Source: Stenotrophomonas sp. 364
Lineage (GTDB): Bacteria > Pseudomonadota > Gammaproteobacteria > Xanthomonadales > Xanthomonadaceae
Assembly: GCF_009832905.1 (NCBI RefSeq)
Contig: NZ_CP047135.1
Coordinates: 40,001-104,000 of the forward strand
Reading direction: 5' to 3'
DNA length: 64,000 nucleotides
Shown here: positions 1-64,000 of the stretch, piece by piece
Position numbering within the stretch: the stretch's first letter is position 1
Layout of the letters: each line of letters begins with the position of its first letter
Made by a program: the position numbers and the translations under genes
The notes under the pieces: model-generated
Told to the model about the DNA's origin: nothing
Databases searched by the model: none
Seen by the model: the letters and a program-made list of their open reading frames with translations, nothing else

Positions 1-135
<135 letters not shown>

Positions 136-229
136 GAGCAAAGACAGCATCGTCCTGTCGGGCGTCTTCACAAGTAACCTGCATTCAGAGTTTCACGTCG
201 GCCTGGCCGACGTGGATAGTCCCGTATAT

Positions 230-305
230 GGGGCCTTAGCTCAGCTGGGAGAGCACCTGCTTTGCAAGCAGGGGGTCGTCGGTTCGATCCCGACAGGCTC
301 CACCA
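230..305 (+). tRNA. tRNA-Ala (anticodon TGC)
   Basis: This 76-nt cloverleaf has acceptor arms GGGGCCT/AGGCTCC, anticodon loop TTTGCAA with anticodon TGC, T-loop GGTTCGATCC and an encoded CCA end. It lies in the 16S-23S spacer. The Ala-then-Ile order is typical of xanthomonads and is the reverse of E. coli. Confidence 0.98.
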
Positions 306-353
306 CACGTTGCGTGTTTATCGACGCAAACGGCAATGAGCTGAACGGACATT

Positions 354-430
<77 letters not shown>

Positions 431-488
431 CTCTGAATGACTAGCGCATACAAAGAATTTATTACGCATCGGCATTGTGGCCGGTACG

Positions 489-501
489 TGTTCTTTTAAA
501 A
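489..501 (+). promoter_or_regulatory. boxA-like antitermination element
   Basis: TGTTCTTTTAAAA closely resembles the boxA core (TGCTCTTTAACA in E. coli) used by the Nus-factor rRNA antitermination complex. It sits in the tRNA-Ile to 23S spacer, where boxA elements are usual. The assignment rests on motif similarity and position only. Confidence 0.6.
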
Positions 502-636
502 CTTGTGACGTAGCGAGCGTTTGAGATTCTATCTTGACGTGTCGTGAGGCTAAGGCGGAAGACTTAAATGTCTTCTTATTAATTGAGTCGTTATATTTCG
601 TATCTGGGCTTTGTACCCCCAGGTCATATATATAAC

Positions 637-658
637 CCAAGGCAACTTGCGGTTATAT

Positions 659-665
<7 letters not shown>
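637..665 (+). other. 23S processing stem, 5' arm (RNase III substrate)
   Basis: The 29 nt here are complementary, with a single mismatch, to 3529-3557 on the other side of 23S. The two arms would close a long helix around pre-23S rRNA, the normal RNase III substrate. Each arm includes the terminal bases of mature 23S. Confidence 0.8.
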
Positions 666-3537
<2,872 letters not shown>

Positions 3538-3704
3538 ATAACCTCAAGTTGCCTTGGCCGACATGACATGTCGATAGATCCAAGTGCACGCTACGTCACA
3601 AGACCAAACGAGAGGCAGGCGCCCAGGCGCGTCTCTTTGTAAAGCCGGCACATCCGTGCCCGCTCCCTGCAAAGACACGCTCTGCGGCGACACTCCAAAA
3701 GCCT

Positions 3705-3820
3705 CCCTGGTGAAATTAGCGCTGTGGAACCACCCGATCCCATCCCGAACTCGGAAGTGAAACGCAGCTGCGCCGATGGTAGTGTGGCTCAAGCCATGCG
3801 AGAGTAGGTCATCGCCAGGG
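3705..3820 (+). rRNA. rrf: 5S ribosomal RNA, copy 1
   Basis: About 116 nt, closed by complementary ends CCCTGG and CCAGGG. The interior shows the conserved 5S segments CCCGATCCCATCCCGAACTC and GCCGATGGTAGTGTGG. It is followed at once by an intrinsic terminator. The sequence is identical to the second copy at 3951. Confidence 0.96.
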
Positions 3821-3828
3821 TTTATACC

Positions 3829-3869
3829 CAAAAACCCCGCTGCTCACGCAGCGGGGTTTTTCTTTTTTT
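3829..3869 (+). terminator. Rho-independent terminator after 5S copy 1
   Basis: A hairpin of AACCCCGC and GCGGGGTT arms is followed by TTTTTCTTTTTTT. It should end most rRNA transcripts here, so the distal 5S copy lies beyond a strong terminator. Confidence 0.9.
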
Positions 3870-3950
3870 GCAGGCACCCGGTTTTCGAAGGTGTCTGTTT
3901 CTCGGAAGAGACCCATGCCGAGCTGGCGCAACGCGCTGCTCCAACCGTCT

Positions 3951-4066
3951 CCCTGGTGAAATTAGCGCTGTGGAACCACCCGATCCCATCCCGAACTCGG
4001 AAGTGAAACGCAGCTGCGCCGATGGTAGTGTGGCTCAAGCCATGCGAGAGTAGGTCATCGCCAGGG
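3951..4066 (+). rRNA. rrf: 5S ribosomal RNA, copy 2
   Basis: A second 5S gene, identical in its mature part to copy 1. It lies 130 nt downstream and is followed by its own near-identical terminator. The duplication covers gene plus terminator, which points to a tandem duplication. The spacer between the copies (about 3870-3950) is unrelated sequence. Confidence 0.96.
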
Positions 4067-4076
4067 TTTACACCCA

Positions 4077-4110
4077 AAACCCCGCTTCTCACGCAGCGGG
4101 GTTTTTCTTT
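4077..4110 (+). terminator. Rho-independent terminator after 5S copy 2
   Basis: Arms AACCCCGC and GCGGGGTT flank a short loop and are followed by TTTTTCTTT. It is almost the same as the terminator after copy 1 but with a shorter T tract. Confidence 0.9.
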
Positions 4111-4127
4111 GTGCGTTTGGCACCTCC

Positions 4128-4207
4128 GTAGAGCCGACCGTTGGTCGGCTGCACGTCGCACCGGCATTGCGGCGCACCACGTGGAGCCGACCAACGGTCG
4201 GCTCTAC
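4128..4207. repeat. SMAG-type palindromes, inverted pair
   Basis: Two 23-nt GTAG-headed palindromes with stem AGCCGACC/GGTCGGCT lie in opposite orientation at 4128-4150 (+) and 4185-4207 (-). GTAG-headed, stem-loop-forming repeats of this size are the SMAG family of Stenotrophomonas. Paired copies of this kind can fold as one larger hairpin in a transcript. Confidence 0.85.
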
Positions 4208-4478
4208 CCGAGGGTGATGCCACGAATGCGTCTGCCGGAAGATGCGCGGCGTTGCCGACGCTTCGCGGATCTCGCTGGAAGACACACGTGGAGCTGACGC
4301 CGGCATTGCCTGTGTTGCATTGGCGGATGGACGCCTGATGCCGCGCGCCGGACATCGCTGGCCTTTCGCCGATCCCCTCATGCCACTACCGGGCGCGGAG
4401 GCAGCAACCGTGGTCGATAGGGATGCGACCCCATCAGGTCACATGTTCGACGCTCCACTGGCGTCATCCAGCCATAAA
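4208..4478. other. Intergenic stretch with nothing recognised
   Basis: No gene, RNA or clear regulatory site could be supported between the SMAG pair and the terminator of the M28 peptidase. The frames that stay open here lack start signals and merely reflect high GC. Confidence 0.5.
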
Positions 4479-4505
4479 AAAACGGCGCCCCGCAGGGCGC
4501 CGTTT
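4479..4505 (-). terminator. Terminator of the M28 peptidase gene
   Basis: Arms AAACGGCGCCC and GGGCGCCGTTT form a strong hairpin. Read on the minus strand it ends in a run of seven T, just past the stop codon of the peptidase at 4533. Confidence 0.9.
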
Positions 4506-4532
4506 CTGGTTCAAGCACTGACTAAGGCTTAC

Positions 4533-6287
4533 TTACTTGCTGGCCGGTGCCGGTGCCGGTGCCGCTGCACCTGCACCTGCCGCCGCACCCCTCGGCTTCA
4601 TCATCGCATCGCGGGCCGCCTTGAACGGGTTGCCCTCATACCAGTTCGGCCAGCGGTCGCCGCCGGCGAGCTCCTTGCCTACGCCGTACAGCAGTTGCAG
4701 GTCTTCCACCGTGCCGTCCAGCTTCCAGGTGGCCACATCAAACTCATCCTTCGGCCCGTGGTAGCGGTCGCGGCCGTAGGCTTCGGCGGCCTTGCGGCCG
4801 GCCTCGATGCCACCGTCGCGCAGGTCTTCGCCGCCGTCGGCATACAGAGCCGGCACACCGGCCTTGGCGAAGTTGAAGTGGTCCGAACGGAAGTAGAAGC
4901 CGCTCTGCACCGAGGTCTCGCCATGCAGGGGACGGCCCTGGTTGGCAGCCAGCGGCTTGAGGATGTCTTCCAGCTCCGAGCTGCCGAAGCCGGTCACAGT
5001 GAGGTCCTTGGCACGGCCAGCCACCGACATCGCGTCGATGTTGATCACCCCGGCAATCTTGTCCAGCGGGAAGGTCGGGTGGCTCACGTAGTACTTGGAC
5101 CCCAGCAGGCCCGACTCTTCCAGCGTCACCGCTAGGAACACCACCGAACGCTCCGGCGGCGGCTGCTGGTGTGCCATCGCATCGGCGACTTCCAGGATGC
5201 CGGCCACGCCGGTGGCGTTGTCCACCGCACCGTTGTAGATGTTGTCGCCCTGCTCACCCTCGTGCTTGCCCAGGTGGTCCCAATGGGCCATGTACAGCAC
5301 CGCTTCGTCGGCCCGCTTGCTGCCCGGCAGCACGCCGACCACGTTGCGCGACTTCTTCTCGGCGATGGTGCTCTTCAGATCGAAAGACACCTTGGCCTTC
5401 AGCGACACCGGCTTGAAACCGCGCTTGCTGGCGTCCTTGTAGGCCTTGTCCAGGTCCAGCCCGGCATCGGCGAACAGCTGGCGGGCAGCCTCGGCGCTCA
5501 ACCAGCCCTGCGCGGGAATGCGCGCTTCCGGGTCGTCCTTGGCCGGCAGGTCGTACTGCGGGCCCGCCCAGGAATTCTTCACCACGTCCCAGCCGTAGGA
5601 GGCACCGGCGGTGTCGTGCACGATCAGCGCCGCGGCGGCGCCCTTGCGGGCGGCTTCTTCGAACTTGTAGGTCCAGCGCCCGTAATAGGTCATGCGCTTG
5701 CCGTCGAACAGCTTGGCATCGTTGACGTGGAAGCCCGGGTCGTTGACGAACATCACCACCGTCTTGCCCTTCCAGTCCTGCCCGGCGTAGTCGTTCCACT
5801 TCTGCTCCGGCGCATCCACGCCGTAGCCGACGAACACCAGTTCGCTGTTCTCGACCTTCACTTCCGGCTGGCCGCTGCGGGTGCCGATCACCATGTCGGT
5901 GCCGAACTTCAGGTCGCGCTGCTTGCCCGCCTGGTCCAGCTTCAGCACCGTCGATTCGTCGGCGCTGGTTTCGGTCATGGCCACGTCCTGGAACCAGCTG
6001 TCGCCGTTGCCCGGCTGCAGGCCGATGCGCTGCATCTGGTCGCGGATGTAGTTGACGGTCAGTTCCTCGCCCTTGCTGCCGGGGGCACGACCCTCGAACT
6101 CATCGGAGGCAAGGGTTTTGACCAGCTCGCCGAAGTCGGCGGCGTTGATGTCGGGCGAGAACGCGTGGCCGGTGGCGGCCACCGGCGCCGGCGCGGTGGC
6201 CGTGTCGACAGGTGCGGTGGCTTCGCCCTTGCACGCGGTCAACGCGGCGGTGGCAGCAAGGCACAACAGAAGTTTACGGGGCATCAT
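4533..6287 (-). CDS. M28 family metallopeptidase lipoprotein
   Basis: A predicted zinc aminopeptidase of 584 residues anchored in the cell envelope. The start MMPRKLLLCLA is followed by a lipobox ending LTAC-K near residue 18, so a lipoprotein signal is preferred over the upstream extension of the frame. A protease-associated insert precedes the catalytic M28 domain. Visible zinc-site motifs are AHWDHLG (about residue 335), GAVDNATGVAG, EESGLLGS, NIDAM and a late SDHFNF histidine. A short Ala/Pro tail ends the protein. It is a single gene with its own terminator. Likely role: trimming peptides in the periplasm. The family is secure, the substrate is not. Confidence 0.92.
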   Translation of the reverse strand: MMPRKLLLCLAATAALTACKGEATAPVDTATAPAPVAATGHAFSPDINAADFGELVKTLASDEFEGRAPGSKGEELTVNYIRDQMQRIGLQPGNGDSWFQDVAMTETSADESTVLKLDQAGKQRDLKFGTDMVIGTRSGQPEVKVENSELVFVGYGVDAPEQKWNDYAGQDWKGKTVVMFVNDPGFHVNDAKLFDGKRMTYYGRWTYKFEEAARKGAAAALIVHDTAGASYGWDVVKNSWAGPQYDLPAKDDPEARIPAQGWLSAEAARQLFADAGLDLDKAYKDASKRGFKPVSLKAKVSFDLKSTIAEKKSRNVVGVLPGSKRADEAVLYMAHWDHLGKHEGEQGDNIYNGAVDNATGVAGILEVADAMAHQQPPPERSVVFLAVTLEESGLLGSKYYVSHPTFPLDKIAGVINIDAMSVAGRAKDLTVTGFGSSELEDILKPLAANQGRPLHGETSVQSGFYFRSDHFNFAKAGVPALYADGGEDLRDGGIEAGRKAAEAYGRDRYHGPKDEFDVATWKLDGTVEDLQLLYGVGKELAGGDRWPNWYEGNPFKAARDAMMKPRGAAAGAGAAAPAPAPASK

Positions 6288-6336
6288 CGATTCCTGGGTA
6301 CAAGGGGCCGGTGCCGACAGGCACCGGAAGAGGGTA

Positions 6337-6999
6337 TCAATCCTGGGGCGCGGCGTCGGTATCGAACGTCTGCGGCTGGGCGCCGCTGACCGGGCCGATG
6401 TGCGCGCTGCGGTGGACGTACAGGGTGACGTCACGGTCGAACTGCAGGCTGCCGTTGACGCTGGCATTGGGGCCGATGATCACGCGCGGCTTGCGGCTGC
6501 CGGTCAGGGACAGGCTGAAGTTGGGCTTCTTGACCCGGATACCGCCCTGGACCTCCGAGCCGACGCCGACGGTGATGTCGCCGTTGACCGTTTCGATGTT
6601 GCCGTTCAAGCGCGTCTCCACCAGCCCGATGCCGCCATTGACCGTTTCCATGTTGCCTTCCACCACGCTGCCACGGTCGACGAAGATGCTGCCGTTCACC
6701 GTTTCCACGTTGCCGGCGGCCACTACTTCGCGGCCGATCCGCACGTTGCCGTTGACGGTGGACACGCCGGTGGTACGGGCGCGGTCGTCGACCCGGATGC
6801 TGCCGTTGACGGTTTCAATCTCGCGGGTGACCACGCCCTCTTCGACCGTCACACCGCCATTGACCGTCTCCAGGTCGCCGTAGGTCTGCCCGGCGGACGC
6901 GCGGATGCTGCCGTTGACCTTGCTGATGTCTTCGCTGGCGAAGGCGGGTGCGCACGGCAGCGCCAGGGCCAACAGCAGCGCGAGTGGAATGTGTTTCAT
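6337..6999 (-). CDS. Exported protein built from seven TVNG repeats
   Basis: 220 residues with a cleavable signal peptide (MKHIPLALLLALALPCAPAFA). The body is seven tandem units of about 17-19 residues, each opening with (T)VNG followed by a short strand and an acidic or glycine turn (KVNGSI, TVNGGV, TVNGSI, TVNGNV, TVNGSI, TVNGGI, TVNGDI). This periodicity resembles the beta-solenoid repeats of DUF4097 or bactofilin-like proteins. After the repeats comes a basic segment and an acidic tail. The ATG at 6999 is chosen because the signal peptide begins there. It lies 49 bp upstream of the M28 gene on the same strand and may share its transcript. Function unknown; a structural or envelope-binding role is only inferred. 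Confidence 0.8.
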   Translation of the reverse strand: MKHIPLALLLALALPCAPAFASEDISKVNGSIRASAGQTYGDLETVNGGVTVEEGVVTREIETVNGSIRVDDRARTTGVSTVNGNVRIGREVVAAGNVETVNGSIFVDRGSVVEGNMETVNGGIGLVETRLNGNIETVNGDITVGVGSEVQGGIRVKKPNFSLSLTGSRKPRVIIGPNASVNGSLQFDRDVTLYVHRSAHIGPVSGAQPQTFDTDAAPQD

Positions 7000-7051
7000 G
7001 GTGACCTCATGTCCGGTGTGCGGCTGGCAGGCCGCCTGTTGGGATGTCACC

Positions 7052-8422
7052 ATGCATCGCTACAATCCGCATCTGCCTGAAGTCACTGGAAAGCCCTTGC
7101 GCCACAACGCTTTGTCCTCACGCCGGAATAACAAACCGACGCCCGGTCGCCGCGGAGCGGTGGTCCTGCGCGCCTGCGCGCACGGGCTGATGCTGGCGCT
7201 GGCGGTGCTGGCGATGGGGCCGGTGTCGGCACAGAGTTCGAAAGAGGCCGAGCGCAAGCTGCAGAAGCTGCGCTCGGAGTTGAAGGGCGTGGCCCAGGAG
7301 CGCCGCACGCTGGAAGGCCAGCGCGGCCAGGCGTCGCGCCAGTTACGCGAGGCCGACGAGAAGGTGGCCCGCACCGGGCGCGTGCTGGCCCAGACCGAAA
7401 CCGCCCTGCAGCGCGAAACCCGGGCCATGGAGGAACTGCAGCGCAAGCGCAGCGAGTTGCAGGCCGGCATGACCAGGCAGCGCGAAGAGCTGGCCTCGCT
7501 GCTGCGTTCGGCCTACCGCATTGGCAACAACGCGCCGTTGAAACTGCTGCTGTCGCAGGACCGCGTGGCCGACGCCAACCGCAGCCTGGCCTATCACCGC
7601 TACCTGCAGCGCGAACGTGCCCGCCGCATCCAGCTGCTCACCCACGACCTGGCCGAACTGCAGGCGGTGGAAGCACAGATCGTCGAACGCCGGCAGGCAC
7701 TGGAAGGCACCCGCCAGCAGCAGAAGCAGCAGGTGGCCACCCTGGCCGACGACCGCCGCACCCGCGCGGCGACGGTGGCCAGCCTGGAAGAGCGCTACAA
7801 GGACCGCAGCGAGCGCGAAAAGGCGCTTGGCCAGGATGCCAAGGCGCTGGAGACGCTGCTGGCCAACCTGCGTGCCGCCGCCGCGCGTGCCGAGGCCGAG
7901 CGCCGGGCCGCGGCCCGCCGCGCAGCCGCCGAGAAGGCCGCTGCCGAGAAAGCGGAGAAGGCCGCTGCCGCCAACGGCACACGTCCACCGCCGCGACCGG
8001 GCAAGACCCCGCCGGCGGTGGCCTCGGCGCCGCCGCCCAAGGTGGGCGGGCTGGGCTGGCCGTTGTCGGGCAACCTGCTGGCGCGCTATGGCGGCAAGCT
8101 GCCCGACGGTCGCACCAGCAGCGGCGTCCTGATCGGCGCCGCAGCCGGCAGCACCATCACCGCTGTGGCCGATGGCACCGTGGTGTTCTCCGACTGGATG
8201 ACCGGCTACGGCATGATCCTGATCGTCGACCACGGCAATGGCTACATGAGCCTGTACGCGCACAACGACACCCTGCTGCGCGACGCGGGTGCGACGGTGA
8301 AAAAGGGCGATCCGGTGGCCAAGGTGGGCAACTCTGGTGGGCAGGGCGTCACCGCGCTGTACTTCGAGCTGCGCCGCAACGGCCAGCCGGTGGATCCGGG
8401 TAGCTGGCTGCAGCGTCGCTGA
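7052..8422 (+). CDS. envC: Murein hydrolase activator, EnvC family
   Basis: 456 residues. A signal or anchor segment near residues 40-65 is followed by a long coiled coil rich in Glu, Arg and Gln, then an Ala/Lys linker and a C-terminal LytM (M23) domain. The domain looks catalytically dead: the active-enzyme HxH is replaced (LYFELRRNG) and the other zinc ligands are absent. This is the hallmark of EnvC, which activates septal amidases instead of cutting murein. ATG 7052 is used; an in-frame TTG at 7097 is a possible alternative. It lies directly upstream of ctpA on the same strand, as in other xanthomonads. Confidence 0.9.
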   Translation: MHRYNPHLPEVTGKPLRHNALSSRRNNKPTPGRRGAVVLRACAHGLMLALAVLAMGPVSAQSSKEAERKLQKLRSELKGVAQERRTLEGQRGQASRQLREADEKVARTGRVLAQTETALQRETRAMEELQRKRSELQAGMTRQREELASLLRSAYRIGNNAPLKLLLSQDRVADANRSLAYHRYLQRERARRIQLLTHDLAELQAVEAQIVERRQALEGTRQQQKQQVATLADDRRTRAATVASLEERYKDRSEREKALGQDAKALETLLANLRAAAARAEAERRAAARRAAAEKAAAEKAEKAAAANGTRPPPRPGKTPPAVASAPPPKVGGLGWPLSGNLLARYGGKLPDGRTSSGVLIGAAAGSTITAVADGTVVFSDWMTGYGMILIVDHGNGYMSLYAHNDTLLRDAGATVKKGDPVAKVGNSGGQGVTALYFELRRNGQPVDPGSWLQRR

Positions 8423-8546
8423 CAGCCAGCCCAACGGCGGGCGCTTGTTGCACGCCGGGTTCAACGGGAATTTACCGTCGCTTCGCGCATAATCGGGCGA
8501 CGCACCTGGTGCGTGTTTTCCGTCCCCCGCCGACCTGGAGTGCTTC

Positions 8547-9992
8547 ATGCGCGTAGCCCGTACCGCCACCTTGCTGCTGGCCCTGTTGCCCGCCGTGTCA
8601 TGGGCGCAGCAGACCCGCGAGGCCGCCAGCAGTACCAGCGACGCCGCCAGCAACGAAGAAGCGGTGACATCGCGGGTACCGCTGGAAGAGATCCGGCGTT
8701 ACGTGGCGGTCTACAACGCGGTGCGCGCCGCCTATGTGGACCCGGTGGACGACAAGAAGCTGATGCAGTCGGCCATCCGTGGCCTGCTGCTGGACCTGGA
8801 CCCGCACAGCACCTATTTCGACAAGGAAGATGCCGAAGCCTTCGACGAGCAGGCGACCGGTGCCTACGACGGCATCGGTGTGGAGCTGCAGCAGCAGCCC
8901 GACAACAGCAGCCTGAAGGTGATCTCGCCGATCGACGACACCCCGGCCGCCAAGGCCGGCATCCTGGCCGGCGACCTGATCATCGCCATCGACGGCAAGC
9001 CGATCAGCGCCATCGAAGCGACCGAACCGCTGCGCGGCAAGGCCGGCAGCAAGGTGGTGCTGACCCTGGTGCGCGAAGGCAAGCCCAAGCCGTTCGATGT
9101 CACCGTCACCCGCCAGACCATCCGCGTGACCAGCGTGCGCAGCCGCATGCTGGAACCGGGCTACGGGTACATCCGCCTGAGCACGTTCCAGGCCGATACC
9201 GGCGCCGATTTCCAGAAACACGTGGGCCAGTTGCAGCAGCAGGCCGGTGGCAAGCTCAAGGGCCTGGTGCTGGATCTGCGCAGCAACCCCGGCGGCCTGC
9301 TCACCGCAGCGGTGCAGGTGGCCGACGACCTGCTGGAGAAGGGCAACATCGTGAGCACCCGTGGCCGCATCTCGATCAGCGATGCCCGCTTCGACGCCAC
9401 CCCCGGCGACCTGCTCAAGGGCGCCCCGGTGGTGGTGCTGGCCGACGCAGGCTCTGCCAGCGCCTCCGAAGTGCTGGCCGGCGCGCTGCGCGACAACGGT
9501 CGGGCCCGCGTGGTGGGCAGCCGCACCTTCGGCAAGGGCTCGGTGCAGACCGTGCTGCCGCTGGACAACGGCGATTCGGTCAAGCTCACCACCGCCCGCT
9601 ACTTCACCCCCAGTGGCAAGTCGATCCAGGCCACCGGCATCGTGCCCGACGTGGTGCTGCAGCCGGAAAAGCGCGAGGGCGACGACGACCTGCCGGCCAG
9701 CCTGGCCGACTACAGCGAAGCGACCCTGCCCGGCCACCTGCGTGGCGATGAGGAGGGCAGCGAAGGGTACAAGGCCGGTGACGTGCTGTCCGGCGACGGC
9801 CCGATCAACGACGCGCTGGCCGAGCTGAAGAACCCGGGTTCGGTAGTGGCCAGGCAGAAGGCGGAAGCGGCGAAGAAGCCGGCGGCCAAGCCGGCGGCGG
9901 CAGCGGTGAAGCCGACTGACGCGAAGCCGACCGAAGCAAAGCCGGAAGCAAAGCCGGAAGCAAAGCCGACAGATGTGCCAACCAAACCCTGA
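8547..9992 (+). CDS. ctpA: S41 family C-terminal processing peptidase
   Basis: 481 residues with a signal peptide (MRVARTATLLLALLPAVSWA). A PDZ domain follows (about 110-190, containing DGIGVEL and GDLIIAIDGKPI), then the S41 catalytic domain. The nucleophile serine lies in GSASASE (about 302-308) and the catalytic lysine in TFGKGSVQ (about 330). The C-terminal 60 residues are a low-complexity Lys/Pro/Ala/Glu tail with KPEA repeats. It would act in the periplasm, cutting proteins at their C termini. A CATAAT -10-like box lies at 8488-8493 and a GGAG ribosome site precedes the ATG. Confidence 0.94.
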   Translation: MRVARTATLLLALLPAVSWAQQTREAASSTSDAASNEEAVTSRVPLEEIRRYVAVYNAVRAAYVDPVDDKKLMQSAIRGLLLDLDPHSTYFDKEDAEAFDEQATGAYDGIGVELQQQPDNSSLKVISPIDDTPAAKAGILAGDLIIAIDGKPISAIEATEPLRGKAGSKVVLTLVREGKPKPFDVTVTRQTIRVTSVRSRMLEPGYGYIRLSTFQADTGADFQKHVGQLQQQAGGKLKGLVLDLRSNPGGLLTAAVQVADDLLEKGNIVSTRGRISISDARFDATPGDLLKGAPVVVLADAGSASASEVLAGALRDNGRARVVGSRTFGKGSVQTVLPLDNGDSVKLTTARYFTPSGKSIQATGIVPDVVLQPEKREGDDDLPASLADYSEATLPGHLRGDEEGSEGYKAGDVLSGDGPINDALAELKNPGSVVARQKAEAAKKPAAKPAAAAVKPTDAKPTEAKPEAKPEAKPTDVPTKP

Positions 9993-9995
9993 CCG

Positions 9996-10128
9996 GTAGT
10001 GCCGGCCGCTGGCCGGCTCTGCAGTCATCCAACCGTACGAGGAGCCGGCCAGCGGCCGGCACTACCGGGCGAACCGGGCGAACTGGGCGAACTGGGCGTA
10101 GCGGCAGCCGGTCAGCGGCCGGCGTTAC
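9996..10128. repeat. SMAG-type palindromes, three copies
   Basis: Three palindromes with GCCGGCC/GGCCGGC-type stems lie between ctpA and the rhomboid gene: 9996-10018 (+), 10043-10065 (-) and a decayed copy at 10106-10128 (-) with GTAAC in place of GTAG. A small CGGGCGAACTGGGCGAACTGGGCG direct repeat lies between the second and third (about 10068-10098). Confidence 0.8.
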
Positions 10129-10821
10129 CTAGAAGCCGTGCCGCTTGCGCAGGCGTCGGGCGATCGCCGCGCGCACGTAGACCCCGTAGCCGAGCCCGAA
10201 GGCGAAGCCGGCGATGTGTGCCCACCAGGCCACCATGCCGAAGCTGGGGCCGATGTAGGCAAACACCACCTGCAGGGCTGCCCAGACCCCGATGAGCAGG
10301 TAGGCCGGGGCGCGTACGAATTCCAGGAACAGGCCCAGCGGGATCACCACGCCCAGTCGCGCGCCCGGGAACAGGGCCAGGTAGGCCCCGATCAACGCCG
10401 ACACCGCGCCGCTGGCACCGATGATGATCTGGTCCGGGCTGCCCATGGTGTAGATCGCGGTCAGGTTCGAGATCGCCCCGCCCACCAGGAACAGCAGCAT
10501 CAGCCGCCACGGCCCCAGCACGCGCTCGGCCGGCAGCCCGAAGATCAGCAGGAACACCAGGTTGCCCAGCAGGTGTGACCAGTCGGCATGCAGGAACAGG
10601 GCGGTGAACAGGCGCAGCACGCTGCCGTCCTGCAGGGTGGCCCACCAGTCCAGCGGGTGGGTCAGCCCGGTCGACAGCGCGCCCCAGTCCAGCCACAGGC
10701 TGCGCCGGGCGTCGCCGGGCCGCGAGATCGACCACAGGAATGCCACCCACAGCGCAGCGAACAGCAGCGGGGTAGCCCAGCGGACGGCAGACTTCTTGCG
10801 GGAGGGGATCGACACGAACAT
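10129..10821 (-). CDS. Rhomboid family intramembrane serine protease
   Basis: 230 residues with about six membrane segments. Rhomboid signatures are clear: HADWSHLLGN in the second segment, the catalytic GASGAVSAL serine motif, and a histidine in the last segment (WWAHIAGFAFG) completing the Ser-His dyad. Rhomboids cut transmembrane substrates within the bilayer. The C terminus is short and basic. Its stop overlaps the end of a SMAG cluster. The natural substrate cannot be read from the sequence. Confidence 0.93.
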   Translation of the reverse strand: MFVSIPSRKKSAVRWATPLLFAALWVAFLWSISRPGDARRSLWLDWGALSTGLTHPLDWWATLQDGSVLRLFTALFLHADWSHLLGNLVFLLIFGLPAERVLGPWRLMLLFLVGGAISNLTAIYTMGSPDQIIIGASGAVSALIGAYLALFPGARLGVVIPLGLFLEFVRAPAYLLIGVWAALQVVFAYIGPSFGMVAWWAHIAGFAFGLGYGVYVRAAIARRLRKRHGF

Positions 10822-10904
10822 GCGTGCGGTAGCCTAGCGCGGTGGCGCTCCCGAAGGGGGATTGACGGGTTCAGCCTGAATAGCCATAAGGACGACGCCC
10901 GTTA

Positions 10905-10932
10905 TTGTTTCATTAACCGGTCTGGGTATACT
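10905..10932 (+). promoter_or_regulatory. Putative sigma-70 promoter for the FadL-type gene
   Basis: TTGTTT and TATACT are separated by 16 bp, about 115 bp upstream of the porin start. The stretch is the most AT-rich in the gap between the divergent rhomboid and porin genes. Assignment by consensus match only. Confidence 0.5.
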
Positions 10933-11047
10933 CCAATACGGCGTCGTATGTCGGGAGGGGAATCCGGCGCGTTGTTCCCGCCCCAGGGCAGGGAAGAACG
11001 CAGGCGCGCGTTGCCCAACATCACCGCAATTCCGGAGAGAACCAAAC

Positions 11048-12406
11048 ATGCATACCGCTTCCTCGCTTGCCCGCGTCACCGCCCTGGCCGTCGGCATCGC
11101 CGGTGCCCTGGCCGCTGGCCACGTCCACGCCGCCGCCTTCCAGCTGAAGGAAAACAGCGCCAAGGGTCTTGGCCGCGCCTTTGCCGGTTCGGGCAGCGCC
11201 CAGGGCGACGCTTCGATCATCGCCGTCAACCCGGCCGGCATGCGCCAGCTGGAAGGCATGCAGATCCAGGGTGACCTGAGCGCCATCAGCTTCTCGGCCG
11301 ATTTCAAGGGCAGCGGCCGCAACGCCGGCCCGACCGGTGCCGGCACCGGCACCCCGATCTCGGGCGGTGACGGCGGCGACGCCGGCATGATCGCCCCGGT
11401 CCCGGCCGCCTACTTCCACATGCCGATCGGCGAAAAGGCCCACTTCGGCGTCTCGCTGACCGCTCCGTTCGGCTTCAAGACCGAATACGACAGCGACTGG
11501 GTCGGCCGTTACAGCGGCATCAAGACCGACCTGAAGGCCATCGACCTGGGCTTCGCAGCTTCCTATGACGTCAACCCGTACGTGTCCTTCGGCGCGTCCG
11601 TGTTCGTCGAACACCTGACCATCGAGCTGACCAACGCCATCGACTACGGCGCCATCCTGGCCCAGTCGCGTGTGCCGAGCTTCGCGCCGGGCAGCGATGA
11701 CGGCACCCTGAAGGTCGAAGGCGACAACAACGCTGTCGGCTGGACCGTCGGCGGCCTGTTCAGCCCGGATGAGAACACCCACATCGGTATCAGCTACCGC
11801 TCGAAGGTGGAGCACAAGATCACCAACGGCGAAGCCACCTTCAACGGCGGTGATCGCGCCCGCGCCGTGCTGGCCCGCCCGACCGTGCGTCCGGGCTGGT
11901 TCGTGGACACCAGCGGTCGCGCCACGGTCACCATGCCGGCCTCGGCGACCTTCAGCGTCACCCACAACGTCAATGACCGCTGGACCGTCATGGGCGATGT
12001 GACCCGCACCGCGTGGTCGACCTCGTTCGACAAGGTGACCATCGACTACGCCTCCAACCAGGCCGACTCGAACCTCAACTTCGCCTACCGCGACACCACC
12101 TTCGTGTCGCTGGGCACGGACTTCAAGCTGAGCGACACCGTCACCCTGCGCGGCGGCGTGGCATACGACCAGACCCCGACCACCGACGCGCACCGTGACG
12201 TCCGCGTGCCGGACACCACCCGCAAGTGGCTGTCGCTGGGCGTGGGCTGGACCCCGTCGGCCAACATGGAATACAACTTCGGTTACACCCACCTGTTCAC
12301 CAAGGACCCGAACGTCAACGTGACCTCGGAAACCGGCAACAAGCTGGTGGGCAAGTACGATGTGGGCGGCGACGTGATTGCTGCGTCGTTCAACTACAAG
12401 TTCTGA
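11048..12406 (+). CDS. fadL: OmpP1/FadL/TodX family outer membrane protein
   Basis: 452 residues: a signal peptide ending GHVHA-A, then AAFQLKENSAKGLGRAFAG, the typical FadL N-terminal hatch segment with its GLGRA and NPAGM motifs. The remainder alternates short beta strands with turns and ends in aromatic FNYKF, as outer membrane barrels do. FadL proteins take up long-chain fatty acids and other hydrophobic molecules. A GGAGAGA ribosome site sits 8 bp before the ATG and an intrinsic terminator follows. The substrate could be a fatty acid or an aromatic compound. Confidence 0.9.
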   Translation: MHTASSLARVTALAVGIAGALAAGHVHAAAFQLKENSAKGLGRAFAGSGSAQGDASIIAVNPAGMRQLEGMQIQGDLSAISFSADFKGSGRNAGPTGAGTGTPISGGDGGDAGMIAPVPAAYFHMPIGEKAHFGVSLTAPFGFKTEYDSDWVGRYSGIKTDLKAIDLGFAASYDVNPYVSFGASVFVEHLTIELTNAIDYGAILAQSRVPSFAPGSDDGTLKVEGDNNAVGWTVGGLFSPDENTHIGISYRSKVEHKITNGEATFNGGDRARAVLARPTVRPGWFVDTSGRATVTMPASATFSVTHNVNDRWTVMGDVTRTAWSTSFDKVTIDYASNQADSNLNFAYRDTTFVSLGTDFKLSDTVTLRGGVAYDQTPTTDAHRDVRVPDTTRKWLSLGVGWTPSANMEYNFGYTHLFTKDPNVNVTSETGNKLVGKYDVGGDVIAASFNYKF

Positions 12407-12438
12407 TCGCCGTAGCAGTACGGCGTGTCTGACTGCAG

Positions 12439-12466
12439 AAAGCCCCGCGAAAGCGGGGCTTTTTGT
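12439..12466 (+). terminator. Terminator between the FadL and ThuA genes
   Basis: AAAGCCCCGC and GCGGGGCTTT arms with a GAAA loop, followed by TTTTG. It lies between convergent genes. The downstream T run makes it a good terminator for the porin gene. Confidence 0.9.
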
Positions 12467-12516
12467 TTGCCTGTCGCGCGGCGATCCGGTGCGGGACCGC
12501 ACGGGCGATCAGCGAC

Positions 12517-13248
12517 TCAACAGATCGTCGAGCGGCCGGCCGCGTAACGCAGTCCCTGCCGCAGCTGCGCCAGGAAATGCGGGTTGCGGTACACCGCTTC
12601 GTCATGGCCCAGGCCGGTGTACCAGCTGCGCCCGCCGCCGAAACGATGGCACCACGTGATGGGATGATCCGCGCCCATGCTGCCGCCGTCGTAGCGTCGC
12701 TCGTCCACGGTAGCCACCACCTGCACGCGCCCGCGCGGGTTGTCGCGGTAGTTGTAGAGCTCGTCGCGGATCGGCCATGGCGTGCCACGTGGGCGGCCAT
12801 CGCGCTCGGGTTGCACCTGCGTGTCCTGCAGGCCGGGTGGGTGCGCCTTGAACCACGCGCCCACCAATTGGCCGTACCACGGCCAGCCGTATTCGGTATC
12901 GGCGGCCGCATGCACGCCGACGAAGCCGCCACCGTTGCCGATGAAGCCCTCCAGCGCGGCCTGCTGGTTGGCGTCGAGCACGTCGCCGGTGGTGCTGGCG
13001 AATACCACCACGCGGTAGCGGGCGAGGTTGGCAGAGGTGAACGCCGCCGGGTCTTCGTTGTGGTCGGCGACCATGCGCTCGCCGGTGGCCAGCGTCTGCA
13101 GCGTGGCCACGGCCGTGGGGATGGAGTCGTGCCGGAACCCGGCGGTATGGGTGAACACCAGCAGCCGCTCGGGGGGCGCGTCGGTGGCGTGCGCGATGCC
13201 GAGCAGGAGCACGGGAAGCAGCAGTAGTGTCCGGAGGAGGGCGCGCAT
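12517..13248 (-). CDS. Exported ThuA-like domain protein
   Basis: 243 residues with a signal peptide (MRALLRTLLLLPVLLLGIAHA). The body opens LLVFTHTAGFRHDSI and contains GFVGVHAAADTE and HPITW-type blocks, characteristic of ThuA/DUF1080-neighbour proteins with a class I glutamine amidotransferase-like fold. The upstream frame extension overlaps a SMAG and is rejected; ATG 13248 begins the signal peptide. ThuA-like proteins are linked to sugar metabolism, but the reaction of this exported form is unknown. Confidence 0.85.
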   Translation of the reverse strand: MRALLRTLLLLPVLLLGIAHATDAPPERLLVFTHTAGFRHDSIPTAVATLQTLATGERMVADHNEDPAAFTSANLARYRVVVFASTTGDVLDANQQAALEGFIGNGGGFVGVHAAADTEYGWPWYGQLVGAWFKAHPPGLQDTQVQPERDGRPRGTPWPIRDELYNYRDNPRGRVQVVATVDERRYDGGSMGADHPITWCHRFGGGRSWYTGLGHDEAVYRNPHFLAQLRQGLRYAAGRSTIC

Positions 13249-13293
13249 GGGCGGATGATGGCACAGCCGCACGGCACCGGCGGAATGGTGTGC

Positions 13294-13316
13294 AGCCGCC
13301 CATGGGGTGGCTCTAC
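13294..13316 (-). repeat. SMAG-type palindrome (CCATGG-centre subtype)
   Basis: A 23-nt element ending CTAC on the plus strand with an AGCC...GGCT stem around CCCATGGGG. It shares its centre with the element at 44947-44969 and differs from the CGACCGTTGGTCG subtype. It lies in the gap upstream of the ThuA gene. Confidence 0.75.
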
Positions 13317-13331
13317 CCGCGGGGGGCACGC

Positions 13332-13363
13332 AAAAAAAAGCCCCGCGTTTGCGGGGCTTTTTC
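13332..13363 (-). terminator. Terminator of putA
   Basis: A GCCCCGC/GCGGGGC hairpin flanked by A8 on one side and T5 on the other, so it can work in both directions. On the minus strand it ends in eight T and lies 21 bp past the putA stop. Confidence 0.9.
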
Positions 13364-13383
13364 GTGCTGCCTTGCGCTGTGGA

Positions 13384-16300
13384 TCAGTCGCCCAGGGTCA
13401 GCAGCGAGGCGTTGCCACCGGCCGCCGTGGTGTTCACGGTGACCGTCTTTTCAGTGGCAAAGCGCAGCAGGTAGTGCGGGCCGCCGGCCTTGGGGCCGGT
13501 GCCGGACAGGCCCTGGCCGCCGAACGGCTGCACGCCGACCACCGCGCCGATCTGGTTGCGGTTGACGTACACGTTGCCCACGTTGATGCGCGAGGAAATG
13601 CGGTCCACGGTCTCATCGATGCGCGAATGCACGCCCAGGGTCAGGCCGTAGCCGGTGGCGTTGATCTGGTCGATCACCGCATCCAGCTGGTCGCCCTTCC
13701 AGCGGATCACGTGCAGCACCGGCCCGAAGATTTCCTTGTGCAGCTGGTCCAGGTTCTTCAGCTCGTAAGCACGCGGCGCAAAGAAGGTGCCGTGTGCCGC
13801 TTCTTCGCTCAGCGAGGCGGCGGCGATCAGGCGCGCTTCCTTCTCCATGCGCACGGCATGGTCCTTGAGGATCTGCAGGGCATCGGCATCGATCACCGGG
13901 CCGACGTCCGTGGAGAGCAGGCCCGGGTCACCGACCTTCAGTTCGGCCATCGCACCGGACAGCATGGTCATCACCTTGTCGGCGATGTCGTCCTGCACGA
14001 ACAGCACGCGCGCGGCCGAGCAACGCTGGCCGGCCGAGGTGAAGGCCGACCCGATGGCATCCTTGACCAGCTGTTCCGGCAGCGCCGAGGAGTCGGCGAT
14101 GAAGGCGTTCTGGCCGCCGGTTTCGGCGATCAGCACGCCGATGGCGGCATCGCGTGCGGCCATCGCGCGGTTGATCGCACGGGCGGTGTCGGTGGAGCCG
14201 GTGAAGGCCACGCCGGCCACGCGCGGGTCGGCGGTGAGCGCGGCACCGACGGTGGCGCCGTCGCCCGGCAGGAACTGCACCACGCCCTCGGGCACGCCGG
14301 CGTCGAGCAGCAGCTTCACCGCGTAATAGCCGATCAGGTTGGTCTGTTCGGCCGGCTTGGCGATCACACTGTTGCCGGCGGCAAGCGCGGCGGCCACCTG
14401 GCCCAGGAAGATCGCCAGCGGGAAGTTCCACGGGCTGATGCAGACGAACACACCGCGACCATGCAGCTGCAGTTCGTTGGATTCACCGGTGGGGCTGGGC
14501 AGCTTTTCGGCGTGGCCGAACTGCTCGCGCGCCTGCTTGGCGTAATAGCGCAGGAAGTCGACCGCTTCGCGCACTTCGGCGATGCCATCGGGCAGGCTCT
14601 TGCCGGCTTCCTTGACGCACAGCGCCATGAACTCCGGCATGCGCGCTTCCAACTGGTCGGCGGCGTGTTCCAGGATCGCCGCGCGGCTGGCGGCGGGGGT
14701 GCGGTTCCAGGCCGGCTGCGCGGCCACGGCATTGGCCAGCGCCTTTTCGACGGTGGCGCTGTCGGCTGGCTGCCACTGGCCCACCACCTGGCGCGTATCG
14801 GCCGGGTTGGTCACGTTCAACAGCGCGCCGGCCGGGGTGGCACCGGGCACCAGCGGCGCGGCCTTCCACGGCTTCACGGCCGCATTGAGCTGCTCGGCCA
14901 GGGCGCGCAGGTCGTTGTCGTTGGCAAGATTGACGCCCATGGAATTGGTCCTGTCATGGTTCTGGCTGCGCAGCAGGTCGACCGGCAGCGGGATTTTCGG
15001 GTGGGGAATGGACGCGAACGAGGACACCGCCTCGACCGGATCGCGGATCAGGTCGTCGATGGCCACCGCGTCGTCGGTGATGCGGTTGACGAAGCTGGAG
15101 TTGGCGCCGTTTTCCAGCAGGCGGCGCACCAGGTACGGCAGCAGGTCTTCGTGCGAACCGACCGGTGCGTACACGCGGCACGGCACGTTCAACCGATTGG
15201 CCGGGACCACTTCGGCATACAGGTCATCGCCCATGCCGTGCAGCTTCTGGTGCTCGTACTGGCCGCCCTTGGCGATCGCCTTCACCGCGGCAATGGTGTG
15301 CGCGTTGTGGGTGGCGAACATGGGGTACAGCGCATCGGCATGCGAGAACAGCCGCTTGGTGCACGCCAGGTAGGACACGTCGGTGTTCTGCTTGCGGGTG
15401 AACACCGGGTAGGCCGGCAGGCCGTCGATCTGCGCGCGCTTGATCTCCGCGTCCCAGTACGCGCCCTTGACCAGGCGCACCTGCAACCGGCGACCGATGC
15501 GACGGGCCAGGTCGGCCAGGTAGTCGATCGTGTACGGGGTGCGCTTCTGGTAGGCCTGCACGACCACGCCGAAGCCTTCCCAGCCGCTCAGCGAGGCATC
15601 GCTGACCACCGCCTCGATGATGTCCAGCGACAGCTCCAGGCGGTCGGTTTCCTCGGCGTCCACGGTGCAGCCGATGCCGTAGGACTTGGCCAGCTGCGCC
15701 AGTTCCAGCACGCCCGGGACCAGGTCGGCCATTACGCGGGCGCGCTTGGCATGCTCGTAGCGCGGGTACAGCGCCGACAGCTTGATCGAGATGCCCGGCG
15801 CCGCGTTGACGTCACCGTCCGGGCGACCGCCGCGGGCCTTGTGGTCGCCACCGATGGAGTGGATCGCGCGGCGATAGTCTTCCAGGTAACGCTTGGCATC
15901 CTTCATGGTCAGCGCGCCTTCGCCGAGCATGTCGAACGAATAGCGGTAGTTGGCGTTGTCGCCCTTGTGCGAGCGCGACAGCGCCTCGTCGATGGTGCGG
16001 CCCATGACGAACTGGTGGCCCATGATCTTCATCGCCTGGCGCACGGCCAGGCGGATCACCGGCTCACCCACGCGGCCGATCAGGCGCGCGAACGCGCCCG
16101 GCACGTCGGCGCGGGTGGCGTCGTTGATCTGCACCAGGCGGCCGGTCAGCATCAGGCCCCAGGTGGAGGCGTTGACCAGCACCGAGTCGCTGCCGCCCAT
16201 GTGCTTCTTCCAGTCGGCATCGCCGAGCTTGTCGCGGATCAGCTTGTCGGCGGTGTCCTGGTCGGGAATGCGCAGCAGTGCTTCGGCCACGCACATCAGC

Positions 16301-16608
16301 AGCACGCCTTCCTCGCTGCCCAGGTCGTACTGGCGCATGAAGGCTTCGATCGCGCCCTGGTCCTGTGCACGCACGCGCACGCGCTTGACCAGGTCGGCGG
16401 CGGTGGCCTGCACCTGCGCCTGTTCGTCGGCCGGCAGGCGCGCCTGCGCCAGCAGCTCGCGCACATGGCTGGCCTCGTCCTTCATCCAGGCATCGGTGAT
16501 GGCCTGGCGGAACGCAGCGGGAGGCGTCGGCAGCTCGGGCGAGAGCAGCGGCGGGCGGGGCGCGCCGGCCGGGGCCGGGGCAGGAATCGATGCAGAAGGT
16601 GCGGTCAT
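13384..16608 (-). CDS. putA: Bifunctional proline dehydrogenase / glutamate-semialdehyde dehydrogenase
   Basis: 1074 residues. It oxidises proline to pyrroline-5-carboxylate with FAD, then to glutamate with NAD. The N-terminal half is the proline dehydrogenase barrel (KGAYWDAEIKRAQ, SIKLSALYPRYE). The C-terminal half is an aldehyde dehydrogenase with AETGGQNAFI and the nucleophile Cys863 in SAGQRCSAARVLF. E. coli PutA (1320 residues) starts with a ribbon-helix-helix DNA-binding domain; here the protein begins with an Ala/Pro stretch and goes straight into the linker helices, and it also lacks the long C-terminal extension. It should therefore be a pure enzyme, not a repressor of its own gene. 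Confidence 0.96.
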   Translation of the reverse strand: MTAPSASIPAPAPAGAPRPPLLSPELPTPPAAFRQAITDAWMKDEASHVRELLAQARLPADEQAQVQATAADLVKRVRVRAQDQGAIEAFMRQYDLGSEEGVLLMCVAEALLRIPDQDTADKLIRDKLGDADWKKHMGGSDSVLVNASTWGLMLTGRLVQINDATRADVPGAFARLIGRVGEPVIRLAVRQAMKIMGHQFVMGRTIDEALSRSHKGDNANYRYSFDMLGEGALTMKDAKRYLEDYRRAIHSIGGDHKARGGRPDGDVNAAPGISIKLSALYPRYEHAKRARVMADLVPGVLELAQLAKSYGIGCTVDAEETDRLELSLDIIEAVVSDASLSGWEGFGVVVQAYQKRTPYTIDYLADLARRIGRRLQVRLVKGAYWDAEIKRAQIDGLPAYPVFTRKQNTDVSYLACTKRLFSHADALYPMFATHNAHTIAAVKAIAKGGQYEHQKLHGMGDDLYAEVVPANRLNVPCRVYAPVGSHEDLLPYLVRRLLENGANSSFVNRITDDAVAIDDLIRDPVEAVSSFASIPHPKIPLPVDLLRSQNHDRTNSMGVNLANDNDLRALAEQLNAAVKPWKAAPLVPGATPAGALLNVTNPADTRQVVGQWQPADSATVEKALANAVAAQPAWNRTPAASRAAILEHAADQLEARMPEFMALCVKEAGKSLPDGIAEVREAVDFLRYYAKQAREQFGHAEKLPSPTGESNELQLHGRGVFVCISPWNFPLAIFLGQVAAALAAGNSVIAKPAEQTNLIGYYAVKLLLDAGVPEGVVQFLPGDGATVGAALTADPRVAGVAFTGSTDTARAINRAMAARDAAIGVLIAETGGQNAFIADSSALPEQLVKDAIGSAFTSAGQRCSAARVLFVQDDIADKVMTMLSGAMAELKVGDPGLLSTDVGPVIDADALQILKDHAVRMEKEARLIAAASLSEEAAHGTFFAPRAYELKNLDQLHKEIFGPVLHVIRWKGDQLDAVIDQINATGYGLTLGVHSRIDETVDRISSRINVGNVYVNRNQIGAVVGVQPFGGQGLSGTGPKAGGPHYLLRFATEKTVTVNTTAAGGNASLLTLGD

Positions 16609-17114
16609 GCCGGTTGGCTCGTGGAGAACTTGACCATTTTAATCGTTTTTTTGAGCTGGGAAGCACTTTCACGGCGTCGCCTGATTGCAGCAATAGCCTT
16701 TCATACAAAGGGATTCGGCGGGATCGGGCTGTGTTGTGGAAAGTATGCTGAATTCGTCAAAACTCCCGCCGGACGTCATGCTGTGTTGCACCATTCCCGA
16801 AAATGTGAATGGACCCTTGCTACTGTCGCGAGTGCAGGGCTACCATCGAGACGTTTCCCGCAGCAGGAATTGCGTCCCCCACAGGCGCTCCATGCCCCCG
16901 CTGTTCGTCCTGCTGTTTGCTGTGTTGAAGGTCCCGGAGCGCGAGGTCATCCCCGCCGCCGGGTAGTTGCCGGACTGCGTCGCCAGCCTGAATGGGCATG
17001 GTGCCGCGCCGGTGGCGAGAAGGACCGCTCGGGGCCGGACCAACGGCCCGGAAAACCAGAAGGCTTGCTCGCGGCCCGCAATGGCTGCAACCGACGACGC
17101 TAAGGGTCTAGGCA
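16609..17114. other. Divergent intergenic region between putA and coxB
   Basis: About 500 bp with no convincing gene. Next to putA an AT-rich patch (ATTTTAATCGTTTTTTT, near 16635) probably carries its promoter. Toward coxB, TTGCTA (16817-16822) and TACCAT (16841-16846) with an 18-bp spacer are a possible promoter that would give a long leader of about 265 nt. Open frames across the region have no coding character. Confidence 0.45.
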
Positions 17115-18056
17115 ATGAAGCAACGCAGAAAGTGGGGCAGGACGTTCGCAACAGCAACAATGAGCGGGGCAGCACTGCTGGCGCCCGCAATGGCGTGGGC
17201 CCAGGCGGCCGACCCGAAACCGTGGCAGTTGAACATGGGCAAGGGGGTTACCCAGAGCGCGCGGTTGGCGTGGGAATCCAACCTGTTCTCGCTGTGGGTG
17301 TGCACCGTGATCGGCGTGATCGTGTTCGGCGCGATGTTCTACGCCATGTTCAAGTTCCGCAAATCCAAGGGCGCGGTTGCCGCCACCTTCAGCCACAACA
17401 CCAAGGCCGAGGTCATCTGGACGGTGATTCCGGTGATCATCCTGGTGGTGATGGCATGGCCGGCCACGGCCAACCTGATCAAGTTCTACGACACCCGTGA
17501 TTCGGAAATGACCGTGAAGGTCACCGGTTACCAGTGGATGTGGAAGTACGAGTACCTGGGTGAGGATGTCACCTTCACCAGCCGCCTGGACCGCGAGTCC
17601 GACCGCGTGCGGCAGAGCGGCACGGTGCCCACGCTGGCATCGCACCCGCACTACCTGCTGGAAGTGGACAACCGGCTGGTGCTGCCGGTGGATACCAAGG
17701 TGCGCTTTGTGATCACCTCCGACGATGTCATCCACGCCTGGTGGGTGCCGGCGCTGGGCTGGAAGCAGGACGCCATTCCCGGCTTCATCAACGAGGCCTG
17801 GACCAACATCGAAAAGCCCGGCGTGTACCGCGGCCAGTGCGCCGAGCTGTGCGGCAAGGACCATGGCTTCATGCCCATCGTGGTGGAAGCGGTGTCCAAG
17901 GAGGACTTCCAGAAGTGGCTGGCCTCGCGCAAGCCCGCCCCGGCACCTGCACCGGCAGCAACACCCGCAGCACCGGCGCCTGCCGATGCCGCGCCTGCCG
18001 CCGCTCCGGACGCCACGCCGCCGCCGGCACCGGCTGCAGCAGGCAGCAACGCCTGA
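17115..18056 (+). CDS. coxB: Cytochrome c oxidase subunit II
   Basis: 313 residues. A signal peptide (ending AMAWA-Q) is followed by two membrane helices (about 55-80 and 95-115) and a periplasmic cupredoxin domain. The binuclear CuA site is intact: His207 in HAWWVPALG, then C242, C246, H250 and M253 in CAELCGKDHGFM. The aromatic electron-entry patch is GYQWMWKYEY. The last 45 residues are an Ala/Pro tail of no known role. It receives electrons from cytochrome c and passes them to subunit I. First gene of the aa3 oxidase cluster, 64 bp before ctaD. Confidence 0.97.
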   Translation: MKQRRKWGRTFATATMSGAALLAPAMAWAQAADPKPWQLNMGKGVTQSARLAWESNLFSLWVCTVIGVIVFGAMFYAMFKFRKSKGAVAATFSHNTKAEVIWTVIPVIILVVMAWPATANLIKFYDTRDSEMTVKVTGYQWMWKYEYLGEDVTFTSRLDRESDRVRQSGTVPTLASHPHYLLEVDNRLVLPVDTKVRFVITSDDVIHAWWVPALGWKQDAIPGFINEAWTNIEKPGVYRGQCAELCGKDHGFMPIVVEAVSKEDFQKWLASRKPAPAPAPAATPAAPAPADAAPAAAPDATPPPAPAAAGSNA

Positions 18057-18120
18057 AATCGAGCCGCGCCTGCCACCCGGCAGGCGTGGGTACCACCGGA
18101 TCCAGTGAGGTGTAGTTGCG

Positions 18121-19731
18121 ATGGCGCATTCCGCAGTTGACCACGATGGGCACCACGGGCATCAGCAGAGCTTCGTGGAGCGTTGGTTGTTCTCGACCAA
18201 CCACAAGGACATCGGCACGCTCTACCTGCTTTTCAGCTTCATCATGTTCATCATCGGCGCGGCCATGAGCGTGGTCATCCGCGCCGAGCTGATGCAACCG
18301 GGCCTGCAGTTCGTCAAGCCCGAGTTCTTCAACCAGATGACCACCGTGCATGCGCTGGTGATGATCTTCGGCGGCGTGATGCCGGCTTTCGTCGGCCTGG
18401 CCAACTGGATGATCCCGCTGCAGATCGGCGCGCCGGACATGGCGCTGCCGCGCATGAACAACTGGTCGTTCTGGCTGCTGCCGGTAGCCTTCAGCCTGCT
18501 GCTGGTCACCCTGTTCCTGCCCGGTGGCGCGCCGGCCGGTGGCTGGACGCTGTACCCGCCGCTGTCGCTGCAGGGTGGCTACAACGTGGCCTTCAGCGTG
18601 TTCGCCATCCACGTGGCCGGCATCAGTTCGATCATGGGCGCGATCAACATCATCGCCACCGTGCTCAACATGCGCGCGCCCGGCATCGACCTGCTGAAAA
18701 TGCCGATCTTCTGCTGGGCCTGGCTGATCACCGCCTTCCTGCTGATCGCGGTGATGCCGGTGCTGGCCGGTGCGGTGACCATGCTGCTCACCGACAAGTT
18801 CTTCGGCACCAGCTTCTTCAACGCGGCCGGCGGCGGCGACCCGGTGATGTTCCAGCACATCTTCTGGTTCTTCGGGCACCCGGAGGTGTACATCATGATC
18901 CTGCCGGCGTTCGGCGTGGTCAGCGAGATCATCCCCACCTTCAGCCGCAAGCCGCTGTTCGGCTACCAGGCCATGGTCTACGCGGTGGCGGCGATTGCCT
19001 TCCTGTCGTTCATCGTCTGGGCCCACCACATGTTCACCGTGGGCATGCCGCTGGGCGGCGAAATCTACTTCATGTTCGCCACCATGCTGATCTCCATCCC
19101 GACCGGGGTGAAGGTGTTCAACTGGGTGAGCACCATGTGGCGCGGTTCGCTCACCTTTGAAGCCCCGATGCTGTGGGCGGTGGCGTTCGTGATCCTGTTC
19201 ACCATCGGCGGTTTCTCCGGACTGATGCTGGCCATCGTGGTTGCCGACTTCCAGTACCACGACACCTACTTCGTGGTGGCGCACTTCCACTACGTGCTGG
19301 TCACCGGCGCGGTGTTCGCGCTGATCGCCGCGGTGTACTACTGGTGGCCGAAGTGGACCGGGCGGATGTACAGCGAGAAGTGGGCCAAGTTCCACTTCTG
19401 GTGGTCCATCGTGTTCGTGAACCTGCTGTTCTTCCCGCAGCACTTCCTGGGCCTGGCCGGCATGCCGCGCCGCATCCCCGATTACAGCGTGGCGTTCGCC
19501 GACTGGAACCTGATCAGCTCGATCGGTGCGTTCGGCATGTTCGCCACGCCCTTCATGATGGCCGCGATCCTGCTGCACTCGCTGCGTCACGGCGAAAAGG
19601 CCACCGACCGGGTCTGGGAAGGCGCGCGCGGGCTGGAATGGACGCTGCCCTCGCCGGCACCGGCGCACACCTTCACCACGCCGCCGGTGATCCGCCCGGG
19701 CGACCTGGCCCATGACGACATCACCCACTGA
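18121..19731 (+). CDS. ctaD: Cytochrome c oxidase subunit I (aa3-type)
   Basis: 536 residues with twelve predicted membrane helices. Heme and copper ligands are all visible: His in TVHALVMIFGG (heme a), HPEVYIMILPAFG (CuB His with its cross-linked Tyr), the HH pair in VWAHHMFTVG, and YFVVAHFHYVLVTG carrying the heme a3 and heme a histidines. It reduces O2 to water and pumps protons across the inner membrane. It is followed after 7 bp by the small assembly gene. Confidence 0.98.
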   Translation: MAHSAVDHDGHHGHQQSFVERWLFSTNHKDIGTLYLLFSFIMFIIGAAMSVVIRAELMQPGLQFVKPEFFNQMTTVHALVMIFGGVMPAFVGLANWMIPLQIGAPDMALPRMNNWSFWLLPVAFSLLLVTLFLPGGAPAGGWTLYPPLSLQGGYNVAFSVFAIHVAGISSIMGAINIIATVLNMRAPGIDLLKMPIFCWAWLITAFLLIAVMPVLAGAVTMLLTDKFFGTSFFNAAGGGDPVMFQHIFWFFGHPEVYIMILPAFGVVSEIIPTFSRKPLFGYQAMVYAVAAIAFLSFIVWAHHMFTVGMPLGGEIYFMFATMLISIPTGVKVFNWVSTMWRGSLTFEAPMLWAVAFVILFTIGGFSGLMLAIVVADFQYHDTYFVVAHFHYVLVTGAVFALIAAVYYWWPKWTGRMYSEKWAKFHFWWSIVFVNLLFFPQHFLGLAGMPRRIPDYSVAFADWNLISSIGAFGMFATPFMMAAILLHSLRHGEKATDRVWEGARGLEWTLPSPAPAHTFTTPPVIRPGDLAHDDITH

Positions 19732-19738
19732 GGCGACC

Positions 19739-19873
19739 ATGGCGAATGCTCCCAACAACGTGGACATGCAGGCCCTGCAGCGCCGCCGCGCCCACCGCAC
19801 TGCCTGGAAGATCGGGCTGGTGGCGGTGGCGGTGTACGTCGGTTTCATCCTGACCGGAGTGATCGGGCGATGA
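19739..19873 (+). CDS. Small cytochrome oxidase assembly protein
   Basis: A 44-codon gene between ctaD and ctaG. The product starts [19 protein letters not shown] and continues into one hydrophobic helix ([19 protein letters not shown]). The start lies 7 bp after ctaD stops, and its stop overlaps the ctaG start in an ATGA, so translation is likely coupled. A small one-helix protein in this position is recognised in proteobacterial oxidase clusters as a small assembly protein. Length, topology and position all fit; the exact role (perhaps holding Cox11 or copper delivery at the membrane) is inferred. Confidence 0.82.
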
Positions 19874-20463
19874 GCGACACCGGCCCGGCCGTTCCCGCAC
19901 GCACGGCGGGCCTGCCCCGCCTGATCGGGGTGGCGTTGGCCGTGTTCGTGCTGACCTTCTCGCTGGTGCCGCTGTACCGCATTGCCTGCGAGAAGGTGTT
20001 CGGCGTGCGCCTGGAACGTGGCCCCGGCGCGGCGGCGGCGGGCGTCACCACGCCGGGCAAGCGCACCGTGCGGGTGGAGTTCGATGGCGGGGTCAATTCC
20101 AAGCTGCCGTGGGCGTTCCATCCCGAACAGCTGACCATGGACGTGGTGCCCGGCGAGCTCAACGAAGCGCTGTATTACGCACGCAACGACAGCGACCGCG
20201 CGCTGGTGGGCAGCGCGGTGCCGTCGGTGGCACCGGCCAAGGCGTCGGGTTACTTCAGCAAGACCGAGTGCTTCTGCTTCACCGCGCAGACCCTGCAGGC
20301 CGGCGAAAAGCGCGACATGCCGGTGCGCTTCATCGTCGACCCGGACCTGCCGGCCAACATCAAGACCATCACCCTGTCCTACACCTTCTACAAGAACGAC
20401 GCGTTGTCGGCGCAGCTGCCTGCCGCCGTGGCGGCAACAGCCAACGCACACGCTGCTCCCTAG
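19870..20463 (+). CDS. ctaG: Cytochrome c oxidase copper chaperone, CtaG/Cox11 family
   Basis: 197 residues. One N-terminal membrane helix (about 15-38) anchors a periplasmic immunoglobulin-like domain. The copper-binding motif [12 protein letters not shown] is intact, including the CFCF cysteines, as is the downstream [11 protein letters not shown] block. Cox11 delivers copper to the CuB site of subunit I. It is translationally coupled to the small gene upstream. Confidence 0.96.
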
Positions 20464-20485
20464 ATACGCACCGGACCCCAAGACC

Positions 20486-21361
20486 ATGGCCCAGCAAAGC
20501 CCCGATGCCAACGTGTACTTCGTGCCCACGCACAGCAAATGGCCGTTCATCGGTTCCATCGCGATGATGGTGACCATGGTGGGCGTGGCCAGCTGGCTCA
20601 ATGATTCGGGCTGGGGCAAGTGGACCTTCTACGCCGGCATCGCGATGCTGGTGCTCACCCTGTTCTGGTGGTTCAGCGACGTGGTGCGCGAGTCGCAGGC
20701 CGGCAACTACAACCGCCAGGTGGACGGTTCATTCCGCATGGGCATGGTGTGGTTCATCTTTTCCGAAGTGATGTTCTTCGGCGCATTCTTCGGTGCGCTG
20801 TTCTACACCCGCAACCTGGGCCTGCCGTGGCTGGGCGGCGAGGGCGACGGGGTGATGACCAACGAACTGCTGTGGGACGGCTATTCCGCTGCGTGGCCCA
20901 CCAATGGCCCGGGCAGTATCGGGGGGCACTTCCAGACCATTCCGGCCTGGGGCCTGCCGCTGATCAACACGCTGATCCTGCTCACTTCCGGCGTCACCCT
21001 CACCATCGCCCACCACGCGCTCAAGGCCGGCAACCGCCGCCAACTGCTGGTCTGGCTGGGCCTGACCGTGGTGCTGGGCGTGTTCTTCCTGACCCTGCAG
21101 GCCGAGGAATACATCCACGCCTACAAGGAACTCAACCTCACCCTGGGCTCGGGCATCTACGGCTCCACGTTCTTCATGCTCACCGGCTTCCACGGTGCGC
21201 ACGTGCTGCTGGGCACCATCATGCTGGGCGTGATGTGGCTGCGCTCGGCCAAGGGCCACTTCACCCGCGACAACCACTTCGGCTTCGAAGCGGCGGCCTG
21301 GTACTGGCACTTCGTCGACGTGGTGTGGCTGATGCTGTTCCTGTTCGTCTACGTGCTGTAG
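20486..21361 (+). CDS. coxC: Cytochrome c oxidase subunit III
   Basis: 291 residues with seven membrane helices. Typical subunit III blocks are VWFIFSEVMFFGAFF, where the glutamate lies in the second helix bundle, and FHGAHVLLGTI and AAWYWHFVDVVWLMLF near the end. It stabilises subunit I and supports sustained proton pumping. It is the last plus-strand gene before a convergent small gene. Confidence 0.97.
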   Translation: MAQQSPDANVYFVPTHSKWPFIGSIAMMVTMVGVASWLNDSGWGKWTFYAGIAMLVLTLFWWFSDVVRESQAGNYNRQVDGSFRMGMVWFIFSEVMFFGAFFGALFYTRNLGLPWLGGEGDGVMTNELLWDGYSAAWPTNGPGSIGGHFQTIPAWGLPLINTLILLTSGVTLTIAHHALKAGNRRQLLVWLGLTVVLGVFFLTLQAEEYIHAYKELNLTLGSGIYGSTFFMLTGFHGAHVLLGTIMLGVMWLRSAKGHFTRDNHFGFEAAAWYWHFVDVVWLMLFLFVYVL

Positions 21362-21377
21362 CGTCGGGACGACACCT

Positions 21378-21399
21378 GCCGCACCTGTCCGGGTGCGGC
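21378..21399. terminator. Hairpin between convergent genes
   Basis: A perfect 8-bp stem, GCCGCACC/GGTGCGGC, with a 6-nt loop lies between the convergent coxC and DUF2909 genes. There is no T run on either side, so it is either a weak terminator or an mRNA-end stabiliser. Confidence 0.45.
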
Positions 21400-21414
21400 G
21401 TCAGTGGAACGCGG

Positions 21415-21633
21415 TCAACCGCCGATGCCGTGGGGTTTGATCCAGCCGCTGTAGATGCCGATGGCCACCAGCGCGATCAGCGCCACCGACACCGCGATGC
21501 GGCGGGTGAGCGCATTGACGGTGCGCTTGGTCTGGCCGCGATCGACCAGCAGGTAATACAGCCCGGCGCCCAGATTCCAGACGATGACGATCAGAAACGC
21601 GATTACCAGCAGGGTCTTCAACGAATCATTCAT
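21415..21633 (-). CDS. Twin-transmembrane protein, DUF2909 family
   Basis: 72 residues with two membrane helices (about 5-28 and 46-64) joined by a basic loop (DRGQTKRTVNALTRR). This family is regularly found inside proteobacterial cytochrome oxidase clusters, here between coxC and surf1 but on the opposite strand. Its function is not known; a role in oxidase assembly is suggested by context only. Confidence 0.85.
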   Translation of the reverse strand: MNDSLKTLLVIAFLIVIVWNLGAGLYYLLVDRGQTKRTVNALTRRIAVSVALIALVAIGIYSGWIKPHGIGG

Positions 21634-21690
21634 GCGCGGCTCGATGGCAGGGCGGGTACGCCTATATCACCGCGTTTGGTCGCCGTTGTC

Positions 21691-22425
21691 ATGATGCGAA
21701 AGCACACACGCCTGATCGGTTGGGTGGCCGCGGTGCTGGTGATCACCGGTTTCTGCCTGCTGGGCCAGTGGCAGCTGCAGCGCATGCATGAAAAGCAGGC
21801 GCTGCTCGACCAGCAGGTGCCGGCGCATGCGCAGGCGCTGCGCCTGGCCGCCGCGCTGTCGGCGCCGCCAACGTTGCGCTGGGTGGAAGACCACGGGCAG
21901 TACCTGCCCGGCACCGTGCTGCTGGACAACCAGACCCGCGAGGGCCGCGCCGGATTCAAGCTGTACCAGCCCTTCCTGAGCGATGGCGGTGCGCGCGTGC
22001 TGGTCGACCTGGGCTGGCAGCCGATGCCGCCCGACCGGGTGCTGCCGCCCCTCCAGCCTCCGCACGGCCACGCCCGCATCGCCGGGCTGCTGGCGCCGCC
22101 ACCGGCCAGCGGCATTGCCCTGGGCCCGGCCTTGGCCACCACCGTGCAGCCGGGAATCTGGCTGGCCAACCGCATGCCCCCGGATGAGGTGGCCCGCGCG
22201 CTGGGGCTGCCTGCCGACAGCCTGCCGACGCGTGTGCTGCGGCTGGACCCTTCGCTGCCCGGCGGCTACGCCCGCGACCTGGACCTGCTGCCCAACACGC
22301 TGCCGCCCAGCCGTCACCTTGGCTATGCGGTGCAGTGGTTCGGGCTGGCGTTGACCGTGCTGGTGGTCGCGCTGGTGCTGGAGCTGCGTTCACGCCGCCG
22401 CGTTTCCCCCGACTCCCGGCGCTGA
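21691..22425 (+). CDS. surf1: SURF1 family oxidase assembly protein
   Basis: 244 residues with the family topology: one helix near each end (about 8-26 and 217-236) around a periplasmic domain. Conserved blocks are LLGQWQLQRMHEK after helix 1, DNQTREGRAGF, VLVDLGWQP, and GYAVQWFGLA in the last helix. Surf1 assists heme a insertion into subunit I. The ATG pair at 21691/21694 is the likely start. It is 18 bp upstream of the next gene. Confidence 0.93.
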   Translation: MMRKHTRLIGWVAAVLVITGFCLLGQWQLQRMHEKQALLDQQVPAHAQALRLAAALSAPPTLRWVEDHGQYLPGTVLLDNQTREGRAGFKLYQPFLSDGGARVLVDLGWQPMPPDRVLPPLQPPHGHARIAGLLAPPPASGIALGPALATTVQPGIWLANRMPPDEVARALGLPADSLPTRVLRLDPSLPGGYARDLDLLPNTLPPSRHLGYAVQWFGLALTVLVVALVLELRSRRRVSPDSRR

Positions 22426-22443
22426 CCGCCCCAACGTGAGAAA

Positions 22444-23028
22444 ATGCCCCCCATGAATGCCACTTCCCCGGAACGGCTGTCCCCGCGCTCACGCGGCCGC
22501 TGGACGCTGATTGCCCTGTTCGGCCTGTTCTTTGGTGCGATGGCGTTGGCCGGCGTGCTGCGCTTCTCCGGGTGGCAGCCCACCGCGCACCGCAACAGCG
22601 GCCAGTTGCTGCAGCCCCCCGCCGATCTGCGCGCGCTGCCGCCCACGCTGGCCAATGGCCAGCCGTATGCATGGAATCCGGAAGCGCGCACCTGGCGCAT
22701 CCTGGTGGCCCCGTCTGCCGGCTGTACAAGCGCGTGCGTCACTTTGTCGCAGGGATTGGGCAAGGTGTGGCAGCTGTTCGGCCATAACGCCGATAATGTC
22801 GAGATCCTGTGGCTGGGCACGCCGCCGGCCGAGCTCCAGGGCGTGCCCGCATTGCGCGTGCTGCGCGACCAGCCCGACCTGCGTGCCGCATTGCCCGCCG
22901 TGGATGACCCTGCCGGCACGCCGGTGTATGTGATCGATCCCAACGGTTTCGTGATCATGCGCTATGCGCCGGGATTCGATATGGCCGGTCTGCGCAAAGA
23001 CCTGGCCACGCTGCTGAAACTGAAGTGA
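22444..23028 (+). CDS. Membrane-anchored CxxxC protein of the oxidase cluster
   Basis: 194 residues with an N-terminal helix (about 22-42) and a periplasmic domain. The motif SAGCTSACVTLSQ holds a CxxxC pair in the position where SCO/SenC copper chaperones carry theirs, and the C-terminal part (TPVYVIDPNGFVIMRY) matches the end of a thioredoxin fold. The histidine ligand of SCO proteins is not obvious. Such proteins commonly sit between surf1 and ctaA. Likely a redox or copper-handling assembly factor. An internal ATG at 22453 is an alternative start. Confidence 0.8.
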   Translation: MPPMNATSPERLSPRSRGRWTLIALFGLFFGAMALAGVLRFSGWQPTAHRNSGQLLQPPADLRALPPTLANGQPYAWNPEARTWRILVAPSAGCTSACVTLSQGLGKVWQLFGHNADNVEILWLGTPPAELQGVPALRVLRDQPDLRAALPAVDDPAGTPVYVIDPNGFVIMRYAPGFDMAGLRKDLATLLKLK

Positions 23029-23039
23029 GTTCCGTTTAG

Positions 23040-24248
23040 ATGAGCCTCTCCGCACGCCCGGTGCTGCACCGCAATTTCCACCGTCTGGCGTGGTTTGCGC
23101 TGATCATGACCGCCAGCACGATCATGTTCGGTTCGTTCGTGCGCTTGTCTGATGCCGGCCTGAGCTGCCCGGACTGGCCCACCTGCTATGGCCGCGTCAC
23201 CTGGCCGCAGCATGCCGCCGAGGTGGTCGGGCACGAAGCGGCCAAGATCCGCCCGCTGGAAACCCACAAGGCGTGGCGCGAGCAGGTGCACCGCTTCCTG
23301 GCCGGCGCGCTTGGCATCGAGATCCTCACCCTGGCACTGCTGGCCACGCGCCGCCGTCGCTGGGGCACTACTGCCGTGGTCACCGCCTGCGTACTGGTGG
23401 CCACTGGCATACCGCTGTACATGATGGGCATGCACGTGCCGGCCAGCATCCTGGCGATCATCGGCGAGGCCATCCTGCTGGTGGCCGCGCTGCGCTGGAA
23501 CAACATCGACCTGGCCCGCGCCGCGTTGCTGACCCTGGCGGTGGTGATCTTCCAGGCCTTGCTCGGCATGTGGACGGTGACCTGGCTGCTCAAGCCGATC
23601 GTGGTGATGGGCCACCTGCTGGGCGGCATGCTGATGTTCGGCCTGCTGGTGTGGATGGCATGGCGTGCCACGCACATGCCCATCACGCTGGTGGAAGCGC
23701 CGAAGCTGAAGTGGCTGATCCGCGCCGGCGTGGCCGTGCTGGTGCTGCAGATCGCGCTGGGCGGCTGGGTCAGCGCCAACTACGCCGCACTCGCCTGCGG
23801 CGGCGGCAGTGGATCGCTGGACAACTTCCCGCGCTGCGTCAGCCAGTGGTGGCCGCAGCACGACTTCAAGGAAGGCTTCACCCTGTGGCGCGGCATTGGC
23901 GTGGACTACGAAGGTGGCGTGCTCGATGGCGCCTCGCGCATTGCCATCCAGATGGCGCACCGCATGATGGCGATCGTGGTGGCCGTGTACCTGCTGTGGC
24001 TGTCGGTGCGCCTGTTCAAGCTGCCGAGCATGCGCGGCTGGGCGAGCGCGCTGGGCCTGCTGGTGGTGGCGCAGATCACCCTGGGCATTCTCAACGTGAA
24101 GCTGGCGGTGCCGCTGGAAGTGGCCGTGGCCCACAGTGGCGGCGCGGTGGCGCTGTTGTTCGTGCTTGTCACGCTGCTGGCGCGCCTGCGCGCGCCGGAC
24201 GCAGACGGCAAGCCCGGCACGTCCGCGTCTGCCGTGCAGGCAGGCTGA
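23040..24248 (+). CDS. ctaA: Heme A synthase, COX15/CtaA family
   Basis: 402 residues with eight membrane helices in two related four-helix halves. Conserved features include [17 protein letters not shown] early on and heme-ligand histidines in [22 protein letters not shown] and VAHSGGAV. It oxidises heme O to heme A for the aa3 oxidase. It begins 11 bp after the CxxxC gene and ends 4 bp before ctaB. Confidence 0.96.
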
Positions 24249-24252
24249 CGGC

Positions 24253-25143
24253 ATGGCCAGTTATCGTCAGTACTGGGACCTGACCAAGCCCAAGGTCGTC
24301 GCCCTCATCGTCTTCACCGCGCTGGTCGGCATGTTCCTGGCCATCCCGGGGCTGCCCACCGCGCAGCAGGCCCTGGACGGCGCGCTCGGTTTCCTCGGCA
24401 TCTGGCTGGCCGCTTCCGCTGCCGCGGCCATCAACCAGTTGCTCGATGCACGCATCGACGCGCAGATGGCGCGCACCTCGTGGCGCCCGCTGGTGGTGGG
24501 CAAGGTCAAGCCGTGGCAGGTGCTGGTGTTTGCCGGGCTGCTGATCGCGCTGTCGATGACCATCCTGGTGGTCTGGGTCAACGTCATCACCGCGGTGCTG
24601 ACCTTCGCCTCGCTGATTGGTTACGCGGTGATCTACACCGTGTACCTCAAGCGCGCGACCTCGCAGAACATCGTCATCGGCGGCCTCGCCGGCGCCACCC
24701 CGCCGATGCTGGGCTGGGCCGCGATCACCGGCATGCAGGGCCCGTGGGACTGGGCCTACGCGTCGCTGCTGGTGCTGATCATCTTCATCTGGACCCCGCC
24801 GCATTTCTGGGCGCTGGCGATCTTCCGCCGCGAGGATTACGCCAAGGCCGAGATCCCGATGCTGCCGGTCACCCACGGCGTGGCGTACACCCGCAAGTCG
24901 ATCATGGTGTACTCCATCGCGCTGGCCGTGGTGAGCATCCTGCCGGTGGTGTTCGGCATGAGCGGCATGTTCTACCTCGGCGGTGCGATCGTGCTCAACG
25001 CGGTCTTCCTCTGGTACGCGTGGCGCATGCTGAACCCGCCGGATGAGATCTTCTCGATGAAGATGTTCGGCTACTCCATCGTCTACCTGATGGCGTTGTT
25101 CGCCTTCCTGATGGTGGACCACTGGATGCTGCCCTGGTTGTAG
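24253..25143 (+). CDS. ctaB: Protoheme IX farnesyltransferase (heme O synthase)
   Basis: 296 residues, nine membrane helices, UbiA prenyltransferase family. The prenyl-diphosphate site is visible as [20 protein letters not shown], where the first two Asp and the MxRT-RP block are diagnostic, with a second acidic loop after [10 protein letters not shown] ([12 protein letters not shown]). It adds a farnesyl group to protoheme, making the substrate for CtaA next door. The frame extends upstream into ctaA, but ATG 24253 gives the normal family N terminus. Confidence 0.96.
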
Positions 25144-25149
25144 GGTGCT

Positions 25150-25233
25150 GTACCGACCAACGGTCGGTACCTGCCGGGGCGGTGATGGCGCCCGCGCGCC
25201 TACCCGCGGTAGGTCACGACCGTTGGTCGTGAC
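25150..25233. repeat. SMAG-like palindromes, two copies
   Basis: A 21-nt perfect palindrome (GTACCGACC/GGTCGGTAC) lies at 25150-25170, and a GTAG-headed element with stem GTCACGACC/GGTCGTGAC lies at 25209-25233 (+). Both share the CCGTTGG-type centre but have different outer stems. They separate ctaB from the following exported-protein gene. Confidence 0.75.
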
Positions 25234-25313
25234 GCGCCAACCCGTGCGCTGCGACATATTGAATTTCCCGCAAACGTCGCCATTGCTTTCATGACCGGAC
25301 AGGACGTGACGGC

Positions 25314-26129
25314 ATGAAACGATGGATGCGAAGCGCAGTACTGGCCATGACACTGCTGTGCAGCGCGGCGATTGCCACACCTGCACCCGATGAGACGGCC
25401 ATGCAGATCATGCGGCACGCCGGCGACCACCGCCTGGTCGTGCTCGGCGAATACCACGGCACCGCCGAAACGCCGCGGCTGGTGGCCGACCTGATGGAGC
25501 GCTACAGCCGCAACACGGCCGCCGTGCGGCTGGGGCTGGAACTGCCGATGAGCGAGAACGTCGCACTGGCGCGCTACCTGCGCTCGGACGGCGGTGCCGA
25601 CGCGCGCGAGACGCTGCGCACGTCGCCGTTCTGGGTGGTGAAGGACGATCAGCATGACGGCCGGCGCAGCCGTGACATGCTCGCGCTGATCGAGGCCGTC
25701 CGTGTGTTGCGGGCCCAGGGCCGCGATGTCGGCGTGGCCGGCTATGACAACGAAACCGGCGCCTCCACCAGCAGTGACCAGCGCGATGCGGCCATGGCCG
25801 CGCACCTGCGCCAGCAGTTCAACGCGCTGCCCGCCGATGCACGGATGCTGGTGCTGACCGGCAACGTGCATGCCATGCGCACCCGGTCGGCCGATGCGCC
25901 CCCAGAGATGCAGAAGACGATGGCCGCGTACCTGCTGGACCTGCCGCTGTACAGCGTGCGTCTGGAAGCGCTGCGCGGCCATTTCTGGGCGTGTTTTCAG
26001 CCGTGCCGCGCAGTGCCGCTGATCGAGCGTCCGCCGCGCGCGGCGAAAGAAGATACAGACGCGGATCGGCAGTACGACCTGTGGATATGGATGCCCGCCT
26101 TGAGCGTTGCCACCCTGACTGACCCATAG
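25314..26129 (+). CDS. Exported ChaN/TIKI-superfamily protein
   Basis: 271 residues with a signal peptide (ending AAIA-T). The opening block VVLGEYHGTAETPRL and the later LTGNVHAMR match the glutamate-histidine motifs shared by ChaN, EreA-type esterases and TraB/TIKI proteins. ChaN-type members have been linked to heme or iron, which is notable beside ctaA and ctaB, but the SMAG-filled gap argues for a separate transcript. Enzymatic activity is not established. Five cysteines are present; CFQPC near residue 225 could form a disulfide. Confidence 0.72.
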   Translation: MKRWMRSAVLAMTLLCSAAIATPAPDETAMQIMRHAGDHRLVVLGEYHGTAETPRLVADLMERYSRNTAAVRLGLELPMSENVALARYLRSDGGADARETLRTSPFWVVKDDQHDGRRSRDMLALIEAVRVLRAQGRDVGVAGYDNETGASTSSDQRDAAMAAHLRQQFNALPADARMLVLTGNVHAMRTRSADAPPEMQKTMAAYLLDLPLYSVRLEALRGHFWACFQPCRAVPLIERPPRAAKEDTDADRQYDLWIWMPALSVATLTDP

Positions 26130-26345
26130 TGCCGGATGTCGCGTCAGACCTGTCGCAACCCTGTTGCGATGCCTCTGCGCCGTCCTTGGTGATGGTCTTC
26201 ATCGGAGCATTGTCGGGATATGCCGTGTTGAAGTGTCCGCTACGCCTCAATGCGTGGTGAGTTGGAATGCAGTGCACCGTTTACCCTCACCGTGCAGCGT
26301 ACATATGTGGTGCGAGGTGACTCGCCAACATGTGAGGGAGCGGCA

Positions 26346-26720
26346 ATGAAACTAATCAGACGCCTTGGCGCCGGGCTGCTGTTGATGGTCGCATTCGGGA
26401 GCGGGGATGCGGCAGCAGAAGTAAAAGCTATCAGCCGAGCGAACTGTCTTGGCTTCGTCAATGAATCGATAACCTACGACAGGCCCCAATTCAGAAGCAT
26501 TCAAGGCTCTGCGGCCAGCAGACACATCCCATTGGGCGCCATCCAGCCAAAGCATGTGCTTGGCGCGCCAAACAATGGTGGCTTCTCTTGGCGGTTCAGG
26601 GCAGGTGATCAATCCGATCCGGAACGAATGCTCGTGCGTGGGTACCACACCTGGATACTCAACCGGATAGTACACACGCGAAATACCGCGACCGCCGACT
26701 GCAGCCTGACCGAGTGGTGA
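26346..26720 (+). CDS. Exported protein of unknown function
   Basis: 124 residues with a signal peptide (MKLIRRLGAGLLLMVAFGSGDAAA-E shape, spanning about the first 25 residues). The mature part contains two cysteines (about residues 35 and 120) that may pair, and aromatic/basic blocks such as GGFSWRFRAGDQ. No family was recognised. The start at 26346 follows a clear GAGGGAG ribosome site; upstream extension of the frame is rejected. GC content is visibly lower than in neighbouring genes, and its stop overlaps the start region of the next gene, so the two probably form an operon. Confidence 0.7.
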   Translation: MKLIRRLGAGLLLMVAFGSGDAAAEVKAISRANCLGFVNESITYDRPQFRSIQGSAASRHIPLGAIQPKHVLGAPNNGGFSWRFRAGDQSDPERMLVRGYHTWILNRIVHTRNTATADCSLTEW

Positions 26721-26725
26721 TGCAT

Positions 26726-27460
26726 ATGAAGAAGATCTCAATCGCGATCGCGCTGCTTGCGTCGTTATCGTCGGTCCATGCCAACGCCGAATCCCGCGAT
26801 GCGATCGGTCAATGGCTCCATGAGCGGGCCATGCGGGCTGCTCTCAACGACGATCTGCCTGGTGCCAGGCAGAACAATGAAGAGGGAACCTACCGGATAG
26901 TGCCGCTTGCGGAGCTGGATGCACCCGATACGGTCAAGCAAACCTTCCGCGTCCAGATCGCGCGCAGCCGGGCGGGCGCCGTACGTGTCCCTGTTGGGGT
27001 CATTCCATCGCAGGCCGAACTGCTCGCCACCTTGCCCAAGGTGCAGCGCCCCGATTCGGTTCTCCGCCAGCGGCTGCCCAGTCCGCCGAGTAACCTGCAG
27101 GGCACCGTGCTCGGCGTTGCAGAGGTGATCGGCATGGAGCCAAGCGGTGCGCTGGATGGTGTCAAATCGTCCGGGCTGACCCGCTTCTATCGCTTGACCG
27201 ACGTGGGCATCGTCGCCTTCAACGAGGAGAACTTCCGCGTTCCCGGCACCACCATCGAGGTCATTGCCGAAGCCCAGAACACTGCCGTCAACGGTTTGCC
27301 CGCACAGATCGACATGAATGTTGACGGACAGGGACGTGGTCGCGTGGTGTTGTCGTGGGCCGCTGGAGACAAGGCGTACACACTCACCGCAACCGGCGAC
27401 AGTGACGTGGAGGGCAAGGCGCGCGTGTTGCAGGTGATCGCCGCGGCAATCACCGATTGA
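26726..27460 (+). CDS. Exported protein of unknown function
   Basis: 244 residues starting MKKISIAIALLASLSSVHANA, a good signal peptide. ATG 26720 (overlapping the previous stop) is an alternative start. The mature region has a linker-like middle (PSPPSNLQG) and a C-terminal half with regular beta-strand alternation (IEVIAEAQNT, RVVLSWAAGDKAYTLTATG). No catalytic motif or known family was seen. Coupled to the preceding small exported protein and convergent with the transporter downstream. Confidence 0.72.
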   Translation: MKKISIAIALLASLSSVHANAESRDAIGQWLHERAMRAALNDDLPGARQNNEEGTYRIVPLAELDAPDTVKQTFRVQIARSRAGAVRVPVGVIPSQAELLATLPKVQRPDSVLRQRLPSPPSNLQGTVLGVAEVIGMEPSGALDGVKSSGLTRFYRLTDVGIVAFNEENFRVPGTTIEVIAEAQNTAVNGLPAQIDMNVDGQGRGRVVLSWAAGDKAYTLTATGDSDVEGKARVLQVIAAAITD

Positions 27461-27511
27461 TCTTGAGCAGACGGGGACTGACGTTCAAAAAACGGAGGGA
27501 GCCGAGCGAGC

Positions 27512-28519
27512 TCAACTGCCCACGTCACCCTTCAGCGGTTCCACCGGATCGCGCGCATACCGCTGCGCGATCATCGCGCAGACGATCAGCTGGATCTGGT
27601 GGTAGATCATGATCGGCAGCACGATCGCGCCCAGGCTGCCGCCGGCGAACAGTACCTTGGCGATCGGGACGCCGGTGGCCAGGCTCTTCTTGGAGCCGCA
27701 GAACAGGATGGTGATTTCGTCTTCGCGGTTGAAGCCCAGTCGGCGGGCAATGAAGCGGATCAGCGGCATTGCGATGCCGAGCAGAACCGCGGCAACAAGC
27801 GCCACGGTGAACAGCGACACCAGCGGCGTCTTGCTCCACAGCCCTTCGCTGACCGCTTCGCCGAACGCCGAATACACCACCAGCAGAATGGTGGCCTGGT
27901 CGGTGTAGCGCAGCAGCGCGCGCTGGCGTTCCACCCAGCCGGCGATCCACGGGCGCAGCAGGTGGCCGGCCACGAACGGCACCAGCAGCTGCAGCATGAT
28001 GCTGGCGATGGCCTGCACCGGGTTGTGCATGCCGCCCTCGGTGCCGGCCAGCAGGGCCAGCAGCAACGGGGTGAGGAAGACACCGAGGATGCTCGACAGC
28101 GAGGCGCTGCACACCGCCGCCGGCACGTTGCCGCGCGCCATCGAGGTGAAGGCGATGGACGACTGCACCGTGGACGGCAGCGCACACAGGAACAGCACGC
28201 CGATGTACAGCTCCGGGGTAAGCAGCCAGCCATCCAAGGGCTTGAACAGCAGCCCAAGCAACGGGAACAGCACGAAGGTGCACGCCAGGATGGTCAAGTG
28301 CAGGCGCCAGTGCAGCAGCCCGGCCACGATCGATTCACGCGGCAGGCGCGCGCCATGCAGGAAGAACAGCAGGGCAATGGCTACGTCGGTGACATCGTCG
28401 AGCACCATCGCCGCCGCGCCGTGCATGGGCAGCAGCGAGGCCAGCAGCACGGTGCAGAGCAGGGCGAGGGTGAAGTTGTCCGGTCGCAGGCGCGACCACC
28501 AGGGCTTCATGCGCGGCAT
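27512..28519 (-). CDS. SBF-like transporter (bile acid:sodium symporter superfamily, YfeH type)
   Basis: 335 residues with about ten membrane helices. Family blocks include LLFFLHGARLPRES, LCALPSTVQSSIAFTSMARGN (crossover region) and FCGSKKSLATGVPIAKVLF with its conserved lysine pair. These are typical of YfeH/SLC10A7-like SBF transporters. The substrate is unknown. A second ATG at 28510 (MKPWW) is an alternative start. It lies 43 bp downstream of the exported phosphatase gene, probably in one operon. Confidence 0.88.
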   Translation of the reverse strand: MPRMKPWWSRLRPDNFTLALLCTVLLASLLPMHGAAAMVLDDVTDVAIALLFFLHGARLPRESIVAGLLHWRLHLTILACTFVLFPLLGLLFKPLDGWLLTPELYIGVLFLCALPSTVQSSIAFTSMARGNVPAAVCSASLSSILGVFLTPLLLALLAGTEGGMHNPVQAIASIMLQLLVPFVAGHLLRPWIAGWVERQRALLRYTDQATILLVVYSAFGEAVSEGLWSKTPLVSLFTVALVAAVLLGIAMPLIRFIARRLGFNREDEITILFCGSKKSLATGVPIAKVLFAGGSLGAIVLPIMIYHQIQLIVCAMIAQRYARDPVEPLKGDVGS

Positions 28520-28562
28520 GCTCCTGTGAGGGGGAAAAGAAAGGGGAGAAACGCGTGCTGAC

Positions 28563-29093
28563 TCAACGCGCGGCAGCCTGTTCGAGCAGGGCGCGGGTAG
28601 GGGCTTCCAGCGAGGTCATGCCGGCATCGCGACCCAGCTGCAGGGCTTGCTCCACCGAGGCGCCATCGCGTGCGTTCAACAGCGCCAGCAGCGCACCGGC
28701 GCGGTTGCCGGAGGCGCAATGCACCAGCACCGGACCGCTGCTCTGCGCCAGCGCCGTGCGCAGTGCGCGCGCATTGGCGTCGGTCAGGCCGGCCGCGCCG
28801 GCCACCGGAATGCGCACGTAGCGCAGGCCGAGGCGTTCGGTGGCGGCGGTTTCATCGAAGCCGCGGTCTTCATCAGGCTGGCGCAGGTCGATCAAGGTAG
28901 TGACGCCCGCGTCGGCAGCCTGCTGCAGCTGGGCGGCACTGGGCTGGCCGGCGCTGTACAGCTGGGGGCGCGGCTGCGCGAAGGGCAGCGTGTCGGCCAC
29001 CGCAGGCAGTGCCATTGCCAGCAGGGCGGCGAGGGCGCCAGGGCGGACGTGGCGGGCGAAGGATGCGGCGGGGTTCACTCGGGGAGAGGCCAC
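28563..29093 (-). CDS. Exported phosphatase-like protein (BLH/DUF442 type)
   Basis: 176 residues with a signal peptide (about residues 15-33, ending PAVA-D). The phosphatase fold is indicated by LYSAGQPSAAQLQQ, TTLIDLRQPDED and the anion-binding loop VHCASGNRAGAL. The loop has four residues between Cys and Arg, as in the beta-lactamase-hydrolase-like group, not the five of classical dual-specificity phosphatases. The enzyme would act in the periplasm. The physiological substrate is not known. It ends just before the transporter gene and starts just after dnaG on the same strand. Confidence 0.8.
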   Translation of the reverse strand: MASPRVNPAASFARHVRPGALAALLAMALPAVADTLPFAQPRPQLYSAGQPSAAQLQQAADAGVTTLIDLRQPDEDRGFDETAATERLGLRYVRIPVAGAAGLTDANARALRTALAQSSGPVLVHCASGNRAGALLALLNARDGASVEQALQLGRDAGMTSLEAPTRALLEQAAAR

Positions 29094-29107
29094 GGCTGCT
29101 CCGTTGG

Positions 29108-30838
29108 TCAGAAGCGGAGGGTGCTGCGCGCCTTGAGCAGTTCGCGCAGTTCGTACTTGTCAGTATCGTCCAGACCCTGCTGGCCCTGCTTTGCCTGAAG
29201 CTCGTCCAGACGTTGCATCAACAGCTGTTTCTCCAGCTGCGCTACCGCATCGTGCAGTTCCTGGGTCCACATCGCCTCATCGCCAGGCAGGGTCTGCGCG
29301 GCCAGCTTGTGCAGCGACTCCTGTTCTTCGCGGCCCTCGAAGTGCTCCAGCAGCGCGCCGGTGCTGATGTCCGGGCGCTGCTCCACCAGGCCCAGCAGCT
29401 CCAGCAGCAGGTCGATGCCAGGCAGCCGCAGGCCGTTGAAGTGGTGGCCTTCCAGGGTCATGGCCAGGGACGGTTGCTGCAGCAGGATCGCAATGGCCGC
29501 GCGCACCAGGCTGCGCCGCTGGGTGGGCGCCACTGCGCGCGCGGGCGGGCGCGAGGGCTGCGCGGACGCGGTGGGTTTGGCGCCCAGGCCGGTAAGCGTG
29601 GTCAGCTGCTGCTTCATCAGGTCGCCGAAGGCGCCGTCGGGAATCTGTGCCAGCATCGGCTTGGCCCGCTCGGCCAGCCGCGCCTTGCCGTCCAGCGTGG
29701 CCATGTTGACCTCGCGGGTGAGCTCGTCGAAGAAGAACTGCGACAGCGGCGTGGCCTGCTTGAGGCGTTCGTCGAATGCGGCGCTGCCTTCCTTGCGCAC
29801 GATGGTGTCGGGGTCTTCGCCGTCTGGCAGGAACAGGAAGAAGGCCTGGCGGCCGTCCTTCATGCGCGGCAGCACCGATTCCAGCGCGCGCCAGCCGGCG
29901 CGGCGGCCAGCGGCGTCGCCGTCGAAGCAGAAGAACACATCCGGCGCATTGCGGAACAGCAGCTCGGCATGGTCCGGCGTGGTGGCCGTGCCCAGCGTGG
30001 CCACCGCCTGGGTAACCCCGTACTGGAACAGCGAGACCACGTCCATGTAGCCTTCGACCACGATCAGTCGCTCGATCTTCTGGTTGGCCTGGCGCACCTG
30101 CCACAGGCCGTACAGTTCGCGGCCCTTGTGGAACAGCGCGGTCTCGGGCGAGTTGAGGTACTTGGGGCCGTCGTCCTTCTCCATGACCCGGCCGCCGTAG
30201 GCGATCACGCGGCCGCGCCGGTCGAAGATCGGGAACATGATCCGGTCGCGGAACTTGTCGTAGACGTGGCCGCGGTCGTTCTTGGAGAACAATCCGGCGC
30301 GGTCGAGCAGCTTCATGCGCCGCTCGTCCTTGCCCAGGGCATCTTTCAGCGCACTGTAGCCATCGGGCGCGTAGCCGATCGCGAACCGGGTGCGGTTCTC
30401 CTCGTCCACGCCGCGCTGGTCCAGGTAGGCGCGCGCCTTGTCGCTGCCCTCCAGCGCTTTCTGGAAGAAGCGCGTGGCCGCGTCCAGCGCCGAGTACAGT
30501 TCGCGGCTGTCGTCCTGCTGCTGGGCAGTGCGCGGCTGGGTGTCGCGCGGCACTTCCATACCGACGCGCTTGGCCAGCTCGTCGACCGCGTCGAGGAACT
30601 CGAGGCGGTCGTAATTCATCAGGAAGCTGATCGCGGTGCCATGCGCGCCACAGCCGAAGCAGTGATAGAACTGCTTGGTGGGCGAGACCGTGAACGAGGC
30701 CGAGCGCTCGTCGTGGAACGGGCAGCGTGCGGCGTATTCCTTGCCCTGGCGCTTCAGCGGCACGCGGCTGCCCACCACCTCGACAATGTCGGAGCGGGCC
30801 AGCAGGTCGTCGATGAATGCGTCGGGGATACGGGCCAT
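29108..30838 (-). CDS. dnaG: DNA primase
   Basis: 576 residues. The N-terminal zinc finger is complete (C39, H42, C60, C63 in CPFH...YHCFGCG). The RNA-polymerase core with its TOPRIM fold follows (LIVVEGYMDVVSL about 240-250; FFCFDGDAAGRRA about 290), then a C-terminal helicase-interaction region. It makes RNA primers for DNA replication. It belongs to the rpsU-yqeY-(yihY)-dnaG string, a form of the macromolecular-synthesis operon. Confidence 0.97.
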   Translation of the reverse strand: MARIPDAFIDDLLARSDIVEVVGSRVPLKRQGKEYAARCPFHDERSASFTVSPTKQFYHCFGCGAHGTAISFLMNYDRLEFLDAVDELAKRVGMEVPRDTQPRTAQQQDDSRELYSALDAATRFFQKALEGSDKARAYLDQRGVDEENRTRFAIGYAPDGYSALKDALGKDERRMKLLDRAGLFSKNDRGHVYDKFRDRIMFPIFDRRGRVIAYGGRVMEKDDGPKYLNSPETALFHKGRELYGLWQVRQANQKIERLIVVEGYMDVVSLFQYGVTQAVATLGTATTPDHAELLFRNAPDVFFCFDGDAAGRRAGWRALESVLPRMKDGRQAFFLFLPDGEDPDTIVRKEGSAAFDERLKQATPLSQFFFDELTREVNMATLDGKARLAERAKPMLAQIPDGAFGDLMKQQLTTLTGLGAKPTASAQPSRPPARAVAPTQRRSLVRAAIAILLQQPSLAMTLEGHHFNGLRLPGIDLLLELLGLVEQRPDISTGALLEHFEGREEQESLHKLAAQTLPGDEAMWTQELHDAVAQLEKQLLMQRLDELQAKQGQQGLDDTDKYELRELLKARSTLRF

Positions 30839-30901
30839 GGGCAGCAGGCAGTGGCACGGCCGGTAACGGCCCTGCGCGGAAGCGGGGGACGGCCTAGTCT
30901 A

Positions 30902-31858
30902 CTAGCTGCCGGTCGCTTCGCCCGGTTTCGGCGCGGGGATGCCCGCCGCGGCCAGGTGCTGGCGCGCGCGCAGGCGCTCGTCGATCACCGCCGTCATCAG
31001 CGCACCCACGAAAAACACCACGGTGGCGTAGTAGATCCACACCAGCGAGATCACCAGCGCGCCCATCGACCCGTAGGCGCTGCCGGGCGCGACCGTGGCG
31101 ATGTACAGGCCGATCGCGTAGCGGCCCAGCGCGAACAGCGCCGAGGTGATCGCCCCGCCGATGAAGGCCTGCCGCCAGGCTACGCGGCGGTCGGGCAGGT
31201 AGTGGTAGAGGAAGGCGAAGCCCACCGTGTACAGCGCCAGGCTGGTCAGGTAGCCCACCGCCGGCAGCACCGACGGCAGCTGCGCGAAGGCCACCTGCAG
31301 CATGGTGGTGGCGGTCATCGACAGGATCAGCAGGAAGCCCAGTGCCAGCACTACGCCGAAAGAGAACACGCGCTTGCGCAGCCAGGCCACGATGCCGTCC
31401 AGGCGCTCGCCGCTGGTATTGAAGATCAGGTTGAGCGCGTTCTGCAGCTGGGCAAATACCGCCGTGGCGCCGATGAACAGCAGCAGCGTGCTCCACACCC
31501 CGGCCAGCGAGCCCACGTCGGGCTGGTTGTCGGCGTTCTTGAGCACGGTGTCGGCCACGGTGGCGGCGCTGCTGCCGGCCACGTCGTTGATCTGCGCGAT
31601 CAGCGCCTGCTGCGCCGGCGGGTACAGCGAGGCGGTGAGCCACAGCAGCAGGACCAGCAGCGGTGCCATCGACAACAGTGCGTAGAAAGAGACCGAGGCG
31701 GCCTGGGTAAGCACGTCGATATCGACGAAGCGTTTGCCCACCGCCATGGGGAAGCTGCGTTGCAGCCGGTCGACGTACTTGTGCAGCCGGGGCGGCACGC
31801 CGTGGTGGCTAGGCGTGGGAACGGCGTCGGGCGCGGGGGCAGGTGGCAGTGAAGACAT
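30902..31858 (-). CDS. YihY/BrkB family inner membrane protein
   Basis: 318 residues with about six membrane helices. The family blocks DVLTQAASVSFYALLSMAPLLVLLLW, seen here in part as SVSFYALLSMAP, and the late GSMGALVISLVWIYYATVVFF are clear. BrkB/YihY proteins were once called ribonuclease BN; they are membrane proteins of uncertain function. ATG 31858 is preferred because the upstream frame runs into SMAG repeats. It is inserted between yqeY and dnaG. Confidence 0.9.
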   Translation of the reverse strand: MSSLPPAPAPDAVPTPSHHGVPPRLHKYVDRLQRSFPMAVGKRFVDIDVLTQAASVSFYALLSMAPLLVLLLWLTASLYPPAQQALIAQINDVAGSSAATVADTVLKNADNQPDVGSLAGVWSTLLLFIGATAVFAQLQNALNLIFNTSGERLDGIVAWLRKRVFSFGVVLALGFLLILSMTATTMLQVAFAQLPSVLPAVGYLTSLALYTVGFAFLYHYLPDRRVAWRQAFIGGAITSALFALGRYAIGLYIATVAPGSAYGSMGALVISLVWIYYATVVFFVGALMTAVIDERLRARQHLAAAGIPAPKPGEATGS

Positions 31859-31934
31859 GCGCCCGATTTTTGCAGGCCCGGGTCGAAGGCGGGGTGAAGC
31901 GAAGCGATGTGCGCGGCAGTGCGCATGCATGCGT

Positions 31935-32012
31935 GCACCGACCAACGGTCGGTGCCTACCGGGATCCGGATGTGGGCATCCGGCTCGGCAGGTAGCGACC
32001 GGGGGTCGCTAC
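31935..32012. repeat. SMAG-like palindromes, inverted pair
   Basis: One element lies at 31935-31959 (-, stem GCACCGACC/GGTCGGTGC) and one at 31992-32012 (+, GTAGCGACC/GGTCGCTAC). They lie in the yqeY-yihY gap, inside the presumed operon, where they could affect mRNA stability. Confidence 0.75.
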
Positions 32013-32021
32013 CTGGTCCGA

Positions 32022-32468
32022 TCAGCCGGCCAGCTGCTGCTTGACCAGCTTGGACACCAGGCCCATGTCGGCCTGGCCGGCGAGCTTGGGCTTCAGGGCG
32101 CCCATCAGCTTGCCGATGTCGGCCGGGCTGGCCGCGCCGGTTTCGGCGATGGCGGCCTGGATGGCGGCCACGATCTCGGCTTCGCCCAGCTTGGCCGGCA
32201 GGTACTGGTCGATGACCAGGATTTCCTCGCGCTCGATCACGGCGAGGTCTTCCCGGTTGGCTGCTTCGAACTGGCTGACCGAATCCTTGCGCTGCTTGAC
32301 CATCTTTTCCAGCACGGCCAGCGTGGCGGCGTCGTCCAGCTCGATGCGCTCGTCCACTTCCTTGCGCTTGATGTCGGCCAGCATCAGGCGGATCACGCCC
32401 AGGCGGTGCTTCTCGCCGGCCTTCATGGCGGCCTTCATGTCATCGGTGAGCTGCTGTTTCAGGCTCAT
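32022..32468 (-). CDS. yqeY: GatB/YqeY domain protein
   Basis: 148 residues, full length for the family: SLKQQLTDDMKAAMKAGEK at the start, LAVIEREEILVIDQYLP in the middle, and the C-terminal MGALKPKLAGQADMG block. It resembles the tail domain of GatB, the subunit of tRNA-dependent amidotransferase. The free-standing protein is thought to act on tRNA, but its reaction is undefined. It sits between rpsU and dnaG as in many proteobacteria. Confidence 0.94.
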   Translation of the reverse strand: MSLKQQLTDDMKAAMKAGEKHRLGVIRLMLADIKRKEVDERIELDDAATLAVLEKMVKQRKDSVSQFEAANREDLAVIEREEILVIDQYLPAKLGEAEIVAAIQAAIAETGAASPADIGKLMGALKPKLAGQADMGLVSKLVKQQLAG

Positions 32469-32522
32469 GGAACACCTCGTATTCGGTCAAAAGGGCGGAA
32501 AGGGACGCCAAACGACTGGAAC

Positions 32523-32557
32523 GCAAAAAGCCGGCAACGCTCGCGCGTTCCGGCTTC
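32523..32557 (-). terminator. Internal terminator between rpsU and yqeY
   Basis: On the minus strand the arms AAGCCGG-AACGC and GCGTT-CCGGCTT (one bulge) are followed by TTTTTGCGT. The position right after rpsU, inside the operon, parallels the known partial terminator between rpsU and dnaG in E. coli. It would give more S21 than primase message. Confidence 0.8.
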
Positions 32558-32607
32558 GGCTCCGCCACGACAGACCAGCGGCCTGTCGCATCGAAGTTGC
32601 GTCCGAC

Positions 32608-32823
32608 TCAGTACAGGCGCTGACGCTTGGTAACGTCGCGCGACGACCGGCGCAGCTGACGCTTCACAGCAGCAGCAGCCTTACGCTTGCGCTCCTGGGT
32701 CGGCTTTTCATAGAACTCGCGCTTGCGGGTTTCGGCCAGCACGCCGGCCTTTTCGCAGGTGCGCTTGAAGCGACGGAGCGCAAACTCGAAGGGCTCGTTC
32801 TCGCGGACTTTAACGCTGGGCAT
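32608..32823 (-). CDS. rpsU: 30S ribosomal protein S21
   Basis: 71 residues, a complete S21: [21 protein letters not shown], then [20 protein letters not shown] and a basic tail ending RQRLY. S21 helps 16S-mRNA pairing at initiation. It is the first gene of the yqeY-dnaG string and is divergent from tsaD, the classic arrangement. A strong promoter lies upstream and a terminator directly downstream. Confidence 0.97.
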
Positions 32824-32845
32824 GGAATCTCCGGGACACAGTAGA

Positions 32846-32862
32846 ACCGGGTCACGCCCGGT
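32846..32862 (-). other. Hairpin in the rpsU leader
   Basis: ACCGGG-TCACG-CCCGGT folds as a perfect 6-bp stem with a 5-nt loop. It lies between the predicted transcription start and the rpsU ribosome site (GGAG near 32830). It could be a stability element or a site of feedback by S21; neither is shown. Confidence 0.5.
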
Positions 32863-32873
32863 GAGAGCCGCAC

Positions 32874-32901
32874 ATTATAGCGGCGACAAAAGAAGTTGCA
32901 A
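32874..32901 (-). promoter_or_regulatory. Sigma-70 promoter of the rpsU operon
   Basis: Read on the minus strand: TTGCAA, a 16-bp spacer, then a perfect TATAAT. The predicted start gives a leader of about 45 nt before rpsU. It is the best consensus promoter seen in the window. Confidence 0.85.
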
Positions 32902-32989
32902 CCCACCCCGGCAAACTTCTTGGCCACAGGTGGTGTCAGGTGGGCTGGCGGTAACGCTGCCGGGGCCTCAGCGGTCCATAATACCCGGT

Positions 32990-34015
32990 ATGCGAGTCCT
33001 TGGTATTGAATCTTCCTGTGATGAGACCGGCGTGGCGGTGTACGACACCGCCCTGGCCGGCCCGGACGCTCTGCGCGCCCATGCGGTCTACAGCCAGATC
33101 GCCCTGCACGCCGAGTACGGCGGGGTGGTGCCTGAACTGGCCAGCCGCGACCACGTGCGCAAGCTGCTGCCGCTGATCCGCCAGACCCTGGCCGAGGCCG
33201 GGATGGGCGTGGCCGACATCGACGGGGTGGCCTATACGGCCGGCCCGGGGCTGGTCGGCGCGCTGCTGGTGGGGGCGGGCGTGGCCCGCTCGCTGGCCTG
33301 GGCGCTGGAGGTGCCGGCGGTCGGCGTACACCATATGGAAGGGCACCTGCTGGCTCCGTTGATGGAAGACGACCCGCCGCAGGCCCCGTTCGTGGCGCTG
33401 CTGGTGTCCGGCGGGCATACCCAGCTGGTGGCAGTGGACCGGATCGGCCAGTACCGCCTGCTGGGCGAGACCCTGGACGATGCGGCCGGCGAGGCCTTCG
33501 ACAAGACCGCCAAGCTGATGGGCCTGCCGTATCCGGGTGGCCCGCAGCTGGCGGCGCTGGCCGAGCGCGGTACCCCGGGCAAGTACACGTTCACCCGCCC
33601 CATGACCGACCGGCCCGGGCTGGATTTCAGTTTCTCCGGGCTGAAGACCCAGGTGCTGCTGGCCTGGCGCGACAGCGACCAGAGCGAGCAGACCCGCGCC
33701 GACATCGCCCGGGGCTTTGAAGATGCCGTGGTGGACACCCTGGCCATCAAGTGCGAGCGCGCGCTGGATGCGGCCGGTACCGATGTGATCGTGGTGGCCG
33801 GCGGGGTGGGCGCCAACAAGCGGCTGCGCGCCAAGCTGCAGCAGATGGCGGCCCGCCGTGGGGGCCGGGCCTGCTTCCCGCGCCCGTCGCTGTGTACCGA
33901 CAACGGCGCGATGATCGCCTTCGCCGGCGCGCTGCGGCTGGAAGCCGGCCAGCACACGCCGCCGCAGGTGCAGGTCACCCCGCGCTGGGACATGGCGACG
34001 CTGCCGGCGGTGTAG
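32990..34015 (+). CDS. tsaD: tRNA N6-threonylcarbamoyladenosine transferase
   Basis: 341 residues. It transfers the threonylcarbamoyl group to A37 of ANN-decoding tRNAs, together with TsaB and TsaE. Motifs seen: [16 protein letters not shown] (nucleotide site), [11 protein letters not shown] (metal-binding histidines), [19 protein letters not shown] and [16 protein letters not shown] 32990 begins the canonical N terminus. A CATAAT box ends only 7 bp before it and no Shine-Dalgarno is visible, so the message may be leaderless. Confidence 0.96.
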
Positions 34016-34384
34016 GCGGAACTGGGCGCTCCGTTCCAGGCCCGGATCGCGCTGATCGAACCGCCTGCACTGAAGGGCCCCGAATGGGGCCCTTCGTGTT
34101 TATCCGGGTGCGCCTGCGAGAAGCGCGTGCGGCGTGAATCCAGTGCGCATTGCATCGCAGTTCTGCCCGCTCGGGCTTGCCGCTGTCGTTGGCATCACGT
34201 AGCGTCATCATGACGTGCCACCGGGACATGCCGATGGGTGATCCCCATCTCCCCCCGGGGACAAGGTGGTAAGCAAAGGCCCCCGCGGGGCCCTTTGTCT
34301 TTGGGCGTCTCCGGTCGCATCTGCCCCCGGTTCCCGGCACGTTCCGGCCCGCGCCGTTACCATGTTCGGCATCTTCCACGTGGC
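34016..34384. other. tsaD-folB intergenic region with two hairpins
   Basis: A strong AAGGGCCCC/GGGGCCCTT hairpin (34073-34094, tail CGTGTTT) can terminate tsaD. A second plus-strand hairpin with AAAGG-CCC/GGG-CCTTT arms and a TTTGTCTTT tail lies at 34275-34302, although no gene is evident between the two. A possible -10 (TACCAT, near 34358) for folB follows. Nothing else is recognised. Confidence 0.5.
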
Positions 34385-34390
34385 ATGGCT

Positions 34391-34744
34391 ATGGACAAGG
34401 TATTCATCGAAGGGCTCGAGATCGATGCCCTGATCGGCATCTACGACTGGGAACGGCGGATCCGCCAGACCCTGCGGTTCGACCTGGAAATGGGCTTCGA
34501 CAACCGTCGCCCGGCGGCCAGTGACGACATTGCCGATACCCTCAACTACAAGGCCGTGAGCAAGCGTATCGAGCAGTTCGTGCGCGAGTCCGATTTCGGC
34601 CTGGTCGAAACCCTGGCCGAACGCATCGCCGAGATCGTGCTGCGTGAGTTCAAGGTGGAGTGGCTGCGCCTCAAGCTGAGCAAGCCCGGCGCCGTGCGCG
34701 GCGCGCGCGCGGTGGGCGTGATCATCGAACGCAGCGCGTCCTGA
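34391..34744 (+). CDS. folB: Dihydroneopterin aldolase
   Basis: 117 residues from MDKVFIEGLEIDALIGIYDWER; an ATG two codons earlier (34385) is also possible. FolB features include the start block just named, DIADTLNYKAVSKRI, FGLVETLAERIAEIVL (substrate glutamate) and LKLSKPGAVRGA with the late catalytic lysine. It cleaves dihydroneopterin to 6-hydroxymethyl-dihydropterin in folate synthesis. It is the only folate gene in the window. Confidence 0.95.
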   Translation: MDKVFIEGLEIDALIGIYDWERRIRQTLRFDLEMGFDNRRPAASDDIADTLNYKAVSKRIEQFVRESDFGLVETLAERIAEIVLREFKVEWLRLKLSKPGAVRGARAVGVIIERSAS

Positions 34745-34773
34745 CCGGGCGCTGCCCGGCAACCCGACGCACC

Positions 34774-34796
34774 GTAGTGCCGGGCTCTGCCCGGCA
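34774..34796 (+). repeat. SMAG-type palindrome (CCGGGC stem)
   Basis: A GTAG-headed 23-nt element with TGCCGGGC/GCCCGGCA arms. A partial copy of the 3' half (GGGCGCTGCCCGGCA) lies just upstream at 34746-34762. It sits between folB and the channel gene. Confidence 0.75.
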
Positions 34797-34820
34797 ACCA
34801 GAACTGGAGACCTCCCCAAG

Positions 34821-36098
34821 ATGCTGGATGCAGTAGTAGCAACCCGTTGGCTGGACGACCTGCAGCGAACCCTCGAACCCTGGCCGTGGGCCTACACCGC
34901 CGCGGTGCTGTGCCTGCTGGCGCTGGCCGCCTGGCTGGCCAATTTCGTCACCAAGAAGATCCTGCTGCGCGGCCTGCGCGGGTTGATCAACCGGCTGCCC
35001 GGCAGCACTGCCCACGGTGGGCGCGGCAGCAACGTGATGCGGGTGGTGTCGCGGTTGTCCAACGTGGTGCCCAGCCAGGTCATCGCCGCCGGCATCACCG
35101 TGGTGCCCGACCTGCCCGCGCCGCTGGTGGCCTTCGTCATTGGCGCCTGCCAGGCCTGGGCGATACTCACGGTGGCGCTGGCGATCTCGCACGCGCTGGA
35201 CGCGGCCAACGACATCTACGAGCGCCGCCCCGATGCGCGCAACAAACCGATCAAGGGCTACCTGCAGGTCGGCAAGATCGTCATCTTCGTCATTGCCGGG
35301 TTGTCGATCGTGGCCACCCTGGCCGGCGTGGATCTGCGCTACCTGGTCACCGGACTGGGCGCGGCCACCGCCGTGCTGATGCTGATCTTCCAGGACACCA
35401 TCCTGTCGCTGGTGGCCAGCGTGCAGATCAGCGGCGACGGCCGGGTGCGGCTGGGCGACTGGATCGAGATGCCCAGCCAGAACGCCGACGGCGACGTCAT
35501 CGACATCGCCCTGCACACCATCACCGTGCAGAACTTCGACAAGACCATCACCACCATCCCGACCAAGAAGCTGGTCACCGAGTCGTTCAAGAACTGGCGC
35601 GGCATGCAGGAGGCCGGCGGACGCCGGATCAAGCGCGCGCTGTACCTGGACCAGCACAGCGTGGGCTTCGTCGATGCGCCGATGCTGGCCGAGCTGGAAC
35701 AGTTCGCGGTGCTGGGTGAGTACCTGCGCGAGAAGCAGAGCGAACTGCAGCAGTGGAACGCGCAGTTGCAGGCCAAGGGCGTGGCGGCGGTGAATGCGCG
35801 GCGGGTGACCAACCTGGGCACGTTCCGCGCGTATGTGGAGCGCTACCTGCGCCAGCATCCCGGCATCCATACGGACATGACGCTGCTGGTACGGCAGCTG
35901 CAGCCGACCACCGAGGGCCTGCCGCTGGAGATCTACTGCTTCACCCGCACCACCGCGTGGGGCGAGTACGAGGGCATCCAGTCGGACGTGTTCGACCACC
36001 TGCTGGCCACGCTGCCGGCCTTCGGGCTGCGCGTATTCCAGGCCTCCAGCGACGCGATGTTGATGGCCGGCCAGCAGCGCGTGGCCGCCGCAGAGTAA
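34821..36098 (+). CDS. ybdG: MscS-family mechanosensitive channel, YbdG type
   Basis: 425 residues with about five N-terminal membrane helices and then the MscS pore and beta domain. Pore helix: LVTGLGAATAVLMLIFQDTILSLV, visible here as GLGAATAVLMLIFQD. Beta domain: VRLGDWIEMPSQNADGDVID and VQNFDKTITTIPT. The length and the NADGDVIDIALHT block match E. coli YbdG, the miniconductance osmotic-release channel. It would open on membrane tension to protect against osmotic downshock. A GC-rich hairpin terminator follows. Confidence 0.9.
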   Translation: MLDAVVATRWLDDLQRTLEPWPWAYTAAVLCLLALAAWLANFVTKKILLRGLRGLINRLPGSTAHGGRGSNVMRVVSRLSNVVPSQVIAAGITVVPDLPAPLVAFVIGACQAWAILTVALAISHALDAANDIYERRPDARNKPIKGYLQVGKIVIFVIAGLSIVATLAGVDLRYLVTGLGAATAVLMLIFQDTILSLVASVQISGDGRVRLGDWIEMPSQNADGDVIDIALHTITVQNFDKTITTIPTKKLVTESFKNWRGMQEAGGRRIKRALYLDQHSVGFVDAPMLAELEQFAVLGEYLREKQSELQQWNAQLQAKGVAAVNARRVTNLGTFRAYVERYLRQHPGIHTDMTLLVRQLQPTTEGLPLEIYCFTRTTAWGEYEGIQSDVFDHLLATLPAFGLRVFQASSDAMLMAGQQRVAAAE

Positions 36099-36108
36099 GC
36101 TCCTGTGC

Positions 36109-36137
36109 CCCCGCCACCGCGCTCACGGTGGCGGGGT
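36109..36137 (+). terminator. Terminator after the channel gene
   Basis: CCCCGCCACCG and CGGTGGCGGGG arms with a CGCTCA loop, followed by TTCTTCC. Strong stem, moderate T tract. Confidence 0.8.
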
Positions 36138-36173
36138 TCTTCCCACGGGGAAGAAAAATGAACGTCAAAATCA

Positions 36174-36223
36174 TTCACAACGGGCCCGGGAACGCTAGAA
36201 TCCTGGCCTTGTAAACGTTTTCA
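36174..36223 (+). promoter_or_regulatory. bglX promoter with LacI-type operator
   Basis: TTCACA (36174-36179) and TAGAAT (36196-36201) with a 16-bp spacer form a plausible promoter. Immediately downstream, TGTAAACGTTTTCA (36210-36223) is a near-palindrome centred on AACGTT, the shape of LacI/GalR-family operators. A bound repressor would cover the start of transcription. No LacI-family gene is present in the window. Confidence 0.6.
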
Positions 36224-36235
36224 TAAGGACAGCCG

Positions 36236-38410
36236 GTGGCCGCCGATCGTATCGAAACCCTCATTGCCAAGATGACCGTCGAAGAAAAAGTCGGCCAGCT
36301 GGGTGTGTTTGCCGACATGGTTCGGCCGTTCGCCCCGGACGTGAACCCGGAAGCCAACGTGCTCAACGCCGACCAGGTGCTGCAGCAGGTGCGCGAGGGC
36401 AAGGTGGGGTCGCTGTTCAACGGCGTGGGCGTGGAAGCCGGCCGCCGCATCCAGCAGGTGGCGCTGGAAGAAAGCCGCCTGGGCATTCCGGTGATCCTGG
36501 CGGCCGATGTCATCCACGGCATGCGCACCGTGTTCCCGATCCCGCTGGGCGAAGCGGCCAGCTTCGAGCCCGACTTGGCCGAGCGCACCGCACGCGCCAC
36601 TGCGGTGGAAGCCACGGCGGCCGGCCTGCACTGGACCTACGCACCGGCGGTGGACATCGCCCGCGACCAGCGCTGGGGCCGCGGTGCCGAAGGTGCCGGT
36701 GAAGACGTGGTGCTGGGCTGTGCGTTCGCCGCCGCCCGCGTGCGCGGCTTCCAGGGTCCGGACCTGCGCGCCGCCGATGCGCTGCTGGCCACGCCGAAGC
36801 ATTTCGCCGCCTATGGCGCGGTGATGGCCGGTATGGAATACAACATGGTCGACATCTCGCCGCAGACCCTGCGCGACGTGCACCTGCCGCCGTTCCAGGC
36901 CGCCTTCGAGGCCGGCGCGCTCACCGTGATGTCCTCCTTCAACGACATCAACGGCGTGCCGGCCAGCGCCAACGCTGAACTGCTCACCGACATCCTGCGC
37001 GGCGAGTGGAAGTTCCCGGGCGTGGTGATCTCCGATTACACCGCCGACATGGAGCTGGTTGCGCACGGCTATGCCGCCGATGACCGCGACGCCACCGCCA
37101 AGGCGTTCACCGCCGGCCTGGACCTCAGCATGCAGAGCGGCTTCTATGCCGAGCACCTGCCGGGCCTGATCGAGAGTGGCGAAGTGCCGATGGCCACGCT
37201 GGACGAATCGGTGCGCCGCATCCTGCGCCTGAAGGATGCGATCGGCCTGTTCGACGATCCCTACCGTTCGCTGGACCTGGACCGCGAAGCGTCCACCGCG
37301 CACATCGCCGAACACGATGCGCTGTCGCGCGATGCCGCGCGCCGGTCGATCGTGCTGCTCAAGAACACCGACGCGGTGCTGCCGCTGAAGAAGACCGGGC
37401 AGAAGATCGCGCTGATCGGGCCATTCGTGCAGGACCGCGAGAACATCGAAGGCTGCTGGACCCTGTTCGGCGACAAGTCGCGCTATGTGAGCCTGGAAGC
37501 CGGCGTGCGCGCGGCGATCAGCGATGAAGCCCTGCTTGAAATCGTGCCGGGCTGTGACCTGGAAGCGGCCGTGCAGGACGGCATCGAGCAGGCCGTGGCC
37601 GCTGCACTGCGCGCCGACGTGGTGGTGCTGGCGCTGGGCGAACCGCAGCGTTACAGCGGTGAAGCGCAGTCGCGCGTCGAAATCACCCTGCCGCCGGCCC
37701 AGCAGGCGCTGGCCGAGGCGGTGGCCATGACCGGCAAGCCGCTGGTGGTGCTGCTGCGCAATGGTCGCGCGCTGGCACTGCAGGGCGCGGTGCGCAATGC
37801 GCAGGCGGTGGCGATCACGTGGTACCTGGGCACCCAGACCGGTCATGCCGTGGCCGATGTACTGTTCGGCGACTACAACCCGTCCGGCCGCCTGCCGGTG
37901 AGCTTCCCGCAGGTGTCGGGCCAGCAGCCGTTCTTCTACAACCACCCGCGCACCGGTCGCCCGGAACTGCCGACCATGTCCGAGTTCAAGGCGCGCTGGC
38001 GCGAGATCCCGAACGAGGCGCTGTATCCGTTCGGGCATGGCGTGGGCTACACCACCTTCGGCTACGGCGTGCCGCAGCTGAGTGCGGAGAAGCTGGGCTG
38101 GGATGACACCCTGACCATCACCACCACGCTCACCAACACCGGTGCGGTGGCGGGCGAGGAAGTGGTGCAGCTGTACATCCACGACCGCGTGGCCAGCCGC
38201 GTGCGGCCGGTGCGTGAGCTGAAGGCGTTCCGCAAGGTGGCGCTGCAGCCGGGCCAGAGCACCGAGGTGCAGTTCACCCTGGACCGCACTGCCCTGGGCT
38301 TCACCGGCCGCGACGGCGTGTTCCGCGCCGAGCCGGGCCAGTTTGAGCTGTGGGTGTGTGCGTCGTCGGCGAGTGGCGAGCCGGTGATCTTCGAGCTGCT
38401 GGCCGGTTGA
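36236..38410 (+). CDS. bglX: Glycoside hydrolase family 3 beta-glucosidase
   Basis: 724 residues. The GTG start is set by AAGGAC six bases upstream and by the family N terminus (IETLIAKMTVEEKVGQL). Domains: GH3 barrel, a C-terminal GH3 alpha/beta domain, and a fibronectin-III-like domain from about 630. Seen: IPVILAADVIHGMRT, RWGRGAEGAGED, TPKHFAAYG, and the nucleophile Asp in VVISDYTADME. E. coli BglX has an export signal; none is present here, so this enzyme is predicted to be cytoplasmic. It hydrolyses terminal beta-linked glucose from oligosaccharides. Confidence 0.93.
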   Translation: MAADRIETLIAKMTVEEKVGQLGVFADMVRPFAPDVNPEANVLNADQVLQQVREGKVGSLFNGVGVEAGRRIQQVALEESRLGIPVILAADVIHGMRTVFPIPLGEAASFEPDLAERTARATAVEATAAGLHWTYAPAVDIARDQRWGRGAEGAGEDVVLGCAFAAARVRGFQGPDLRAADALLATPKHFAAYGAVMAGMEYNMVDISPQTLRDVHLPPFQAAFEAGALTVMSSFNDINGVPASANAELLTDILRGEWKFPGVVISDYTADMELVAHGYAADDRDATAKAFTAGLDLSMQSGFYAEHLPGLIESGEVPMATLDESVRRILRLKDAIGLFDDPYRSLDLDREASTAHIAEHDALSRDAARRSIVLLKNTDAVLPLKKTGQKIALIGPFVQDRENIEGCWTLFGDKSRYVSLEAGVRAAISDEALLEIVPGCDLEAAVQDGIEQAVAAALRADVVVLALGEPQRYSGEAQSRVEITLPPAQQALAEAVAMTGKPLVVLLRNGRALALQGAVRNAQAVAITWYLGTQTGHAVADVLFGDYNPSGRLPVSFPQVSGQQPFFYNHPRTGRPELPTMSEFKARWREIPNEALYPFGHGVGYTTFGYGVPQLSAEKLGWDDTLTITTTLTNTGAVAGEEVVQLYIHDRVASRVRPVRELKAFRKVALQPGQSTEVQFTLDRTALGFTGRDGVFRAEPGQFELWVCASSASGEPVIFELLAG

Positions 38411-38440
38411 CCCTGTGGGGGCATCGCCGCCGCCCCGGCG

Positions 38441-38615
38441 GTAGAGCCGACCGTTGGTCGGCTGCCCCAAACGCACTGGTCTCTGCTTGATGGCAGCCGA
38501 CCAACGGTCGGCTCTACGTTGTGGGTTGGTCGCCTGTGGCGGCAGCCGACCAACGGTCGGCTCTACGTTGTGGGTTGGTCGTCTGGGACGGCAGCCGACC
38601 AACGGTCGGCTCTAC
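38441..38615. repeat. SMAG array: one forward and three reverse copies at 49-bp period
   Basis: One element at 38441-38463 (+) faces three at 38495-38517, 38544-38566 and 38593-38615 (-). All share the AGCCGACC/GGTCGGCT stem. The three reverse copies repeat every 49 bp exactly, and the spacer (GTTGTGGGTTGGTCG followed by a variable segment and GGC) is repeated too. Together they fill most of the 318-bp gap between bglX and the next gene; the remainder (38616-38728) has a CATAAT -10-like box at 38708-38713. Confidence 0.85.
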
Positions 38616-38728
38616 CTTGGTGGTGTCGGGTGTGGCGGTCATCCCCTGTGGTGCGGCGGTGGCCGTCATCGGCGGCTGACGTGTGGGCGGTTACGCTGGC
38701 TGCCTTGCATAATCGTCTGGAGCCCAGC

Positions 38729-39337
38729 ATGCGCGCGATCCGAATCCTGCTTCCCACCCTGTTGCTGGCCGCGTGTTCGCAGCCGGCACCACCGGCGACC
38801 GATGCGGCGGCTCCTGCGCCGACCTCACCGCCTACCACCACCGCCACGCCGAGCGAGGACGCGCCGGCGGCCGGCATGTCGCCCGATGCGGTGGCAACGC
38901 CGGCCGAAGCGGCTGCGCAGACCGCGCCGGCGGCTTCCGCACCGGATGCCAGCGCCGATAGCAGCGAGGGCGACGTTCGTCAGCGCATTGAACGCCTGCT
39001 CGGCGAAGCGCCCCGCTATGAGGCGGTGTTCACTGCCTTGCAGAAAGGCGTGGCTGCGCATGATGCCAAGGCGGTGGCGGCCCTGCCGCTGTACCCGGTG
39101 AGCGTCAACGTGGGCGGCAAGAAGCGCAAGGTGGCCGACGCGGCCACCTTCGAGCGCGAGTACGACCGCATCATCACCGCCGACATCGCCAAGACCATCA
39201 CCGAACAGAAATTCGACGATGTGTTCGTCAACTGGCAGGGCGTGATGCTGGGCAACGGCCAGGTCTGGATCAACGGCATCTGCCCGGCCAACGACTGCAC
39301 CAAGGCCAAGGTCGGCATCGTGACCGTGCAGGACTGA
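38729..39337 (+). CDS. Lipoprotein of unknown function
   Basis: 202 residues. The signal ends in a lipobox (LLLAAC-S, Cys near residue 16) and Ser follows it, favouring outer-membrane sorting. About 70 residues of Ala/Pro/Thr linker come next, then a compact domain from about residue 85 (VRQRIERLLGEAPRYEAVF, YPVSVNVGGKKRKV, GVMLGNGQVWING) that resembles exported domains found beside DUF4440-like folds, without a firm match. Two late cysteines (CPANDC) may pair. Single-gene transcript by spacing. Confidence 0.75.
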   Translation: MRAIRILLPTLLLAACSQPAPPATDAAAPAPTSPPTTTATPSEDAPAAGMSPDAVATPAEAAAQTAPAASAPDASADSSEGDVRQRIERLLGEAPRYEAVFTALQKGVAAHDAKAVAALPLYPVSVNVGGKKRKVADAATFEREYDRIITADIAKTITEQKFDDVFVNWQGVMLGNGQVWINGICPANDCTKAKVGIVTVQD

Positions 39338-39354
39338 CCGGCACGCATCACCGG

Positions 39355-39509
39355 GAACCGACCGCGGGTCGGTTCCTCATGCCTGCCTGATGCGGACTGC
39401 CCGTTGACCGATGCGCGGTGCCGCGCGGGTAGCGATCCTAGATCGCTACCCGCACCGGTGACGACTGACGGTTGATCACACCCGGTAGGTACCAACCGTT
39501 GGTCGATAC
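39355..39509. repeat. Three SMAG-like palindromes with different stems
   Basis: 39355-39375 (GAACCGACC/GGTCGGTTC), 39427-39451 (GGGTAGCGATC/GATCGCTACCC, 11-bp perfect arms) and 39485-39509 (GTAG-headed, decayed). They lie between the convergent lipoprotein and sugar dehydrogenase genes. No other terminator is visible there. Confidence 0.7.
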
Positions 39510-39533
39510 GCGTTTATCCGGTACGCCCGTGGC

Positions 39534-40682
39534 TCACCCCTTCGGGGTGAGCTTCAACAACCGGCCGTTCTTCCCGTCTTCCAGCAGCCAGATGGCGCCG
39601 TCCGGGCCCTGTTCCACTTCGCGGATGCGCTCGCCCATGTCGAAGCGCTCGGCCTCGCGCGCGTTGTCGCCATCGAAGGCCACCCGCACCAGCGCCTTGG
39701 ACGACAGCCCGCCGATGAAGCCGCTGCCCTTCCACTGCGGGAACTGCGCGCCGTTGTAGATGATGAAACCGGCCGGCGAAATCACCGGCGTCCAGGTCAC
39801 CTTGGGCGCGGCGAATTCCGGGCGCGTGCTGTGGTCGGGAATGTCGCGACCGTCGTAATGGTTGCCGTTGGATACGATCGGGTAGCCATAGTTGGCGCCT
39901 CGCTGGATCAGGTTGAGCTCGTCGCCACCGGCCGGGCCCATTTCGTGCACCCACAGCTTGCCGCGTGCATCGAAGGCGATGCCCAGCGCATTGCGGTGGC
40001 CCAGCGACCAGACCTGCGCGGCCACGCCGCCCTGCGAGGCGAACGGGTTGTCGGCCGGCACGCTGCCGTCGTCGTTCAGGCGCACGATCTTGCCGAGGTT
40101 GCCGCCCATGTCCTGGGCCGGATCGAACTTCTGGCGTTCGCTGGAGGTGATCCACAACTTGCCGTCCGGACCGAACGCCAGCCGGTGGCCGTAATGGCCG
40201 CCGCCTTCCACCTTCGGGGTCTGGCGCCAGATCACCTTGAAGTCCTGCAGCGTGCCGCTGCCATCGGCGGCCAGCACCAGGCGGGCGCGGCCCACGGCGG
40301 CGCCGCGGGTGTCGCCTTCGCCAGCTTCGGCATAGCTCACATACACCAGCTGGTTCTTGGCAAAGCCGGGGTGCGGCAGCACGTCGCCGAAACCGCCCTG
40401 GCCGGCGTAGGCCACCTTGGGCACGCCGCTGATGGCTGCACGTTTGCCGGTTTTCAGGTCCACATGCTGCAGGGTGCCGGCCTTTTCGCTGACCAGCAGG
40501 CTGCCATCGGGCAGGAAGCTCATTGCCCACGGTTCGTTGAAGGTGCCTGCTTCGGTGGCGGCAAAGGGCCACTCGGCCTTCTTCAGGACCGGGGGGGCCG
40601 CCTTGTCAGCGGCCACGCAGGCGGTGGCGAAGAGGGGCAGGGTGAGGGTGACGGCGAGCGACAGCAGCAGCTTGCGGGTCAT
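39534..40682 (-). CDS. PQQ-dependent sugar (aldose) dehydrogenase
   Basis: 382 residues in the soluble glucose/sorbosone dehydrogenase family. A signal peptide with a possible lipobox (FATAC-V) is followed by a beta-propeller: [62 protein letters not shown] and [14 protein letters not shown]. It would oxidise aldoses in the periplasm using pyrroloquinoline quinone. No PQQ synthesis genes are in the window. The ATG at 40682 is chosen for its signal peptide. Confidence 0.9.
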
Positions 40683-40859
40683 GGGGAATCTCCGGGTGGG
40701 GATGCGATGGCCAGCCATGGTTGTACAGCATGCCCATCAACGCGGCGTGGACCATACGTCATCCCCCGTAGGCGCGCGGGCCGTGATCGGCTACCGTTGG
40801 CGCGGGCTGCCCGTGGGGCGGCGTATGCGGCTTGCCGCCATCAAATGGAGTTGGATCAC

Positions 40860-41297
40860 ATGAAACAACAGGTGCACAAGCCGTCCCCGGCCTTCATCGC
40901 CGCCTCGTGGGCAGCGCTGCTGCTGGGCGCGGCGGCCTATCTGGTTGGGCTGTTCAACGCCGAGATGGCGCTCAACGAGAAGGGCTACTACCTCACCCTG
41001 CTCCTGTTCGGCCTGTTTGCGGCGGTGTCGCTGCAGAAGAGTGTGCGTGATCGCGTCGAAGACATTCCGGTCAGCGGCCTGTACTACGCGCTGTGCTGGT
41101 TCGCCCTGCTGGCCTCGCTGCTGTTGCTGCTGGTGGGCCTGTGGAACGCCACGCTGCTGCTGAGCGAAAAGGGCTTTTACGGCATGGCCTTCGCCCTGAG
41201 CCTGTTTGGTGCGGTGGCGGTGCAGAAGAACACCCGCGACCTGATGGCCGCGGGTGGCAATGTGCGCGAGATCCCGCCGCTGCCCAGCGGCGACTAA
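40860..41297 (+). CDS. yiaA: YiaA family inner membrane protein
   Basis: 145 residues with four membrane helices arranged as two copies of the two-helix YiaAB domain: helix, [14 protein letters not shown] turn, helix, then again helix, [14 protein letters not shown] turn, helix. The repeat of N-x(5)-L-x-EKG in both halves shows internal duplication. Function unknown. It is upstream of and convergent with a small soluble protein gene. Confidence 0.9.
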
Positions 41298-41322
41298 GCG
41301 CGAGCAGGTGCCGCGCGCTGCC

Positions 41323-41670
41323 TCAGGTGCCGCGCGGCACACCCTTGTCCAGGTGCGACTGGTGCAGGGCGGTGGATTCATCCCAGCCGCGGCGCACGGC
41401 GTTGCGCGCCTGTTCCCAGGTCAGCTTGCTCTTGCCGCGCTCCTGCGCCCAGCGCGTTTCCAGCTCGGCTTCCACCTGCTCGTAGGCGCGGATCATCTCG
41501 TCGGCCCGGGAGTAGTGGCCCAGCTGGTAGGCCGGCTCGTAATCGTCGTAGAACTGGCTGTTGTCGTAGTACGGCTCGCTCGGGAAGCGTTCGCGCCAAT
41601 AGTCCGATACCGCCTGGCGCGGCACACCGTCTTCCGGCACCCGGCCGGGAATCTGGTAATCAGTAGGCAT
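41323..41670 (-). CDS. Small conserved soluble protein
   Basis: 115 residues, charged and aromatic, with no signal or membrane segment. Blocks such as YWRERFPSEPYYD, YDDYEPAYQLGHYSR, AELETRWAQERGKSKLTWEQ and AVRRGWDES belong to a widespread proteobacterial family of unknown function. Members often appear near stress genes. Nothing catalytic is visible. Confidence 0.8.
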   Translation of the reverse strand: MPTDYQIPGRVPEDGVPRQAVSDYWRERFPSEPYYDNSQFYDDYEPAYQLGHYSRADEMIRAYEQVEAELETRWAQERGKSKLTWEQARNAVRRGWDESTALHQSHLDKGVPRGT

Positions 41671-41777
41671 GTGGTGGCTCCGGTTGGGTGAGGCTCCACC
41701 CTACCCAGTGGCCGGTTAACGCCGTGGACCCACGAGGTGAATGACACATCAAGCGTCATCCACCGCGCGGTGTCTGT

Positions 41778-43076
41778 TCAGGCCGGTCGGTCCTTGCGCG
41801 GCAGCATGTAGATCACCGCGCCCACCGCGAAGGCAATGCCGGCGGCGGCGATGTTCTGCCAGCTGGCACTCACGAACAGCGCCACGCACAGCACCAGCGC
41901 CAGCACCGGAATCACCGGGCCACCCGGCAGCTTCAACGCACCGGGGCGGTCGCGGAAACGGCGCGCCAGTACCAGCACCGCCGCGGCCGTGCCGATATAG
42001 GCAAACAGGCGCGTGGTCATCGACAACAGCGCCAGCTGCACGAACGAACCGGACAGCGCCAGCGCCAATGCGATCACGCCCTGGGTCACGATGGCCGCCG
42101 CCGGCGTGCGGAAGCGCGGGTGCACGTTGGCCAGCACCTTCGGCCCGTAGCCATCGCGGGCCAGGGCGAACAGGAAGCGCGGGCCCATCATCATGGTGTT
42201 GCTGTTGGTGCCGAGGATGGAAATGGTGGCGCCGATGGTGAGGATCAGCGCCAGCGCTTCTCCGCCGAAGCGGGAGGCCGCGTCGGCCAGCGGCGTGGGC
42301 GAGGCGGCCAGGTTGGCCAGCGTGCCCTGTGCCACCAGCTGTACCGCACCGTAAATGACGGTGACGCTGATGATCATGGTGATCAGCGCGAACGGAATGT
42401 CGCGGCGCGGGTTCTTGTACTCGCCCGCGGCGGCCGGGATGTTCTCGAAGCCCGCATAGGCGTACAGCAGCAGCAACGCCGCCTCGCCCATGCGCTGCAG
42501 GTCGTGCGGGTCCGGGCGGACCCCGGAGAAGGCCAGATCCATGTCGACGTAGAACGCGCCGATCGCCACGAACAGCAGCAACGGCAACAGCTTGCCGATC
42601 ACCAGGATCACCCCGGTGCGCGCGGCCGAACGCACGCCGGCCACGTTGACGGCGGTGAGGAAGCCCAGCGACACCACGATGATCAGCACGCGGCCGAGGT
42701 CGTGCCCGGCCCATGGCCAGAACCGTGCGACTGCGTCCGCCAGCGCGTTGCTGAGCGCGGCGGCCGAGCTGATCCGGGTGAGCCAGATCATCCAGCCGAT
42801 CTCGAACCCGGCAAACCGCCCGAACGCCTCGCGGGCGTACAGGTAGCTGCCACCGGGTTGGTCGAAGTAGCTGGCCGCCTGCGCGTAGCACAGCACCAGC
42901 AGCGCCACCACGATGCCGGCGGCAACCACGCCCCACAGGCTGAAGGGCCCGAGCAGGGCGACGGTGGCGGCGGGCAGCAGGTAGATGCCGCTGCCGATCA
43001 CATCGTTGATCGACAGCCCGACGATCTGCCAACGGCTGACCGCGCGTTCCAGTTGGGGATCGGCCGGGGCGCTCAT
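41778..43076 (-). CDS. APC family amino acid permease
   Basis: 432 residues with about twelve membrane helices. The first helix carries the substrate-site motif INDVIGSGIYLLPA, and later blocks are QPGGSYLYAREAFG and AYAGFENIPAAAGEYKNPRRD. It imports amino acids with protons or sodium; specificity cannot be read. Its start overlaps the stop of the upstream L,D-transpeptidase-like gene by 4 bp (ATGA), so they are cotranslated. In this locus it may take up Ala, Glu or related products of murein peptide breakdown. Confidence 0.93.
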   Translation of the reverse strand: MSAPADPQLERAVSRWQIVGLSINDVIGSGIYLLPAATVALLGPFSLWGVVAAGIVVALLVLCYAQAASYFDQPGGSYLYAREAFGRFAGFEIGWMIWLTRISSAAALSNALADAVARFWPWAGHDLGRVLIIVVSLGFLTAVNVAGVRSAARTGVILVIGKLLPLLLFVAIGAFYVDMDLAFSGVRPDPHDLQRMGEAALLLLYAYAGFENIPAAAGEYKNPRRDIPFALITMIISVTVIYGAVQLVAQGTLANLAASPTPLADAASRFGGEALALILTIGATISILGTNSNTMMMGPRFLFALARDGYGPKVLANVHPRFRTPAAAIVTQGVIALALALSGSFVQLALLSMTTRLFAYIGTAAAVLVLARRFRDRPGALKLPGGPVIPVLALVLCVALFVSASWQNIAAAGIAFAVGAVIYMLPRKDRPA

Positions 43077-43882
43077 CGGGTGGTTTCCGGTGCGGGCGGC
43101 AGGTTCCAGTCGTGCTGCATCTGTTGGTACTGCGTGCGCGGCAGCAGCACGAACAGGGGGCGCCTGGTCGGATCCAGCCAGGCCAGCAGGCGCTGCATGT
43201 GTTCGGGCTGCATGGCGGTGCAGCCGGCGGTGGCCTCCCCGGGCGTGCGCCACAGGTGGGCGAAGATGCAGCTGCCGAGGCGCGCTTCGCCCTTCGGGTT
43301 GTGCTCGATCACAAAGCCCTCGCGATAGCGCACATCCCCTTTGTTGTGCAGGTCCAGACGCATCGGCTCGGTGGAGCCTTCCACCGCGTCGCTACCCACG
43401 ACCTCGGCGTCGACGATGCGGTTGTAGTACGGCGAATCGGGCACGTCCATGCAGTAGCTGCTGGCCAGCATCGCCTGGTACGGCAGGGCGGTGGTGATCG
43501 TCGGGGCGTAGCCGAAGGCCAGGCCGATGGTGAAGACGCCGGCCGGGCTGCGACCATCGCCTTCCTTCTTTACCGGGTCCCCGGGCTTCACCGGGTCACC
43601 AGGTTGGTGCGGGCCAACGCCTTGCGCCGGTACCACGCCCACGCCCCAGGCGCTGCCGTTGCGGCCTACGGCCACGTCGAATGCGCTGCCCTGTGGCGTC
43701 CAACCGTGCGGGGTGCGTTCATAGGCCTGCAGCCGGCCATGGGCGGCATCCCAGCTGTCAGTGACGACCACGATCATCTGGTGGTGGTCCTGCAACGGCC
43801 CCACTGCCGGAGTGAGCGCGGCGGCGGGCAGGGCGCTGGTGGCCAGCACGACGGCGAAGACGGATCGGAACAACGGCAGCAT
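43073..43882 (-). CDS. Exported L,D-transpeptidase-like (YkuD) protein
   Basis: 269 residues with a signal peptide (ending AAA-LT). The C-terminal domain has the YkuD active-site order: IFAHLW with its His, then after a short loop TAGCTAM with the nucleophile Cys. YkuD enzymes form or cut L,D bonds at meso-diaminopimelate in murein. A PGDPVKPGDPVK direct repeat (near 43571-43602) is inserted between the domain's first strands. It is 30 bp downstream of the RpiR regulator and overlaps the permease. Confidence 0.87.
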   Translation of the reverse strand: MLPLFRSVFAVVLATSALPAAALTPAVGPLQDHHQMIVVVTDSWDAAHGRLQAYERTPHGWTPQGSAFDVAVGRNGSAWGVGVVPAQGVGPHQPGDPVKPGDPVKKEGDGRSPAGVFTIGLAFGYAPTITTALPYQAMLASSYCMDVPDSPYYNRIVDAEVVGSDAVEGSTEPMRLDLHNKGDVRYREGFVIEHNPKGEARLGSCIFAHLWRTPGEATAGCTAMQPEHMQRLLAWLDPTRRPLFVLLPRTQYQQMQHDWNLPPAPETTR

Positions 43883-43912
43883 CGTGGCGGACTCCAGAAG
43901 AGCAGGTGTTGA

Positions 43913-44761
43913 TCAGGTATCGATCAGGTGTTCGATCCGTTCCAGGTTCACCCCGAGCTGGCGGTGGCGGTCCGGGTTGGCATGGCACAGCAGCACGAAG
44001 ACGAAATCCAGCAGGGACTGCAATGAGGCACGGTACAGCAGCTGGGCCAGGTGTGGCGCCGGGTCGTGCGCGCACAGCACCAGGGACGCATCGGCGTGCG
44101 CGCGCAGCGGGTTGGCGCTGTGCCGGGTGATCGACACCACCTTGCCGCCCACGTCCTGGAACTGGCGCGACAGCTGGAACAACTGCGGTAGCTTGCCGAA
44201 CTCGGAAAACACCAGCATCACGTCGTTGGCGCGTGCCGCCGACAGGTTGGCCATCATCAGGATCGGGTCGGCGTGGTGCACGGTGAGCATGCCCAGCAAA
44301 GACAGCCGCATGGCGAACTCGCGCGCATACAGGCCGTCGTCGCCCAGGCCGTAGACGAACACCTTGGGCGCGGCGTCGATCAAGTGCACGATGGCCTCGA
44401 CATCGGCCTGCGGGTTGGCCACCCGGGTCTCTTCCTCGGCGGCGGCCTTGCTCAGCCGCAGGCGCTCGGCGATACCGGTGTAGGCGTTGCTGTCGGCCGC
44501 GGCCGGCGCCTGGGCCTGGGTGCCGTTGCCGGCGCGGGCCACCGCTTGGCCGATGGAGTACTTCAGGTCGGGGTAGCCCTTGAAGCCCAGCTTCTGGCTG
44601 AACTTGACCACGCTGGACTGGCTGATCCCCAGTGCGCTGGCCAGCTGCTGGGACGAGTAGTCGCGCAGCAGGTGGGCGTTGTCGAGGATGAAGTCGGCGA
44701 TGCGGCGTTCGATTGCCGACATGTGGTCACGCTCGGAGCGGATTTTCACCAGAGGGGGCAT
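43913..44761 (-). CDS. MurR/RpiR family transcriptional regulator
   Basis: 282 residues. The N-terminal helix-turn-helix (about 15-75) contains YSSQQLASALGISQSSVVKFSQKLG, seen as ALGISQSSVVKFSQKLGF. A C-terminal SIS domain (about 120-260) contains VFVYGLGDDGLYAREFA, in which the usual serine of GxGxS is replaced by Asp. SIS domains of this family bind phosphosugars; MurR senses MurNAc-6-phosphate. The neighbours here are all murein-peptide enzymes, so a muropeptide-derived signal is a fair guess. The upstream frame runs through SMAG repeats and is rejected. Confidence 0.9.
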   Translation of the reverse strand: MPPLVKIRSERDHMSAIERRIADFILDNAHLLRDYSSQQLASALGISQSSVVKFSQKLGFKGYPDLKYSIGQAVARAGNGTQAQAPAAADSNAYTGIAERLRLSKAAAEEETRVANPQADVEAIVHLIDAAPKVFVYGLGDDGLYAREFAMRLSLLGMLTVHHADPILMMANLSAARANDVMLVFSEFGKLPQLFQLSRQFQDVGGKVVSITRHSANPLRAHADASLVLCAHDPAPHLAQLLYRASLQSLLDFVFVLLCHANPDRHRQLGVNLERIEHLIDT

Positions 44762-44807
44762 GGGTGGGGCATCGGGTCCGGAAAGGAGAGCATACGCAAA
44801 CCGCCGG

Positions 44808-44969
44808 GCAGAGCCGACCGTTGGTCGGCTGCGCACCCCGGAATTGCACGAGGCAGAGCCGACCGTTGGTCGGCTACGCACCCCGGAATTGCACGAGGTA
44901 GAGCCGACCGTTGGTCGGCTGCGCACACCGGAATTGCGCGAACAGCAGCCACCCATGGGGTGGCTCTAC
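44808..44969. repeat. SMAG array: three copies at 45-bp period plus one inverted copy
   Basis: Copies at 44808-44830, 44853-44875 and 44898-44920 (+) share the AGCCGACC/GGTCGGCT stem. They recur every 45 bp with a conserved spacer (GCGCACCCCGGAATTGCACGAG-like, with small changes). The first two begin GCAG instead of GTAG. A fourth, inverted, copy of the CCATGG subtype is at 44947-44969. The array fills the gap between the regulator and the epimerase gene. Confidence 0.85.
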
Positions 44970-44990
44970 CCGCAGGCGGTGCAGGCAGGG

Positions 44991-46097
44991 TCACCACCGC
45001 GGCGGCGTGATCATCTCCAGCCCCCGCACCTCGGTGATGCCCAGCCCGGGCGCGTCGCTGATGGTGATCTCCGATTCGTTGAAATTCACCCCGCCGCTGA
45101 CCGGGTTGAACTGCCCCAGCGACGGTCCGTCCAGGTCCACCTTGGTGATCACATCGCTCTTGGCCACCGCCAGGTGCACGGCCGCCGCCACGCTGATGCT
45201 CGACTCGATCATGCAGCCGATCATGCACGGTACCCCGTAGATGGCGGCGATGTCGGCGATGCGGATCGCGTTGGACAGCCCGCCGGTCTTCATCAGCTTG
45301 ATGTTGATGATGTCCGCGGCGCGTTGCTGGATCAGGTCGACCACCTGGCCGGGGTTGAACACGCTCTCATCGGCCATCACCGGCGTGTTGACCCGGTCGG
45401 TGACGTACTTCAGCCCGCTGATGTCGGCGGCCTTCACCGGCTGTTCCAGCAGTTCCAGCACCACCCCGGCCTCTTCCAGCGTGCGCATCGCGTGCACCGC
45501 CTGCTTGGCGGTCCAGCCCTGGTTGGCGTCCAGGCGCAGCAGCGCACGCCCCTGCACGGCGGCGTGGATCGCCTTGACCCGTTCGATGTCCAGGCCGATG
45601 TCCTTGCCCACCTTGATCTTCAGCGACTCGAAACCGCGTTCGATCGCCGACAGCGAATCGGCCACCATCTTGTCGATGTAGTCCACGCTGATGGTGATGT
45701 CGGTGGTGATCACCGGGTCGCCACCGCCCAGCATCTGGTACAGCGGCGCCTTGTGCAGCTGCGCCCACAGGTCGTACACCGCGATCTCCACCGCGGCCTT
45801 GGCGCTGGTGTTGCGTTCCATCGCACTCTGGATCAGCGCGCACACATGGTTGAGGTTGGCCACGTCCTGGCCGATCAGGCGCGGCTTGATGAAACTGTTG
45901 ATGGCCTCGATGATCGAGCCGTGGGTATCACCGGTGATCACCGCGGTGGCCGGCGCTTCGCCGTAGCCGGTATGGCCGGTATCGGTGCGCACCAGCACCA
46001 CCACGTCTTCCACCGTATCCACGGTGCGCAGCGCGGTCTTGAACGGGGTCTTCAACGGCACGCGCAGCATGCCAAGTTCGATGTCGGTGATCTTCAT
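44991..46097 (-). CDS. ykfB: L-Ala-D/L-Glu epimerase
   Basis: 368 residues, enolase superfamily. The capping domain opens MKITDIELGMLRVPLKTPF. Barrel residues are all there: the lysine pair in SLKIKVG, metal ligands in LRLDANQGW, LLEQPV and VMADESVF, and the second catalytic lysine in INIKLMKTGG; MIGCMIESSIS is typical of dipeptide epimerases. It turns L-Ala-D-Glu from murein into L-Ala-L-Glu, which ordinary peptidases can use. Its start overlaps the stop of the NlpC/P60 gene by 4 bp. Confidence 0.94.
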   Translation of the reverse strand: MKITDIELGMLRVPLKTPFKTALRTVDTVEDVVVLVRTDTGHTGYGEAPATAVITGDTHGSIIEAINSFIKPRLIGQDVANLNHVCALIQSAMERNTSAKAAVEIAVYDLWAQLHKAPLYQMLGGGDPVITTDITISVDYIDKMVADSLSAIERGFESLKIKVGKDIGLDIERVKAIHAAVQGRALLRLDANQGWTAKQAVHAMRTLEEAGVVLELLEQPVKAADISGLKYVTDRVNTPVMADESVFNPGQVVDLIQQRAADIINIKLMKTGGLSNAIRIADIAAIYGVPCMIGCMIESSISVAAAVHLAVAKSDVITKVDLDGPSLGQFNPVSGGVNFNESEITISDAPGLGITEVRGLEMITPPRW

Positions 46098-47524
46098 TCA
46101 GGAGTCTTGGCTCGAAGGCGCTGGATGTTGGTGATGCGGTCGATGTAGCTCACGGTGTCGCTGGCCATCATCGGCTCCAGCGGGGTCACCGACACGCCGT
46201 TGAGGTGCGCCTGCACGCGGGTGCCGTCGGGGCCGGACCAGCTGCCGCCGGCGGTGTCATGGATTACCCAGGTGCGGCCGTCCACATGGCCGATGGTCAT
46301 CATGACGTGGCCGGGGATGTAGACCAGGTCGCCCACCTGCAGCTGGTTCACCGCCGTGGTGCGCCGGGCCTTGCTGTCCTTGCCGGCGAAGGCGATACGG
46401 TCCAGCGCCGGGCTCACCGCCTGCGCGCTGGTGTTGCGCGGCATCAGCACGCCCACGCTGCGGTAGATCTCGGACACGAAGCCGCTGCAGTCGCGGGTGT
46501 CGTAGTCGTGGCCCCAGCCGTAGCGCTCGCCAAGGAACTTGAAGGCCTGGGTGAGCAGGGTGCGCGGGGTCAGCGGCAGGTAGTCGGCCGCACTGTCCTG
46601 CGAGCGCGGCAGCAGCGCTGGTACCAGCGCCAGGCGACCATCGTCATTGCGCACCGGCAGCTGCAGCACGTAACCGGCGTGCGCCTGCTGGCCGTTCACC
46701 GGGGTGCCCGGCGGCCAGTCGGCCAGCACCGGCAGCCGCACGCCCATGTCCAGCTGCAGGCGCGACACGCGCGGTTCTTCCGGCGTGTAGGCGGTGAAGG
46801 CGGTCGCGCCGGTGATCACCCGGTACGGCCCGCGCTGGCCGTAGCCGAGCACCGTGGCCGCATCGCCGATGCCGACGAAGCGTTTCTCGATCCATGCCGC
46901 ATAGCGCTCGCTGGTGACGAACAGCCATTGGCCATCGGCGCTTTCATGCATCACCGCCACCGCGTCGCCGGGGAACAGCGCCGATTCCTGGAAGCGGTCG
47001 ATATCGGTGTCGCCCTGGGTGGTGAACACCCGCAGCGAGGTGGGGAAGGCGCGCAGTGCGGCGCGATGGGTGACCAGTCCGTACTGCAGCGCGCGTTGTG
47101 CGGGAATGGCCGCCAGCGCCAGGTTGTCCACGCTGGCGCTGCGCTGCGCCGCACCGAGCGGCTTGCCATCCACGCCGTACAGGGTTTTCTCCGGCCACTT
47201 CGACAGTGCCTGCACCGCGGCCAGTACCTGTGCACGCGGCAGCTGTGCGGGCAGTGCGCGCAGGTCGTGGATGGAGGCATCTTCGGCGCGCATGCGCGCG
47301 TTCTGCGCGTCGATCTGGGCGCGGTCCAGGATCACCGCATCGGCATTGGGCAGGCGGGCGGCCCAGTACTGCGGGGTGAGGTGGGCCTCATGCAGATCCA
47401 CCACATACGGCAGCGGCGCGCCCGGGTCGGGGGTGCCGGGCGCGCTGCCGTCGGCGGCCCACGCCGGCGCGCCGGACACCGCCAGCAACAGTGCCAGCAC
47501 GCGTTTGGCGGCGGCGCGGGTCAT
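46094..47524 (-). CDS. ykfC: Exported SH3-NlpC/P60 (C40) endopeptidase, YkfC-like
   Basis: 476 residues with a signal peptide (MTRAAAKRVLALLLAVSGAPAWA, about 23 residues). SH3b-type domains occupy the middle (AVAVMHESADGQWLFVTSE, YAAWIEKRFVG). The C-terminal NlpC/P60 domain has nucleophile Cys346 in DTRDCSGFVSEIY and the histidine in IPGHVMMTIGHV, with a second His in WVIHDTAGG. YkfC-type enzymes cut the gamma-D-Glu to diaminopimelate bond of murein peptides that have a free L-Ala. Pairing with an epimerase, by 4-bp overlap, repeats the ykfB-ykfC partnership of Bacillus. Its own start overlaps the zinc-ribbon gene. Confidence 0.93.
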   Translation of the reverse strand: MTRAAAKRVLALLLAVSGAPAWAADGSAPGTPDPGAPLPYVVDLHEAHLTPQYWAARLPNADAVILDRAQIDAQNARMRAEDASIHDLRALPAQLPRAQVLAAVQALSKWPEKTLYGVDGKPLGAAQRSASVDNLALAAIPAQRALQYGLVTHRAALRAFPTSLRVFTTQGDTDIDRFQESALFPGDAVAVMHESADGQWLFVTSERYAAWIEKRFVGIGDAATVLGYGQRGPYRVITGATAFTAYTPEEPRVSRLQLDMGVRLPVLADWPPGTPVNGQQAHAGYVLQLPVRNDDGRLALVPALLPRSQDSAADYLPLTPRTLLTQAFKFLGERYGWGHDYDTRDCSGFVSEIYRSVGVLMPRNTSAQAVSPALDRIAFAGKDSKARRTTAVNQLQVGDLVYIPGHVMMTIGHVDGRTWVIHDTAGGSWSGPDGTRVQAHLNGVSVTPLEPMMASDTVSYIDRITNIQRLRAKTPE

Positions 47525-47967
47525 GCCGCCCACTCCGTGGCCACATCGGCCGCATAGCGCTTCGGTAGCGAAGGCGCCGCGCGGTAGTAGGTGCCCATGC
47601 GAACGTAGGCGTGCGCGCGCCAGGGGAACTGCGCGATGGCGGTCGCAATGGTGGCTTCCAGCGCCGCCCGGTCGGCCCAGGTGGTACCGCAGCTGCCGCA
47701 GCCCCATACCGGCGGGTGCAGCGTATCGACCCAGCAGGCATCGCCGGTGCAGGCGCATTCCGGACAGGGCAGGGAGGGCGTGGGGTCGACCGGGCGCGCG
47801 GCACCGGGCTGGGTGGGGTCCACCGCAGTGCCGTGGTAGCAGTGCGGGCAGTCCAGCATCACCAGGCGCATGCCCTTGGCGCGGCAGGTATCGAACAGCA
47901 CGGCCTGCGCCCCGGTCGGCACGAAAGCGGCCTGGCAATGGTCGCAGCGCAGCTCTGGATGATTCAT
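47521..47967 (-). CDS. Zinc-ribbon protein of unknown function
   Basis: 148 residues, no signal peptide. Cysteine pairs recur along the first 100 residues: CDHCQ, DTCRAKG, DCPHC, CPECACTGDAC and WGCGSC, enough for two zinc ribbons. The C-terminal 50 residues are helical and cysteine-free. It is the first gene of the operon and overlaps the C40 endopeptidase start by 4 bp (ATGA). A GGAGGAC ribosome site precedes the ATG. The tight coupling suggests a joint role, perhaps regulatory or as a chaperone, but none is known. Confidence 0.8.
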   Translation of the reverse strand: MNHPELRCDHCQAAFVPTGAQAVLFDTCRAKGMRLVMLDCPHCYHGTAVDPTQPGAARPVDPTPSLPCPECACTGDACWVDTLHPPVWGCGSCGTTWADRAALEATIATAIAQFPWRAHAYVRMGTYYRAAPSLPKRYAADVATEWAA

Positions 47968-47997
47968 GGGGCACGTCCTCCAGCGGCGGCGGGTGTC

Positions 47998-48069
47998 ATG
48001 GAATACTTATTCCTTTCGCTGTGGAATGCAAGAATAAATTATTGACCGACGTCACGGCCCGTGTTACAC
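47998..48069. promoter_or_regulatory. Divergent promoter region with palindromic operator candidate
   Basis: An AT-rich island in GC-rich DNA. GGAATACTTATTCC (48000-48013) is a perfect inverted repeat with a 2-bp centre; GGAAT (48023-48027) and GAATAA (48032-48037) repeat its halves one to two helical turns away. On the plus strand TTGACC (48042-48047) with TTACAC (48064-48069) may serve the transglutaminase operon. On the minus strand TTGCAT and TAAGTA, 16 bp apart, may serve the zinc-ribbon operon, with the palindrome covering its -10. The RpiR-type regulator nearby is the natural candidate binder. Confidence 0.6.
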
Positions 48070-48101
48070 AGCCTTACCACCCGCGCTGGGGAAGTGTCGC
48101 T

Positions 48102-49604
48102 GTGGATCGTGTCGTTCGCAAACCGTTTGTGCCTGTTGCCGCCAGTCTGCTGGTGGCAGCGCTGCTGTCGGTGCCGTCGGCCCAGGCCGGGCGCGCCGAC
48201 ACCGGCACGGCAGACGACGCGGCCGAACACGCGCGCGTCGCCGATCTCATCGATGCCGGGTACTTCGCCCGCGCCGAGCAGCGCATCGCCACGCACGGCA
48301 GCCCGCCGCCAGCGGCCTACGACGAACACACGCTGGCCTTCCAGCGCGAGCGCATGCGGCGGATCCGGCTGGATTTCAGCCTGGACACCGCCGCGACCAA
48401 AGACGCCGTGCGGCGTTCGATTCCGGACCTGCGCGACGACGAATTCGAGCGCTGGGACCGGCAGGGGCTGTTGGAGCATCTGGACATCGACGGCACCCGG
48501 TTCTACTTCAAGCGCGCGCCGTCCAATCTGTTCCGGCTGAGCGATGAAGCACATGCGCGCCGCCGTGCCGACGCGCCACTGCCCAGCGACGGTCCGTTCG
48601 AACACCTCACCCCGTACCACGCCAACGTGGTGGAGGCGGCCACGGCATCGGGGCAATCGTCGGTGCTGCCGCAGCGGGTGGAAGTCACCCAGTCGCTCAC
48701 GGTGAAGGCCGATGCGGTGCCCGCCGGCACCACGCTGCGCGCGTGGATTCCGTACCCGCGCGCCATCGCCGGCCAGCAGGAACAGATCCAGTGGCGCGGC
48801 AGCACGCCCGACCAGGCGCGCATTGCCCCGGCCAGCGCGCTGCAACGCACGGCCTACCTGGAAGGCACCGCCGTGGCCGGGCAGCCCACCCGGTTCGAAA
48901 TCCGCTACGCGCTCACCGTGCAGGCCCGGCACACCCGCATCGACCCGGCCGTGGTGCGTGCCACGCCTACCGACCCGGCGCTGGCCCCGTACTTGGCCGA
49001 ACAGCCGCCGCACGTGCGCTTCACCCCGGCCCTGCGGCTGTTCTCCGACCAGGTGCTGCAAGGCGAAACCCGCCCTTACGAGGTGGCCCGCCGGCTGTTC
49101 GATGCGGTCGACCGCATTCCGTGGGCCGGCGCGCGCGAGTATTCCACCTTGACCAACATCAGCGACTACGCGCTGCACGCCGGCCACGCCGACTGCGGCC
49201 AGCAGACCCTGCTGCTGATCACCCTGCTGCGCATGAATGGCATCCCCGCGCGCTGGCAGTCGGGCATGGTCTACGCCGACGACGCGGTGGGCTACACCAA
49301 CCTGCACGACTGGGGCGCGCTGTACCTGGCCCCGTATGGCTGGGTGCCGATGGATGTCACCACCGGCCGCCTGGACAGCCCGCAGCCGGCGCTGCGCGAT
49401 TTCTACTTCGGCGGGCTTGATGCCTACCGCATCGCCTTCAACGACGCCGTCAGCCAGCCGCTGGTGCCGGCCAAGCGCTTCCCGCGCTCGGACACCGTGG
49501 ATTCGCAGCGCGGCGAGGTCGAGTGGGATGGCGGCAACCTGTACTTCGATCAATGGAACTACGACTTCCAGTCGCACATCGTGCCACTGGCGGTGAAGCG
49601 GTAA
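48102..49604 (+). CDS. Exported transglutaminase-like protein
   Basis: 500 residues. The GTG start is chosen from GGGGAAG 7 bp upstream and the signal peptide that follows (PVAASLLVAALLSVPSAQA). The N-terminal 150 residues are helical and charged. A beta-rich linker leads to a transglutaminase-like domain with Cys365 in HADCGQQTLLL, His402 in NLHDWGALYL and Asp418 in WVPMDVTTG, an intact catalytic triad. Bacterial enzymes of this fold are usually peptidases or amidases, so a murein-peptide bond is a reasonable target. First gene of an operon with the TonB-dependent receptor 43 bp downstream. Confidence 0.85.
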   Translation: MDRVVRKPFVPVAASLLVAALLSVPSAQAGRADTGTADDAAEHARVADLIDAGYFARAEQRIATHGSPPPAAYDEHTLAFQRERMRRIRLDFSLDTAATKDAVRRSIPDLRDDEFERWDRQGLLEHLDIDGTRFYFKRAPSNLFRLSDEAHARRRADAPLPSDGPFEHLTPYHANVVEAATASGQSSVLPQRVEVTQSLTVKADAVPAGTTLRAWIPYPRAIAGQQEQIQWRGSTPDQARIAPASALQRTAYLEGTAVAGQPTRFEIRYALTVQARHTRIDPAVVRATPTDPALAPYLAEQPPHVRFTPALRLFSDQVLQGETRPYEVARRLFDAVDRIPWAGAREYSTLTNISDYALHAGHADCGQQTLLLITLLRMNGIPARWQSGMVYADDAVGYTNLHDWGALYLAPYGWVPMDVTTGRLDSPQPALRDFYFGGLDAYRIAFNDAVSQPLVPAKRFPRSDTVDSQRGEVEWDGGNLYFDQWNYDFQSHIVPLAVKR

Positions 49605-49647
49605 ACGGCACCACCCACGATTCCATATCTGCAGGAGAGAGCAGGGA

Positions 49648-52647
49648 ATGAACACGAACAGGTTGAAGCGGGCGGCGCTGTGCGTCGCGTTGGGGGCGTG
49701 CCTGGGCACGTTGGCGCCGGTGGCGATGGCGCAGGACGGCGCGGTGGTGGGCAAGCTGCTTACCGACCCGGGCCAGCGCCTGGACAACGCCACGGTGACG
49801 GTGCGCAACCCGTCCACCGGCTTTGTGCGCTCGGTACGCGCCGAGGCCAATGGCAGTTACCGCATTCCGCTGCTGCCGGTGGGCACGTACGAGCTGGAGG
49901 TAGCCGTCGCCGGTGGCGCGCCCACCCGCGTGGGCCAGATCAACGTGGGCCTGGGCAGCGCCACCACGGTCAACGTACCGGTGAGTGGTGTGAGCACGCT
50001 GGGGGCGGTGGAAGTGCGCGCGCCGCAGGTGGTGTCGATGGTGGATGTGAAGTCCACCGAGTCGGCCACCAACATCACCCGCGAAGAACTGTCGCGGCTG
50101 CCGGTGGACCGTGACATCACCGCCGTCGCGCTGCTTGCGCCCGGCGCGGTCAAGGGCAAGGGGTCGCTGGGCGGGCAGGGCATTTCCTTCGGCGGCTCGT
50201 CGGTGGCCGAGAACACCGTCTACATCAACGGCCTGAACGTCACCGACTTCTACAACCGGGTGGGCTTCTCCTCGGTGCCGTTCGGCTTCTATCAGGAATT
50301 CCAGGTCAAGACCGGCGGCTACTCGGTGGAGTTCGGGCGCAGCACCGGCGGCGTGATCAACGCGGTGACCCGCTCGGGCAGCAACGACTTCCAGGCCGGC
50401 GCGCAGCTGGTGTTCGAACCGCGCGCCTGGCAGTCGCAGGCACGCGACCGCTACACCGCCGATGGCAGCCGCTACATCACCGCCAGCCGCGACGACTACA
50501 GCCGCAGCGCACTCAACGTGTTCGCTTCCGGCGCGCTGGTGCAGGACAAGCTGTTCTTCTTCGGCATGTACGAAGCGCGCGACTACACGCCCCAGTCCAC
50601 CAACGACGCCGGCACCGTGTTCAACGCCGGCAAGGCCGACGACCCCTTCTGGGGCGGCAAGCTGGACTGGCAGATCACCGACAACCAGATGCTGTCGCTG
50701 TTCGGCTTCTCCGACAAGAGCGACACCATCACCGACGTGTACCGCTACGACTACGCCAGTGGCCGCGCCGTGGGTGACAGCACCAACCAGATCTACAACA
50801 CCGTGGGCGGCAAGAACTGGTCGGGCACCTACAGCTGGCAGGTCAACAACGACCTGACCATGAAGCTGATGTACGGCGAGAACAAGCGCAACCGCTCGCA
50901 AAGCAGCCTCATGGACCAGAACTGCAACCGTGTGTTCGACAACCGCACCGCCAGCCAGGGCGTGCCCACCGCGCTGCAGGGCGACCGCAGCTGCACCAGC
51001 AGCTCGCAGCTGGAATCGGCACTGGATACCCGCAAGGCCGCGCGTGCGGATTTTGAATGGTCCATCGGCGACCACCTGCTGCGCTTCGGCCTGGACCGCG
51101 AAGAGAACACCTCCGACTACGAACGCGCCTACCCCGGTCCGGGCGGGCTGCGCTACGACGTGTACTACCGCACCCCCGGCAGCTCGCTCAACGGCGGCAT
51201 CGTGCCGGCCAGCGGGCTGGTGGTGCGCACCCGCCGCTATGAAGTGGCCGGTTCGTTCGAGACCATCAACTCGGCCTACTACCTGGAAGACAACTGGCAG
51301 GTCACCCCGAACTTCCTGCTGAACATCGGCGCGCGCGTGGAAGGGTTCGACAACAAGGGCGGCGACGGCAACAGCTACATCAAGATCGACAACATGATCG
51401 CCCCGCGCCTGGGCTTCTCCTGGGACATGCGCGGCGACGGCACCACCAAGCTGTTCGGCAACCTGGGGCGCTACTTCCTGCCCGTGGCCAACGTGATCAA
51501 CATCAAGCAGGCCGGCGGCTTCCTGGACGAGCGCACCTGGTATGAGTTCCTGGGCTATTCCGGCGCGGCAAACAACGTGCCCGGGTTGGGCGGGCAGATC
51601 GGCCCGGTGGACAATTCGCAGGGCGACGGCAGCGTGCCGGACCTGCGCGCGGAGGTGAACCGCGAGATGGACCCGGTGTACCAGGACGAAGCGATCCTGG
51701 GCTTCCAGCACATGCTGAGCGAATCGTGGTCGCTGGCCGCCAGCGTCACCTACCGCCGCCTGCACAACGCCATCGACGACATGAACATCACCGCCACCGG
51801 CCAGTGCGGTGCCATCGACGGTGTCTGGATCATGGGCAACCCCGGCCGCACCAACACCGTGTGGGGCGACAGCAACTGCGACGGCAGCAACGATGCCTGG
51901 ATCGACATCGACACCTCGCGCGAAGGCTGGGCGTTGTACGACGATGACGGCAACTACGTGGGCCAGCGCGGCTGGGTCAAGCCCAAGCGCGACTACAAGG
52001 CGCTGGAACTGCAGGTGGACCGCGCCTGGGACGGCACCTGGGGCTTCAATGCGTCCTATACGCTGGCCTATGGGCGCGGCAACGCCGAAGGCCCGGTCAA
52101 CTCCGACACCGACTTCGCCGATTCCGGGCGTACCGAGAACTTCGACAATCCGTGGGTGAACTACCGCGGCTACGGCTACCTGGCCAACGACCGCCGCCAC
52201 CAGTTCAAGTTCCGCGGCAGCTACGCGCTGACCGAGAACCTCACCGTGGCCGCCACTCTGGGCATCCAGTCGGGCAGCCCGATCACCCGCTTCGGCGCCG
52301 GCAACCCGTTCGACGACACCGACTTCCACAGCTATTACGTGTGCGTGTCCAACTGCCAGGCCACCGTGCCGTCCGAACGGGTGTTCGTGCATTCCCCGCG
52401 CGGCGGCGATGGGCGCACGCCGTGGACCTACGACCTGGACATGAGCATTGCCTACAAAGTGCCGGTGCCGCAGGACATCAACCTGAAGCTGGCCGTGTAC
52501 AACGTGCTCAACCAGCAGCGCATCGTGTCGGTGGACCAGGACTACGAACCACAGGACAGCATCGGTACGCTGAACCCGATGTACGGGTACGGCACCGGGT
52601 TCCAGTCGCCGCGCTATGCGCAGCTCACGGTGACCTGGAACTACTGA
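49648..52647 (+). CDS. TonB-dependent receptor, Oar-like
   Basis: 999 residues. Signal peptide (ending APVAMA-Q), then a carboxypeptidase-regulatory-like beta domain (AVVGKLLTDPGQRLDNATV, PLLPVGTYELEVAV), a plug domain (TNITREELSRLPVDRDIT, FGGSSVAENTVYINGLNVTDFY) and a large beta barrel ending in aromatic AQLTVTWNY. It would bring a ligand across the outer membrane using TonB energy. Neighbouring genes are murein-peptide hydrolases, so a muropeptide or peptide ligand is suggested. It lies 4 bp before the beta-lactamase-fold gene. Confidence 0.93.
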   Translation: MNTNRLKRAALCVALGACLGTLAPVAMAQDGAVVGKLLTDPGQRLDNATVTVRNPSTGFVRSVRAEANGSYRIPLLPVGTYELEVAVAGGAPTRVGQINVGLGSATTVNVPVSGVSTLGAVEVRAPQVVSMVDVKSTESATNITREELSRLPVDRDITAVALLAPGAVKGKGSLGGQGISFGGSSVAENTVYINGLNVTDFYNRVGFSSVPFGFYQEFQVKTGGYSVEFGRSTGGVINAVTRSGSNDFQAGAQLVFEPRAWQSQARDRYTADGSRYITASRDDYSRSALNVFASGALVQDKLFFFGMYEARDYTPQSTNDAGTVFNAGKADDPFWGGKLDWQITDNQMLSLFGFSDKSDTITDVYRYDYASGRAVGDSTNQIYNTVGGKNWSGTYSWQVNNDLTMKLMYGENKRNRSQSSLMDQNCNRVFDNRTASQGVPTALQGDRSCTSSSQLESALDTRKAARADFEWSIGDHLLRFGLDREENTSDYERAYPGPGGLRYDVYYRTPGSSLNGGIVPASGLVVRTRRYEVAGSFETINSAYYLEDNWQVTPNFLLNIGARVEGFDNKGGDGNSYIKIDNMIAPRLGFSWDMRGDGTTKLFGNLGRYFLPVANVINIKQAGGFLDERTWYEFLGYSGAANNVPGLGGQIGPVDNSQGDGSVPDLRAEVNREMDPVYQDEAILGFQHMLSESWSLAASVTYRRLHNAIDDMNITATGQCGAIDGVWIMGNPGRTNTVWGDSNCDGSNDAWIDIDTSREGWALYDDDGNYVGQRGWVKPKRDYKALELQVDRAWDGTWGFNASYTLAYGRGNAEGPVNSDTDFADSGRTENFDNPWVNYRGYGYLANDRRHQFKFRGSYALTENLTVAATLGIQSGSPITRFGAGNPFDDTDFHSYYVCVSNCQATVPSERVFVHSPRGGDGRTPWTYDLDMSIAYKVPVPQDINLKLAVYNVLNQQRIVSVDQDYEPQDSIGTLNPMYGYGTGFQSPRYAQLTVTWNY

Positions 52648-52651
52648 TGGG

Positions 52652-54208
52652 ATGACCGCGATGACGCTGCACCGGTGGCGTGCGCTGGTGGTGGCGCTGG
52701 CTGTTTCAGCCAGCGCCATTGCAGCGCCCGCACCGCCCTTCCAGCCGATGTTCGACCAGGCCCGGCAGCACTACGCGCTGCCGGGCCTGGCCATGGCCGT
52801 GGTGGAAGACGGACAGGTGGTCTATCAGCACACCGCCGGCGAGCGCCGCGTGGGCACAGGTGAGGCCATCGATGAGGACACGCTGTTCAAGATCGCCTCC
52901 AACAGCAAGGCGATGACCGCCGCGCTGCTGGCACGGCTGGTCGACCGCGGTGCGTTGCGCTGGGACGACCCGGTGATTCGATACCTGCCGCAGTTCCGCA
53001 TGCACGATCCGTGGGTCACCGAACACATGCAGGTGCGCGACCTGCTTATCCACAACAGTGGCCTCGGCCTGGGCGCCGGTGACCTGATGCTGTGGCCCGA
53101 ACCCAATGCCTTCACCCGGCAGGACATCATCGCCGGGCTGGCGCATCTGAAACCGGTCACCAGCTTCCGCAGTGGCTACGCCTACGACAACCTGATGTAT
53201 GTGGTGGCCGGGGAGGTCGCCGCGCGCGCGGGCGGCAAGCCGTACGACCAGTTGCTGCGCGAGGAGGTATTCGTGCCGCTGGGCATGCAGCGCTGCCAGG
53301 TGGGGGCGTGGTCGGTGGCGGCGGTGGGCAACGTGGCCCAGCCGCACGCACGCCGCGATGGCCGCAACGTGGTCACCCAGCCCGATGCCGACACCAGCCC
53401 GGACCTGACGTCCATGGCCGCCGGCGGCATCCGCTGCAGCCTCAAGGACATGACCCGCTGGATGCAGGTGCTGCTGGACCCGGCGCAGGTGCCGGGATGG
53501 CTCAGCGATGCGCAGCGCCGCGCGCTGTGGAACGCGCACATGCCGATGCCGATCGGTGCGCGCCAGCGCCAGTGGGACAACGCGCACTTCGCTGCGTATG
53601 GCTACGGCTGGCGCCTGTCGGACCTGGACGGCCAGTGGAAGGTCGCCCACACCGGCACGCTGTCGGGTATGTATTCCTCGCTGGCGCTGCTGCCGGACCG
53701 GCGCGTGGGCGTGGTGCTGTTGATCAACGGCGATGCCGAAGATGCCCGCACCGCGCTGATGCAGGCCGCGCTGCGGCACTACACCGCGCCCGATGACAGC
53801 AAGGGCGTGCTGGATTACGCGCGCCTGCTGCGCGACGAGCAGGAACAACGCCGGGACAGCGGCCACGTGCGCCCGGACACGCGTGCGCGCACGCCGGCCA
53901 GTCTGCAGGCCACGACCGCCTGGCAGGGCCGCTACCGCGACCCGTGGCTGGGGCCGGCCCGTGTGTGCCCGCACAATGGCCGGCTGCGTTTCCAGGTGGA
54001 GAAGTCGCCGCAGTTGCAGGGCACGGTGATGCAGCTGGGCGCGCGCTGGCTGGTGCAGTGGGATACGCTCGGGGCCGATGCCGAGCCCTGGCTGCAGCCG
54101 CAGCCGGGCACGCCGCCCACGCTTGCACTGCGCGCCATCGACCCGGATATCGACTTCAGCTATGACTACCAGGACCTGCAGTTCACCCGCATCGGCGATT
54201 GCCCGTAG
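52652..54208 (+). CDS. Exported serine hydrolase, beta-lactamase/class C fold
   Basis: 518 residues with a signal peptide (ending ASAIA-A). Active-site motifs are in order: Ser83-x-x-Lys86 in IASNSKAMTA, Tyr178 and Asn180 in GYAYDN, and HTG at about 333. A C-terminal beta domain of about 110 residues (DUF3471-like) follows. Such proteins may be D,D-peptidases, esterases or D-aminopeptidases and need not be resistance enzymes. The gene starts 4 bp after the receptor and overlaps the dipeptidase downstream. In this locus a role in trimming D-amino-acid peptides is likely. Confidence 0.9.
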   Translation: MTAMTLHRWRALVVALAVSASAIAAPAPPFQPMFDQARQHYALPGLAMAVVEDGQVVYQHTAGERRVGTGEAIDEDTLFKIASNSKAMTAALLARLVDRGALRWDDPVIRYLPQFRMHDPWVTEHMQVRDLLIHNSGLGLGAGDLMLWPEPNAFTRQDIIAGLAHLKPVTSFRSGYAYDNLMYVVAGEVAARAGGKPYDQLLREEVFVPLGMQRCQVGAWSVAAVGNVAQPHARRDGRNVVTQPDADTSPDLTSMAAGGIRCSLKDMTRWMQVLLDPAQVPGWLSDAQRRALWNAHMPMPIGARQRQWDNAHFAAYGYGWRLSDLDGQWKVAHTGTLSGMYSSLALLPDRRVGVVLLINGDAEDARTALMQAALRHYTAPDDSKGVLDYARLLRDEQEQRRDSGHVRPDTRARTPASLQATTAWQGRYRDPWLGPARVCPHNGRLRFQVEKSPQLQGTVMQLGARWLVQWDTLGADAEPWLQPQPGTPPTLALRAIDPDIDFSYDYQDLQFTRIGDCP

Positions 54209-54893
54209 CGCCTTGCTGATGCTGGCCGTCATCGGCGGTGCGCAGGCGCAGCCGGTAAAGGTATCCCCCGCGCGCACCGTCGAGCAGGCCGGGCTGGTCG
54301 ACCTTGCCCGCCAAGTGCCCGACATCGCACTGGACATCCGCTACGCCGGCAGCAACAACTTCACCGCCCACCCCGTGCCCGGCTACGACGCGCCCAAGTG
54401 CCTGCTGCTGGCGCCGGCGGCTACCGCACTGGCCGCGGTGGAAGCCGATCTGCGGGCCGAGGGTTACCGGCTGCGCGTGTTCGACTGCTACCGCCCGGCG
54501 CAGTCGGTGCAGGCGTTCGTGCGCTGGGCCCATGACCCGGCCGAACAGTCGCGCAAGGCGCTGCAGTATCCCGACCTGGACAAACCGGCTCTGCTGGGCG
54601 GCTACATCGCCGAGACCTCCGGCCACAGCCGCGCCGCCACCGTCGACCTGACCCTGCTCGATTGCCGCACCGGCCCCTGCAGCGCGCTGGACATGGGCAC
54701 CGACTTCGACTTCTTCGGCCCGCGTGCGCATACCGACGCGGCAGACATCAGCGCCCTCCAGCGCGGCAACCGGCAGCGGCTGGTGCAGGCGATGGCCCGG
54801 CACGGCTTTGCCAACTACCCGCTGGAGTGGTGGCACTACACCCTCCGCCCCGAGCCGGACCCGCACACCGCCTACGACGTGCCGGTGCGCTGA
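54162..54893 (+). CDS. ddpX: D-alanyl-D-alanine dipeptidase, VanX/DdpX type
   Basis: 243 residues, peptidase family M15D. The zinc site is complete: His155 and Asp162 in SGHSRAATVD, Glu222 and His225 in EWWH, with the VanX spacing; FDCYRPAQSVQAF and the substrate-clamp arginine are also present. ATG 54162 gives a plausible export signal (hydrophobic ALLMLAVIGGAQA) and overlaps the previous gene by 47 bp; TTG 54213 and ATG 54219 are alternatives that shorten the signal. It splits D-Ala-D-Ala, allowing recycling of murein ends. With no VanH or VanA nearby, resistance is not implied. Confidence 0.9.
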   Translation: MTTRTCSSPASAIARSALLMLAVIGGAQAQPVKVSPARTVEQAGLVDLARQVPDIALDIRYAGSNNFTAHPVPGYDAPKCLLLAPAATALAAVEADLRAEGYRLRVFDCYRPAQSVQAFVRWAHDPAEQSRKALQYPDLDKPALLGGYIAETSGHSRAATVDLTLLDCRTGPCSALDMGTDFDFFGPRAHTDAADISALQRGNRQRLVQAMARHGFANYPLEWWHYTLRPEPDPHTAYDVPVR

Positions 54894-54951
54894 ACGCCGG
54901 AGGCGCGGGCCACGCCGCTACACTGTGGCCTGACCTGCCGCCCGGACCACG

Positions 54952-55329
54952 ATGAACCTGCCGCTGCACTTTGGATTGCTCGGAACCCTGGAAGCAGGGC
55001 TGATCGCGCTGCTGGTCGGCCTGCTGGTGTATGCGCTGTGGCACCGCCTGTGCCGCGCGCTGGGCTGGACCGCCGGGCACGCCATCGGCTGGGCCTGCGT
55101 GATCGCGGTGGTGGTATCGGCCGGCATCGATGCGTGGAATCTGTTCTACATGGGCATGATGCGTTTGGAGTCGCCGCTGTACGCGCGGTTGTTCCTGGCC
55201 GGTATCCACGACCCCAACGAACTGGGCTCGCGTGTGGTGCTGGAAGTGGCCGGTGCACTCGGCGGTGTTGCGTTGGGCTGGATGATATTCAGTTCGCGCT
55301 CAGGCGAAAAAAACGCCAGCGACGGCTGA
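54952..55329 (+). CDS. Small membrane protein of unknown function
   Basis: 125 residues with three predicted helices (about 8-30, 42-66 and 95-112) and a conserved-looking loop WNLFYMGMMRLESPLYARLF between the second and third. No family recognised. It is 58 bp downstream of the dipeptidase and may be the last gene of that operon or a separate unit. Confidence 0.72.
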   Translation: MNLPLHFGLLGTLEAGLIALLVGLLVYALWHRLCRALGWTAGHAIGWACVIAVVVSAGIDAWNLFYMGMMRLESPLYARLFLAGIHDPNELGSRVVLEVAGALGGVALGWMIFSSRSGEKNASDG

Positions 55330-55552
55330 TATTCCGTTCGCATCCGGTTAAATCCGCGCCCGTTGAATGCTCTTCTTACTGCCTGCTCACCTGCACATAA
55401 CCTGTGCGGTAAACGACGCGCGTGGGCAGGTGGTTAAGACCGCGTGCGCAGGCCGGTTGCGACGCAAAGTTGATTCACAAACGCGGTGGCAGTGTGGGGC
55501 CGTGCGGAAAAACAACGAACCGTGCAACACCCCAATCGCAGGAGACCACCCA

Positions 55553-55969
55553 ATGACTATTCGCAACCGCAAGCCCCTGATCGCCCTGATCGTCGCCGCA
55601 GGCAGTGTGCTGGCCATTCCGGCGATGGCCCAGTCCGCGCAGCAGAGCGCCGCGCAGGCACAGAATCAGGCCGCGCAGGCCCAGCAGGCAGCGGCGCAGG
55701 CCGGCCAGGCGGCAGATTCGGCCGCAGGTGCCGCCGCGCAGGCCTCGCAGCAGGCCAGTGGTGGTGGCCAGACCTGGGCCAGTGTGGATACCGACGGCAA
55801 CGGCACCATCAGCAAGACCGAAGCCCAGGTCAATGCGGGTCTGGCCCAGGTATTCGACCAGGCAGACAGCAACAAGGATGGCGAGCTTTCGCCGGACGAG
55901 TACAAGGCGTACGTGGCGGCCCAGCAGGGCAAGGCCGCCAGTGGCAGCGGCGCACAGCCGGGCAACTGA
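55553..55969 (+). CDS. Exported EF-hand protein with Ala/Gln-rich region
   Basis: 138 residues with a signal peptide (ending PAMA-Q). Residues about 28-72 are almost only Ala, Gln, Gly and Ser. Two canonical calcium-binding loops follow: DTDGNGTISKTE and DSNKDGELSPDE. It should bind two calcium ions in the periplasm or outside the cell. GGAGACC precedes the ATG by 5 bp, and a strong terminator follows at 56045. The role is unknown; related EfhP-type proteins of Pseudomonas mediate calcium responses. Confidence 0.85.
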   Translation: MTIRNRKPLIALIVAAGSVLAIPAMAQSAQQSAAQAQNQAAQAQQAAAQAGQAADSAAGAAAQASQQASGGGQTWASVDTDGNGTISKTEAQVNAGLAQVFDQADSNKDGELSPDEYKAYVAAQQGKAASGSGAQPGN

Positions 55970-56044
55970 TCCACGTGCAGCATGCAGTTCATTGAGCGCA
56001 AGGGCTGAACACCGCTGGACACCGGTGAACAGCAGTGAGGGGTT

Positions 56045-56069
56045 GGGCGGCTTCGGCCGCCCTTCTTTT
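56045..56069 (+). terminator. Terminator after the EF-hand gene
   Basis: GGGCGGC-TTCG-GCCGCCC hairpin followed by TTCTTTTA. It abuts the start of the next gene, which argues for a start codon further in than 56070. Confidence 0.9.
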
Positions 56070-56081
56070 ATGATGGATCCC

Positions 56082-56495
56082 ATGGATCATCCCGGCCGCC
56101 GGCCTCCCTTCGACGTCTACCTGCCCGTACCGGGCGAACCTCCGCCGCAGCGGGTGTCGCACCTGGCGCCCGGCGAAGTGGTGGTGGTGACCGGTGCCTC
56201 GCCCGGGGGCTGCGCCGAATCGATCCCCTTTGAGGATCACGGTCCGCGCTGGGCCAACGCGGCCCTGCAGCAGGTGCTGGGCGAACTCAACACCCGCGGC
56301 CTGCCGTTCCAGTACCAGCCCCATGACCCCGAAGGCCCGGCCGCGCTCATGGCGTGGTGGCAGGAGACCGGGCAGCTGGCCAGCAGCTACCGCCAATTCA
56401 GCTGGCAGGGCCCTGGCCAGTGGCTGCTTACCCGCATCGAGCTGCCGCAGCTTGGCGTGCTGGGCTGGGACGGCCCGCGGCCGTTCGGCCAGTGA
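56082..56495 (+). CDS. Small conserved protein of unknown function
   Basis: 137 residues from MDHPGRRPPFDVYLP; ATGs at 56070 and 56073 would add four codons but touch the terminator just upstream. It is soluble, rich in Pro and Trp, with blocks GEVVVVTGASPGGCAESIPF and GQWLLTRIELPQLGVLGWDG. No known domain was recognised. It lies 48 bp before the HAD hydrolase. Confidence 0.65.
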   Translation: MDHPGRRPPFDVYLPVPGEPPPQRVSHLAPGEVVVVTGASPGGCAESIPFEDHGPRWANAALQQVLGELNTRGLPFQYQPHDPEGPAALMAWWQETGQLASSYRQFSWQGPGQWLLTRIELPQLGVLGWDGPRPFGQ

Positions 56496-56543
56496 GCCGA
56501 TGATGTCATTGGGCTGGCGCGGCGCTGTTGCTATCCTTGCCTG

Positions 56544-57293
56544 ATGATGACCTCCTCGCCCGCGCCCACCGGCGCCATCGGCCTGGTCGGTTTTGACGGT
56601 GACGACACGCTGTGGAAGAGCGAAGACTATTACCGCAAGGCCGAGCAGGATTACCTCGACATCCTGTCGCGCTACATCGACGTGCACGACACCCAGACCG
56701 CACGCCACCTGCTCGAAGTCCAGCAGCGCAATCTCGGCGTGTTCCGCTACGGGGTGAAGGGCATGACCCTGTCGATGGTCGAGGCGGCCATCGAGATCAC
56801 CCAGCAGATGATCACCGCGCGCGACCTGCAGCAGATCCTGGACATCGGCCATGACACCCTGCGCCACCCGGTCGAGCTGATCGACGGCGTGCGCGAGTCG
56901 GTGACCGAGATCGCGCGCGACTACCCGGTAGTGCTGATCACCAAGGGCGACCTGTTCCACCAGGAGGCCAAGATCAAGCTGGCCAACCTGCGTGATCTGT
57001 TCCCGCGCATCGAGATCGTGTCCGAGAAAGACCCGGAAACCTACGCGCGCGTGCTGGAAGAATTCGATCTGCCGATCGAGCGCTTCTGCATGGTCGGCAA
57101 CTCGCTGCGCTCGGACATCGAACCGGTGATCACCTTGGGCGGCTGGGGCATCCACACCCCGTACGCGGTGACTTGGGCGCATGAAACCCAGCACGGTGTG
57201 GCCGACGACGAGCCGCGCATGGTCGACGCCCCGACCGCCTTCGACTGGCCGCAGGCCCTGCGCGCCATCGAAGCCAAGGCCGCGCGGGCCTGA
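56544..57293 (+). CDS. HAD family hydrolase
   Basis: 249 residues. HAD motifs are in order: FDGDDTLW (nucleophile Asp and second Asp), VVLITKGD (Thr), the lysine in EAKIKL, and VGNSLRSDIEPV (acidic motif). The cap is helical and follows motif I. It is probably a phosphatase for small phosphorylated metabolites; the substrate is not deducible. TTGGGC (56509-56514) and TATCCT (56532-56537) with a 17-bp spacer place the transcription start almost on the ATG. Confidence 0.9.
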   Translation: MMTSSPAPTGAIGLVGFDGDDTLWKSEDYYRKAEQDYLDILSRYIDVHDTQTARHLLEVQQRNLGVFRYGVKGMTLSMVEAAIEITQQMITARDLQQILDIGHDTLRHPVELIDGVRESVTEIARDYPVVLITKGDLFHQEAKIKLANLRDLFPRIEIVSEKDPETYARVLEEFDLPIERFCMVGNSLRSDIEPVITLGGWGIHTPYAVTWAHETQHGVADDEPRMVDAPTAFDWPQALRAIEAKAARA

Positions 57294-57324
57294 CCGGCAT
57301 GCAGCGCTGCGGCGGTGGTGTCCC

Positions 57325-57873
57325 ATGACCCTGCGCACGTGGCTGGTGCTGCTGGTGCTGATGCTGCCGTGGGCGGCATTGGCGCAGCAGACCGCGGAGA
57401 AGTCAGAAGCCTATGTGGTCGACACCGGCGATGCCTGGGTGGACGCCCAGCTGCAGGACATCAACCACTACGCCGAACGCTACCCGGACAGTTTCCTGGA
57501 CGAGGTGGCGCGCTATGCCGGCGTGTCGCGTGGCTACATCGCCGCGCTGATGTACACCCACGGCTGGCAGGCCGGTGACATCTACTTCGCCTGTTTCTGG
57601 GCCCATGCCATCGAGCGCGGGTGCCGCGACAGCGTGCAGGCCTGGAGCCGCGCGGTACCGGAAGAGGGCCAGCCCAAGCGCTGGGAGGACGTGGTGGCCG
57701 CGCTGCCGGTCACGCCGACCAACCTGCATTGGCGCGCGCTGCGCCACGCCATCGTAGCCAGCCACGACCACTGGGACCGCCCGATCACGCTGGACGCCAC
57801 CCTGCAGCGCCAGCTCGGCGACCGCGCCCAGCGCCAGCGTGCGGCGAGCAACCCCACGCCGCCGGCGCGCTAG
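57325..57873 (+). CDS. Exported conserved protein of unknown function
   Basis: 182 residues with a signal peptide (WLVLLVLMLPWAALA-Q). The mature protein is mainly helical, with blocks DAWVDAQLQDINHYAERYPD, EVARYAGVSRGYIAALMYTHGWQ and ACFWAHAIERGCRDSVQAW, where the two cysteines may pair. No family with known function recognised; the pattern looks typical of xanthomonad-specific periplasmic proteins. It lies 31 bp after the HAD gene. Confidence 0.75.
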   Translation: MTLRTWLVLLVLMLPWAALAQQTAEKSEAYVVDTGDAWVDAQLQDINHYAERYPDSFLDEVARYAGVSRGYIAALMYTHGWQAGDIYFACFWAHAIERGCRDSVQAWSRAVPEEGQPKRWEDVVAALPVTPTNLHWRALRHAIVASHDHWDRPITLDATLQRQLGDRAQRQRAASNPTPPAR

Positions 57874-58007
57874 TTTTCTGCGCACGCCCCCATGGGGTGC
57901 TCTCCCCGCAACGCCCCTTTGTTGCTGTGCAGATCGCGGTAACCCCCGCCCTCGGCGACAATGCGCGCTTGCTGCACCTTCCCCCGTGATCCGTTGCCGA
58001 GTACGTA

Positions 58008-59375
58008 ATGAGCGCCGACCGTTTCGTTTCACCCGACGATATCCGCAGCCTGTTCGCCCAGGCCATGTCCACCATGTACCGCACCGAGGTGCCGCTGTAC
58101 GGCACGCTGGTGGACCTGGTGGCCGAGATCAACGATGCCGTGCTCACCGCCAACCCGGCACTGGCCGAGCAGTTGGACCGCACCGACGAACGCAGCCGCC
58201 TGGACCAGGAGCGCCACGGCGCCATCCGCGTGGGCACTGCCGAGGAACTGGCCACGCTGGGTCGCCTGTTCGCGGTGATGGGCATGCACCCGGTGGGCTA
58301 TTACGACCTGTCGGTGGCCGGTGTGCCGGTGCATTCCACCGCGTTCCGCCCGCGCACCGCCAAGGCGCTGGCGCACAACCCGTTCCGGGTGTTCACCTCG
58401 CTGCTGCGGCTGGAGCTGATCGAAGACGCCGCGCTGCGCGAGGAATCGGCGCGCATCCTGGCCCGGCGCCGCATCTTCACCGACGCCGCACTGGCCCTGA
58501 TCGACCAGGCCGAGCGCGACGGTGGCCTCAGCCAGGATGATGCCCGCCGCTTCGTCATCGAATCGCTGGAGACGTTCCGCTGGCACGGCGATGCCACCGT
58601 GTCGCTGGCCACCTACCACGCGCTGCACGATGCGCACCGCCTGATTGCCGACGTGGTCAGCTTCCGTGGCCCGCACATCAACCACCTCACCCCGCGCACG
58701 CTGGACATCGACGCCGCCCAGGCCGCCATGCTCGCGCGCGGCATCGACGCCAAGGCCGTGGTTGAAGGCCCGCCGCCGCGCCACTGCCCGATCCTGCTGC
58801 GCCAGACCAGCTTCAAGGCGCTGCAGGAAACCGTGCACTTTCCGTCGGGCGAGGCGGCCGATGCCGGCACCCATACCGCGCGGTTCGGCGAGATCGAACA
58901 GCGTGGCCTGGCACTGACGCCCAAGGGCCGCGCGCTGTACGACCAGCTGCTGGCCCAGGCACGTGACAGTGGCGGCGCCGGCAGCACCGGGCAGGATTAC
59001 CCGACCCGCCTGGCCGCCGCGTTCACCGCGTTCCCGGACGATCACGCCACCCTGCGCCGCGAGGGCCTGGGCTACTACCGCTACGCCCTCACCGACGCCG
59101 GCCGCGCCGATCCGGCCGCCATCGGCGACCTGCCGGCCGAGGCCCTGATCGCCGCCGGTCTGGCCAGCGCCGACCCGATCGTCTACGAGGATTTCCTGCC
59201 GGTCAGTGCCGCAGGGATCTTCCAGTCCAACCTGGGCGGCGAAGAACAGCGCGCGTATGCCGCCCACGCCAACCGTGGAGCATTCGAGCAGGCGCTGGGC
59301 ATGCAGGTGGAAGACGAATTTGCGATCTACGAACGCCTGCAGGCCGAATCGCTGGCGACGTTGCGCAACGCGTAA
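58008..59375 (+). CDS. hglS: DUF1338 / HglS-type 2-oxoadipate dioxygenase
   Basis: 455 residues, matching the YdcJ/HglS family in length and blocks: MSTMYRTEVPLYGTLVDLV, VGYYDLSVAGVPVHSTAFRP (metal His and substrate Arg) and VSFRGPHINHLTPRTLDID (second His), with a glutamate ligand further on. HglS of Pseudomonas putida converts 2-oxoadipate to 2-hydroxyglutarate in D-lysine breakdown using Fe(II) and O2. No lysine-catabolic genes are nearby, so the pathway is not confirmed here. Confidence 0.88.
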   Translation: MSADRFVSPDDIRSLFAQAMSTMYRTEVPLYGTLVDLVAEINDAVLTANPALAEQLDRTDERSRLDQERHGAIRVGTAEELATLGRLFAVMGMHPVGYYDLSVAGVPVHSTAFRPRTAKALAHNPFRVFTSLLRLELIEDAALREESARILARRRIFTDAALALIDQAERDGGLSQDDARRFVIESLETFRWHGDATVSLATYHALHDAHRLIADVVSFRGPHINHLTPRTLDIDAAQAAMLARGIDAKAVVEGPPPRHCPILLRQTSFKALQETVHFPSGEAADAGTHTARFGEIEQRGLALTPKGRALYDQLLAQARDSGGAGSTGQDYPTRLAAAFTAFPDDHATLRREGLGYYRYALTDAGRADPAAIGDLPAEALIAAGLASADPIVYEDFLPVSAAGIFQSNLGGEEQRAYAAHANRGAFEQALGMQVEDEFAIYERLQAESLATLRNA

Positions 59376-59391
59376 TACCCGGGTCCCGTGC

Positions 59392-59416
59392 GCCACGACC
59401 AACGGTCGTGGCCTAC
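59392..59416 (-). repeat. SMAG-type palindrome
   Basis: A GTAG-headed element on the minus strand with stem GCCACGACC/GGTCGTGGC. It lies between the convergent dioxygenase and CoA-transferase genes. Confidence 0.8.
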
Positions 59417-59426
59417 CGCCGGTGGA

Positions 59427-60941
59427 TCACGCCTTCATCGTGCCCGTGTCCAGCCACCGCTGGTGCCACGACAACGCTTCGGGCAGCAGATGCGGGGTGT
59501 GCTTGCCGTAACTGTCGCGGCTGGCGCGCTCGAAATAATCGTTGAGCTGGTCGCGGAAATCCGGATGCGCGCAGTTGTCGATCACCACCCGCGCGCGCTT
59601 GCGCGGGGTCAGCCCGCGCAGGTCGGCCAGGCCCTGCTCGGTCACGATCACCGACACGTCGTGCTCGGTGTGGTCCACGTGGCTCACCATCGGCACGATC
59701 GCCGAGATGCTGCCGTTCTTGGCCGTGGACGGGCTCAGGAACGCCGACAGGAACCCGTTGCGCGCGAAGTCGCCCGAGCCGCCAATGCCGTTCATGATCC
59801 GCGTGCCCATCACATGGGTGGAATTGACGTTGCCGTACAGGTCCACCTCGATCATCCCGTTCATGCCGATGCAGCCCAGGCGGCGCACCAGTTCGGGATG
59901 GTTCGAGATTTCCTGCGTGCGCATGATAATGCGCTCGCGATAGAAATCGATGTTCGCCTTGAACGTTTCATTGGCCTGCGGGCTCAGTGCAAACCCGGTG
60001 CACGAGGCATAGCTCAGCACCCCGTCGCGCAGCAGGTCGAGCATGCCGTCCTGGATGACCTCGGTGAACGCGGCCAGGTCGCGGAAGCCGCTCCTGGCCA
60101 GCCCGGCCAGCACCGCGTTGGGAATGTTGCCCACGCCGCTCTGCAGCGGCAGCAGGTTGGCCGGCAGCCGGCCCTTGGCCACTTCGTGCTTCAGGAAATC
60201 GATCAGGTGTTCGGCGATCTGCTCGCTGGTGGTGTCGATCGGGCTGAACGGGCTGTTGCGGTCCGGGCCGTTGGTGCGCACCACCGCCACGATCTTGTCC
60301 GGGTCGCAGCGCAGCGAGGTTTCGCCGATGCGGTCGTTGGCGTGCACCAGCGGAATCGGCTTGCGGTGCGGCGGTAGCGCCGTGCCGTAGTAGATGTCGT
60401 GCATGCCGTCCACGCCGGCCGGCTGCCATTCGTTGACCTCGATGATCACCTTCTTGGCCAGGTCCAGCCAGGTCTTGTTGTTGCCCACCGAGGTGGACGG
60501 CACCAGCGAGCCGTCCTCGCGAATGGCAGACACTTCCACCACGGCGGTGTCGATGTCGCCATAGAACCCGAACCACACGTGCTGGGCCACGTGGCTGAGG
60601 TGGATGTCGATGTAATCCAGCTTGCCCTCGTTGATGCGGTTGCGTGCATCCGGGTCGCTCTGGAACGGCATGCGCATGGCGATGCCGTCGGCCTTGGCCA
60701 GGGCACCGTCCAGCTCCGGGGCGGTGGACGCGCCGGTCATCAGGCTGATCTGGAAAGGCAGCCCCTGGGCATGCACCGCCTCGATGCGCTGGGCCAGCGC
60801 CACCGGCACCGCCTTGGGATAACCTGAACCGGTAAAGCCGCTCATGGCGACGGTTTCACCCGGCTGGATCAGGGCGGCGGCAGCTTCAGCGGATACAACG
60901 CGGTCACGCAGACGCGCGTTGGCAATGCGATCGACAGACAT
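59427..60941 (-). CDS. Acetyl-CoA hydrolase / succinyl-CoA:acetate CoA-transferase family
   Basis: 504 residues, full length for the AarC/Ach1/ScpC-type class I CoA-transferases. Seen: MSGFTGSGYPKAVPVAL, the catalytic glutamate in FTEVIQDGMLDLL, the oxyanion-hole loop MNGIGGSGDFARNG, and VIVTEQGLADLRGL. It likely moves CoA between succinate and acetate or propionate, linking acetate handling to the TCA cycle. Single-gene unit facing the HglS-type gene. Choice between transferase and hydrolase cannot be settled from the sequence. Confidence 0.93.
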   Translation of the reverse strand: MSVDRIANARLRDRVVSAEAAAALIQPGETVAMSGFTGSGYPKAVPVALAQRIEAVHAQGLPFQISLMTGASTAPELDGALAKADGIAMRMPFQSDPDARNRINEGKLDYIDIHLSHVAQHVWFGFYGDIDTAVVEVSAIREDGSLVPSTSVGNNKTWLDLAKKVIIEVNEWQPAGVDGMHDIYYGTALPPHRKPIPLVHANDRIGETSLRCDPDKIVAVVRTNGPDRNSPFSPIDTTSEQIAEHLIDFLKHEVAKGRLPANLLPLQSGVGNIPNAVLAGLARSGFRDLAAFTEVIQDGMLDLLRDGVLSYASCTGFALSPQANETFKANIDFYRERIIMRTQEISNHPELVRRLGCIGMNGMIEVDLYGNVNSTHVMGTRIMNGIGGSGDFARNGFLSAFLSPSTAKNGSISAIVPMVSHVDHTEHDVSVIVTEQGLADLRGLTPRKRARVVIDNCAHPDFRDQLNDYFERASRDSYGKHTPHLLPEALSWHQRWLDTGTMKA

Positions 60942-61084
60942 GACGACAACGTTTCTGGGGGGATCTGCATTATCGGCGATCCACGCCGAACGGGGTGTGC
61001 GACCAAGGTGGGATGGCGCTTCGGGCTATCGGCACCCCCTGTTCAGTTTTGCAATGACTTCTGTACCCGCAAGTATTGTTTTGC

Positions 61085-61188
61085 AGTGCAGCGTGCAACT
61101 TTTCCGAGGACCCTAGAAGATCGACCTGCATCCCGACGTGGGGGAGGGAGCAGAGCCCGCTGGCAGTTCGCTGCAAGCGGGCTTTTTA
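61085..61188 (+). ncRNA. Candidate small RNA with orphan terminator
   Basis: A Rho-independent terminator at 61154-61187 (AGCCCGCT and AGCGGGCT outer arms, GCAG-TTCG-CTGC inner stem, then TTTTT) faces plus, yet the gene to its left runs the other way and glnE starts only at 61520. It therefore belongs to no known gene. TTGCAA (61049-61054) and TATTGT (61074-61079), 19 bp apart, are a weak possible promoter. The GACGTGGGGGAGGGAG stretch before the hairpin is purine-rich. The 5' end is a guess. Confidence 0.4.
61154..61187 (+). terminator. Orphan Rho-independent terminator
   Basis: Extended stem of 8 + 4 bp with one mismatch, TTCG loop and a T5 tail. Strong on the plus strand only. It is the main evidence for the candidate small RNA at 61085-61188. 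Confidence 0.85.
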
Positions 61189-61215
61189 TTGCCTGAAATT
61201 CGGCAATGGCGCCCC

Positions 61216-61295
61216 GTAGAGCCGGGCTCTGCCCGGCTGCTCTGCGCTCTAACGTCATGCACGCCCGACCCAAGCCGGGCAGAGCCCGGCTCTAC
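61216..61295. repeat. SMAG-type palindromes, inverted pair (CCGGGC stem)
   Basis: GTAG-headed elements at 61216-61238 (+) and 61273-61295 (-) with AGCCGGGC/GCCCGGCT arms, facing each other. They share the stem class of 34774-34796. The remainder of the gap up to glnE (61296-61519) shows only a CATAAT box at 61508-61513. Confidence 0.85.
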
Positions 61296-61519
61296 GCACC
61301 ATCTCGCGCTGGCGGGGCAGGGGCTCCATGGCCGCGGACACGTCCAGCGCCCACAAACCCACCCGGTAGGGTCGGATCCCCATCGACCGCCGCCCCAGCC
61401 CATCGCCGCGGCGAACGCATGACCTCGGCCGAAGAAAGACCGACGGCAGGTATCGCCACCCTCCCGCTTCGCGCACCCGGCAATACGTAGGCACCCCCAG
61501 CGCCCTGCATAATCCCTGC

Positions 61520-64000
61520 ATGCCGATTCCCGCCGACGCTGTCCCCGCCGCCCTCGTTCCCCTCGTCGACCGCGCCCTGGCGCGCCTGGCCCTGTCGCTG
61601 GGCGACAGCGGCACCTGGCCGCCGCCGGCCCAGGTTCTGGACCAGGTACGCCTGCTGGCCATCACCAGCGATTTCGCCATCGATACCCTGTGCCGCCAAC
61701 CGGCGCTGCTGGCCCACCTCATCCAGCCCGGCTGCCCCCCGCTGGCGCGCCCCGAGCTGGACCCCCAGCACCCCAGTGACTGGCCGCAGCGCCTGCGCCG
61801 CTATCGCACCGCCGCCTCCACCCGGCTGATCTGGCGCGACCTGGCCGGGCTCGACGACGTGCCCGCCACCCTGGCCGGCGCCACCGCCCTGGCCGAAGAC
61901 TGCCTGGGCATCGGCCTGGCCGCGCTCGAGCAGGAATTTGCCACCCGGCATGGCGTGGTCCGCGCCGCCGACGGCAGCGCCCAGCAACTGGTGGTGTTCG
62001 GGCTGGGCAAGCTCGGCGGCGGCGAACTCAATTTCAGCTCCGATGTCGACCTGGTCTACGCCTACCCGCAAGGCGGTGAATCCGACGGCGCGCGCCCGCT
62101 GGCCGCCGAGGAATACTTCGCCCGGCTCGGCCAGCGCCTGGCGCGGCTGCTGGACGAAACCACCGTGGACGGCTTCAGCCACCGCGTCGACCTGCGCCTG
62201 CGTCCGTTCGGCAGTGCCGGCCGGGTGGCGCTGTCGTTTGCCGGCATGGACCAGTACTTCCAGCGCGAAGGCCGCGACTGGGAACGCTACGCCTGGCTCA
62301 AGGCGCGCGCGGTGGCCGGCGACATCGCCGCCGGTGAAGCGTGGCTGCAGACGCTGCGCCCGTTCGTGTACCGCCGCTACCTCGATTTCACCGCACTCGA
62401 TGGCCTGCGCGAGATGAAGGCGGCGATCACCGCCGAAGTCTCGCGCCGGGAAATGTTCGACGACATCAAACGTGGCCCCGGCGGCATCCGCGAAATCGAA
62501 TTCCTGTGCCAGGCCCTGCAGCTGATCCGCGGCGGTCGCGAAGCCAGCCTGCGCGAACGCCGCCTGCTGCATGCGCTGCCCGCGCTGGTGGCGTGTGGGC
62601 AGATGGCTGTGCAGGACGGTGACGACCTGCTGCATGCCTACGGCTTTCTGCGCCGGCTGGAAAACCGCCTGCAGATGCTGCGCGATGCGCAGACCCACGC
62701 GCTGCCGACCGACCCCACCGACCGCCTGCGCATCGCCACCGGCCTGGGCTACCCCGACTGGGACGCGCTGGTGGCCGCGCTGGAGGTGCAACGCACCCGG
62801 GTCAGTACCGAGTTCGGCGCGCTGCTGGCCCCGCGCAAGGGCCAGGCCGCGCCCAATGCGCTGTCCAACTACTGGCGCGGCCTGCCCGACAACGGCAGCG
62901 CCGAGATCCTCGCCGAGGCCGGCTTCCACGACCCGCACAGCGCCGACCAGTCGCTGCGCGATTTCGCGCAGTCGCTTGGCGTGAAGTCGCTGTCCGACAG
63001 CGCCCGCGCGCGACTGGACCGCGTGCTGCCGGCGCTGCTGCACGCCGCCACCCGGTCGCCCCAGCCCGACGCCGCGCTCAAGCGCGTGCTCGGCCTGCTG
63101 CAGGCCATCCTGCGCCGCACCAGCTACCTGGCGCTGCTGGACGAACAACCCAGCGCGCTGGCGCGGCTGGTGGACGTATTGGCGCGCAGCGCGCTGCTGG
63201 CCGAACGGCTGGCGGCCTACCCATTGCTGCTGGATGAGTTGCTGGATGTCCGTGTGTCCGGGCCGATGCCCGACGCGGACGCGATGCAGGCCGAGTGCGA
63301 TGCCGCGCTGGCCGTGGACGATCCCGAAGCCGCGCTGCGCCTGCTCAACGAAACCCGCCTGGCGCTCAGCTTCCGCATGGCGCTGGCCACCCTCGACGGC
63401 CGCCAGCGCGCCGTGGACAGCACCCGGCAGCTGGCCGAACTGGCCCAGGCGGTAGTGGTGACCGTGCATGCGCTGGCTGCCGCCGACATGCAGCAGGCGC
63501 ACGGCGTGATCCCCGGCGGACGCTTTGCGATCATCGGCTACGGCAGCCTGGGCGGGCTGGAATTGGGCTTCGGCTCGGACCTGGACCTGGTGTTCCTGCA
63601 CGACCACCCGGCCGACCAGGACAGTAGCGACGGCAAGCGCCCGCTCGACCCGGGCCGCTGGTATGCACGCTTGGCACAGAAGGTGATGGCCCTGCTGGGC
63701 GCGGTCACCGCCGCCGGCCGCCTGTACGACATCGACGTGCGCCTGCGCCCGGACGGTGGCAAGGGCGCGCTGGTGTCCTCGCTGGCCAGCTACACCGAGT
63801 ACCAGCGCGAGCGTGCGTGGACCTGGGAACACCAGGCGCTGGTACGCGCACGTGGCATCGCCGGCGACGCCACCCTGCTGGCCGATTTCGAACGCGTGCG
63901 CGCGCAGACGCTCGCCCGGCCCCGCGATACCGACGTGCTCTACGCAGACGTCATAAAAATGCGCGCACGCATGCGCACCGAACTGGACCGCAGCGACGCC
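61520..64000 (+). CDS. glnE: Glutamine synthetase adenylyltransferase/deadenylase (partial, 3' end missing)
   Basis: The first 827 codons; the frame is still open at the window edge. The N-terminal deadenylase half carries [18 protein letters not shown] (about 160-180) and [13 protein letters not shown]; the C-terminal adenylyltransferase half carries [20 protein letters not shown] (about 671) and [14 protein letters not shown]. The duplicated nucleotidyltransferase signature is diagnostic. GlnE switches glutamine synthetase off and on by adding and removing AMP under PII control. CATAAT ends 6 bp before the ATG and no ribosome site is seen, so translation may be leaderless. Confidence 0.96.

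Follow-up and report, generated by a model that had tools for sequence, protein, structure and literature searches.

The closest described counterpart of the locus analyzed here is YkfABC of Bacillus, in which, according to the excerpted text of PMC2954226, a YkfB-type epimerase likewise adjoins an SH3b-NlpC/P60 endopeptidase. The exported endopeptidase and cytoplasmic epimerase proposed there for Bacillus cereus resemble the arrangement of the locus. The locus goes beyond YkfABC in having an outer-membrane receptor, an S12 hydrolase, a VanX-like and a transglutaminase-like enzyme, and a regulator of the RpiR type; the place of the LD-carboxypeptidase YkfA of B. subtilis is taken by a YkuD-fold protein. 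An outer-membrane receptor beside enzymes, an inner-membrane transporter, and a regulator is likewise described for the GlcNAc clusters of Caulobacter (excerpts of PMC13046382). Tannerella forsythia also uses external peptidoglycan fragments, but its system, as presented in parts of PMC7670621 and PMC5388701, involves the MurNAc sugar and inner-membrane AmpG, unlike the locus. The term TonB has no match in either paper, and the lone match to SusC fell within "susceptibility" in a reference. A Xanthomonas dipeptide epimerase appears in a table of genes common to bean-pathogen strains (PMC6090828, in excerpt), and nothing on uptake was found in the excerpted text of PMC3551730. Among the matches listed for the open-licence PMC literature, none described this gene set as one system.

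The locus probably constitutes a TonB-linked peptidoglycan-peptide utilisation system. TonB-dependent nutrient loci of similar layout are known as carbohydrate loci in Xanthomonas, and divergent receptor alleles in similar flanks are known from the exchange of siderophore receptors (FpvA types). The locus differs from the former in its predicted cargo, peptidoglycan peptides, and in a receptor that is exchanged as a cassette while the locus around it stays fixed; unlike FpvA-type receptors, which serve iron, its receptor is predicted to serve wall peptides.

Gene content and conservation

The locus occupies positions 41778-54893 of the analyzed window, a 64-kb stretch of the Stenotrophomonas sp. 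364 genome. The preliminary description had reported ten genes in three groups. The three groups hold: permease-YkuD-RpiR and zinc ribbon-NlpC/P60-epimerase lie on the minus strand, and the plus strand carries transglutaminase-receptor-S12 hydrolase-VanX. All ten genes are present with the families given there, as judged from Pfam matches and, for the zinc ribbon, from Cys pairs only.

41778..43076, minus strand: amino-acid permease (AA_permease_2), inner membrane (Pfam)
43073..43882, minus strand: YkuD-fold protein with signal-like N-terminus, predicted L,D-carboxypeptidase (Pfam, AlphaFold model, VIA-align 2)
43913..44761, minus strand: RpiR/MurR-type regulator, HTH_6 + SIS (Pfam; start from a crude gene call)
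44991..46097, minus strand: dipeptide epimerase, YkfB-like (Pfam, nearest solved structure)
46094..47524, minus strand: SH3b-NlpC/P60 endopeptidase with signal-like N-terminus (Pfam, alignments)
47521..47967, minus strand: zinc-ribbon-like protein, accessory (Cys pairs in translation)
48000..48013, no strand: palindrome GGAATACTTATTCC, possible RpiR operator (pattern search)
48102..49604, plus strand: transglutaminase-like cysteine peptidase with signal-like N-terminus (Pfam, predicted fold)
49648..52647, plus strand: TonB-dependent outer-membrane receptor, CarboxypepD_reg + Plug + OMP_b-brl_4 (Pfam)
52652..54208, plus strand: S12 serine hydrolase, AmpH/D-aminopeptidase-like, with signal-like N-terminus (Pfam, motifs)
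54219..54893, plus strand: VanX-like M15 dipeptidase, probably exported, start uncertain (Pfam)

Conservation of the gene set holds for nine of the ten genes. The zinc-ribbon protein, which has no Pfam or NCBIfam match, occurs in only 2 of 80 related loci found via the epimerase and is thus a local accessory; we rejected it as a core gene. The other nine genes form a full set in 38 of the 80 loci, or in 49 if an SDF symporter is counted in place of the amino-acid permease, and several of the incomplete loci are cut off at contig ends. Gene order is largely the same in records named Stenotrophomonas, Pseudoxanthomonas, Xanthomonas, Fulvimonas, and Frateuria. In a survey of 61 relatives, close matches to the epimerase (E 1e-100 or better, at least 47% identity) and to the NlpC/P60 protein (E 1e-40 or better) were both found in the same 40, about 100 bp or less apart, and both were missing at these thresholds from the same 21. 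The linkage of the locus exceeds chance.

Additional enzymes recur at the loci of relatives. An AmiD-type amidase is added or substituted at 17 of the 80 loci, an extra diaminopimelate decarboxylase and a DadA-like dehydrogenase at three each, and an M19 dipeptidase at two; 60 loci have none of the four. The DadA-like protein, like the epimerase and the VanX-like protein, scores under the NCBI cut-offs for equivalogs or subfamilies. In one further family, two genomes add MpaA, an S66 LD-carboxypeptidase, alanine racemase, and NamZ, plus MurQ or NagA, whereas S66, MpaA, NamZ, MurQ, NagA, and Alr are found at 0 of the 80 closer loci. These enzymes added in relatives lend strong support to the peptidoglycan reading. 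Together with synteny and the co-occurrence of epimerase and NlpC/P60 protein, the recurrent peptidoglycan-specific enzymes back the substrate class that had been suggested for the locus at the outset.

Enzymes and predicted pathway

The epimerase has the MR_MLE fold, and its best match is the L-Ala-D/L-Glu epimerase YkfB of Bacillus subtilis. It keeps Arg24 and Lys160/Lys162, which we take to be functional residues, and has no visible signal peptide; there is one close copy in the own genome, the other match reaching only 26%. Scores are below the NCBIfam equivalog cut-offs (254.9 bits against 500 for A_G_epim_Thtga, 114 against 343 for PRK15129), models that appear to describe other lineages. 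Judged from its sequence, the enzyme is predicted to act on L-Ala-D-Glu. The NlpC/P60 gene overlaps the epimerase start by 4 nt, and its product combines SH3b and NlpC/P60 domains with Cys-His-His, as in YkfC-type endopeptidases; it is a predicted gamma-D-Glu-diamino acid endopeptidase. In BcYkfC, the specificity aspartate Asp256 binds the free L-Ala amine (PMC2954226, in excerpt). This aspartate is absent from the locus protein, which has Asn at the position (N364, unchanged across 31 sequences, with PRDS in the aligned row of 3h41) and thus may not act strictly on free peptides. An invariant Tyr, Y208, sits in a matching strand pattern and is a candidate counterpart of SH3b Tyr118 of BcYkfC, with the SH3b domain of 3h41 outside the alignment.

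A YkuD gene is present in 71 of the 80 loci. The family assignment made earlier agrees with a Pfam match, but the sequence score is weak (25.6 bits against 23.4) and placement rests on the fold. In the best VIA-align 2 rows, the folds nearest to the AlphaFold model are Pgp2, Csd6, and Bd1075, the last known as an LD-carboxypeptidase; the predicted structure is thus nearest to L,D-carboxypeptidases, but the first transpeptidase row scores level with that of Bd1075 (Z within 1). Foldseek alone gave no match to the model at E 0.001 or better, and a PDB sequence search by the YkuD profile was uninformative. The protein in the window has the spacings H209-L-X10-C221 and H194-N-X9-C205, which do not fit the H(S/G/D)X14-19C motif of Csd6/Pgp2-type L,D-carboxypeptidases published for YkuD enzymes (PMC4599014, in part). 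On the basis of the model, it is predicted to be an L,D-carboxypeptidase that trims tetrapeptides to tripeptides. Although they share the nearest fold, Csd6 (PMC4599014, in excerpt) and Pgp2 (PMC3961634, in excerpt), like Bd1075, are cell-shape determinants that work on the own wall, unlike the feeding role proposed here; Csd6 has an extra NTF2-like domain, and the motif spacing differs. S66 is encoded at the locus itself only in L128 and L129, both without YkuD, among 31 loci, and at none of 80 other loci. A strict genome-wide replacement of S66 by YkuD was rejected, as S66 occurs elsewhere in 7 of 37 same-genus genomes.

The transglutaminase-like protein has the triad C365-H402-D418; its model matches a general cysteine-peptidase fold only (best 3isr), with weak pseudomurein endoisopeptidase rows. 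What had been called a beta-lactamase-fold hydrolase is an S12 serine hydrolase (motifs SNSK, YDN, HTG) nearest to AmpH, yet below its cut-off (105.9 bits against 266). Its identity as a beta-lactamase was rejected: for each beta-lactamase model among the best 25 of 47 families, it falls far short of the cut-off (89.2 bits against 415 for the NCBIfam class C model). The VanX-like protein reaches 138.9 bits against 27 for Pfam M15 and aligns end to end with 1r44, but is under the NCBIfam VanX cut-off (173.4 bits against 320). The AA_permease_2 permease is found in 48 of the 80 loci and an SDF (glutamate/dicarboxylate-type) symporter, which stands in for it in many relatives, in 23, one of them with both; ten loci have neither.

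In the pathway that we infer, small muropeptides or stem peptides would enter through the outer-membrane receptor. Among the periplasmic enzymes, the S12 hydrolase and VanX-like dipeptidase could handle D-Ala ends, the YkuD-fold protein would convert tetrapeptides to tripeptides, and the NlpC/P60 enzyme would cleave D-Glu from diaminopimelate. The transglutaminase-like enzyme, or the AmiD-type amidase in some relatives, might open another bond, possibly an isopeptide or MurNAc link. Entry of L-Ala-D-Glu, or of its constituent amino acids, into the cytoplasm would then depend on the permease or SDF symporter. There the epimerase would convert L-Ala-D-Glu to L-Ala-L-Glu, usable by ordinary dipeptidases. 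Both divergent units would be governed by the RpiR regulator through one palindrome.

Receptor exchange and the candidate operator

An Oar-type receptor is encoded in 70 of the 80 loci, and six further loci hold only a second receptor family; in the separate set of 31 loci, L127 and L156 have no visible receptor. As in TonB-dependent nutrient loci, the receptor is co-conserved with exported degradative enzymes, an inner-membrane transporter, and a regulator. The earlier idea of an outer-membrane importer thus survives the comparison of synteny, with the receptor itself as the putative route of muropeptide uptake; no peptidoglycan-binding signature was found in any part of it. Receptors only 47-50% identical can sit in loci whose flanking proteins are 95-97% identical: the receptor is exchanged as a cassette. 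This repeated swapping between relatives, with the rest of the cluster unmoved, is new here. Somewhat short of an even chance, in our estimate, is a wider proposal: a family-wide TonB-dependent peptidoglycan-peptide importer with a receptor under strong diversifying pressure. Its alleles would have been exchanged by recombination, the joints lying close to the signal-peptide end and no more than about 200 nt beyond the stop codon, and a second receptor family would have replaced it in some lineages. The cause might be use of the receptor as a door by phages or bacteriocins, or a fit of alleles to the wall chemistry of neighbours.

The RpiR regulator is encoded in 75 of the 80 loci. Between the divergent units sits a single perfect palindrome, GGAATA-NN-TATTCC, with no second site in the 64 kb at up to two mismatches. 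All 25 same-genus genomes examined carry the perfect palindrome exactly once, and none of 16 searched genomes outside the genus has it, although three of the latter (G038, G042, G052) do carry the epimerase-NlpC pair. Six of 78 loci have no site closer than 700 bp to the called start of the NlpC gene; in two of them (L083, L090) a site lies 1.1-1.2 kb upstream. In a set of 29 loci that hold an NlpC gene, 11 have both RpiR and palindrome, nine only RpiR, one only the palindrome, and eight neither, a weak association (Fisher p 0.043, with kinship and five duplicate loci uncorrected) in which 5 of the 12 palindrome calls carry two mismatches. A palindrome occurring once per genome at this divergent promoter is new here, and as a candidate operator it probably places both units under RpiR control. 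The suggested dedicated regulator gains from this operator-like site, with control by RpiR as the presumed mechanism.

Alternative explanations and implications

The same genes might instead recycle the own wall, the periplasmic enzymes working on turnover products and the receptor recapturing leakage. Such a role is compatible with peptide utilisation, differs from it in the source of the peptides, and would suit the loci without a visible receptor. We nevertheless find it doubtful as the explanation: AmpG and Mpl, classical recycling genes, are already over the NCBI cut-off in the own genome, most loci do have a receptor, and the epimerase route would consume the peptide instead of reusing it. 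Other D-amino-acid or gamma-glutamyl peptides, e.g., from secondary metabolites or polyglutamate, are an improbable substrate. In their favour, the epimerase belongs to a diverse superfamily (of 52 PDB sequences at 1e-20, many are not dipeptide epimerases), the receptor is without known ligand here, and the similarities of the S12 hydrolase extend to ClbP and other S12 peptidases. Against them, peptidoglycan enzymes are what the locus gains in relatives: the AmiD-type amidase, diaminopimelate decarboxylase and, in two genomes, MpaA, S66, NamZ, and MurQ or NagA.

A device for beta-lactam sensing or resistance, a role raised in the preliminary description, could be imagined because peptidoglycan fragments trigger beta-lactamase elsewhere (excerpts of PMC3305447 and PMC5574705), but it is very unlikely and beta-lactam signalling finds no support here: the S12 protein is far below the cut-offs of the beta-lactamase models among the best 25 of 47 families, the regulator is RpiR, neither LysR nor AmpR, and a perfect palindrome present once per genome means that the exact site is not shared by any beta-lactamase gene elsewhere. 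Equally remote is a chance neighbourhood of two or three unrelated operons, for which a 229-bp gap with repeats between the RpiR and epimerase genes and the loss or replacement of RpiR, YkuD, and permease genes in some loci could be cited, but which is at odds with the gene order largely kept across the five named genera and with one palindrome common to the divergent units.

Read as a peptidoglycan-peptide utilisation system, the conserved cluster looks suited to importing cell-wall fragments through the outer membrane and digesting them as food. We know of no described outer-membrane importer of cell-wall peptides, and the locus would name a concrete candidate. Its one operator candidate per genome would be testable by a single reporter, and the predicted exported YkuD-fold LD-carboxypeptidase would serve feeding, not cell shape. 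The repeated receptor exchange, with the enzymes near constant, may offer a natural experiment on the diversification of outer-membrane receptors.

Gene content and conservation of the locus

Ten genes on both strands fill window positions 41778-54893 of this 4.84-Mb, single-contig genome, and the two transcriptional directions are separated by a perfect palindrome.

Minus strand: AA permease, YkuD-fold protein, RpiR regulator, epimerase, SH3b-NlpC/P60 enzyme, zinc-ribbon protein
Plus strand: transglutaminase-like protein, TonB-dependent receptor, S12 hydrolase, VanX-like M15 peptidase
48000-48013, between the divergent units: perfect palindrome GGAATACTTATTCC

The expected catalytic residues are present in the epimerase (R24, K160, K162), the NlpC enzyme (C346, H406, H422), the transglutaminase-like protein (C365, H402, D418) and the S12 hydrolase (SNSK, YDN and HTG motifs). 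Inspection by eye found signal-peptide-like N-termini on the YkuD, NlpC, transglutaminase-like, receptor and S12 proteins and none on the epimerase, RpiR or zinc-ribbon proteins; the VanX-like protein probably also starts with one. Downstream of the VanX-like gene lie genes for a small membrane-type protein (54952-55329) and an EF-hand-like protein (55553-55969), which are kept in place in 54 and 49 loci, respectively (window counted), and could be members of the plus-strand unit.

The closest structures to the NlpC enzyme are 3m1u, 6sqx and 3h41. We do not name this enzyme YkfC, because asparagine, invariant among 31 aligned sequences, replaces Asp256 of BcYkfC, the residue that binds the free L-Ala amine (PMC2954226). 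The enzyme may accept stems that are still sugar-linked.

An epimerase scan of species genomes yielded 499 relatives, the nearest being in records named Stenotrophomonas. From these, the best 80 loci, several of them interrupted by contig ends, were retained and examined.

Gene presence in the best 80 loci (tblastn, query coverage at least 25%)
NlpC: 80/80
RpiR: 75/80
YkuD: 71/80
Receptor: 70/80
Transglutaminase-like: 68/80
S12: 68/80
VanX-like: 62/80
AA permease: 48/80
Zinc ribbon: 2/80

The full nine-gene core was found in 38 of the 80 loci, or in 49 if an SDF symporter counts as the permease. A survey of 61 relatives (thresholds of E 1e-100 for the epimerase and 1e-40 for NlpC) placed a close epimerase and an NlpC match about 100 bp or less apart in the same 40 genomes, and both were absent at these thresholds from the same 21, including the same-genus genome G032. 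The epimerase (E 1e-60) occurred in 124 of 198 family genomes (35 of 54 genera) and in 7 of 299 genomes sampled across the phylum. One relative (G440) has its epimerase split into two adjoining pieces in different frames, another (G417) has two copies about 21 kb apart, and a record titled Bacillus subtilis SK7B5 (locus L038) carries a Stenotrophomonas-type locus, its assembly probably being mixed.

Peptidoglycan enzymes in related loci

The strongest evidence for a peptidoglycan-directed function is provided by the enzymes that relatives place in the same locus. At least one of an AmiD-type amidase (17/80 loci, seven of which miss the transglutaminase-like gene), a diaminopimelate decarboxylase (3/80), a DadA-like dehydrogenase (3/80) and an M19 dipeptidase (2/80) was found in 20 of the 80 loci, and none of the four in 60. 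These families were scored on example proteins and extended to others by clustering: the L103 amidase matched Amidase_2 with 120.3 bits, under the AmpD equivalog cut-off; the L107 M19 dipeptidase scored 316.4 bits; and the L102 DadA-like protein, an FAD oxidoreductase, reached 202.2 bits where the cut-off for D-amino-acid dehydrogenase is 383. All three locus decarboxylases (468.8, 457.5 and 456.4 bits) exceed the lysA cut-off of 297.9. Each of their genomes encodes another lysA-like gene as well, in a larger frame (870-904 aa; 293.6-315.5 bits), and so do the two searched genomes that have no decarboxylase at the locus; the locus decarboxylase is therefore an extra copy. In another 31 stretches, of which 26 are new, we counted AmiD-type amidases in 8, decarboxylases in 6, M19 dipeptidases in 4, a DadA-like protein in 1, SDF in 12 and DUF819 in 6. 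A DUF819 membrane protein, possibly an inner-membrane transporter for wall peptides, is encoded directly upstream of the NlpC gene in L090, L107, L130, L141, L144, L145, L155 and L156.

Two loci from another family, L128 and L129, combine the same epimerase-NlpC pair with MpaA, alanine racemase, an S66 LD-carboxypeptidase, an amidase, NamZ and a divergent Oar-type receptor. In L129, MpaA (250.9 bits, cut-off 157), alanine racemase (339.8, cut-off 168) and MurQ (390.2, cut-off 302) exceeded their cut-offs, both Pfam domains each of S66 and NamZ were matched, and the amidase has Amidase_2 plus a peptidoglycan-binding domain. L128 encodes NagA (313 bits, cut-off 225.7), and its copies of the others were assigned via 65-94% identity. 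With NamZ, MpaA, Alr, S66, amidase and MurQ or NagA, the region around the pair looks like a whole peptidoglycan-eating island. S66, MpaA, NamZ, MurQ, NagA and Alr were found in none of the 80 closer loci.

A candidate operator between the divergent units

The GGAATACTTATTCC site at 48000-48013 precedes the start of the zinc-ribbon gene by about 33 bp and that of the transglutaminase-like gene by about 88 bp, and is the sole site with two or fewer mismatches in 64 kb. The divergent side is covered in 78 loci; 72 of these have such a site no more than 700 bp from the called NlpC start, and in 46 it is perfect. The 1.51 Mb of all 80 loci contain 80 such sites in total. Across 41 searched genomes, exactly one perfect palindrome was present in each of the 25 same-genus genomes and none in the 16 outside the genus, three of which hold the epimerase-NlpC pair; about 0.04 sites per genome are expected by chance, and a reversed control pattern had no site in any of the 41. 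In 23 of the 25, 43-129 bp separate the palindrome from the NlpC match downstream of it; in the window the distance is 476 bp, with the zinc-ribbon gene between, and in the fragmented genome G015 the two are on separate contigs. We infer that RpiR binds this candidate operator; across more distant loci, RpiR and the palindrome are weakly correlated.

Between the epimerase and RpiR genes (44807-44965) are three repeat copies 45 bp apart with GCCGACCGTTGGTCGGC palindromes, which resemble the REP-type repeats of Stenotrophomonas. Translated repeats of a similar kind occur near 38500.

Receptor exchange and the role of the locus

Receptor identity to the window falls stepwise (81-97, 62-65, 54-57 and 43-49%), and these steps do not track kinship. 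Identity of the flanks (NlpC, epimerase and transglutaminase-like proteins) correlates with that of the S12 hydrolase at Spearman 0.83 (62 loci), with that of RpiR at 0.67 (64 loci) and with that of the receptor at 0.13 (69 loci, window counted); in the 15 most extreme pairs, flanks are 95.2-96.6% and receptors 47-50% identical. Single linkage at 75% sorts 71 receptors into ten classes, whose distribution on a FastTree flank tree (17 of 66 inner branches weak) requires no fewer than 25 changes, against a theoretical minimum of 9. Shuffled labels need more (mean 43; 0 of 200 shuffles as low as 25), so the classes partly cluster by kinship. DNA identity in four pairs stays at 92-100% per 50 nt until about 50-100 nt inside the receptor gene, drops to roughly 36-78%, and is back to 78-92% about 100-200 nt beyond the stop. 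Between the window and L049 receptors, the barrel is 43%, the N-terminal domain 39% and the plug 71% identical. The genome itself encodes one other receptor relative above the cut used (34% identity). A second receptor family occurs in 13 of the 80 loci and is the sole receptor in 6.

A peptidoglycan-peptide utilisation locus is the best explanation for this gene set, and putative uptake by the receptor is its least tested step. No description of this gene set was found in the open-licence literature, among the matches listed. AmpG maps to 31977-33251 of the genome, which is upstream of the window and about 48 kb from the locus. Since the same genome also carries AmpG and Mpl, both classical recycling genes, the locus more likely serves to catabolise wall peptides that are external or have been lost.
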